A stretch of DNA of 36,361 nucleotides, from IMG/VR virus record IMGVR_UViG_3300013094_000138, positions 1 to 36,361 of that record. The stretch is one strand, 5' to 3'. Positions 1 through 36,361 of this stretch are shown here, piece after piece (within the stretch, counting starts at the first letter, position 1; every line of letters begins with the position of its first letter). Below the pieces are notes generated by a model. That model searched no databases. It was not told the DNA's origin and worked only from the letters and a program-made list of their open reading frames with translations. Position numbers and translations under genes: made by a program. The stretch is from a virus.

Positions 1-5
1 ATCAT
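1..5 (-). CDS. Possible first codons of a gene running off the left edge
   Basis: On the minus strand an ATG lies at positions 5-3, preceded by the Shine-Dalgarno-like run AAGGGGG (positions 16-10) at a four-base spacing. The reading frame leaves the window at once, so no protein can be read. It would lie just downstream of, and co-directional with, the gene ending at 63. The call rests only on the start codon and the purine run, and chance is a real alternative. Confidence 0.2.
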
Positions 6-62
6 AGAGCCCCCTTGAGTAACTCTAGTATATAACAGTTTTATTACAAGGTCAAGATTTTT

Positions 63-851
63 TTAACCAGTTATGAAATAATAGGCATTACTACCGTTTA
101 CTTCATTAGTTATTAGTTCTTTTTCTAAATTATCGATCATTTCTTTTGACTCAGCTAGGAGCGCCGTTCCGTTTAGAGTTATTGGACTTCCTGGACCTGC
201 AATGGATCCAAATTTGCTACGAGCTTGCCCTAGCATTTGTTTACAAGTAGCCAGTGCATAGTCTTTTAACCATTGCTTACAGTAGATATCTTGAAGCAGT
301 ACCCAGTCTGGACGATAGTTATAGGTTCTACATAAAATTTGTTCGCCTTGTGCAAATGGGCGTTGTAAAATATTTAAAATATGTGTGGTTGGTTTCCATA
401 AAAATTCAATATAGCTACCAAACATACGACCTACCAATTTTTGATAACCAGCGAACGCATCGTAAGTGGCTAGGCCGCCCATCATACTGCCTGACATCAA
501 ATAAGTATTTGTATAGGCTAAATTGAACGGTTCAAAAAGTGTGCCGCCAGCACCAATGCCAGTTCGACTTCCAATGGCACGCCTGAATACTTCTCGAACT
601 GTAATTACTTCGTCAGGTAATCTATATTCATTTTGATCTTGTATAAGTTCTAAAAATAGATAGCTTTCTTCCACAGCATTGGGACTACGTTGACGATATT
701 TTATTAAAGCTCTATCTAAAGCAGTTTCGTAGTGTACAGAATCTAATTCTACATCAATCATACCATCGCCTAGCATGGTACGGCAATAATCAAACACTTT
801 GTTTCTTTCAGTTGTTGAATCTGATTGCGTCGTTGATGGTAAATCGTCCAT
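63..851 (-). CDS. Neck/connector-type virion structural protein (gp13-like candidate)
   Basis: 262-residue protein that I read as a head-tail connector (neck) component. The N-terminal half has a short helical region followed by a 'YRLPDEVITVREVF' segment, a form seen in connector-type proteins. The centre is rich in Gly, Met, Phe and Tyr (residues ~95-145). The C-terminal part has 'SPITLNGTALLAESKE' followed by a charged helix, a signature I associate with gp13-type proteins of marine T4-like phages. The start is supported by AAGAGGA about eight bases upstream of the ATG and by a late-promoter-like GCTAAATA at 877-870. Placement beside gp14/gp15 homologues fits a neck role, but in T4 genes 13-14-15 run in one direction whereas this gene is divergent from its neighbours. 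Structural class is fairly sure; gp13 equivalence is tentative. Confidence 0.6.
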   Translation of the reverse strand: MDDLPSTTQSDSTTERNKVFDYCRTMLGDGMIDVELDSVHYETALDRALIKYRQRSPNAVEESYLFLELIQDQNEYRLPDEVITVREVFRRAIGSRTGIGAGGTLFEPFNLAYTNTYLMSGSMMGGLATYDAFAGYQKLVGRMFGSYIEFLWKPTTHILNILQRPFAQGEQILCRTYNYRPDWVLLQDIYCKQWLKDYALATCKQMLGQARSKFGSIAGPGSPITLNGTALLAESKEMIDNLEKELITNEVNGSNAYYFITG

Positions 852-895
852 ATTTTAATCCTCTTACTATATTTAGCTAAGATAAATATGTTACT
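852..895. promoter_or_regulatory. 44-bp divergent intergenic region with two late-promoter-like motifs
   Basis: This short gap separates two divergently transcribed structural genes. On the minus strand GCTAAATA (877-870) lies 19 bases from the ATG at 851, with AAGAGGA between them, which is a normal late-promoter and ribosome-site layout. On the plus strand GATAAATA (881-888) matches the T4/cyanophage late consensus (TATAAATA/NATAAATA) but is only seven bases from the ATG at 896. That leaves no room for a leader with a ribosome-binding site. The two motifs sit back to back, three bases apart. Motif matching is by eye. Confidence 0.45.
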
Positions 896-2353
896 ATGCC
901 AAGACTTTCTTTATACCGTCCCGAAAAGGGTTCAGACTATAAGTTTATAGATCGCAACGCCAGTGAGATGTTTCAAGCTGGCGGTACTGATGTTTACTTA
1001 CACAAATATTTAGGTACTAATAATACAGAAAATAATGCTACCGCTGATAAACCCGTTTATCCTAGCACTAGCGTGACTAATATTCAAGATTTATTATTTT
1101 TAGAAAATCGTGATAGGACTTACGATAAAGAAATTTATAGAATTCGTGGACTATACAATGTTCAAAATATAGATTTTAATCTAAGTCAATTTGGTCTTTT
1201 TATAGATAACGATACACTTTACATGACTGTACACATTAATGATTTTATTAAGTATGTTGGTCGTAAACCTATTAGTGGTGATGTTATAGAACTACCACAT
1301 CTGCGAGATGAGTTTGCGTTGGGCGATTTTGATGTTGCTATGCCCAGATATTATGTTATTGAAGATGTTGGTCGTGCCAGCGAGGGATTCAGTGTCACTT
1401 GGTTCCCTCATCTTTACAGGTTAAAAATTAAAAAAATTGTTGATAGTCAACAATACAAAGATATTTTTGATCAACCTGCAAAAGATGCCAACGGTGATCC
1501 TACAAATAATACACTAAGAGATTTGCTCAGCATGTATAACACTGAGCTGTCTATTAATGATCAAGTTATAGCTCAAAGTGAAGCAGATGCTCCAGAAAGT
1601 GGATACCAAACTAGACAATATTATACTTTAGCAGCAGATCCCCTAACTGGTAAACCTGTGCTAAAAACAGCCGACGAAACAGACCTATTGGCAAGCGATA
1701 GCGGCACTTCAATCTTAGCAAGTGCACAAGATGGCGTTCCCCAAAGAAGTGGATACACAGGACATTTAATAGGGGATGGATTTCCAGTCAATGGTTACGA
1801 TTTTGGGTTTGGAGTACAATTTCCAGCCAATCCTGCTACTGATGATTTTTTCTTAAGAACCGATTATTTTCCAAATAGATTATTTAGATTTGATGGTACA
1901 CAAAGTGTGTGGATTGCTGTAGAAGATTCTGTGCGAATGACTATGACCCAAACTGATACAAGATCTACTCAAAAAACTGGATTTATTAATAACGATAACT
2001 ATACATACAACGATGCGGTAGCTACTGATTATAAGACATTGGCCATTGGCGCTACTATCGTTGAAACAATAATTCCTTACACTACGACAGCACCTTATCT
2101 TGTGTTAAAGTTTCAGACAGCTCAACAGACTATCGAATATGTTGTTGCAGACTATCAGGGACTAATTACCAGCTATCAATATACTAGTCCAACTGGCATT
2201 CAAACTGCCTGCATTAAGATTAATTTGCCAGTAATTAATTCTGTTCAGCAAACAATTCCTTATGCTGGGCAATGGACTATTACACTATATAATGCTAGAG
2301 ATGCACAACGACAAAGTTTAAGTAAGGCACTAAAACCAAGGGCAGATTTATAA
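896..2353 (+). CDS. gp14: Neck protein, gp14-like, with long C-terminal extension
   Basis: 485-residue structural protein resembling T4 gp14, which with gp13 closes the portal vertex and forms the neck for tail attachment. The stretch 'FIKYVGRKPISGDVIELPHL' (residues ~118-137) matches the T4 pattern of a hydrophobic core, then 'GKEPKEGDLIYFP'. The 'GGTDVYLHKYLG' region near residue 28 and the following aromatic/Pro segment resemble the 'VECYYVPREYV' region of gp14. At 485 residues it is almost twice T4 gp14 (about 256). The extra part after residue ~250 is Thr/Ser/Asp-rich and probably a surface domain. The stop overlaps the next ATG (TAATG), indicating translational coupling to gp15. No good Shine-Dalgarno precedes the ATG. 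The family call rests on local patterns and context. Confidence 0.6.
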   Translation: MPRLSLYRPEKGSDYKFIDRNASEMFQAGGTDVYLHKYLGTNNTENNATADKPVYPSTSVTNIQDLLFLENRDRTYDKEIYRIRGLYNVQNIDFNLSQFGLFIDNDTLYMTVHINDFIKYVGRKPISGDVIELPHLRDEFALGDFDVAMPRYYVIEDVGRASEGFSVTWFPHLYRLKIKKIVDSQQYKDIFDQPAKDANGDPTNNTLRDLLSMYNTELSINDQVIAQSEADAPESGYQTRQYYTLAADPLTGKPVLKTADETDLLASDSGTSILASAQDGVPQRSGYTGHLIGDGFPVNGYDFGFGVQFPANPATDDFFLRTDYFPNRLFRFDGTQSVWIAVEDSVRMTMTQTDTRSTQKTGFINNDNYTYNDAVATDYKTLAIGATIVETIIPYTTTAPYLVLKFQTAQQTIEYVVADYQGLITSYQYTSPTGIQTACIKINLPVINSVQQTIPYAGQWTITLYNARDAQRQSLSKALKPRADL

Positions 2354-3801
2354 TGGAATTTTTCTACGATGGGCAAATTAGACGGTACATCACACAAGTA
2401 ATTCGTGTGTTTAGTAATTTTGTGGTACAATATAGTGATGGCACACTGCGCCGAATACCTGTAATGTATGGGGATGCTGACCGACAAGTTGCTAGTATTA
2501 TTAGAAGTAATACTGAAAATAAAGTTAATAGTGTGCCTAGAATCAGTGTGTATGTTACTGCATTAGCCTTAGATAAAGAAAGACTTTCTGATGCAACTTT
2601 TATCAGTAAAGTGAATATTCGCGAAAGAGATATATCTTCTGATGGTACAACCTATAATCAAAGTCAAGGACGAAACTACACCGTAGAAAGATTAATGCCC
2701 ACACCATTTAAACTGACTTTAAAAGTAGATATTTGGGCTAGCAGTACAGAACAAAAATTACAAATACTAGAGCAGATATTGGTTTTATTTAATCCTAGTT
2801 TAGAGTTACAAACTAGTGATAACTACTTAGATTGGACCAGTTTAAGCGTGTTAAATCTTGATGATATTAGCTGGTCAAGCAAACAAGTGCCAGTTGGTAA
2901 TGATACACCAATAGATATAGCGACGCTAACTTTAGATACTCCTATATGGATCAGTCCGCCAGTTAAAGTTAAAAGGCTTGGAGTTATTACAAAAATTATT
3001 ACCAGTTTATGGGGAACATCAGCAACTTCAGGCAATTACATTGAAGGATTAGGGGACGATCCTATTGCTGGAACTGTGTCTTTTGGAGATCTAATTGATC
3101 AAATAGTTACTACAATCAGTGGATACAAGTTGGAAGTGTATGGTTCGCAAGTAATTGCCCTTAATTCAGCAGAAAGCGTTTTGCCCAATGAACCTTCATT
3201 AAATCCTGCGCCTGTGAGACAAGGTACACCGATAAGCTGGTTAGAAATATTTGCTACAGCAGGAGGCAAATATGTTGCCGGTAGTAGCACAATATACCTA
3301 TTACAACCTAACGGATCGTATGTGGTAGGAACTGTTGCTATAAACAGTTTAGACCCTACAATTCTACAAGTTAATTGGAATCCTGACACTCTGACAACAA
3401 ATACTGGAATTGATAGTAATGGCGTTTTAGAAGGTGCAGTAAATTACAACGGAGCCGGTAGTTATAGACCTAACAGTCCTGGTACTTTTGATGCTATAAT
3501 AAATCCACAAACTTACACCCCAACCCATTTAGTAGCAGGAACTAGATATCTAATCATAGAAGATATAGGAGCGCAAGGAGTTACTACTGAAGTATGGGGA
3601 TCACTGGTAGCAACCGCTAATGACATCATTGAATGGACTGGTTCAGCATGGAAAATAATTTTTAATAGTAGTCAAGAAACAACCACTATGATATGGCAAA
3701 CTAATATATACACTGGAGTTCAATATCTTTGGAATGGAGTTTCCTGGGTCAAGAGCTACGAAGGTGAATATCCAGCAAGTCAATGGAAAATAGTATTATA
3801 A
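2353..3801 (+). CDS. gp15: Tail sheath stabilizer/terminator protein, gp15-like, extended
   Basis: 482-residue homologue of T4 gp15, the hexameric ring that caps the tail tube and sheath and binds the neck. The N-terminus 'FFYDGQIRRYITQVIRVFSN' parallels T4 'YFYNSSFRRYATLMGDLFSN', followed by a similar 'RIPVMYG' strand. 'MPTPFKLTLKVDIWA' and 'ILEQILVLFNPSLELQ' (residues ~116-157) match T4 'NPSPIKMIYELSIF' and 'IVEQILPYFQPHF'. 'WISPPVKVKRLGVI' near residue 200 matches the T4 'WMYPPV' region. After residue ~215 comes a C-terminal extension of about 265 residues absent from T4 gp15 (272 residues), ending in a Trp-rich 'WNGVSWVKSYEGEYP' motif. The ATG overlaps the stop of the gp14-like gene by one base. 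The following Nudix gene starts 19 bases before this stop. Confidence 0.78.
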   Translation: MEFFYDGQIRRYITQVIRVFSNFVVQYSDGTLRRIPVMYGDADRQVASIIRSNTENKVNSVPRISVYVTALALDKERLSDATFISKVNIRERDISSDGTTYNQSQGRNYTVERLMPTPFKLTLKVDIWASSTEQKLQILEQILVLFNPSLELQTSDNYLDWTSLSVLNLDDISWSSKQVPVGNDTPIDIATLTLDTPIWISPPVKVKRLGVITKIITSLWGTSATSGNYIEGLGDDPIAGTVSFGDLIDQIVTTISGYKLEVYGSQVIALNSAESVLPNEPSLNPAPVRQGTPISWLEIFATAGGKYVAGSSTIYLLQPNGSYVVGTVAINSLDPTILQVNWNPDTLTTNTGIDSNGVLEGAVNYNGAGSYRPNSPGTFDAIINPQTYTPTHLVAGTRYLIIEDIGAQGVTTEVWGSLVATANDIIEWTGSAWKIIFNSSQETTTMIWQTNIYTGVQYLWNGVSWVKSYEGEYPASQWKIVL

Positions 3802-4232
3802 AAGAATCAATAGTCTGTAGCGGTGCATTGTTTTATGCTAAAACAACTGGTCGATTTTTATTGTTACAGAAACGCCAAGGCAAACACGAAGGCACTTGGG
3901 GACTTGTAGGAGGTACCACTATAAGTGGTGAAACTCCCTGGGAAGGGTTGCAACGTGAGATACAGGAAGAAATCGGAAGTATTCCTGTTATAATTAAAAC
4001 TATTCCTTTAGAAACATTTGTCAGTAATGACAATGTGTTTAATTTTCATACTTACTTGTGCGTAATTGAAAATGAATTTGTCCCTGTTTTAAGTAACGAG
4101 CATCAAGGTTGGGCTTGGGCCACTATTGATCGAGCTCCTAAGCCATTGCATCAAGGTTTACGAAATAGTTTTTCTAGCAAAATTATTCGTACTAAACTAC
4201 AAACAGTATTTGATCTAGTTGATTTAATCTAA
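3783..4232 (+). CDS. Nudix hydrolase
   Basis: 149-residue Nudix-fold pyrophosphohydrolase, which hydrolyses a nucleoside diphosphate linked to another group using Mg2+ held by the Nudix box. The box is complete: G44, five residues, E50, seven residues, then R58-E59-I60-Q61-E62-E63-I64-G65 (consensus Gx5Ex7REUxEExGU; the final hydrophobic position is Ser66). It is preceded by 'GTWGLVGG' and by an N-terminal strand 'GALFYAKTTGRFLLLQKRQG', both normal for the fold. Substrate cannot be read; ADP-ribose, NADH, dinucleoside polyphosphates, dNTPs and capped RNA are all possible. T4 also has a Nudix enzyme (NudE), but not inside its neck operon. The start overlaps the end of gp15 by 19 bases in another frame, so expression is probably coupled to late structural genes. 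A hairpin terminator follows directly. Confidence 0.88.
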   Translation: MENSIIKESIVCSGALFYAKTTGRFLLLQKRQGKHEGTWGLVGGTTISGETPWEGLQREIQEEIGSIPVIIKTIPLETFVSNDNVFNFHTYLCVIENEFVPVLSNEHQGWAWATIDRAPKPLHQGLRNSFSSKIIRTKLQTVFDLVDLI

Positions 4233-4262
4233 AAAAGCACTCCTAAGAGTGCTTTTTGTTTT
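4231..4262. terminator. Bidirectional intrinsic terminator between convergent genes
   Basis: A perfect 11-bp stem (4232-4242 with 4247-4257, sequence AAAAAGCACTC) with loop CTAA is flanked by A-tracts on the left and T-tracts on the right. It therefore reads as a Rho-independent terminator on both strands. It overlaps the stop of the Nudix gene and lies six bases before the stop codon of the large minus-strand gene, so it serves two convergent transcripts. Confidence 0.88.
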
Positions 4263-7200
4263 TTACGCTTGAGCTTCGCCCCATCGTAGAACCAAGTTCT
4301 GATTAAGGGGTGTTCCTTGTGTAATATAAGCATTGATAAACAATACATCGCAACCATTAGGATAAGTACCTCTGCCACCAATTGGTGTGTTGGTCAATTC
4401 TTTAAATGGTGTCAAATCTAGAGCGTCTTTGTTAGCTGGTGAATTTACATATGAAAATACAGTTTCACCTGGTAAGGCATAAGTTCCTCTACTGAACTGA
4501 ACAATTGAACTAGCAGAAACAGCAGTAACAATAGCAAAGTTAAAAGTAATGGTAAGACTATTAATTGCAGTAACTTTGGTTAACCCTTGACAAGCGTTGG
4601 TAGTTGCTGGAAAAAATACATCATCTCCTACTTTAATACCGGTTGTACTGACAACAGTCATACTTAGCGCACCCACACCTAATCCGCCAACATTGGTGAT
4701 AGTGGTAAAATTATTTGCACTATTTGTAAACACCATTGAAGAGCCAGGAGCAACTTGACTGAAACTTGGTTGTCCACTTGGATTCACAGCTGAACTCAAA
4801 CTGGCCCATTGAATATTTGATAGTGCAGGATAATTGCTAGGATTTAAAATTCCTTCAATAACAATCGCTGTATTAGCATTACTTGTATTACCCGCACACG
4901 ATTCAAGTGTTTGTAACAAGAAACTAGCGCGATTGATCAGTTCACGACCGCCTAAATCACCAGTTAATGCATTACTTACGCTAGGTGCTAATCGTACTGC
5001 AAAAGCGGTAGTTTTCTTAGTTGAAATATTTACATTAGGCTGACTGTAGTTGAAAATATATGAACGGTCAGTATCAAATCCACCGTCTTGTACAAAAGCT
5101 GCTCCCCAGTGGCTAACTACTGGGCTGGCAGTGCCGTTTATTTGTATTACACCGGTATTAGGAGTGTGAGTAGCTGCACTACCTGCTCCAAATGTTTTAT
5201 ATCCACCAACTGCCCATGGTACTATGCTTTGTCCTCTATTAGCTATGCTTGTTAACAAAAGAGCGTTCACAGTCATATAATAATTGGTATTAGATGCACC
5301 ATAAGGATTGTAAGTGTAAGTGGTTAAACCAGTTACTGGAGCAGATAACCCTGCGTTAGAAGATAAAGTTATAGTATTAGTACCAATACTAGCAATATAA
5401 TATGTCTGCCCTGAAACTATACCACCCATGCTTAAACCAAATGGATGTATAAAAACTATAGGTTGACCAGTAGCCATATTAGCTGTTGATCCTACAGTAA
5501 TAGTATTACCTCCGCTGATGGCTGTTGCTATGGTGTTAATTTTAGCTGTGTATTGTATAATTTCATTGTCTATATATACTGTGGCAAAACCAGTACCAGC
5601 GTTGACTGTGCTAGGAGTTGGGAAGATTGAAGTGTCGTTAACTGGAATTACTAAATCAGTAGGAGATACCGAAACTGTTCCTACCGTCCATGTTCTTGCT
5701 GCTTCATTTTGTACTTCATAACGCACTGGTATATTACCGGTACGCATCCAACCTTCGTTGTTCAGATTGTTGTTTCTCAAACGATGTACTGTTACAAATT
5801 TGCCTTCTGGGCCACGCATCATCCAGTCAATGAATCCAGCACCGTACCATGTCCATTGCAATCCAACCATCTGCATTTTCCAAGGATTCAGCAGATATCC
5901 GCTGGGGTTAAATGGGCCATTTGAGCCGTCCATGCGATCGGTATTCCATTTACTCTGTGGAACAATATAGTCTATAGTTTTGGTCATTTTGATACCATAT
6001 AGATTACTGTAACCACGGAATTGAGGATTTACATACATCAATGTGTCAGATACTACCTGTGTAATCATATGGCTCATACCTCTAATTACAACACGATCTC
6101 CAACATATAATTGAGATGTAAATCTAGTGTTTATACCAATAATTTGCCCGCTGCCTACTACGGCATTGATAGTACCTGCCAATTGATAAGTGCTGGATCG
6201 TCTCACTATTGAAACATTCTGACCATCATACTGGAAAAATACTCCGTTTTGTTCGTCATATGTGCCTGAACGCACTGTGGAACCATACCAGTTAGTCAAA
6301 CTTAGAAAGCATGGATCGTTGATACTAGCATAAGTAGTGGCAGCGGTAGATGCTAGAGCAGATTGGGCTACTACTAACAAATTTCTTTCGTCTATGATAC
6401 CAGCAACGGTATAGTTTCCATTAAACCCTGAAGAAACTACACCTGTTAACAACACTCCTGCGCCAACTTGACAACCATGATCTACATCATCGGTAACTAT
6501 TTGAATAATCGAAGTTAATGTTGCAGTTGCACCCGATACAGCACTGGTCGATGTAAACACTGCAGCGGTGTTAGCAATAACATTAGCTAGTGTAGTGGCG
6601 ATCGTAATTAAAGTAACATTGGTACCGCCTACTAGTACGTAATATGTTCCTGCAGCAAAATTGTTTGTAGTGGTAATTGATCCACTGACTATGATAGCTT
6701 GCCCAGTTACATAAGTTCCTTGAGTAATTGTAACAACTCCCGCACTAGTAACATTAGTTATGGCTAAACCAGTTACATAGTTTGTAGTACCTGTATAAGA
6801 AAATACAGTTCTCACATAGTAGTTTGGCGCCATTAACAAACCAGTGTTAAAGTTAATACCTTTACCTGATTGATATCGAATGTATTTTTTACTCATACGG
6901 ATTGCCTGTGCACCGTGACTTGGTAGACCTGTTCCTAGTTGTACGCCGCCATCAAACGGTCTATGTGAATAAAAACTATCTGGTCTAGCATACAATATAG
7001 CGCTGATAGTGCCACTAATAATTCCAACTCCTCGCGCAGTGTAAGTGAATTGGTTAGCTATTGTTACACCGTTCACTGTATTAGTAGAAATATTTTCTAC
7101 AAAGAACGGTCCGGTAGCTAAAGTATGATTGTTAAATCCGCTTTCGCTAGACACATACATGTTAATTGTGTCTCCAGGAGTAAAACCGTGCGGACTGTAA

Positions 7201-9227
7201 GTGTTGACAGTGATTACGGGCTGAGTATTCACAGCAACACAGCTGGCACCACTTGCTGTACCTGTATTTGTATTAATTTGGTAAGTGCCTGCTTGATATG
7301 GTGTATAAAAACTGTAATTACCACTGCCACCACCTGAAGTAAATGCTTGGCTTACTGTTACCGTTGTTCCATTAATTCCAGTAACAAATGCACTAGCTGG
7401 CAAAGCAGATCCTGCAACTAATTGGCCTACAAGTATATTTGTAACACTGATTACAACAAATGTAAAAGAGTTAGCAGCGCCGCCTGATACTAAGGTAGTA
7501 GTAGCGCTGGCACTGTTTGTTGCTGTAAGTTGGCTTTGAATAACAGTAGAACTAGGTACACCAGTACCGCTAATTCCTTGCCCAACGGCAAATGTTCCAG
7601 ACACACTGGTAGCTGTGAGAGTAGTTCCACTTATAGTACCTGTGAAATTAACCACAGTAGACGGAGTACTGTAAGTTAAAGTCACCGGTGCCACAATTAT
7701 AGCAGCTAAGTATCCAGTGGCTGAAGATAAAGTAGCATTAACTCCCACAACTGCTGACATGCTGCCAGTTGCGGTAGTCATAGTAAATACACTACCTCCT
7801 GGAGTTGTGCTGACTGTGGCATAGTTACTGTCAATGATTTGTACAATGTAGTAAGTTCCTGCGGACAAATTTCCAATCGTAGTACCAGTTACCACAACCG
7901 CTTCTCCTACTGTCATATTGACTGTGGTTCCAAAATTTACAGCATTTAGTGTAGCATTGGTTCCTGCAATAGTAGTTGTGTAGACTATGTTGTTGCTGAT
8001 AGTTATCTGTGTTCCACTTATTATCTGGTTTACATAGTAAACTGTGTTTGCTGTTATCCCCCCAAAGAAAGCTCCTCCAGTAACAGTCATGTTACCATTG
8101 ATAGCAGTAGTTGGGGTAATTAATGGTGTTAAATTGCTACTTAGACTAACTGTAATAGTTTTTATATCAACTATAGTAACTACATAATAAGTGGTTCCTG
8201 AAACAAGACCGCCAAATGCCACACCTGAAAATACCAACGGCATGCCTGGATACATGCCTACTGTGGAACCTACTGTGATATAATTAGTGTTTTGATTTGT
8301 GCCAGTGGCATTTGTCACTACTGTTGAAATGCTTATTGCACTGCCTGACTGTATACCAGCTGTACTAATCACAGTTACATAGTTTGTACCGGTAGTTGTA
8401 GCAGTAATAGTAGTTCCAATAACAGCATTAATATTAGAACCTGAATAAAATCCTCCACTGCGCAATTGAATAAATGGTGTGTAGACGTTATCACCGTTTA
8501 CAACTCCTACTTTACCTTTGGCAATGAAGCTAAAAGTTGTTGTGCTAGGAACAGAAAATACAATAAAACTACCTTGAGCTCGATCGAATCCAACTATAGA
8601 ACTATTGAATCCGCTGATTGTAAAAGGAGTTCCAACACTAAAACCATGAGCAGTTGCTGTAGTAATTGTAATAATACTTTCTGAAGTTACAAGGCCGCCG
8701 GATCCAGCACTGGCATCTGTTGTAGCGGCAGTAACTGTTTGATCAGTTCCTGGAATTTCATAAATTGCAGGATAGCCGCGTTGCTGACTAATGGTCAACC
8801 ACTTGGTTGGTTGCATACCATATTCAAAGTCAGCGTCAATCATTGATTGTGGGCCTGCGGTACGTTGACGCTCAAATGCATCAGTACCTACTTCTGGGCT
8901 GCGTACATATTGAAATGACTGTTCAAAGAATATTTGCAGTACATTTGAACTGGTCATACCGCTAGTGCTAATTGTACTGGGTATTGTAATTATAGTAACA
9001 CCGTCAGTATTATCTAATGCAGTGGCAAAATTAGTATCATTAGCTCTGTAAAATGAAACAGTGGTTCCTGTATAAGTAGAATCTGCAAAGTTATACAATA
9101 TTGAATTAGTTGTAGTATTAGTAATAACTAATAGCTGTTGTAGGTCAATTTTTCCTGGGACAGTAATGGTACCACCAGTTGTGCCTGTAGGGCTAAAAAC
9201 ATACTGTCTAATTTGACTTTTTGCCAT
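4263..9227 (-). CDS. Large modular virion structural protein (tail/fibre associated), 1654 residues
   Basis: Giant structural protein of a kind I recognise from marine T4-like phages; it has no T4 gene number. The conserved core is split into blocks: residues 1-165 ('SQIRQYVFSPTG', 'FEYGMQPTKWLTISQQRGYP'), ~746-812 ('SFYSHRPFDGGVQLGTG'), ~973-1173 ('DEQNGVFFQYDGQNVSIVRR', 'VPQSKWNTDRMDG', 'WYGAGFIDWMMRGPEGKFV', 'WMRTGNIPVRYEV'), ~1375-1400 ('WGAAFVQDGGFDTDRSY') and the last ~75 residues ending 'NLVLRWGEAQA'. Between blocks are Thr/Ser/Gly/Val-rich beta modules with a recurring 'GTTYYV..I....ITVS' ending, expanding the protein at four places. The ATG has GGAG upstream (in CGGAGAAATAA), and GCTAAATA lies at 9262-9255. 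It is probably a tail or baseplate-periphery component; its exact place is unknown. Confidence 0.75.
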   Translation of the reverse strand: MAKSQIRQYVFSPTGTTGGTITVPGKIDLQQLLVITNTTTNSILYNFADSTYTGTTVSFYRANDTNFATALDNTDGVTIITIPSTISTSGMTSSNVLQIFFEQSFQYVRSPEVGTDAFERQRTAGPQSMIDADFEYGMQPTKWLTISQQRGYPAIYEIPGTDQTVTAATTDASAGSGGLVTSESIITITTATAHGFSVGTPFTISGFNSSIVGFDRAQGSFIVFSVPSTTTFSFIAKGKVGVVNGDNVYTPFIQLRSGGFYSGSNINAVIGTTITATTTGTNYVTVISTAGIQSGSAISISTVVTNATGTNQNTNYITVGSTVGMYPGMPLVFSGVAFGGLVSGTTYYVVTIVDIKTITVSLSSNLTPLITPTTAINGNMTVTGGAFFGGITANTVYYVNQIISGTQITISNNIVYTTTIAGTNATLNAVNFGTTVNMTVGEAVVVTGTTIGNLSAGTYYIVQIIDSNYATVSTTPGGSVFTMTTATGSMSAVVGVNATLSSATGYLAAIIVAPVTLTYSTPSTVVNFTGTISGTTLTATSVSGTFAVGQGISGTGVPSSTVIQSQLTATNSASATTTLVSGGAANSFTFVVISVTNILVGQLVAGSALPASAFVTGINGTTVTVSQAFTSGGGSGNYSFYTPYQAGTYQINTNTGTASGASCVAVNTQPVITVNTYSPHGFTPGDTINMYVSSESGFNNHTLATGPFFVENISTNTVNGVTIANQFTYTARGVGIISGTISAILYARPDSFYSHRPFDGGVQLGTGLPSHGAQAIRMSKKYIRYQSGKGINFNTGLLMAPNYYVRTVFSYTGTTNYVTGLAITNVTSAGVVTITQGTYVTGQAIIVSGSITTTNNFAAGTYYVLVGGTNVTLITIATTLANVIANTAAVFTSTSAVSGATATLTSIIQIVTDDVDHGCQVGAGVLLTGVVSSGFNGNYTVAGIIDERNLLVVAQSALASTAATTYASINDPCFLSLTNWYGSTVRSGTYDEQNGVFFQYDGQNVSIVRRSSTYQLAGTINAVVGSGQIIGINTRFTSQLYVGDRVVIRGMSHMITQVVSDTLMYVNPQFRGYSNLYGIKMTKTIDYIVPQSKWNTDRMDGSNGPFNPSGYLLNPWKMQMVGLQWTWYGAGFIDWMMRGPEGKFVTVHRLRNNNLNNEGWMRTGNIPVRYEVQNEAARTWTVGTVSVSPTDLVIPVNDTSIFPTPSTVNAGTGFATVYIDNEIIQYTAKINTIATAISGGNTITVGSTANMATGQPIVFIHPFGLSMGGIVSGQTYYIASIGTNTITLSSNAGLSAPVTGLTTYTYNPYGASNTNYYMTVNALLLTSIANRGQSIVPWAVGGYKTFGAGSAATHTPNTGVIQINGTASPVVSHWGAAFVQDGGFDTDRSYIFNYSQPNVNISTKKTTAFAVRLAPSVSNALTGDLGGRELINRASFLLQTLESCAGNTSNANTAIVIEGILNPSNYPALSNIQWASLSSAVNPSGQPSFSQVAPGSSMVFTNSANNFTTITNVGGLGVGALSMTVVSTTGIKVGDDVFFPATTNACQGLTKVTAINSLTITFNFAIVTAVSASSIVQFSRGTYALPGETVFSYVNSPANKDALDLTPFKELTNTPIGGRGTYPNGCDVLFINAYITQGTPLNQNLVLRWGEAQA
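6990..8690 (-). repeat. Array of Thr/Ser/Gly-rich beta modules inside the 1654-residue protein
   Basis: Residues ~180-746 consist of degenerate repeats of about 50-75 residues. Each has a 'sVGxPfxxSG' or 'GMxxxxxG' strand, then 'GxxxxxTYYVVxIxdxxTITVS' (for example 'SGTTYYVVTIVDIKTITVS', 'ANTVYYVNQIISGTQITIS', 'AGTYYIVQIIDSNYATVS'). Smaller patches of the same type recur at about 6320-6790, 5300-5560 and 4490-4720, so the array was apparently inserted at several points of one ancestral core. Module borders are approximate because the units are degenerate. Confidence 0.7.
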
Positions 9228-9254
9228 TTATTTCTCCGAATCGTTTCTTAAGTG

Positions 9255-9262
9255 TATTTAGC
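9255..9262 (-). promoter_or_regulatory. Late-promoter-like GCTAAATA upstream of the 1654-residue protein gene
   Basis: GCTAAATA (read on the minus strand, 9262 to 9255) lies 27 bases upstream of the ATG at 9227, in the 57-base gap behind the preceding gene. The identical octamer precedes the gene starting at 851. It differs from the T4 late consensus TATAAATA at the first two positions. Assignment is by eye. Confidence 0.4.
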
Positions 9263-9284
9263 CAAGCCATTTCTTAGTTTTGCC

Positions 9285-10013
9285 TTATTGGCCCATGGCA
9301 AAATAACTGAGTGCAACTGCTATATTTTCTGAATATCGTTTAGTTGAGGCTTGGTTTTTAACTGAACTGTTCCATTTTTCGTCAGGTGTAGTCTGTCTAA
9401 GCACAGTAAAGGTACCTGTTGAAGGAGTTATTGCGCCAATAGTCATGTTATCTATACTGCCTGTGGCGTTTGGTTGAAATGACACTAGACTACCATCGCT
9501 AGGAGCAACTCTAAATGATTGTGTTCCTGTCAGTGCTATATTGCCCTGTAAGTTTATTGTCTGTCCAGTGGATCCCAAAGTTAAAGAACCTGGCGGACTG
9601 ATACTGATATTAGTGCTATTAAGTGTTATTGATCCATTTACTGTTAAGTTGGTAAATGTAGCAGACAAGGGTGTAATGGATCCTATAACTGTATTGTCAA
9701 TCGTACTAACAGTAGCTGGATTCCATACTGATGCAGTTGTTCCCGAAGTTAATTTAAATGCTCCATTTAAGGATACAGTTCCTTGTACTGATAATCCAGT
9801 CAAAGTTCCAGGAATAGTAGTAATAGATGCCCCCAATGCTGTCTGAGTAAGCAAAGGTGCGCCATTGTAACTGAGATAACTGCCCTGTGTTAGTTCTATC
9901 CTGTTACCAGTTACCGTGACTGTTTGAGTAACAAGATTACCACTTGAATCTACAATAAAATACGGACTTTCAAAACCGTAACTTGATCTTAATTGTTTAG
10001 CTACTGTGCTCAT
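9285..10013 (-). CDS. Small tail-fibre-like protein with two DNxxIG repeats
   Basis: 242-residue, Thr/Ser/Asn/Gly-rich protein of the fibre type. It carries two copies of a beta repeat: 'DNTVIGSITPLSATFTNLTV' at about residues 104-123 and 'DNMTIGAITPSTGTFTVLRQ' at about 187-206, each preceded by a short beta strand. This repeat is common in fibres of cyanophages and other marine phages. The C-terminus 'ASTKRYSENIAVALSYFAMG' resembles the short helix that closes many fibre proteins ('xTKxYVD...'). It is the last gene of a three-gene minus-strand run with the two following entries. The gap behind the upstream gene is 13 bases and no clear Shine-Dalgarno is visible. Fibre assignment is good; the precise position in the virion is unknown. 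Confidence 0.65.
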   Translation of the reverse strand: MSTVAKQLRSSYGFESPYFIVDSSGNLVTQTVTVTGNRIELTQGSYLSYNGAPLLTQTALGASITTIPGTLTGLSVQGTVSLNGAFKLTSGTTASVWNPATVSTIDNTVIGSITPLSATFTNLTVNGSITLNSTNISISPPGSLTLGSTGQTINLQGNIALTGTQSFRVAPSDGSLVSFQPNATGSIDNMTIGAITPSTGTFTVLRQTTPDEKWNSSVKNQASTKRYSENIAVALSYFAMGQ

Positions 10014-10026
10014 TTTATAAATCTTT

Positions 10027-10554
10027 TTAAGATAGTGCTACTCCGTAAGCTGCAGACAGTGCTGCCACATAACCTTTAGTTACTACACTTTTAAGACTGG
10101 TTGGTTGTGTTCCAGCTATAGTAATAGATGTAAAATTGCCAGCTGCTGGAACATTAGATCCAATAGCAATATTATCAATTGTTCCTGTAGTATTGGGATT
10201 AACAATTAGCGTTCCTGTTCCAGTTGGACTGATAGTAATGTTAGCATTCGTGGGATTCATATTCACTGCACCCGTTACTGTTAGACTTGTAAATGTAGCA
10301 GGTGCTGGAGTAATACTACCAATGGTGATATTATCTAATGTACTTACTAGTGTTGGATTTAAAGTTAGAGTTCCTGTTACTGTGAAGTTAGTCACATTCA
10401 AATTTGAACTGTTAAGATTCACCGTTAGCGTATTTGTAGTAGGGCTGGTTACTAAGCCGATGGCACCTCCGCTAGCTATAGTCAGTACATTGTTTATTGG
10501 AGTCAACCCAATAGTTGGTTGTCCAGGTGATGCAATATAGGTATATCCGTTCAT
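10027..10554 (-). CDS. Small tail-fibre-like protein with two DNxxIG repeats
   Basis: 175-residue fibre-like protein built from the same unit as its two neighbours: 'LDNITIGSITPAPATFTSLT' (residues ~74-93) and 'IDNIAIGSNVPAAGNFTSIT' (~129-148). The N-terminus ('YIASPGQPTIGLTPINNVLT') and the Asn/Thr strands are typical of phage fibres. The C-terminus 'SLKSVVTKGYVAALSAAYGV' is the usual short closing helix. The ATG overlaps the stop of the 413-residue gene by one base (TAATG), and GGAG lies about eight bases upstream inside that gene, so the two are translationally coupled. Confidence 0.65.
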   Translation of the reverse strand: MNGYTYIASPGQPTIGLTPINNVLTIASGGAIGLVTSPTTNTLTVNLNSSNLNVTNFTVTGTLTLNPTLVSTLDNITIGSITPAPATFTSLTVTGAVNMNPTNANITISPTGTGTLIVNPNTTGTIDNIAIGSNVPAAGNFTSITIAGTQPTSLKSVVTKGYVAALSAAYGVALS

Positions 10555-11795
10555 TAAATTGCTCCAAGAAGTAATCGGGCTTGTATGTTGCCTAACGATA
10601 CCAACTGATTATTCAGTGTAGGTTGTTGAGTTATTGTCAGTGTTGTGAATTTTGCAGTTACAGGAACAACTGATCCAATTACAATATTATCTATAGTTCC
10701 TACTTGCGTAGGATGCAGATTAACAGTACCAACTCCTTTTGGTTTAATTGTAATCACACTATTACTTTGAGATAATGAAGTTGTTCCTGATATTGATAGT
10801 GTGCTCACAGTTCCAGCTAAAGGTGTACTGGGTCCTATTCTAGTGTTATCCAATGTGCCAGACTGTATAGTTGAAATAAATGAATAGTTAACTGTTAAAT
10901 TAGGAACTTGAGATAAAGATATAGTTAAGGTATTTGAAATAATTGACGAAATACCAGTGACTGTACCTGTGTTGCTAACTGTCCAAGTGCTAGAAAAGCT
11001 AGTGGCAGTGCCGGTTAAGGGACCTGCAATAATGGTAGTTCCGGTAATTAATCCGACGCCGTCAGAAATTATCATACCAATGCCTAGTTTGCCATTGTTC
11101 GAAGTGATAGTTAATGTATTACCAGAAATTGAACCGGAAACTTGTACCGTAGGTGTTAATACAATACTGATATTTCCGTCAGTATTCTGTAATGTCAGTG
11201 TATCTAAAATAAATGCAGATACAAGCGGTTGGATGCCCGGAGAGATAATAGTTCCAATATTGCTTATAGCAATCGAACCTGCGTCGTTAACTTGTATAAC
11301 ATTATTGCCTAAATTGTTGGTCCAGTTTGATAATACACCCAATTCACCACCACTATTTGTGCTTTCACCATTGGTTGTTGGGATCTGTAATCTAACCATT
11401 CTCTCTGCATATACCGCTGTCCATGTTAAATAAACGCCAGTCAATGAACTGACATTGTCAGCAGAATAAAAAGGACTTACAATTAAACTAACATTTGAAG
11501 AATTAACTGTTGTTGTAAATTGTACTAGATCTTTTCCCGAATTAGTTCTGCCATAAACTGTTAAACTGGCCTGATTAACTCGAGCGCTAACTACAACTGT
11601 TAATCTTTCTATATCATTAGCTCCATACTCTACCGCTACTTCGTAAGTAGCACTGGTAAAATCTCCCATATACCATGTATCTAGGATCGTATTTGGGCGT
11701 ACCGGCACAGCTTCGTTTTTAAAACTCATGCCTGCACGGTTCTTGAGTTTTAAGGTGTTTTTTAAGCCTTCGGTAAAATAATCAAAAAATTTCAT
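10554..11795 (-). CDS. Fibre-like virion protein with N-terminal structured domain and two DNxxIG repeats
   Basis: 413-residue protein. Residues ~1-150 form a distinct domain: 'MKFFDYFTEGLKNTLKLKNR' then beta-rich sequence with 'YEVAVEYGANDIERLTVVVS' and 'GVYLTWTAVYAERMVRLQIP'. This may be the part that attaches to the virion. After that come Ser/Thr/Gly-rich modules ('SGSISGNTLTITSNNGKLGI') and two repeats, 'GTLDNTRIGPSTPLAGTVST' (~317-336) and 'GTIDNIVIGSVVPVTAKFTT' (~371-390). It heads the three-gene run. A late-promoter motif AATAAATA lies at 11823-11816, 20 bases before the ATG, with a weak GGAAA ribosome site. Its neighbour on the other side, the glycosyltransferase, is divergent. Confidence 0.65.
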   Translation of the reverse strand: MKFFDYFTEGLKNTLKLKNRAGMSFKNEAVPVRPNTILDTWYMGDFTSATYEVAVEYGANDIERLTVVVSARVNQASLTVYGRTNSGKDLVQFTTTVNSSNVSLIVSPFYSADNVSSLTGVYLTWTAVYAERMVRLQIPTTNGESTNSGGELGVLSNWTNNLGNNVIQVNDAGSIAISNIGTIISPGIQPLVSAFILDTLTLQNTDGNISIVLTPTVQVSGSISGNTLTITSNNGKLGIGMIISDGVGLITGTTIIAGPLTGTATSFSSTWTVSNTGTVTGISSIISNTLTISLSQVPNLTVNYSFISTIQSGTLDNTRIGPSTPLAGTVSTLSISGTTSLSQSNSVITIKPKGVGTVNLHPTQVGTIDNIVIGSVVPVTAKFTTLTITQQPTLNNQLVSLGNIQARLLLGAI

Positions 11796-11815
11796 GGAGT
11801 TTCCATATCATTATG

Positions 11816-11823
11816 TATTTATT
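11816..11823 (-). promoter_or_regulatory. Late-promoter motif AATAAATA for the small-fibre run
   Basis: AATAAATA, read on the minus strand from 11823 to 11816, matches the NATAAATA late-promoter form reported for T4-like cyanophages and is seven of eight with T4 TATAAATA. The distance to the ATG at 11795 (20 bases) suits a short leader. It is in the only intergenic gap available to start transcription of this run. Confidence 0.55.
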
Positions 11824-11854
11824 CATATCAAATCTATTGCAGCTTTCACTAAAA

Positions 11855-11873
11855 TATGCTAAATTATAGCATA
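11855..11873. promoter_or_regulatory. Perfect 7-bp inverted repeat, possible operator
   Basis: TATGCTA (11855-11861) and TAGCATA (11867-11873) form a perfect inverted repeat around the 5-base spacer AATTA. It sits two bases upstream of a TATAAT hexamer and ahead of the plus-strand cassette. There is no T-tract after it, so it is not a typical terminator. It could be a dimeric repressor or activator site, or a weak RNA hairpin. The repeat is certain; the function is inferred. Confidence 0.4.
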
Positions 11874-11874
11874 C

Positions 11875-11880
11875 TATAAT
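11875..11880 (+). promoter_or_regulatory. Possible sigma70-type -10 element (TATAAT) for the plus-strand cassette
   Basis: An exact TATAAT lies 13 bases before the ATG of the glycosyltransferase gene. No convincing TTGACA-type -35 is found at 16-18 bp; that position is occupied by the inverted repeat at 11855-11873. It could be activator-dependent. A leader would be very short, holding only AGGAAC as ribosome site. In this AT-rich DNA a chance match is possible. Confidence 0.35.
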
Positions 11881-11893
11881 TTTAGGAACATGT

Positions 11894-12898
11894 ATGACTG
11901 AAAGAGCTAAAGCATTTTTTATTAACGGTGGAGCCGGAAGAACTATTTGCGCTATACCAGCACTGGAAAAATATTACGAAGAAACTAGTAAAGATTTTAT
12001 TATAGTTTGTGAAGGTGGCACTGATATGTTCAAAGGACACCCTACATTATTTTCTCGAACCTACGATCATTGGCACAAAAATTTATTTGAAGAAAAATTA
12101 GTCAATATGGATCTAATTAGCCCCGAGCCTTACAGAGTTTGGGAATATTTCAATCAAAAATGTTCGATTGCACAGGCTTTTGATATCATCATCAATAATA
12201 AAGGCATACGACCCTTGCCAAGACCTACAATAAAAATGTCTAATGAAGAGATGTTTACAGGACACAACATAGTCAAAGAAGTAAAAGAAAAAACAAAAAA
12301 GGATGTTGTTGTTGTATTTCAACCATTTGGTCGCGGAGTTGTTTCGCAAAATAATGTTATTTTTGATTCCAGTGGTCGAAGTTTCGAAGCGCAACATGTA
12401 ATTAATATTATTAAGAAATTGCAGAAAAAATATGCAGTTATAATGATGAGTGAAATTGGTATAGATTTTAGCAAGCATGGTTGCAAAGACCCGGTAGCAT
12501 TTCCTCAAAATATGAATATCCGCCAATGGGCAGGAGTAATTGGAAATGCAGATTACTTTTTAGGCTGTGATAGTGTAGGGCAACACCTTGCTTATGCAAT
12601 GTACAAGCCTGCTAGTGTAGTGTTAGGCTCGACATTTGATGTAAATGTATCTTATCCCGAATGTGATATGTTTGAAGTGTTAGATGTAGGAGGAGATCGT
12701 AGAACTTATAGTCCTATTAGAATTACAATGGACGAAGTTGCTGATCGAGGAAATGACGGCATTATGAAAATGAATGAAGCTGTTGAAGATGCTATTATTA
12801 AATCTGTAGACACAGGTATTAAAAAATTTAAAAATAGTACGCTAGCAACACCTGAGATTCACGCTACAACTGCTGAACCTGCAAGTTGTGCAAGATAA
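11894..12898 (+). CDS. GT9-like glycosyltransferase (heptosyltransferase fold)
   Basis: 334-residue protein resembling glycosyltransferase family 9 (LPS heptosyltransferases such as WaaC/WaaF), two-domain GT-B enzymes that transfer a sugar from a nucleotide donor. The N-terminus 'FINGGAGRTICAIPALEKYY' aligns with the GT9 'xxxGDVLxTLPALxxx' loop. Near residues 222-248 'GCDSVGQHLAYAMYKPASVV' followed by 'LGSTF' matches the GT9 'DSGxxHLAAALGKPVVxLFG' signature, where the Asp binds the donor. At the usual catalytic Asp (WaaC Asp13) there is Arg, so activity or mechanism may differ. The ATG follows AGGAAC. It leads a three-gene plus-strand cassette, one base ahead of the SGNH gene. Acceptor is unknown: host glycan and virion protein are both possible. 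Confidence 0.7.
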   Translation: MTERAKAFFINGGAGRTICAIPALEKYYEETSKDFIIVCEGGTDMFKGHPTLFSRTYDHWHKNLFEEKLVNMDLISPEPYRVWEYFNQKCSIAQAFDIIINNKGIRPLPRPTIKMSNEEMFTGHNIVKEVKEKTKKDVVVVFQPFGRGVVSQNNVIFDSSGRSFEAQHVINIIKKLQKKYAVIMMSEIGIDFSKHGCKDPVAFPQNMNIRQWAGVIGNADYFLGCDSVGQHLAYAMYKPASVVLGSTFDVNVSYPECDMFEVLDVGGDRRTYSPIRITMDEVADRGNDGIMKMNEAVEDAIIKSVDTGIKKFKNSTLATPEIHATTAEPASCAR

Positions 12899-12899
12899 A

Positions 12900-13823
12900 A
12901 TGAAAAGATTGAGAATATTTGGCTGTAGCTACACCAGCTATGCATGGCCTAGCTATGCTGAATTGCTCTGTTATCATTTTGATGGAATAGAACAATGGGC
13001 TGAACCAGGATTAGGTAATAGGGCTATTGCAGAATTGGTATCAGAATGCCATGTTAGGAATCCTATAACTAAAGATGATACGGTGTTGATTCAATGGAGC
13101 AGTCATCTTCGTAACGATTGGTATCACGTTAATAATTTACCGGACAGATTGCCAGGATGGCAGACAGCAGGTAGTATTTTTAACTATAAAAATCAAACAA
13201 TATATGATAGAAAATGGATTGAAACCTTTTTCCATGAACCTGCTTATTTCATGCATACTTTAAATTTTATATCATTGGTACAAGGCCTACTCGATTCAAT
13301 AGGTTGTACATGGTATATGACCAGTATAGGAGATATTAGTAAATTGGGTGCCGATATCCGTGATCGTACAGGTTACGGTGAAAAAACTGGAGTTACTAAA
13401 TATGTTTCAAAAGAAAAAACAGCATGGGACATAATACCTCACTTAGCTGTTTATCGAGAACCATTGTTTGAAAATCGAAAAGATCGTTGGCTTACTCCGT
13501 TAGAATTGCATTGTCAAAAATATCCAGACTTAACATTTGATTTTTTAGATGAATATGGTGAAAGTTTTATAGATTTACACCCTAGTCCTGCACAGTCAAG
13601 GATTTACATTGAACAAGAAATGAAAAATAAGTTAGCATTACCGGATGAATATTTTAATCAACTCGATGATATTGTTTCTAAGATTATGAATATTCATAAG
13701 AAATATAAGTCTAATAAACGAGTATTCGAACATCACATAGGAAAACTGTTTAGAGACGAACCCCAAAGTAAAAAAATTTTCCGACCAAATTTAAATAACT
13801 TCGTTGAAAATACAGGAATATAA
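12900..13823 (+). CDS. SGNH/GDSL-like hydrolase (putative glycan esterase)
   Basis: 307 residues from the ATG at 12900; a GTG at 12888 would add four residues and overlap the previous gene, and neither start has a strong ribosome site. Block I is 'RIFGCSYT' with Ser10 as candidate nucleophile. A 'GLGNRAIAELV' segment (Gly39-Asn40) supplies oxyanion-hole-type residues. Asp225 and His227 in 'FIDLHPSPAQ' are candidates for the rest of the triad, although the spacing is D-x-H rather than the usual D-x-x-H. SGNH enzymes are often carbohydrate or acyl esterases. Between a glycosyltransferase and a carbamoyltransferase, a role in adding or removing an acyl group on a sugar is a sensible guess. No signal peptide is seen, so it should act in the cytoplasm or in the virion. 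Confidence 0.62.
   Translation: MKRLRIFGCSYTSYAWPSYAELLCYHFDGIEQWAEPGLGNRAIAELVSECHVRNPITKDDTVLIQWSSHLRNDWYHVNNLPDRLPGWQTAGSIFNYKNQTIYDRKWIETFFHEPAYFMHTLNFISLVQGLLDSIGCTWYMTSIGDISKLGADIRDRTGYGEKTGVTKYVSKEKTAWDIIPHLAVYREPLFENRKDRWLTPLELHCQKYPDLTFDFLDEYGESFIDLHPSPAQSRIYIEQEMKNKLALPDEYFNQLDDIVSKIMNIHKKYKSNKRVFEHHIGKLFRDEPQSKKIFRPNLNNFVENTGI
13814..13818 (+). promoter_or_regulatory. Ribosome binding site AGGAA that decides the carbamoyltransferase start
   Basis: AGGAA lies six bases before the ATG at 13825. An in-frame TTG at 13804 could extend the protein by seven residues but has no such site and would overlap the upstream gene, so the ATG is preferred. Confidence 0.65.
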
Positions 13824-13824
13824 A

Positions 13825-15642
13825 ATGACAAAGAAACTTTCAAGAGATATCTGGATTGCAGGTGTTGCTAGAGGACATAACAGCAGTGTTTGTCTACTAA
13901 AAAATGATGAAATTGTTTTTAGTATTGAAGAAGAACGGTTAAGCCGTAAAAAATATGACGGTGGACCGTTTGCTGCCATGATGGAGATTTTAGAATATAC
14001 AGATCATTTAGATTATCTTGTAATTGCACATACTCAAGCTCTAAAAGATACAGCAGGAAGAGTAGATTTTTCAGGCGATGACATTTATACAGGAATAGCA
14101 AGGAAACTAAATTTAATCAGTAGAAAAGAAAATCCTTATGAACATCCTCAAGTTATCGATCTAAGTCATATTCATCATAAATTGCATGCAGCCTGCGCAT
14201 TTTATCGATCAGGTTTTGACGAAGCCACTGCAGTTATTGTGGACGGAGCAGGAACTTTTATACCATTGACAGCAGGTAGAGAAAGTCTCACCGGTTGGGA
14301 AGTTGAAAGCGTTTATGAATGCACCTATCCTGATTGGTTCAAAACTGTCTATAAACACATAGGAACTCGTGGTCCATTAACTGGCGCTTTAGTGGAAGAA
14401 TTTGATAGTTCCATTTATGATGAACATGGACAAACTCACGAAGCACTAGTCACTGATAGAGCTGGAATTACTAAAGTTTACGAAGCTGTAACTCAATATT
14501 GCGGTTGGGATAGTATAGAAGCCGGGAAAACTATGGGTCTATTTCCTTACGGTAATCCTAATGATCAAATCCCTGCGTTATTTGATACAACTGGAATAGC
14601 ACCACTATCCAACAGAAATATAGTTGTTCCTACATATCCTAATGGTGCAGCTATTAACGCTAAATTATTTACATTCCTAAACGAAGAATCTACAGAAGAT
14701 GTTACACTTCTTCAAAGTCGTAGAGATTTAGCTTATGCTTGTCAAACGCAGACACAGGAACAAGTATTATTGTTAATTCGCAAAGCTGTAGAAAAAACTG
14801 GCATTAAGAAAGTAGTTCTCAGTGGCGGTTATGGATTAAATTGTGTGGCTAATTATTATTACCTGCAACATTTACAAAAAGACGGCATTGAACTATATGT
14901 TGAACCAATTAGTAACGATGCTGGAACAGCCATTGGAGCTGCTTTACTGGTACACAAAAAATATTTCATGTCTGGCCCTAATTTCCAAAATAAAAATCAT
15001 TGCAAAGATGGACTATATTTAGGTTTTGAATACAACTATTCCGATGACGAAATTAATCAGCTGGCTAGTAATTATAGTGCAGAAGTAACTGATGCCGGTT
15101 ATGCAGATGTTGTAGAATTACTGCTCAATAAAAATATTGTTACTATGTTCCAAGGTCGCAGCGAAAACGGGCCAAGAGCACTGGGAAATCGCAGTATCTT
15201 GTTTAATCCTACTTACGCTGATGGTAAAGATTTTGTAAATAGTGTAAAACATCGTGAGTATTTTAGACCATTTGCAGGCAGTATACTTCAGGATCATGTC
15301 CACGAGTGGTTTGATCTTAGAGGAATGAAAGACAGTCCTTATATGATGTATGCTGTAAACTGTAAAGAAGGGGTTGCTGAAAAAATACCTAGTATTATCC
15401 ATGTGGACGGAACTTGTAGGATTCAAACTGTTACTGAAGAACAAAATAAACATTTTTATGCACTTATATCTGAATTTTATAATCAGACAGGAGTACCAAT
15501 TTTGTTTAATACCAGTTTTAACTTAGGTGGCGATCCATTAGTGGAGACATTAGATGATGCGCTAGATACCCTAAGTCGATGCAGTATTGAATATTTGTAC
15601 TTACCAGAATATGGTAAATTAATTAAAATCAGTAATACCTAA
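13825..15642 (+). CDS. NodU/CmcH-family O-carbamoyltransferase
   Basis: 605-residue enzyme of the NodU/CmcH/TobZ family, which transfers a carbamoyl group from carbamoyl phosphate, via carbamoyl-AMP, to a hydroxyl, commonly on a sugar. The hallmark motifs are present: 'GHNSSVCLL' with 'EEERLSRKK' (residues ~17-46; the usual GHD is GHN here), 'HIHHKLHAACAFYRSGF' (His115, His117, His118, His121, candidate metal ligands) followed by 'VDGAG', 'GKTMGLFPYG' (~234-243), 'SGGYGLNCVAN' (~333-343), 'QGRSENGPRALGNRS' (~443-457), and 'NTSFNLGGDP' (~562-571) with a downstream 'DDAL'. Length is normal for the family and nothing looks truncated. It is the last gene of the plus-strand cassette and ends at a strong terminator. 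The substrate is unknown: a host surface glycan is most likely, a virion glycan or modified nucleoside possible. Confidence 0.9.
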   Translation: MTKKLSRDIWIAGVARGHNSSVCLLKNDEIVFSIEEERLSRKKYDGGPFAAMMEILEYTDHLDYLVIAHTQALKDTAGRVDFSGDDIYTGIARKLNLISRKENPYEHPQVIDLSHIHHKLHAACAFYRSGFDEATAVIVDGAGTFIPLTAGRESLTGWEVESVYECTYPDWFKTVYKHIGTRGPLTGALVEEFDSSIYDEHGQTHEALVTDRAGITKVYEAVTQYCGWDSIEAGKTMGLFPYGNPNDQIPALFDTTGIAPLSNRNIVVPTYPNGAAINAKLFTFLNEESTEDVTLLQSRRDLAYACQTQTQEQVLLLIRKAVEKTGIKKVVLSGGYGLNCVANYYYLQHLQKDGIELYVEPISNDAGTAIGAALLVHKKYFMSGPNFQNKNHCKDGLYLGFEYNYSDDEINQLASNYSAEVTDAGYADVVELLLNKNIVTMFQGRSENGPRALGNRSILFNPTYADGKDFVNSVKHREYFRPFAGSILQDHVHEWFDLRGMKDSPYMMYAVNCKEGVAEKIPSIIHVDGTCRIQTVTEEQNKHFYALISEFYNQTGVPILFNTSFNLGGDPLVETLDDALDTLSRCSIEYLYLPEYGKLIKISNT

Positions 15643-15670
15643 AAAAAAGCAGCGTAAGCTGCTTTTTTTA
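15641..15670. terminator. Bidirectional intrinsic terminator between convergent genes
   Basis: A perfect 12-bp stem (15642-15653 with 15658-15669, AAAAAAAGCAGC) with loop GTAA combines a GC core with A- and T-tracts, so it terminates on both strands. The left arm contains the end of the carbamoyltransferase stop codon and the right arm overlaps the stop codon of the minus-strand gene that ends at 15668. Confidence 0.9.
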
Positions 15671-16627
15671 TGGATGATTAGGATCTGGGTCAAATAACGG
15701 ATCGGTAGTAGTGGGTTTATTTGTACCGTATATGCCATTAGGATCATCGTAAGGTTGGACCTTCCAAGGATGTGTAGTTGGAGCCGGACTAAAAGTTATG
15801 GCTGCATTGCCATTTATACTTAAAGGGGTAGCTACTAGTGCGGAACTCAGCGTAATTTGATTGCTAGAAATACTTACAACAGTTGTATGACTAGCAAAAA
15901 TGTCTGGACAACCAAAAGTAGTAATGCCTACATCCATTCCTACAGTGATACCAGTAGCATCTGTAAGTTGAATGATCGTTTGACCTTGTGTATTAGTAGG
16001 AGATGCTGCAGTCAAATCGATTGTTTTGAGCATGTTAGTTGCACCATGAACTTGAGGTAAATCTCTAAGTTTTTGTCTGTAAGTTTGCCAAGCAGTTTTT
16101 GTGGCTGAAGGAATATCATCGGCTGTGGCTATATGATCTGTAGATGATAGTATACCATTCCTCCATCCTCTAATATGATTCCAAGTTACATGAGGTTCCC
16201 TCCATGGTGTGGACCATGTATCTGTTGCAGGATCATATGTTACAGTCTCGTGATCATGTGTGTGATCAGGTGGTGGAGGATCTGGTCTAGTGTAAACAGC
16301 ACCGTCAGCTAATGTTTCATCCGCTGTTGACAATTTATCATAATGATATCTGCTAGCGTCTGCGCCAAATATATGGCACATTTTGGGATTTGTTGTGCAA
16401 TCTACTTTGACCAGATGACAGTCTAACGGGGCTGGATAGTCTGGACCATCATCATCTTCGGTAAGAAAATGACCTTGTTGCCATTTTAATGTTTCTTTGT
16501 TTACAAATACCCAAATTTTATCAGGGCCATTATAAGTCCATGTGCCTGTTTTTTTCAAATTATTTGTTGTCAACAAATAATCATCTGGTAAATCATAAGT
16601 AAATGTTTGACTAATAATTTTGTTCAT
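15668..16627 (-). CDS. Tail-assembly-chaperone-like protein with C-terminal beta module (copy 2)
   Basis: 319 residues, paralogue of the gene at 18182-19165. The N-terminal part has 'TGTWTYNGPDKIWVFVNKET' (residues ~26-45) and 'GHFLTEDDDGPDYPAP'. The middle has 'HVTWNHIRGWRNGILSSTD' then 'IPSATKTAWQTYRQKLRDLP' (~148-193). The 'RNxxLxxTD ... W..YRQ.LRDLP' pattern is the signature of phage tail-assembly/fibre chaperone families (Phage_tail_APC, XkdW-like). After residue ~200 comes a virion-type beta module ('DATGITVGMDVGI', 'VVSISSNQITLSSALVATPL'), which a pure chaperone should not need. It follows the cysteine-rich protein ending at 16631 by three bases, with only a weak GGAT ribosome site. 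It probably folds or escorts that adhesin; a structural role is also possible. Confidence 0.6.
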   Translation of the reverse strand: MNKIISQTFTYDLPDDYLLTTNNLKKTGTWTYNGPDKIWVFVNKETLKWQQGHFLTEDDDGPDYPAPLDCHLVKVDCTTNPKMCHIFGADASRYHYDKLSTADETLADGAVYTRPDPPPPDHTHDHETVTYDPATDTWSTPWREPHVTWNHIRGWRNGILSSTDHIATADDIPSATKTAWQTYRQKLRDLPQVHGATNMLKTIDLTAASPTNTQGQTIIQLTDATGITVGMDVGITTFGCPDIFASHTTVVSISSNQITLSSALVATPLSINGNAAITFSPAPTTHPWKVQPYDDPNGIYGTNKPTTTDPLFDPDPNHP

Positions 16628-16630
16628 TTT

Positions 16631-17398
16631 TTATCCGTATGTTACTGAAACTTGTCCTTGGTTACCGAATCCGCCCCAGCAGCAACCGCCTCCATAACTA
16701 GTGGCATTTTGTCCGCCGCCACCTGGCACAATGCCATAACCATATACTCCATTGGCTCCACCGCCAGTTCCACATTGTCCACCGTTGATTACCGGACCTG
16801 AAACTGTAGCAGCTGCTACTGCTGTATATCCATAAGAATATGAAAAACAATACTGAGTAGTTAAAGCTGAACCGTTAGCACCGCTTATATTAATATCGCC
16901 GCCACAGGCACAGCAATAAAAACACATTACACAAGGAATGTAATACCCATCACCAGCAAAACAATGAGTATCACCACTTCTAGCTGGCTGTGCACAAAAA
17001 TTACTCAATCCTGGACCGTTTACATAACTGGTATAGCCTCCGCATCCATAGCATGCTCCAGCGCAGTTGCCTGAACCTGCAGCACAAATTGTATAACTGG
17101 CACCAGCTAGACCGCCTGTTGTTCCGCAATTAATTGTTTTTATAGCATATGATCCTGCACCTCCTCCTTGAGTTGACTGCATGCAACAGCATGCGCCACC
17201 TCCACCAGATCCTCCGCCCCACATTTCAAAAGTTATCCATGTGGTTCCAGCTGGTGCTACAAAATTACAACAGAATCCACCATTAGCTGCCGACTGTGGA
17301 CTGGTATTACAAACACTGAATTCTTTAGGAGTATTAGTGGTTAATATCGTTGTTGAGGGAACTGTGAACGCTATCGTTGCTAAATTAATAGTTGCCAT
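16631..17398 (-). CDS. Cysteine- and glycine-rich adhesin-like virion protein A
   Basis: 255 residues with 22 cysteines. After a short beta N-terminus comes 'NGGFCCNFVAPAGTTWITFE', then 'MWGGGSGGGGACCC' (residues ~59-72), 'GGGAGSYAIKTI', 'YTICAAGSGNCAGACYGCGG', and at the C-terminus 'GGGCCWGGFGNQGQVSVTYG'. The layout 'PAGTxxxxFExWGGGGGGG ... GGxGxxGxVxxTYG' is that of glycine-rich domains found at tips of phage fibres and other surface proteins, which can form polyglycine-helix sandwiches. The cysteine load is unusual for a cytoplasmically made protein and suggests disulphide stabilisation after release. There is no signal peptide. AGGAA precedes the ATG. It lies between paralogue B and a chaperone-like gene. 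Receptor binding is inferred, not shown. Confidence 0.7.
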   Translation of the reverse strand: MATINLATIAFTVPSTTILTTNTPKEFSVCNTSPQSAANGGFCCNFVAPAGTTWITFEMWGGGSGGGGACCCMQSTQGGGAGSYAIKTINCGTTGGLAGASYTICAAGSGNCAGACYGCGGYTSYVNGPGLSNFCAQPARSGDTHCFAGDGYYIPCVMCFYCCACGGDINISGANGSALTTQYCFSYSYGYTAVAAATVSGPVINGGQCGTGGGANGVYGYGIVPGGGGQNATSYGGGCCWGGFGNQGQVSVTYG

Positions 17399-17411
17399 TA
17401 TTATATTCCTA

Positions 17412-18167
17412 TCATTTGTAAGTTATGATTACAAGTCCGCCCGCACCGTGACCGCCTTGATAACAGTTACCGCCGTTAGCGCTAGCGCCTGATCCGCCGC
17501 CTCCCGGAAAACTAGCGCATCCGCCGCGAGCGTCTCCATAAGTATTTCCGCACTGGTCCAAACTCATCCTGACCCCAGCGCCAATGTAAGTGGGCTCAGA
17601 ACCGTAGTCCCAACTCATATATCCACAAGTAGATGCGCCTGCTCCTGAAACTAGTCCGCAAATTGCTAAATCAAAACCACAAGCACTTCCCGCTTGACAA
17701 CTTACTGCGCCACAACTGTTATTACTGAAAAAACAACCAGTTACTCCGCAAAATCCACCTGAAGCGCACAAACACAACGGATAACTAGCTGTCGCATTGC
17801 AAGCGTAACTAGCATATCCGCAACCGCCATTACAGTTGCTACTGCAACCAGTTGAACCACCAGCGCAGATTGTATATTGTTGTGTTGGAACTACTTGAAT
17901 AGTTTTTCTAGCATAGCTGCCCGAGCCGCCGCTGAAACATTGTTGTTGACAGCAACAACTGCCACCACCACCGCCGCCGCCGCCCCAGACTTCAAATTTA
18001 GCCCATGTAGCGCCTGACGGAACTGTCCATAAACAGCATTGTCCACCGTTACTTGCCGCGTTGGTGCTGGTATTATAAATGTAAATTACATTATATGGAT
18101 TGCCGTATGATAATGGTTGTGTAAATCTACTATCGGGAAATAATGTTGCTAAATTAGTCGATGCCAT
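17412..18167 (-). CDS. Cysteine- and glycine-rich adhesin-like virion protein B
   Basis: 251 residues, 23 cysteines. It has the same plan as A: 'NGGQCCLWTVPSGATWAKFE', 'VWGGGGGGGGSCCCQQQC' (residues ~59-76), 'GGSGSYARKTIQV', 'YTICAGGSTGCSSNCNGGCG', a divergent cysteine-studded middle ('LCLCASGGFCGVTGCFFSNN'), then 'FPGGGGSGASANGGNC' and 'GGHGAGGLVIITYK' at the end. The conserved frame (first CC, the CCC after the Gly run, the 'GCGYxSY' segment, the final beta strand) shows common descent with A and C, while the middle has diverged strongly, as expected for a receptor-contacting tip. AGGAAA lies before the ATG. It sits between the chaperone-like gene copy 1 and protein A. The fibre-tip role is an inference. 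Confidence 0.7.
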   Translation of the reverse strand: MASTNLATLFPDSRFTQPLSYGNPYNVIYIYNTSTNAASNGGQCCLWTVPSGATWAKFEVWGGGGGGGGSCCCQQQCFSGGSGSYARKTIQVVPTQQYTICAGGSTGCSSNCNGGCGYASYACNATASYPLCLCASGGFCGVTGCFFSNNSCGAVSCQAGSACGFDLAICGLVSGAGASTCGYMSWDYGSEPTYIGAGVRMSLDQCGNTYGDARGGCASFPGGGGSGASANGGNCYQGGHGAGGLVIITYK

Positions 18168-18181
18168 TTATATATTTCCTA

Positions 18182-19165
18182 TTAGTTTGCTGGTCGAACA
18201 CTAGCCAAAATTGTCAATTTTATATCAATACCAGTAATGGTACCTGTACTGACTGTGCTGGTAATTGGTCCGCCGCCTGCTGTTGACGATAATTGGAAAG
18301 CTGTAGTTGTAGGAGAACCAACAACATAATAAGTCGCACCTGATGTATATCCAGTTATACTACCGCTGCTGAATGTTCCTGTAATCTTTACAGGCTGACC
18401 CACAGTTGGTGCTACGATTAACGCATCACAAGAAAACACGCCTGTGGTACTGGTAATCTGTGGGTTTTTAACTGGTGTATACAGTACTGGAGGAATGGCA
18501 GCATTAGATTTATCATTGTGCAATTCATCTGGTCTTAATGGAGGAATCACCTCCCAAGGATTAACTCCATTGGCTTGATGTGTAGCAGTTAAATCTCTCA
18601 TCCATTGCCTATAGGCTGCCCAGTGTGCTTTATCTGATGGACTTGATTTGTTATACAATTCATCAGTTCCTGCTAAATTACCGTTTCTCCAAGTAAGTAA
18701 TTCTTCCCATGTCATATGAGGTTTTTTCCAAGGATACGGTTTAATAAATGTATTAGTAGTTGCATCATATTGAATTTCTGTTAATTCATATGTATGATCT
18801 GGAGGAGTTGGTTCAGGCCATAAGTACTGGCTGTCGTCAGGATGTGTCTTTTGTCCGTGAGGCAATGTAGCATAATCTATTTCTCCATGACACAAACTGG
18901 CAATATCTGGATTTACATTAGCATCTACTAAAACTTTAGTTTGACCTTCGGGTGTAGGAATATCTGCACCGTCATCTGCTTCAGTATAGTGGAATCTGCC
19001 GATAATTTTCTTTGTAGTATTATCTACAAATATCCAAATTTTGTCTGGACCTGTATAAGTCCAAGTGCCTGTTAGATTTTTACTATTAGTTTGAGCCAAA
19101 TAATAATCTGCAACAGGATATGTAAATGTTACAGATACCTTGGTATTTTTTGATTGATCACCCAT
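18182..19165 (-). CDS. Tail-assembly-chaperone-like protein with C-terminal beta module (copy 1)
   Basis: 327 residues, paralogous to the gene at 15668-16627. Shared elements are 'TGTWTYTGPDKIWIFVDNTT' (residues ~31-50), 'FHYTEADDGADIPTP', 'HMTWEELLTWRNGNLAGTDE' and 'AHWAAYRQWMRDLTATHQ' (~151-198). The 'WRNGxLxxTD ... W.aYRQ..RDL' pattern points to the phage tail-assembly chaperone superfamily. The last ~90 residues form a beta module ('GQPVKITGTFSSGS', 'GATYYVVGSPTTTAFQLSST') of the type used in the virion fibres. AGGAT precedes the ATG; the gene starts 12 bases after cysteine-rich protein C ends. The pairing with a glycine-rich adhesin repeats at the other end of this block. Alternatively it is itself a virion component. 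Confidence 0.6.
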   Translation of the reverse strand: MGDQSKNTKVSVTFTYPVADYYLAQTNSKNLTGTWTYTGPDKIWIFVDNTTKKIIGRFHYTEADDGADIPTPEGQTKVLVDANVNPDIASLCHGEIDYATLPHGQKTHPDDSQYLWPEPTPPDHTYELTEIQYDATTNTFIKPYPWKKPHMTWEELLTWRNGNLAGTDELYNKSSPSDKAHWAAYRQWMRDLTATHQANGVNPWEVIPPLRPDELHNDKSNAAIPPVLYTPVKNPQITSTTGVFSCDALIVAPTVGQPVKITGTFSSGSITGYTSGATYYVVGSPTTTAFQLSSTAGGGPITSTVSTGTITGIDIKLTILASVRPAN

Positions 19166-19177
19166 TTTTTATCCTTT

Positions 19178-19978
19178 TTAACCGTATGTAATTAATACTA
19201 GTCCGCTAGATCCCCATTGACCCCAACAGCATCCGCCACCGCAACCTGTACCAGCATTTCCTGGACCGCCTGGCCACGGTATAGCTTGTGAGCCGCTGCT
19301 ACCAAATTTACAACAACCCTCTATGGTCATCGAGGTGCAACAAGGATCTAGACTGTGTCTAGCATTTGGTTGATATTTAATAGCACCTTGAACTAATTGT
19401 ACTGTAAACTGAGCGCAGAAATAATTGTCCATTTGACCTAAAGAAGTACCTTGAAAAGCAATATCATATGCTGAAGGTCCGCAACAAATTAAAGTATTGC
19501 AGGCATACTGACAAATGCCGGTACAGGGATTACAACCTATACCATGCCAACACCCAGTGCATCCACCAGAACCGCCTACTGCACAAGCAATAGTTGAACC
19601 TGCTGAATTTGTTACAAAACTAGGAAATCCGCATGTTCCGCAACAACCACAGGAACAACATCCTGAACCAGCTGAACAGACATTATAGTAAGGGCAAAGA
19701 CTTCCGCTAACTGTTTTTTTGACATAAAACCCAGGGTTCGGTGAACGATAATTGCCCTGACAACAGCATCCACCACCACCATCTCCGCCAGCACCCCACA
19801 GTTCAAATGTTATATATGTGGTACAGCTATTTGGTTTGAAGCAACAGCAAGCACCACCATTTTGGACTCCGTCATCGTTATGACCACTAGTCATCACAGC
19901 TATTTGATTAAATCGATAGGTAGCAGCCGCGGATGTTGGATTTTGAATTATTAAACCTGACAGACTAGATGTTGCCAT
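19178..19978 (-). CDS. Cysteine- and glycine-rich adhesin-like virion protein C
   Basis: 266 residues and 32 cysteines (12 %), the most cysteine-rich of the three. Motifs in order: 'NGGACCCFKPNSCTTYITFE', 'LWGAGGDGGGGCCCQG' (residues ~60-75), 'GFYVKKTVSG', 'YNVCSAGSGCCSCGCCGTCG', 'GGSGGCTGCWHGIGCNPCTG', 'NTLICCG', 'LDPCCTSMTIEGCC', and a C-terminus 'GCGGGCCWGQWGSSGLVLIT' close to that of A. The Gly-rich frame with a beta N-cap and a final strand suits a fibre-tip adhesin; the many CC and CCC motifs suggest extensive disulphides or, less likely, metal binding. The ribosome site GGCGGA lies inside the preceding gene, so translation is probably coupled. It leads the adhesin/chaperone block. Confidence 0.7.
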   Translation of the reverse strand: MATSSLSGLIIQNPTSAAATYRFNQIAVMTSGHNDDGVQNGGACCCFKPNSCTTYITFELWGAGGDGGGGCCCQGNYRSPNPGFYVKKTVSGSLCPYYNVCSAGSGCCSCGCCGTCGFPSFVTNSAGSTIACAVGGSGGCTGCWHGIGCNPCTGICQYACNTLICCGPSAYDIAFQGTSLGQMDNYFCAQFTVQLVQGAIKYQPNARHSLDPCCTSMTIEGCCKFGSSGSQAIPWPGGPGNAGTGCGGGCCWGQWGSSGLVLITYG

Positions 19979-19979
19979 A

Positions 19980-20309
19980 TTAATGTCCGCCTAATAACCA
20001 ACCATATGCACTGGAATAGATTAGTGTAACAGCACAATAATTAACGTTTAATGTTAAATTACCATTGTTATTGGCAATGTAAGCAGCACCATTTTGAGCA
20101 ACTGTGCAATTGCTTGAACTAAACGCCCCAGTAGCATCAATTATTTGAACTGTATCTCCGTCTAAGCTAGTCGAAGTTGCCGGCAATGTAATTGTTTGCC
20201 CGCCAGCTGTACAAATAATTCTGTCGTTTGGTAGTGCAGTATATGCGACACCGGCATTATAACGAATAACCGATCCAGCTGTTCCTGTTGTTGTAATATA
20301 TCGTCCCAT
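19980..20309 (-). CDS. Small fibre/decoration-type beta protein
   Basis: 109 residues. 'YTALPNDRIICTAGGQTITL' leads into 'GDTVQIIDATGAFSSSNCTV', 'GAAYIANNNGNLTLN' and 'VTLIYSSAYGWLLGGH'. This is a familiar fold pattern from phage tail fibres: 'ITLP ... GDxVxIxDxxGxFxxNxxTV ... LxLxxxxxxVTLxYxxxxGW'. The protein is a single such domain, complete but unfused. A CATAAATA late-promoter motif lies at 20338-20331 and AAAGGAA precedes the ATG, so it may begin a transcription unit covering the adhesin/chaperone genes. Likely a fibre-associated or decoration protein. Confidence 0.6.
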   Translation of the reverse strand: MGRYITTTGTAGSVIRYNAGVAYTALPNDRIICTAGGQTITLPATSTSLDGDTVQIIDATGAFSSSNCTVAQNGAAYIANNNGNLTLNVNYCAVTLIYSSAYGWLLGGH

Positions 20310-20330
20310 ATCTTTATTCCTTTATGACTG

Positions 20331-20338
20331 TATTTATG
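20331..20338 (-). promoter_or_regulatory. Late-promoter motif CATAAATA ahead of the adhesin/chaperone block
   Basis: CATAAATA on the minus strand (20338 to 20331) matches the NATAAATA late form, lies 21 bases before the ATG at 20309, and overlaps the stop codon of the preceding gene. It could drive the downstream adhesin and chaperone genes as a unit. Confidence 0.5.
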
Positions 20339-20660
20339 TCGTTGATGTTTCAATTCCGTATACTACAGCATTGATACCAGTAATGCTACCCCTAAAAAGT
20401 AAGCTATAACCAGCATTAACCACAATTCCAGTTCGTTCCAACACTCCATGTGGTAGTAATTCTGTTTCATACTCTAAAAATTCACCTGTAGCAATTGTCG
20501 AACTGCTGGCGCACAGCCCTAATCTAACAGTTGAATCTGAATTTGTCCTATTAACAATACTTACACTGGCTACTGTAAAAGTCCCTGCCGGAGCTGTGTA
20601 AAGCAAAGTATCCGTTGCTGCTGAGCCAAGATCTACTGCTCCTAATCTTCCTGTTGCCAT
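20334..20660 (-). CDS. Small conserved virion-type protein, tandem copy 2
   Basis: 108 residues. 'MATGRLGAVDLGSAATDTLL' then 'YTAPAGTFTVASVSIVNRTN', 'EYETELLPHGVLERTGIVVN' and the ending 'YGIETSTT'. I recognise this as a widespread small protein of large tailed phages, found among fibre genes and probably a single beta-sandwich; no biochemical role is known to me. It is a clear tandem paralogue of the gene at 20675-21001: same length, same first seven residues, same motif order. The leader CGGAGATAAAAT is identical to that of its copy. Differences between copies are concentrated in the middle ('VRLGLCASSSTIATGE' versus 'IRMAISTSSSTMASNE'). Confidence 0.65.
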   Translation of the reverse strand: MATGRLGAVDLGSAATDTLLYTAPAGTFTVASVSIVNRTNSDSTVRLGLCASSSTIATGEFLEYETELLPHGVLERTGIVVNAGYSLLFRGSITGINAVVYGIETSTT

Positions 20661-21015
20661 ATTTTATCTCCGTTTTAAGTTGTTGAAGTTTCAATTCCGT
20701 AAGCTACAAAATTTACCAGCAATGCGCTAGATCTAACCAATATAGAATATCCAGCGTTTATCACAAGTCCAGTGCGCTCTAACACTCCATGCGATAAAAT
20801 TTCTGTTTCATATTCTATGTATTCATTTGAAGCCATTGTACTAGAACTTGTGCTGATAGCCATACGAATGGTCACAGGACTATTACTTCTATTTGCTACG
20901 CTAACAGTGGCCACTGTAAAATACCCAGCAGGTGCTGTATACAGTAGTGTATCTGTTGCTGCTACTGGAATATCTACAATGCCTAATCTTCCTGTTGCCA
21001 TATTTTATCTCCGTT
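20641..21015. repeat. 34-bp exact direct repeat spanning the starts of the tandem 108-residue genes
   Basis: Positions 20641-20674 and 20982-21015 are identical over 34 bases. They cover the first codons, the start codon and the ribosome-binding leader of the two tandem genes, 341 bases apart. Further similarity continues in the genes at lower identity ('GTTTCAATTCCGTA' near both gene ends). The pattern indicates duplication of a whole gene plus its leader. Confidence 0.8.
20675..21001 (-). CDS. Small conserved virion-type protein, tandem copy 1
   Basis: 108 residues, paralogue of the next gene downstream. It opens with 'MATGRLGIVDIPVAATDTLL', then 'YTAPAGYFTVATVSVANRSN', 'EYETEILSHGVLERTGLVIN' and 'AYGIETSTT'. 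The fold is probably a small beta sandwich, and its place among fibre genes suggests a fibre-attached or virion-surface subunit. The leader CGGAGATAAAAT provides GGAG at normal spacing. It lies 12 bases downstream of the 2876-residue fibre gene. The family is recognised by pattern; function is not established. Confidence 0.65.
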   Translation of the reverse strand: MATGRLGIVDIPVAATDTLLYTAPAGYFTVATVSVANRSNSPVTIRMAISTSSSTMASNEYIEYETEILSHGVLERTGLVINAGYSILVRSSALLVNFVAYGIETSTT

Positions 21016-24000
21016 AATTTAATAATAAAAAGTTCATAGCTAGCGGACTTCCATCAATGCCGCCTACAAAATACATTTTGTTTGCTACTTTAATTTGCCC
21101 GCCTGTTGTGGTGCTAATAGTGTTGCCTGCAACATAAATTATACCAGCTGTTAGTGTATTTACAATCAAAGTGCCACCACCACCACCAATTTGGCTTGTA
21201 ATATATGATTTAATAGCTTTTTGAGTTGGTAAAATGTTGTCACTATTTGCTGTAAAGTAAGGATCGGTAGAAAAACTGCTAATCGTAGCACTATTTGTAC
21301 CTAAACTTACTGAACCAATTGTTAAACTGTTTAATCCAGATACATTAAATGCACTAGCATTTAGGGTAGTAACACCTGTAGCCTGTTGTACACTAAACAA
21401 ATTACCTACATTAAAATTACCGTCTTGGTCAGTACTTGTAAAGAATGTACGACCACCATTATTGCTTACAGTTTGATAATTGCTGTCAGGATTAATTAAC
21501 GGTATTCCTGGATAATTAGTATTAGAAAAATTACCAGTTCCAACATTTAAGAAATCATGTCCTGTTAATCGAACTTGGCTATATTTTAATCTAATTGAAA
21601 TAGCAGCTCCATTGATAGGAGCATTACTAGTTGTTAGACTTGGATTAATCTGGAAAGTTGCTGTGTAAGGATAAAGGCCACCACCTGTGCCAACTAAATT
21701 GTTAATCTGCACTAGTTTGTATACTGTGCTATTGTTGGCAAATATTACATTGGATCCTGCTGTAGGAACTGTATAAATTCCAGACACATTTACAATAGTA
21801 GATGGTTGATAGATATCAGCATAACCATTTGTAGTAACGCTTGCACTTGCTGTAGCATAGCTAGTGCCTCTATTAGTATAAGTTGGATTTGCTATGGCCC
21901 CAGTACCAGTTCTTACAGTCCATGTTGCTGAAACAGTTTGATTTGGATCCGTTATAGTCATAGTAGGAGCGCTAGCATATCCGCTACCTGGTTCCCAAAC
22001 TCTAAATGATGTTATAGTAGTAGAAGCTACTGCAGCTCTAGCTTGTGCTGTACAACCAGTAGTTATACTTGCAAAACTAGTGCTGTTGTATGGTAAAGTA
22101 ACCCATAAAGGTACACTATTAGGATTGCCAAATGCCAATACATTATTTCCGCCGACACTTAGTGGCATTGTTCTTGTTGTCCACAACAATCCATCTTCTG
22201 ATGTGGCTCCTACAGTAGTTGTATCGGCAGATGTTGCAAAGAATAAACCTTGACCGTAACGAACACGAGTCCAATTTTGAACTGTTGGTAAAGGAAATAC
22301 GCTAGCATACCATGTTATGCCATCAAAACTATAAGCTGTTGTAGTAGATTCACTTGCTACAGCTACAAATTTACCCTTACCAAATGTTACACTGTTCCAT
22401 GCTAAAGCGCTTGGCAATCCATTGCTTGCTGTCCATACTGATGCATTAGTAGAAGTACTGTATGCGCTGCTGGTAGTGCCTGTTGCTATGGCTACCCATG
22501 TGCCATTTCCATATGCAATACTGGTCCAATTTAAACTAGATGGTAGGCCACCAGAACTAGATGACCAGCTAGAACTAGGATTATTACTGTAAACTAAATT
22601 AGTTCCGCCATATTGAATGGCTGCAAAATAACCATTTCCGTATGCAACACTTGACCAATTTACACTAGCCCCAAGGGTACTGCCAGCACTCCATGTTACT
22701 CCGCCATTTGTACTGACTGCAGAATTATTAGATCCATTTTGTACAGCTACCCATGTAGTCGTTCCGCTAATTACTCCAGATGCAATACTGGTCCAATTAC
22801 TGGCTGCAGGCAAAGCGCCTCCAGCTGTCCATGTAGTACCATTAGTACTATATTGAGAAGTTGTTGCACCAGTTGCTATAGCAACATAATTACCGCCTTG
22901 ACCTTGTCCAGTATAGGTAAAATTATTAATAACACCACTATTTGTAGTTGTTGTTGTATTAGTAACAGTAATTGTGATATTATTAGTGCTAGTGCCTCCT
23001 AAACTTGTACCTGCTAAAGTCAATGTATCGCCAATTACATAATTTTGGCCACCGCTTACTAAAGTTACAACATAAGCAATACCTGTTCTTACTACAGAAA
23101 ATGTAGCTAGTGTACCAGTGCCACCTGTTGCGCTCACCGAACTATAAGTAGCATTTATATCGCCATATGCACAATCGATCCATGCAGCACTGGTTTGTGT
23201 ACCAGTAACAGTAGTAAACCCTGGACCAGTTAATAAACATCGAGGTTCGATGATATAAGTTGTAGTCGTATCTAAATTACTTGATATAGCAGTTCCTGGA
23301 AGAACATGGTCAAAGCCTGCTGCATATAATCCAATTGATACCGAACCGGTGCTGGTTACTGTAAGAGCGCTTGTAGCAGTATTAGTCGATCCCACACTGA
23401 GTATAGTGCTATTTGGCACCACTGCCATAGCATAGTATAATGTGGCAGGTGCTAAATTTGATCCTACAGTTGCTGCTAGATAGATAGGCATTCCGTTATA
23501 GATGCCAGCTGTACTACCTACAGTAAGTGTATTTTGTGTACCAGTTATTGTAGCACTTGACTGTGTTTGACTAACACTGATTGTATAATTTGAAGTACTA
23601 GTTGGTGTTCCTGATCCGCCTTGATTCAAACCATAAGTACCTAAACCGCCAGCTGTATAAAAACTAGTAGAGCCTGAAACAGCTCCAACTAGATTCTGAC
23701 TTATAGTGATTACGCCTGTATATATGTTAATTGCTGTCACATAAGTAGCGGCTGGCAGTCCAGAGATAGGAAGAATAAATTGTCCTGTCGAAACAGTATA
23801 TAATGATCCAACTGTAAAACTGGTTAAAGTCAAAGTATTTTGTCCGTTTGTGCCAGTTACTGTGCAAGTTGCTAAAGCAGTAGATCCTGTAGCATTTATC
23901 TGTCCAGTAATGTAAGTTCCAGCTGTTACACTACCACCCACTAGCAATCCGCCAATTGCAAGATTGCTTGCGGATACTGATGCTGATAACAATGTGCTCG

Positions 24001-27000
24001 ATATGTTAGTTACAGTACCAGCAGTTGGAGTAGATCCCCCAGTAACTGTGTAGGTAATGCTAGTTTGACTAACTATACTTTTCACTAACACACTTGTTGG
24101 ACTTCCGCCATACAGTGTACCAGAACCTGTAGTAGCAGTTAGTGGCATACCAACAATAAAACTACTAGTTGAACTCATGCCAGTGATTGTTGCTGTCCAA
24201 GGACCTGTACCGGTTATAGACCCTATAGTACCAGTGGTGCTCAGTGTTGTACTAGCTAAAGCTGAAGTACCAATTGATCCTGTTGTAATAGCTGTAATGT
24301 ATGTTCCTGCTGTAATTGCACCTGTGCTGGTTAAAATCATGCCAACATTGAATGTGTTAGTAATTGTACCAGTAGGAACAAAAGCGCCTGGAATATTTGG
24401 AATTCCTACTGCTAACAAAACACCAGTTGCACTGGCTGTGCCATTAGTTGTTGCTGTAATAGTTTGTGTACCAAAACTTTCTTTAGCTAATAATGCAAGT
24501 TTACTACCATTGTTATAATTTGCTATAAAGCCATATTGTCCCACACCAGTTCCACCTGTAAGATACAGTCGTAAACCTAAATATGCACTACTAACATTTA
24601 AGTCAGTGGCCGCAATTGTAAACTGAGCGTTTGTACCATTTTGTCCAGTATTTGCAGCCGTCATGTAATTCAAGCCACCTGTCAACCATCGAGTCTCAAA
24701 TACAGCATTGTCACGAAATTCATTAGCTACCGTAGTGGCACCATAACCGGTGCTACTGGCAAAAGCAAATGTTCCTGAATTGGCTTGACTACCTGCAGTT
24801 GCAAATTCTACTCGATAAATTTTGTTTAAAGCATCAGTGACCACGTTGGAAATAATAGGGCCAGTGTATCTGTTGTTAACTTGAGCTGTAATTGGTATTT
24901 CAGTTGCATCGTACCCTTCTGCAACTACTCCATAACTACCGTATGAGCTATTTCCATTTGTAGCTCGGATTTTACCACCAGCTTCTGCTAGATAACCGAT
25001 TTGATTATAATAACTGAATACACTAACACATTCGGTCAGTGACCCTGGTCCGTAGCACCATACACCGATACCATCACTTAATACTTGTGTAAAGTCATTA
25101 CAGACAATACTATGATTACCGCCCTGATGTAGTGTTCCATCAATTTTTAATCCGACACATCCTGTTCCAAAAGTTGTTACATTTTGAACATACGGACTTT
25201 TTCTAATAATCCATGCACTGGTATCTTGAGGACCTGTACCAGGGTCTAGACTAACATATGCTCCTGCAGTTGGTCGGCTTGTACCATAACTTGCAGAGTA
25301 AGCAGTGCCAGTTAGGCTGGCTGTTGATAATGTAATATATTTTCCTGAAAGTGCATTATCATACGAGCTAGACAATGTTAAAGTAGTTACAGTTAAAACT
25401 TGCCCAACATAATAAGTTGTAGCAGAAATACCGCCTCCACCTGTACCAGTAACTGTAAATGTATTTCCTACAGCTAAACCAGTTGTACTAGTAATTGTGG
25501 CCACACCGCCTGTACCGGATGTACCAAAAGTTCCTACTGCTGTTGCTGTAATATTTCCAGTAGCTGTCACTAATGGTATGCCTACTTTTCCAGTTAAACC
25601 GTACAAAGTCATATTTCTTATGCCTGAACCGTTTCTGGTATAGAACATATTGCCTGATACATACCCTGCTGTAATTGTTAAACTAGAACCAGTTAGAATA
25701 TTCATCGAAGGAGTTGTAGAATAAATGCTGTAAGTTCCAGTTAAACCAGGAATAAAGAAATATGCAGTGGTAGAAAATCCGGTAAAAGAATTGGTTAATT
25801 CATTACTAAGTGTCACTGTAGTTCCGTTGACAGCTGTAACAAATGTATTAGCAGGAATACCAGAAATAGCTGAACCATTTCCTGATATAAAATAACCTGG
25901 TTGAATATTAGAATTAGCTGAACTTAAAGTTATATTGTAAGATCCACTAGTACCATTAAATGTTTGACTTGTATTGCTGCTACCACTGGCGCCAGTCAGC
26001 TGAGATGTAATTTGAATAGGAGCAGTTATTATACCACCGCTGATAAAAGATCCTACTAAAAATTGTCCATAAGCTGTAAATGTAGTGCTTGTAGGGCTTG
26101 AAGTTGTAAAACTTATGTAAGAACCTGCCAACGCATTAGCATATGTGCTAGATAGTGTTAATGTGGTAGCTGTCAGCAATTGACCTACCCAGTAAACACC
26201 AGCAGAAAGGCCGCCGCCACCAGTGCCAGTTACAACAAATACATGTCCTGTATTCAGTCCTGCAGTAGTGGCTACAGTAACTACGCCACCAGAACTAGTG
26301 GTTCCATATGCGCCTGAAGTAGTTGCTGAAATAGTTTGACTTGTTAAAATATTATCAATACTGGTAATAGTCAGAGTAGTGTTGCTAATTGCCGCTCCTC
26401 CGGTAGATGATCCTGCTGTAGAGAAAGGTTGTACAACAACTCCTCTAAGTTCATCGCCGACTAACGCAGTATTTTCTGGCACTGTAATTGGTAAAATTTC
26501 ATTATAGGTGCCATTTTTAATAAAGATTGTACTAGTGACTCCTGAATTTGGTGCTGGAATCGCTGTTGTGCTTTGATTTGTTAGTGCTGTAGTAATTATA
26601 GACATTAACGAACTGACTAAAGTTGATGCGCCAGTTTCAGCTGTGTAATTTGCATCAATAACTTGGCTAATTACAGAACCTGCTATAGTTCCTCCACTAC
26701 TATAAGTTGCTGTATTTGAACTGGCAACCACCACACTGGTCTGACTTAGAGCAATAACTTTATAACTGCCATTATAACTACTAGGACTTACGCCTGAAAC
26801 AGTTATGGTTTCGCCAATTACAAATGGACTGTTTGTTTGTGAGGCAAATGTATAAGTTACTTCACCGTTGAGCCCGCTTGCACCAGTTATACCTAAGCTA
26901 GTTACTCCACCGCTACCGCCTGATGTGTTCTGATATATGGTTCCCGGAGCTGTATTTGCCAAAACATTGCTTGTTAACAAACTTGATAGTTTTGATAATG

Positions 27001-29644
27001 CCGCTATATAGAAGGATACTTGAGCTGCTATGTTTGCATTATAGTAGATATTTGTGCTGCCTTGTTGGAAAAATGCTAGCGCGGCAGCTACAGTCTGACT
27101 ATTACCGCCTCTAGAAATATCATATATTAAAGAATCTACAATGTATCCGGCATCTCTTTGAGTCTTATATTGATCATATGCAGACGATGGATTAAAAGGA
27201 GATACACTATTAGTTTTTTCGTAGATCATCCAATTATACATTTCTGCTACAGCCCAATTTTTGTTTTTGGTCAATAGGTAAGTTGCATTAGGATTTTGTA
27301 AGCCGTTAAACACCTGTTTAGCAGCATAAGCAATTGTTTTCCAAGGGCGATCTAATGTAGTACCATAACTAGGAGCAGGGCTATCCACTCCATTTGTATT
27401 ACTAACATAATATACATTATTGATTAAGCCAAAATATCCCCAGCTAGGTAAGCCTGATGAGTTAACTTTTAAAACTTGCCCTGTTGCGCCAATCGGTAAA
27501 CGAGTTGCACCTCCTGGGCCAAAATATGCTATATCACCTTGCGTGGTTAAAATACTAGTACTGGCTCCTGCAGCAATTAAGTTCCAATATGTGCCTGTTA
27601 AGTCATTTGCAGGACTATTACCTGATGCACCAGTGTGTGCTAAAATACAAATATAACTATTTGGTCCATATACGGTAATATCACCAGCAACATATAACGT
27701 TCCTGACGCCCAGGTTACTGCAAATCCACTAGTAGTAAAAGCAGATATAGCTCCAGTTGAAACAGTACTAACCGTGATGGTAATATCATTAAATGGACTA
27801 ATGCCTCCTAGGCTAGATCCTAAAATTTTAATTACATCTCCAGCTGTATAATTAGATCCGCTGGAAGTTTTTGTTACATTATAAACTGTACCTGAGGTTG
27901 TTACTGAGAACACAGCTCCTGCTGCAGATCCGTTAGTCACTGAAACATTTGTCGTACTCAAAGAACTAAATGATAGCCCTGGAGCATTAAAGCGAATACC
28001 GCTGTTTAATCTACTCCAATAGGTATTATTTGGAGGTCGATTACCAGTGCTAGAAGTGTGATCTACTAGCGCAACATAAGTATATCCGCCATTTCTAACA
28101 ACATTACCTACTTGATAACTTTGACTAGCTGACCAATCGCCTATTAATTTAAATCCAGTTGTAAACAACATCCAATTATTACTTGATATACTTCCAAATA
28201 CAGATGCTGATCCTAGAGGACCGTTTTCAATCAAGTATTGAATAGATGTACCTGTTGGTGTACCTGTAACTACATACTGTCCGTTATATGTAGAAGGTGT
28301 CATGCCTGTAACAGTTATAGTTTGTCCACTTTGAAAACTAGTACCGCCACTAGAAACGGTCAAAGTTACAACACTTGCAGTGCTAGTAGCACCAGTTATA
28401 GTCAATGTTGTTGGGCTAGCAGCATCAGTTGACGGAGTAACTCCAATATTGACACTGCCAGCTATATAGGTATAACCACCGTAAGCTACGATATCGCCTA
28501 CGGCATAAGTGGTAGAATTATTCCATGTGTTAAAATAAGTTAAACCTTCTACAAATCTTGACCAGTTACTTGCAACAAATGTGCTATAACTAGTATGTGG
28601 ATTTATACAAATAAAAGTATCACCACCATATACCACAACATCATTTATTTTGTATCTTACGCTGGCACTGTTCCAATTGCCGAGATAGTTAAATCCTTTA
28701 TGGAAATAGTCCCATTTAGATTGATCGTTTTCTAATCCTAATGTGGCAGTACTGGCGCTAATATGTGCTGTATTACAAACATAGACCAAACCACCATAAG
28801 TTACTACATCATTTATTTTATAATGTGTTGTTGGTAACCAAGCTGTTTGCCAATTAAATCCATCTGTAAATACAGTCCATTTAGATTGATCAGCTTCTAA
28901 ACCAAGTAGGCTATTACTAACAACCGAACCAGTAGTACCGGTATAATTGCCTACTAGGCTATAACTTACTGTGGTGTTTGTAACTGCAGTAATAGTATAT
29001 GAGCCATTAAATTGAGTAGTTGCAAAGCCTGATACTGTAATAGTCGATCCTACGGCGTAAGGAATTGCTGACTGAGCTGAAGCAAATGTTAAAGTCGCAG
29101 TTCCGGATCCGGCATTAGTAGTTGCTGAACTAATTGACAAAGTTTCTAATGTCGGTGTACTGGTATGTCCAGTATTACAAACATAAGTTTCAGCTCCATA
29201 TTTAACAACATCACCGACTTTATATCTAGTATTATATCCCCACGCACCTGTGTAATTGAAACTGGCAGCAAAAACAGTCCAATTAGATTGGTCAGCTTCT
29301 AATCCTGCTGTTGTTTCAGGACTTGCACCTGAACTTGCGCTGGCATTACTAGTATGTGCTGTATTACAAATATACACATAACCATTGTACTTGACTAAAT
29401 CATTTAAATTGTAAACAGTGTTTGTAGACCAGTTTCCAGTCCATGTCGAGCCATCGGCTACTTGGTTCCATTTAGAAGGTATTGCTGAAAAGTCAGTTCC
29501 GAATGCAGAAGAAGCTGTATGTCCTATAACACAAACATAAGTTTTTCCGCCATTTCTTACTACATCATCTTTAACATAAGCTGTACCAGTGGTCCAAGCG
29601 CCTTGCCATACAAATCGTAATCTTCCAAGTTTAAATTCTGCCAT
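21014..29644 (-). CDS. Giant modular tail fibre-like protein, 2876 residues
   Basis: Domain order: eight carbohydrate-binding-like repeats 'W...Y.vgDvV.YgG.tYvC...HTS' (residues 1 to ~695); a linker 'TTQGDIAYFGPGGATRLPIG' common in phage fibres; a helical part 'KNWAVAEMYNWMIYEKTNSV' with 'RGGNSQTVAAALAFFQQG'; a parallel beta-helix-like part starting 'KNGTYNEILPITVPENTALV' (~1038) and resuming 'RNGSGIRNMTLYG' (~1335) and 'AGAYVSLDPGTGPQDTSAWI' (~1460); large Ser/Thr/Gly insert modules (~1075-1330 and ~1720-2230); a BNR-type propeller-like part (~2250-2520); and a conserved end with 'TSTDQDGNFNVGNLFSVQQA' and 'ILPTQKAIKSYITSQIGGGG'. It is a paralogue of the 2012-residue gene upstream, about 860 residues longer through inserts. 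A perfect TATAAATA late promoter and AGGAA precede it. Host-glycan contact is likely. Confidence 0.8.
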   Translation of the reverse strand: MAEFKLGRLRFVWQGAWTTGTAYVKDDVVRNGGKTYVCVIGHTASSAFGTDFSAIPSKWNQVADGSTWTGNWSTNTVYNLNDLVKYNGYVYICNTAHTSNASASSGASPETTAGLEADQSNWTVFAASFNYTGAWGYNTRYKVGDVVKYGAETYVCNTGHTSTPTLETLSISSATTNAGSGTATLTFASAQSAIPYAVGSTITVSGFATTQFNGSYTITAVTNTTVSYSLVGNYTGTTGSVVSNSLLGLEADQSKWTVFTDGFNWQTAWLPTTHYKINDVVTYGGLVYVCNTAHISASTATLGLENDQSKWDYFHKGFNYLGNWNSASVRYKINDVVVYGGDTFICINPHTSYSTFVASNWSRFVEGLTYFNTWNNSTTYAVGDIVAYGGYTYIAGSVNIGVTPSTDAASPTTLTITGATSTASVVTLTVSSGGTSFQSGQTITVTGMTPSTYNGQYVVTGTPTGTSIQYLIENGPLGSASVFGSISSNNWMLFTTGFKLIGDWSASQSYQVGNVVRNGGYTYVALVDHTSSTGNRPPNNTYWSRLNSGIRFNAPGLSFSSLSTTNVSVTNGSAAGAVFSVTTSGTVYNVTKTSSGSNYTAGDVIKILGSSLGGISPFNDITITVSTVSTGAISAFTTSGFAVTWASGTLYVAGDITVYGPNSYICILAHTGASGNSPANDLTGTYWNLIAAGASTSILTTQGDIAYFGPGGATRLPIGATGQVLKVNSSGLPSWGYFGLINNVYYVSNTNGVDSPAPSYGTTLDRPWKTIAYAAKQVFNGLQNPNATYLLTKNKNWAVAEMYNWMIYEKTNSVSPFNPSSAYDQYKTQRDAGYIVDSLIYDISRGGNSQTVAAALAFFQQGSTNIYYNANIAAQVSFYIAALSKLSSLLTSNVLANTAPGTIYQNTSGGSGGVTSLGITGASGLNGEVTYTFASQTNSPFVIGETITVSGVSPSSYNGSYKVIALSQTSVVVASSNTATYSSGGTIAGSVISQVIDANYTAETGASTLVSSLMSIITTALTNQSTTAIPAPNSGVTSTIFIKNGTYNEILPITVPENTALVGDELRGVVVQPFSTAGSSTGGAAISNTTLTITSIDNILTSQTISATTSGAYGTTSSGGVVTVATTAGLNTGHVFVVTGTGGGGLSAGVYWVGQLLTATTLTLSSTYANALAGSYISFTTSSPTSTTFTAYGQFLVGSFISGGIITAPIQITSQLTGASGSSNTSQTFNGTSGSYNITLSSANSNIQPGYFISGNGSAISGIPANTFVTAVNGTTVTLSNELTNSFTGFSTTAYFFIPGLTGTYSIYSTTPSMNILTGSSLTITAGYVSGNMFYTRNGSGIRNMTLYGLTGKVGIPLVTATGNITATAVGTFGTSGTGGVATITSTTGLAVGNTFTVTGTGGGGISATTYYVGQVLTVTTLTLSSSYDNALSGKYITLSTASLTGTAYSASYGTSRPTAGAYVSLDPGTGPQDTSAWIIRKSPYVQNVTTFGTGCVGLKIDGTLHQGGNHSIVCNDFTQVLSDGIGVWCYGPGSLTECVSVFSYYNQIGYLAEAGGKIRATNGNSSYGSYGVVAEGYDATEIPITAQVNNRYTGPIISNVVTDALNKIYRVEFATAGSQANSGTFAFASSTGYGATTVANEFRDNAVFETRWLTGGLNYMTAANTGQNGTNAQFTIAATDLNVSSAYLGLRLYLTGGTGVGQYGFIANYNNGSKLALLAKESFGTQTITATTNGTASATGVLLAVGIPNIPGAFVPTGTITNTFNVGMILTSTGAITAGTYITAITTGSIGTSALASTTLSTTGTIGSITGTGPWTATITGMSSTSSFIVGMPLTATTGSGTLYGGSPTSVLVKSIVSQTSITYTVTGGSTPTAGTVTNISSTLLSASVSASNLAIGGLLVGGSVTAGTYITGQINATGSTALATCTVTGTNGQNTLTLTSFTVGSLYTVSTGQFILPISGLPAATYVTAINIYTGVITISQNLVGAVSGSTSFYTAGGLGTYGLNQGGSGTPTSTSNYTISVSQTQSSATITGTQNTLTVGSTAGIYNGMPIYLAATVGSNLAPATLYYAMAVVPNSTILSVGSTNTATSALTVTSTGSVSIGLYAAGFDHVLPGTAISSNLDTTTTYIIEPRCLLTGPGFTTVTGTQTSAAWIDCAYGDINATYSSVSATGGTGTLATFSVVRTGIAYVVTLVSGGQNYVIGDTLTLAGTSLGGTSTNNITITVTNTTTTTNSGVINNFTYTGQGQGGNYVAIATGATTSQYSTNGTTWTAGGALPAASNWTSIASGVISGTTTWVAVQNGSNNSAVSTNGGVTWSAGSTLGASVNWSSVAYGNGYFAAIQYGGTNLVYSNNPSSSWSSSSGGLPSSLNWTSIAYGNGTWVAIATGTTSSAYSTSTNASVWTASNGLPSALAWNSVTFGKGKFVAVASESTTTAYSFDGITWYASVFPLPTVQNWTRVRYGQGLFFATSADTTTVGATSEDGLLWTTRTMPLSVGGNNVLAFGNPNSVPLWVTLPYNSTSFASITTGCTAQARAAVASTTITSFRVWEPGSGYASAPTMTITDPNQTVSATWTVRTGTGAIANPTYTNRGTSYATASASVTTNGYADIYQPSTIVNVSGIYTVPTAGSNVIFANNSTVYKLVQINNLVGTGGGLYPYTATFQINPSLTTSNAPINGAAISIRLKYSQVRLTGHDFLNVGTGNFSNTNYPGIPLINPDSNYQTVSNNGGRTFFTSTDQDGNFNVGNLFSVQQATGVTTLNASAFNVSGLNSLTIGSVSLGTNSATISSFSTDPYFTANSDNILPTQKAIKSYITSQIGGGGGTLIVNTLTAGIIYVAGNTISTTTGGQIKVANKMYFVGGIDGSPLAMNFLLLN
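22085..22895 (-). repeat. BNR/Asp-box-like propeller repeats in the 2876-residue fibre
   Basis: Residues ~2250-2520 hold six to seven repeats of about 40 residues of the form 'W.SiayGnG.wvAia.....ayStdg.tW....LPs', for example 'WTSIAYGNGTWVAIATGTTS' and 'FVAVASESTTTAYSFDGITW'. The 'S-x-D/N-G-x-x-W' signature is that of Asp-box (BNR) and Ycf48-like propeller blades. A beta propeller is the expected fold. No sialidase catalytic set can be claimed from the sequence. Confidence 0.65.
27560..29630 (-). repeat. Eight carbohydrate-binding-like repeats at the N-terminus of the 2876-residue fibre
   Basis: Eight units share 'W....YkvgDvV.YgG.tYvC...HTs', for example 'AWGYNTRYKVGDVVKYGAET' and 'VWQGAWTTGTAYVKDDVVRN'. 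The Trp-Tyr-Asp-Val-Tyr pattern resembles CBM5/12 (chitin-binding type 3) modules. Extra beta modules are inserted after units 3 and 6, at about 28920-29150 and 28200-28420. Attachment to the virion is an alternative to sugar binding, because they are N-terminal. Confidence 0.65.
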
Positions 29645-29662
29645 TTTAATATTCCTATGATA

Positions 29663-29670
29663 TATTTATA
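29663..29670 (-). promoter_or_regulatory. Perfect T4-type late promoter TATAAATA
   Basis: TATAAATA read on the minus strand (29670 to 29663) is an exact match to the T4 late promoter. It lies in the 29-base gap between the two giant fibre genes, 18 bases before the ATG at 29644, with AGGAA between. It should give the 2876-residue gene its own late transcript. Confidence 0.7.
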
Positions 29671-29673
29671 TTC

Positions 29674-32600
29674 TTAACCGGTAGCTCCGCCACCACCACC
29701 AAAGCTGTTTGCGAAGTATGACATTGCAAGCATATTACCGTCTGTTCCGGTAGGGACGCCATTACCTTGTCCTGTAAAATTTATTTTATTTAAAACTCTA
29801 ATCTGAGTACCCGCAGTATTATAAATGACGGCTTGATTAATACCTTTGTTTCCAATGCCCACTAGGCCAGCAATTACTGTGCCAGCCGCGGCGTTAGCAC
29901 CTCCAGTACTTACAGCTCTAGCAATATAGCTTTTAATCGCTCTTTGGGTTGGAATTATTGCATCACTGTTTGCTATAAAATAGCTGTCTGTTGAGAACTG
30001 AGTTATGATAACGGCATTTTGGCCAACAGATACACCTCCTAAACTCAATGCCGTTACTCCGCTTAAATTAAATAAACTAGCACTAATCGTAACGATACCA
30101 GTGGCTTGTTGAACTCCAAATAAATTACCAACTTTAAAATTACCATCTTGATCTGTAGACATAACAAATACACGACCAGCATTATTATATTGTACTTGCT
30201 GATTTTGTAAGGCATTTTGAATTGGAACATTGGGATAATTGGTATTATTAAAATTACCTGTACCAATGTATAAAAAATCATGTCCAGTTAAACGAACTTG
30301 ACTATACTTCAAACGAATGGTTATAGTGGTTCCATGCAACGGAGTTTGAGCGTTGTCTAAATTTACACTTAATGTAAATTTATATGTTGTTCCTCCTAAA
30401 GGAACAATTGCTGTAATACTGTATTGAAAAACTATACCAGATATTACTAGATTAGCTCCCGGTGTAGGTTGAACCGTTATACCTTGTGCTATTAAAAATC
30501 CATCAGTACCTTGGTAGATATCTGCATAACCATTACCCGAAACTGTGACAACTGTGGTAGTTGTTTGATAATTTTGTCCTCTATTAACCCATGTAGGCTG
30601 ACATAAAACTCCTTTGCCTAATCTACAGACAATATTAGCATTAGATCCTCCATTGATTAACACATTGGGATCAGTAATAGTAATTGAAGGCACACTGGTG
30701 TAACCAGAACCAGGATCCCATATTTTTACTAGGGTAATTGCACTGCCAGTGACTACAATTCTACCCATTGCAGTAGCACCTGCAGATATATTTAATCCTA
30801 CACTAGAACCAGTAGTTGATACTGCTACCCAAGTAGGTGTCACATTTCCGCTGATAGCCGGATTTCCAAAAGCTAAACTAGTCCAATTTGCACTTGTCGA
30901 TACAGATCGAGATACCCAATTAATTCCGTCTTGACTAGTAGCGGCAGAACTACTGCTGTAGGCTATGGTCATAAATAGTCCCTGCCCATAAGACACTGCT
31001 GTCCATTGAGCTGTACTTGGCAGCCCGTTAGATGCAGACCAAGTTATCCCGTCGAGACTATAGGCAGAATACAAAGAAGAACTGCTCACCGCTACAAATC
31101 TGTTATTGCCGTAGGTTACTCCTACCCAATTGGCTGTATTGGGTAGCGTAGTAGCTGTCCAAGTAACACCATTATTTGTACTGTAAGCAGCTGTATTAGA
31201 TGTTCCGGTAGACACAGCAACAAATGTATTGGTTACTAAGCCGTATGCTACACTAGACCATTGTTGGCTGCTGGGTAAATTTCCTCCGCTTGTCCATGTG
31301 GTTCCATTGGTACTTACTGCGACAGAGTTTCCTGAACCTAAATATGCACTAGTTCCTATAGCAACAAAATAACCATTACCATAAGTTACACTATTCCATA
31401 CCGCACTAACTGGTAGCACAGCTGACGACCATGTTGATCCATTTGAACTGTAAGCAGCGGTTGTAGAGGCTCCGCCTAATCCTCCAGTAACTGCTACAAA
31501 TAGATTTGGGACAGAACCATAAGCTAGTGAAGTATAAGTTCCAACTGGCAATATAGATCCTGGACTCCAAGCTATTCCGTTTGAACTGTAAGCACTTAAT
31601 CCTGATCCGTCGATAGTTACAAATATTCCGTTACCGTATGCTGTACTAATCCATATACCGGCTGCTGGCAACACTGTTGAGTTTGGAACAAATGGAGGAT
31701 TAGAAAATTGTGGTCTCGGTTCGATACTGTATTGAGTTGTAGAATCTAATAAAGATGCTATCGGATATCCCGGAATAACATGATCCCAACCTGCTACACC
31801 TGAACTTTCTGTAAAAACTGTTATAGTTTTACTAGTTGTATTATAAGCATTTATATATCCATATTGTCCAACACCAGTTCCACTAACAATTATAATACGC
31901 ATGCCTTGATAGTTGGTAATAGTATTAGGATCATTCTGCGCAATTACAATTGTTGTTGTATTTCCGCCTTGAGCTTGATTTCCTGCTGTAATATATCCAG
32001 ATCCGCCAAGCCCTGCGCTTGCTCCAGTAAGATGCGCTTCAAATATAGCATTATCTCTAAACTCTGATACTACAACCGATGCTCCAGTACCAGCGCCGCT
32101 AAATGCTATACTGGCATTTGTATAAGTTTCTCCACAATTACTAAATTCTAATAAAAGAATTTTATTCTGTGCTTGCCCAGCAAATGCAGAAACAACTTGT
32201 GCTGGGTAATACTCATTGTTAACTGTACCTGTCAGAGGAACTTCTAAAATATCATATCCTTCTGCAACACTACCATATGTTCCGTAAGAATTATTACCAT
32301 TTGTCGCTCGAATTTTGCCACCTAATTCTGACAAATATCCTGCATGGTTGTAGTAGGTAAACACGCTAACACATTCAGTCAATGCGCCTGATCCAGTAGC
32401 CCATACACCGATACCATCACTTAACACTTGAGTAAAATCATTAGCAACAATAGATTTGTTTCCTCCAGCATGTAATGATCCATCAATTTTTAAACCCGCA
32501 CAACCAGAACCAAATGTAGTTACATTCTGTACATAAGGGCTTTTTCGAAAAATCCATGCACTAGTATCTTGAGGTCCAAAACCTGGATCTAAACTCACAT

Positions 32601-35600
32601 AAGCACCGGCAGTTGGTCTTCCTGTTAGATAAGTATTCAACGGACCTAATGAACCAGTTAAACCGCTGAGAGTCATATTCCTAATTCCGCTACCGTTTCG
32701 ACAATAGAACATGTTCCCAGTAATATATCCTGCTGTCATCGAAATTGTACTGATTGTTTGACTTAAATTAACTGTATATAATCCTGCACCGCCACTTATT
32801 CCGCTTACAAAACTTGTGATTTGTGTTGGGTAATACATGGTAGAAGCTGATACCCACATCCCTATCACAATTGTGCCAGTTACTGGTCCTGTAACAGTTA
32901 AAGTGCTTCCGCTTATGCTTCCTGTAAAAGTAGCAGAAGTCTGTGAAGGCTGTACTATAGTGCCTCTTAACTCATCACCGACAAGAGCTGTATTTTCTGG
33001 AACTATTATTGGTATTATTTCATTGTAAGTACCATCTTTAATATTGATAGTGCTAGTTACTCCTGTGTTAGTAGGAGGAAGCGATGCTGTACTTTGATTA
33101 GTCAATGCTGTAATAATTATATTCATTAAGGAACTTACTACCACAGTTGCACCATTTTCAGCTGGCCTCGTTCCGTCTATATTTTGAACTAGTGCAGATC
33201 CAACTATCGATCCTCCACTATTGTATGCAGCTGTGGCTGTTGAAGAAAAACTTACGCTGGTAGGACTAACTGAAGTTACAGTAAATGTGCCATTATATAC
33301 GGTTGGACTTATACTAGAAATCAAAATACTTTCACCTATGGTAAAAGGAATATTTGTTTGAGTACCAAAAGTTAATGTAGCTGTGGAACCATTTCCGCTA
33401 GCGCCAGTAACTGTAACAGAATAAGCGCTTGTTAAACCAGTTAATGCTTGATAACTATAAGTCGGAGCTGTGTTAGTTATAGCATTCTGCATAAGATTTG
33501 CCAGTTCTGATAAAGAAGCTGTAAAAAATTGAATTTCGCTAGCAATATTTGTTGTTAAAAAAGTATTTGTTCCTGGAATAAAAAAAGATAAAGCAGACGC
33601 CACAGTCTGACTATTACCTCCTCTAGTTATATCATAGATTATACTGTCAATTATATATTCAGCATCTCGCTGAGTCTTGTATTGATCATAAGATGATGTT
33701 GGGCTAAACGGACTGATGCTGTTAGTTTTTTCGTAAACCATCCAATTGTACATTTCAGCAATCATCCATTGCTTATTAGAACTCAAGAGATAAGCTGTAT
33801 TTTGATAATAAGCACCATTTTGAACATAGTTGCATGCATAGGCGACTGTAGCAAAAGGAGCATTTAATGTAAGACCATACCCTGGAGCATCAACACCTGT
33901 GGTAGCAGAAACATAGTATACATCGTTTACTTGACCAAAGGCTTGCCAATAAGGTTGTATGCCATTTGATTTTAATACATTTCCTACTGAACCTATTGGT
34001 ACTGCTGTCTGTTTGGTAACTGTATTATAAGTTGTTATATCACCTAAGTTAGCCAATACTTCAAAATGATCACCTTGAACAAAAACATTCCAATAAGTTT
34101 GACTAATATCGGCAATAGGACTATTTCCGCCACCGCCCGATGTTGAAGTATGCTGAAGAATACATACATAACTGGTTGCTAAGTATGTTACTATGTCGCC
34201 TACATCATACTGAGTAGCTGGCGCCCAACGATTCTGCCACTGTGTTCCTGAAACAATCAAAGTCCATGCAGAATTAGGTGTTGTGTTTGGATCAAAAGCC
34301 GCACTGTCTGTTATAGCAACATATAAATTACCATGTCTTCTTACTACATCTCCAGGCTGATAACTAGAGGTATTATTCCATTCTCCTACAATCAAATAAC
34401 CAATGGTCAGTAATGACCATGAAAGAGAACTGGTGCTAGGATCTTGATTTAGATTATTTGCAATAGCTACATAACTATTACCACCATAATCTACTACATC
34501 TCCTAAAACATAGTATATACTTCCATTCCAAGAATTTCTATATTCTTGTCCTGGCAAATATAACGACCATTTACCAATGTCAAACAGTGATCCAGATTGA
34601 TGTCCTATTGTGGCTTGATATATATTAGCACCATATTTTACTGTATCATTTAGTTTATACCTGAAATTTGACGACCATAAGGATTTATACTCAGTACCGC
34701 TAATAACCACTTGCCAATTAGATCGATTTGCTTCAAGTCCGCCTGGAATGCCTGGTGGTGCAATGCTAGGATCGTTATTAGTAGATGCACTATTATGTGC
34801 AGTTAGACAACGATAAACTATACCTCCGTATCTAACTACATCGTTTACTCGATAATGTGTGTTCAAAGTCCAATCTGTAGTCCACTTATCTGAATAAATT
34901 ACTACTTGCCAGTTGGCAATATCTGTTTCTAACAAGTTGCTACTAACATGTGCAGCGGTTGCACGATATATAGTTCCGCCATATTTTACTATATCATCTA
35001 CTTTATATCTGTAACCAGTGGTCCATACACCAATCCAGTAATCATTAATTTCATAATAAGACCAATAGCTTTGATTGTATTCAAGCCCTAACTGAATCTG
35101 TCCAGCAATGGTTGCCGATACTGACGACGATGATCCTGTTGTACTATTGCTAACAGTTACACTAGATAAAGTACTAGCTGTAACTGCAAATGTTCCATTA
35201 AAACCTGAAGTTGAAAATCCTGCAACAGTTACGTTAGATCCTACTAGGAATGGAGTTATGCTTTGTGGCGTAAAATTGTAAGTAACTGAACCAGTAGTCG
35301 GAGAACCGGGCACACAAGAACTAAGTAATAAAGATAAGTTACTTGGTACACTCACATGAGGAGTATTACAAATATAAATTGTGCCGTTATAGCTGACAAC
35401 ATCTCCGGCATTATACAATGTGTTGTTTACCCACACACCTTGCCAACTATAACCATCGATCCATAATGTCCAATAAGGATTTGGCACATTAGGAGTTACA
35501 TTGGTGTTAATTTGATTTAAATCTGTATAGAATCCAGTAATTATTTCTTGACCAGTTAATAAAGTTTGAGTTACAGCCGTACTAGTATGTCCTACTAGAC

Positions 35601-35712
35601 AAACATAGGCTTTACCACCATAACGGACAATATCATCTTTGTTGTAAACTGTTGCGCCAGTCCAATTGCCTTTCCAAGTAAATCTAAGACGGTCTATTCT
35701 AAATTGAGTCAT
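29674..35712 (-). CDS. Giant modular tail fibre-like protein, 2012 residues
   Basis: Paralogue of the 2876-residue fibre with the same order of parts: eight 'W...Y..gDiV.YgG..Y....H.S' repeats (residues 1 to ~545); the linker 'LGDITTYNTVTKQTAVPIGS'; the helical part 'KQWMIAEMYNWMVYEKTNSI' and 'RGGNSQTVASALSFFIPG' (~640-705); a beta-helix-like part beginning 'KDGTYNEIIPIIVPENTALV' (~890), continuing 'RNGSGIRNMTLSGLTG' (~1003) and 'SLDPGFGPQDTSAWIFRKSP'; a propeller-like part (~1348-1632); and the conserved end 'MSTDQDGNFKVGNLFGVQQA' with 'IIPTQRAIKSYIARAV' and a Gly-rich tail. It lacks most inserts of the longer copy, so it may be nearer the ancestral form. AAGG precedes the ATG. It is probably a tail fibre or fibre-base protein that contacts host glycans. 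Confidence 0.8.
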   Translation of the reverse strand: MTQFRIDRLRFTWKGNWTGATVYNKDDIVRYGGKAYVCLVGHTSTAVTQTLLTGQEIITGFYTDLNQINTNVTPNVPNPYWTLWIDGYSWQGVWVNNTLYNAGDVVSYNGTIYICNTPHVSVPSNLSLLLSSCVPGSPTTGSVTYNFTPQSITPFLVGSNVTVAGFSTSGFNGTFAVTASTLSSVTVSNSTTGSSSSVSATIAGQIQLGLEYNQSYWSYYEINDYWIGVWTTGYRYKVDDIVKYGGTIYRATAAHVSSNLLETDIANWQVVIYSDKWTTDWTLNTHYRVNDVVRYGGIVYRCLTAHNSASTNNDPSIAPPGIPGGLEANRSNWQVVISGTEYKSLWSSNFRYKLNDTVKYGANIYQATIGHQSGSLFDIGKWSLYLPGQEYRNSWNGSIYYVLGDVVDYGGNSYVAIANNLNQDPSTSSLSWSLLTIGYLIVGEWNNTSSYQPGDVVRRHGNLYVAITDSAAFDPNTTPNSAWTLIVSGTQWQNRWAPATQYDVGDIVTYLATSYVCILQHTSTSGGGGNSPIADISQTYWNVFVQGDHFEVLANLGDITTYNTVTKQTAVPIGSVGNVLKSNGIQPYWQAFGQVNDVYYVSATTGVDAPGYGLTLNAPFATVAYACNYVQNGAYYQNTAYLLSSNKQWMIAEMYNWMVYEKTNSISPFSPTSSYDQYKTQRDAEYIIDSIIYDITRGGNSQTVASALSFFIPGTNTFLTTNIASEIQFFTASLSELANLMQNAITNTAPTYSYQALTGLTSAYSVTVTGASGNGSTATLTFGTQTNIPFTIGESILISSISPTVYNGTFTVTSVSPTSVSFSSTATAAYNSGGSIVGSALVQNIDGTRPAENGATVVVSSLMNIIITALTNQSTASLPPTNTGVTSTINIKDGTYNEIIPIIVPENTALVGDELRGTIVQPSQTSATFTGSISGSTLTVTGPVTGTIVIGMWVSASTMYYPTQITSFVSGISGGAGLYTVNLSQTISTISMTAGYITGNMFYCRNGSGIRNMTLSGLTGSLGPLNTYLTGRPTAGAYVSLDPGFGPQDTSAWIFRKSPYVQNVTTFGSGCAGLKIDGSLHAGGNKSIVANDFTQVLSDGIGVWATGSGALTECVSVFTYYNHAGYLSELGGKIRATNGNNSYGTYGSVAEGYDILEVPLTGTVNNEYYPAQVVSAFAGQAQNKILLLEFSNCGETYTNASIAFSGAGTGASVVVSEFRDNAIFEAHLTGASAGLGGSGYITAGNQAQGGNTTTIVIAQNDPNTITNYQGMRIIIVSGTGVGQYGYINAYNTTSKTITVFTESSGVAGWDHVIPGYPIASLLDSTTQYSIEPRPQFSNPPFVPNSTVLPAAGIWISTAYGNGIFVTIDGSGLSAYSSNGIAWSPGSILPVGTYTSLAYGSVPNLFVAVTGGLGGASTTAAYSSNGSTWSSAVLPVSAVWNSVTYGNGYFVAIGTSAYLGSGNSVAVSTNGTTWTSGGNLPSSQQWSSVAYGLVTNTFVAVSTGTSNTAAYSTNNGVTWTATTLPNTANWVGVTYGNNRFVAVSSSSLYSAYSLDGITWSASNGLPSTAQWTAVSYGQGLFMTIAYSSSSAATSQDGINWVSRSVSTSANWTSLAFGNPAISGNVTPTWVAVSTTGSSVGLNISAGATAMGRIVVTGSAITLVKIWDPGSGYTSVPSITITDPNVLINGGSNANIVCRLGKGVLCQPTWVNRGQNYQTTTTVVTVSGNGYADIYQGTDGFLIAQGITVQPTPGANLVISGIVFQYSITAIVPLGGTTYKFTLSVNLDNAQTPLHGTTITIRLKYSQVRLTGHDFLYIGTGNFNNTNYPNVPIQNALQNQQVQYNNAGRVFVMSTDQDGNFKVGNLFGVQQATGIVTISASLFNLSGVTALSLGGVSVGQNAVIITQFSTDSYFIANSDAIIPTQRAIKSYIARAVSTGGANAAAGTVIAGLVGIGNKGINQAVIYNTAGTQIRVLNKINFTGQGNGVPTGTDGNMLAMSYFANSFGGGGGATG
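30815..31670 (-). repeat. BNR/Asp-box-like propeller repeats in the 2012-residue fibre
   Basis: Residues ~1348-1632 contain about seven units like 'WNSVTYGNGYFVAIGTSAYL' and 'RFVAVSSSSLYSAYSLDGIT', each with the 'S-x-N/D-G-x-x-W' signature. They correspond in position and type to those of the 2876-residue paralogue. A seven-bladed propeller would be the natural reading. Confidence 0.65.
34075..35700 (-). repeat. Eight carbohydrate-binding-like repeats at the N-terminus of the 2012-residue fibre
   Basis: Units such as 'NWTGATVYNKDDIVRYGGKA', 'VWTTGYRYKVDDIVKYGGTI' and 'EWNNTSSYQPGDVVRRHGNL' repeat eight times with conserved Trp, Tyr, Asp-x-Val and Tyr. One beta module is inserted after unit 2 (about 35110-35330). 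The number of units equals that in the longer paralogue. Confidence 0.65.
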
Positions 35713-35724
35713 TGTCTGATACCT

Positions 35725-36084
35725 TTATGCTTGATTTGATGCTGGATATGAATAAGTTTGATTGATCCTAGCCACAAGTTCTCCTGCAGAATCTATATAA
35801 TAATTAATACTTACTTCATCCCATCTGTATTGTTCGTAATTTAAATTTGGATAGACAATATTATGATAAACATCTCTGCCTTCGAAGAAATCTACTCCTT
35901 CATCTAGCAAAAGATAATTTTGTGTTTGATCACCTGCATTGTTTATAAATGCTGTATCTGTTGCGTAGATAGTATCAATTTTCTGAATATATAAATCACC
36001 GGCATCTGTTCTTCTTAAACCATAGAAAAATCTTGGCTTACTGCCAATAATTTGATTGGGATCTATTTGACCTACATATGCCAT
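35725..36084 (-). CDS. Small conserved phage structural-region protein of unknown function
   Basis: 119 residues. It opens 'MAYVGQIDPNQIIGSKPRFF' and 'YGLRRTDAGDLYIQKIDTIY', has an acidic middle 'LLLDEGVDFFEGRDVYHNIV', and closes 'NLNYEQYRWDEVSINYYIDS' then 'GELVARINQTYSYP'. It is Tyr- and Asp-rich with no membrane segment, signal peptide or catalytic motif. The sequence pattern looks like a small protein found ahead of fibre genes in marine T4-like phages, but I cannot name a function. AAGGAG lies seven bases before the ATG. It is immediately upstream of the 2012-residue fibre and co-directional with it, which suggests a fibre-attachment or baseplate-periphery role. Confidence 0.55.
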   Translation of the reverse strand: MAYVGQIDPNQIIGSKPRFFYGLRRTDAGDLYIQKIDTIYATDTAFINNAGDQTQNYLLLDEGVDFFEGRDVYHNIVYPNLNYEQYRWDEVSINYYIDSAGELVARINQTYSYPASNQA

Positions 36085-36094
36085 GTTATTCTCC

Positions 36095-36361
36095 TTAACT
36101 TATTTCTACCCAACTCATTACTAAATCTAATGTGTTTGGAATACTAGAAGTAATAAAAACATTATTACTATTTCCTAAAACTAATTTTTCACCGTTTGAA
36201 ACTACTCGTAAACTTTGATAAGCAGGAATTGCTGCATTACTAATGTAGTAAGCTGTTGTACCTGCCAGTGTATCTTGCAATTGAATTGTTGCTAATGTTA
36301 CTTCTGAACTAGTGTTGGTTAAACTAAGTCCAATAACTGTTGTAACCGCAGAAGAATTAGA
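36095..36361 (-). CDS. Virion structural protein, 5' part missing (runs off the right edge)
   Basis: The frame stays open from the stop codon at 36095 to the window edge, giving at least 88 residues. A TTG at 36280 could be taken as a start, but the 27 codons before it are open and give 'VIGLSLTNTSSEVTLATIQL', which continues the same beta pattern, so the true start lies outside. The rest reads 'YYISNAAIPAYQSLRVVSNG', 'EKLVLGNSNNVFITSS' and 'NTLDLVMSWVEIS'. This is the widespread small phage protein type 'xGLxLxNxxxxxVTVxV ... IPxGxSLxxxxGxKxVLxxxDxxxVxS ... xVxxSxxEI', probably a virion beta-sandwich. Ten bases separate it from the next gene. Confidence 0.7.
   Translation of the reverse strand, partial: SNSSAVTTVIGLSLTNTSSEVTLATIQLQDTLAGTTAYYISNAAIPAYQSLRVVSNGEKLVLGNSNNVFITSSIPNTLDLVMSWVEIS

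Follow-up and report, generated by a model that had tools for sequence, protein, structure and literature searches.

Genes at the locus

The window, by which we mean the whole 36,361-nucleotide stretch of viral DNA analysed here, encodes three cysteine-rich proteins, A, B and C, among genes of tail-fibre type. The genes of this region are as follows:

21014..35712, minus strand: two giant tail-fibre proteins, 2876 and 2012 residues (tail fiber protein phrog_9851, E = 1.6e-155 and 2.8e-155)
20334..21001, minus strand: two similar tail-fibre-type proteins, 108 residues each (tail fiber protein phrog_11338)
19980..20309, minus strand: small fibre-type protein, 109 residues (phrog_31104, E = 2e-12; tail fiber phrog_972; phmmer homologues in 63 of the sequences searched)
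19178..19978, minus strand: protein C, 266 residues, 32 cysteines, putative first adhesin of the operon, in the cysteine-rich TNF-like/glycine-rich fibre-tip family (phrog_4205, E = 4.2e-16; position-1 clade in the tree)
18182..19165, minus strand: tail-fibre chaperone-like protein 1, 327 residues, 0.6% cysteine (phrog_9740, E = 6e-19; tail fiber assembly phrog_4912, E = 6e-6; Pfam Phage_tail_APC below cut-off; same place in 27 loci)
17412..18167, minus strand: protein B, 251 residues, 23 cysteines, putative second adhesin (Pfam Gly_rich_2 above cut-off; AlphaFold2 model; Foldseek matches)
16631..17398, minus strand: protein A, 255 residues, 22 cysteines, putative third adhesin (phrog_4205, E = 1.3e-26; related to B)
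15668..16627, minus strand: tail-fibre chaperone-like protein 2, 319 residues, with an extra C-terminal beta domain (Pfam Phage_tail_APC, E = 5.7e-9, above cut-off; AlphaFold2 pLDDT 89)
13804..15642, plus strand: Nol/TobZ-type carbamoyltransferase (Pfam Carbam_trans_C, E = 2e-58)

The positions, lengths and cysteine counts of A, B and C are those given in the initial annotation of this DNA, and the shared frame that it described (NGG-x-CC, WG followed by a glycine run and CCC, and a final TYG or TYK) is found in all three proteins. Its interval of 16631-19978 does hold the three cysteine-rich genes, but a fourth, cysteine-poor gene between B and C (18182-19165) had been overlooked. Cysteine makes up 8.6-12.0% of A, B and C. 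In the remaining 19 genes of the window the mean is 0.64% (71 of 11,097 residues), so each of the three counts is far beyond chance (binomial P at that rate, 4e-18 to 3e-30). The three proteins are paralogues, as had been proposed: A and B are 43% identical (E = 1e-27) and C and B 35% (E = 2.5e-14), in both cases over nearly the full length. The PHROG 4205 profile, of unknown function, also covers each of them almost completely (B, E = 2.4e-24). The Pfam family PF21722 (Gly_rich_2; curated cut-off, 24.3 bits) scores B above that value, at 38.3 bits, and A below it, at 12.6 bits, and C gave no match.

The two chaperone-like genes are related to each other, and both encode cysteine-poor proteins of tail-fibre-assembly type. 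The C-terminal domain of the second weakly resembles phage tail proteins. A Foldseek search of the PDB with its model gave no match at E ≤ 0.001, and Pam3 gp25 was absent from the best 50. The giant fibre proteins, encoded upstream in the same direction, are likely the shafts.

Distribution and descent of the family

No match to A or B came from tblastn searches of the phage collection, probably owing to the low-complexity filter. The family was instead reached through its neighbours and by profile searches: the adjacent chaperone-like gene pointed to cultured Synechococcus phages, and a profile scan of IMG/VR gave 80 loci. These 80 virus contigs and the cultured marine cyanophages together hold about 245 relatives, and every member contains 6-13% cysteine. 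The cultured carriers are S-SSM7, S-SSM6a, Sf-FS3, S-CAM1, S-CAM3 and P-SSM2, where the proteins are all annotated as hypothetical and belong to PHROG 4205 or 35878, both of unknown function. S-SSM7 (S-SSM7_114-116), S-SSM6a, Sf-FS3 (Sf-FS3_97-99) and S-CAM1 (S-CAM1_105-107) carry tandem triplets at the same locus (259-311 residues, 9-12% cysteine); S-CAM3 also has a triplet, and P-SSM2 has two copies (P-SSM2_304/306). These proteins resemble those of the window in sequence, cysteine content, tandem arrangement and neighbouring genes. The initial annotation knew of no described set. This holds for papers, as our literature search found none describing a set of such cysteine density; it does not hold for databases, in which the proteins are already catalogued. 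The cysteine-rich variant of the glycine-rich fibre tip is real, strongly selected and undescribed, within a family that is itself catalogued and widespread. From our analysis, the likely task of these "hypothetical" genes is host recognition; they are widespread among marine T4-like cyanophages as well as in another lineage, of jumbo-phage type.

The median cysteine content of family members is 10.0% across 59 non-redundant complete loci, compared with 1.16% for the 274 other open reading frames of at least 200 residues there, none of which exceeds 3.7%. Three copies are present in 53 of these loci, two in five (P-SSM2, L011, L036, L073 and L088) and four in one (L078); a rule of always exactly three copies is thus rejected. 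A tree of 174 proteins places each of copies 1, 2 and 3 in a clade, or nearly so, inside the main lineages, which themselves split from one another. This pattern indicates that three distinct copies are kept in each lineage, and that either the triplication was repeated or the copies were homogenised within lineages. Among the cellular genome contigs searched there were only five matches, all in MAG contigs bearing the same phage cluster, and hence the searches point to no cellular source for the family. It is absent from S-SM1, S-PM2 and S-TIM4, phages with a virion proteome, and our search for a virion proteome of a carrier phage found none. The gp38 family profile (S16/T2 adhesins) did not match the proteins among the Pfam or PHROG results.

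Chaperone-type genes adjoin the adhesin genes in nearly all loci. Three adhesin genes are followed by one chaperone gene in 52 loci. The window type, in which the order is adhesin, chaperone, two adhesins and a second chaperone, occurs in 27; the window locus thus has two chaperone genes whereas the cyanophage loci have one. The window phage also differs from T4-like cyanophages in its gp15, which is closest to those of Phosso (38%) and PA5oct (31%), the latter a jumbo phage as is Phosso, and the gene order gp14-gp15-MutT is that of PA5oct. Contigs of the window lineage have the same gp15. Assignment of the window to the Kyanoviridae cyanophages is unsupported by these gp15 matches. A cyanobacterial host was also considered; a search of 22 related contigs, all fragmentary, gave neither psbA nor psbD. 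The carbamoyltransferase, on the other hand, shares 61-65% identity with its counterparts in S-SSM7 and Sf-FS3, both carriers of the cysteine-rich triplet. It lies downstream of the adhesin cluster in 27 of the 27 loci with at least 4.5 kb of flank on that side, and is present in four of four cultured carriers versus three of ten non-carrier cyanophages. Set against the affinities of gp15, those of the carbamoyltransferase and the adhesins would fit exchange of a cassette between the two phage groups. The near-constant three copies and the constant link to the carbamoyltransferase suggest a cassette moving between unrelated phages.

Conservation of the cysteines

In each of the two main lineages, no residue is better conserved than cysteine. 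Its pairwise identity is 69% in the window lineage, where glycine reaches 66%, tryptophan, the next, 45%, and histidine, the lowest, 10%; in the cyanophage-type lineage the values are 89% for cysteine and 79% for glycine. At the DNA level, 46% of aligned cysteine codon pairs in the window lineage differ as TGT versus TGC, about as expected for random codon use. The cysteine is kept in the protein while the DNA drifts, synonymous changes having reached saturation at its codons. Since GGT and TGT are one base apart, mutational drift from glycine to cysteine in repetitive DNA could in principle have produced such a composition by accident. Retention of cysteine through silent codon change refutes this explanation, and the cysteine pattern is common to deeply diverged phages; we regard such an accident as exceedingly improbable.

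The initial annotation had proposed a comparison of cysteine positions across homologues. Inside the family these positions are conserved rather than scattered: CC in the first core strand, CCC past the WG-glycine run, and single cysteines at B101, B134, B181 and B206. This comparison thus does not refute the initial annotation. Adjacent cysteines are strongly enriched over shuffled sequences (CC, 833 versus 462 expected; CCC, 199 versus 42), and CxC and CxxC mildly so. Such runs fit cross-strand disulfides and thiolate metal sites equally. Odd cysteine counts are as frequent as even ones, and neither single chains nor triplets show a surplus of even numbers; hence not all cysteines can sit in intrachain pairs. 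A raw correlation between cysteine positions suggested pairs, among them B76 and B179 (r = 0.98). As a sign of disulfide partners this correlation was rejected, because the signal follows lineage and no pair stands out on the tree; phylogeny-aware coupling between cysteines is weak. Together with the adjacent runs and the odd counts, this would also fit interchain bonds, metal thiolates or free thiols.

Clustered thiolates at the ends of glycine-rich loops might instead hold Zn, Cu, Fe or Fe-S, either for stability or to exploit host receptors for metal uptake. The enriched motifs are compatible with such sites, odd cysteine counts pose no obstacle, and histidine is enriched beside cysteine across the whole set. 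Iron-binding domains have also been proposed for the fibre of a marine phage (PMC11705849). However, the window lineage has no conserved histidine or acidic ligand, histidine being its least conserved residue; Pfam metal domains gave no match at E ≤ 1; and 22-32 cysteines per chain exceed the need of one or two sites. We therefore consider metal-binding tips unlikely.

Predicted fold and a possible cross-linked tip

The AlphaFold2 model of B, built with 113 homologues, has a pLDDT of 89.3 and a pTM of 0.84. In the PDB its best Foldseek match is the tail tip of mycobacteriophage Bxb1 (Qa/Qb; 9d93_Qb, E = 7.9e-8), with 21-22% sequence identity over the fold alignment, followed by the Pam3 fibre (7ypx, E = 2.7e-7, TM-score 0.58) and the glycine-rich TNF-like domain of ALK/LTK (E = 5e-4). 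Against the solved fibres the global TM-score is moderate, at 0.5-0.58, and the rmsd high. Sequence searches of the PDB gave a single match, to the glycine-rich region of RemZ (E = 0.0012). Predicted viral proteins that match the model include those of S-CAM3 and P-SSM2, many phage proteins with a "glycine-rich domain", and gp38 of Syn9 (E = 1.4e-9). Taken with the tail-fibre gene context, the matches to Bxb1 and Pam3 support the glycine-rich fibre-tip adhesin frame of the initial annotation. It is well supported that A, B and C share the predicted fold of TNF-like/glycine-rich phage fibre tips and probably act as such tips.

In the Pam3 gp24 trimer, a TNF-like domain continues as a glycine-rich lattice; the distal ends of this lattice vary and are thought to bind the receptor. 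The protein requires the chaperone gp25. The predicted fold and the adjacent chaperone-type gene are the points of likeness. Unlike gp24, the proteins described here are separate short tip proteins near giant fibre genes, occur as three paralogues and are rich in cysteine. The adhesin gp38 of Salmonella phage S16 also has a glycine-rich loop lattice at the fibre tip, but its middle domain is a beta-helix and not TNF-like (PMC9608196); it is not among the Foldseek matches listed for the B model. Syn9 gp38 has the same predicted fold and is encoded in a similar locus, following a fibre gene, but contains 0.8% cysteine and belongs to the tail-fibre PHROG 863. The same domain in Sinorhizobium phage Phosso has no cysteine in the matched stretches. 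Since these relatives with almost no cysteine adopt the same fold, cysteine is not required for the fold but is an addition to an established one. The cysteines of A, B and C are about ten times as many as usual.

The puzzle is why about 10% cysteine, kept more strictly than glycine, should be found in proteins made in a reducing cytoplasm, and only in the part that touches the host. Because cysteine is retained more strictly than any other residue, the tip is probably chemically cross-linked. We favour, with moderate confidence, a model in which A, B and C are chaperone-folded, receptor-binding tips of tail fibres whose thiols form disulfides after lysis. Each protein would consist of a TNF-like beta-sandwich running out into a bundle of glycine-rich loops, as in Pam3 gp24, and its folding would be aided by the adjacent tail-fibre-assembly chaperones. 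The cysteine pattern would be a selected addition to this fold. The cysteines would be reduced during folding in the host cytoplasm and would form disulfides upon release of the virion. These bonds could lock the floppy glycine-rich loops, and probably neighbouring subunits as well, so that the tip becomes rigid while its loop ends vary. There is a precedent in Agrobacterium phage Milano, assembled in a bacterium, whose virion is stabilised by a disulfide network and whose structural proteins contain 2.1% cysteine (PMC10811340). The network there lies in the sheath, baseplate and neck, and its cysteine content compares with about 10% here. If disulfides do form after lysis, covalent virus hardening outside the cell would have an extreme example in these fibre tips.

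The same chemistry could serve a switch, with the tip reduced and inactive or flexible in the host, oxidised and folded outside, and perhaps reduced again at the host surface to trigger infection. The baseplate disulfides of Milano, which need reduction before contraction, offer a parallel (PMC10811340). However, close structural relatives that have the same fold without cysteine indicate that oxidation is not needed for folding, and the sequences bear no sign of two states. Such a switch seems quite unlikely to us. It is equally doubtful that cysteine is mostly unpaired and serves, by its small size, in the packing of the strands and the glycine-rich lattice. The model does place cysteines in strands as well as in glycine-rich loops, and the counts without parity agree with unpaired thiols. 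Yet relatives have other residues at these places and retain the fold, and cysteine identity is stricter than that of glycine, though a free thiol oxidises easily outside the cell.

Within the model of disulfide-hardened tips, the three distinct paralogues that are usually kept may be the subunits of one mixed trimer, or three types of tip. In its strongest form, A, B and C would be obligate, non-interchangeable subunits of a single hetero-trimeric tip, cross-linked by disulfides and locked only after release from the host. We consider this form rather unlikely. That three copies are so regularly kept hints at a mixed trimer, a reading less easily squared with two-copy phages (P-SSM2 among them) and with the additional chaperone gene of the window type. 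A cross-linked hetero-trimeric tip, if it exists, would give each fibre three different receptor-binding surfaces and be a novel design for a phage adhesin. The cultured carriers S-SSM7, S-CAM1 and P-SSM2 make testing practical.

Kinship of the window and its structural genes

The window is a fragment of a jumbo-phage-like genome, and the adhesin cassette is common to the window and cyanophages. Its neck genes and MutT gene are arranged as in the Pseudomonas jumbo phage PA5oct, and the top cultured match of its gp15 is from Sinorhizobium phage Phosso (38%). The genes in this part are listed below.

63-4232, neck genes gp13, gp14 and gp15 and a MutT gene
4263-10013, a 1654-residue virion structural protein (phrog_5838) and an adjoining 242-residue protein

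The match of the 242-residue protein to a G8 domain is borderline.

Chaperone-like and small fibre proteins

15668-16627, minus strand, tail-fibre chaperone-like protein
20334-20660 and 20675-21001, tandem pair of tail-fibre-type proteins, 108 residues each, clearly similar to each other

The chaperone-like protein has an additional C-terminal β domain (residues ~200-300). This domain weakly resembles phage tail tube and tailspike domains, suggesting that the protein may remain in the virion.

Candidate modification enzymes

11894-15642, opposite strand to the fibre genes, a phrog_8954 gene, a gene of unknown function and a Nol-type carbamoyltransferase gene

The carbamoyltransferase is tied to the adhesin cluster in all 27 testable loci (27/27), and might act on fibre or host-surface sugars. 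2OG-Fe(II)/prolyl hydroxylase-like genes lie downstream of the adhesins in two compared loci (L005 and L006), and cyanophage S-SSM7 has a tryptophan halogenase gene close to its adhesin genes. A possible role of the hydroxylase-like and halogenase enzymes is fibre-protein modification.

Other loci

Contigs bearing the adhesin phage cluster (L105-L109) are found within MAGs of bacteria and archaea, namely Rhodobacteraceae, Actinomycetota, Flavobacteriales and Euryarchaeota, probably through binning contamination. In the Syn9 locus (L102), gp36 (2856-3806) adjoins gp38 and is a further candidate glycine-rich tip protein (35% glycine), with a cysteine content in the intermediate range (2.5%).
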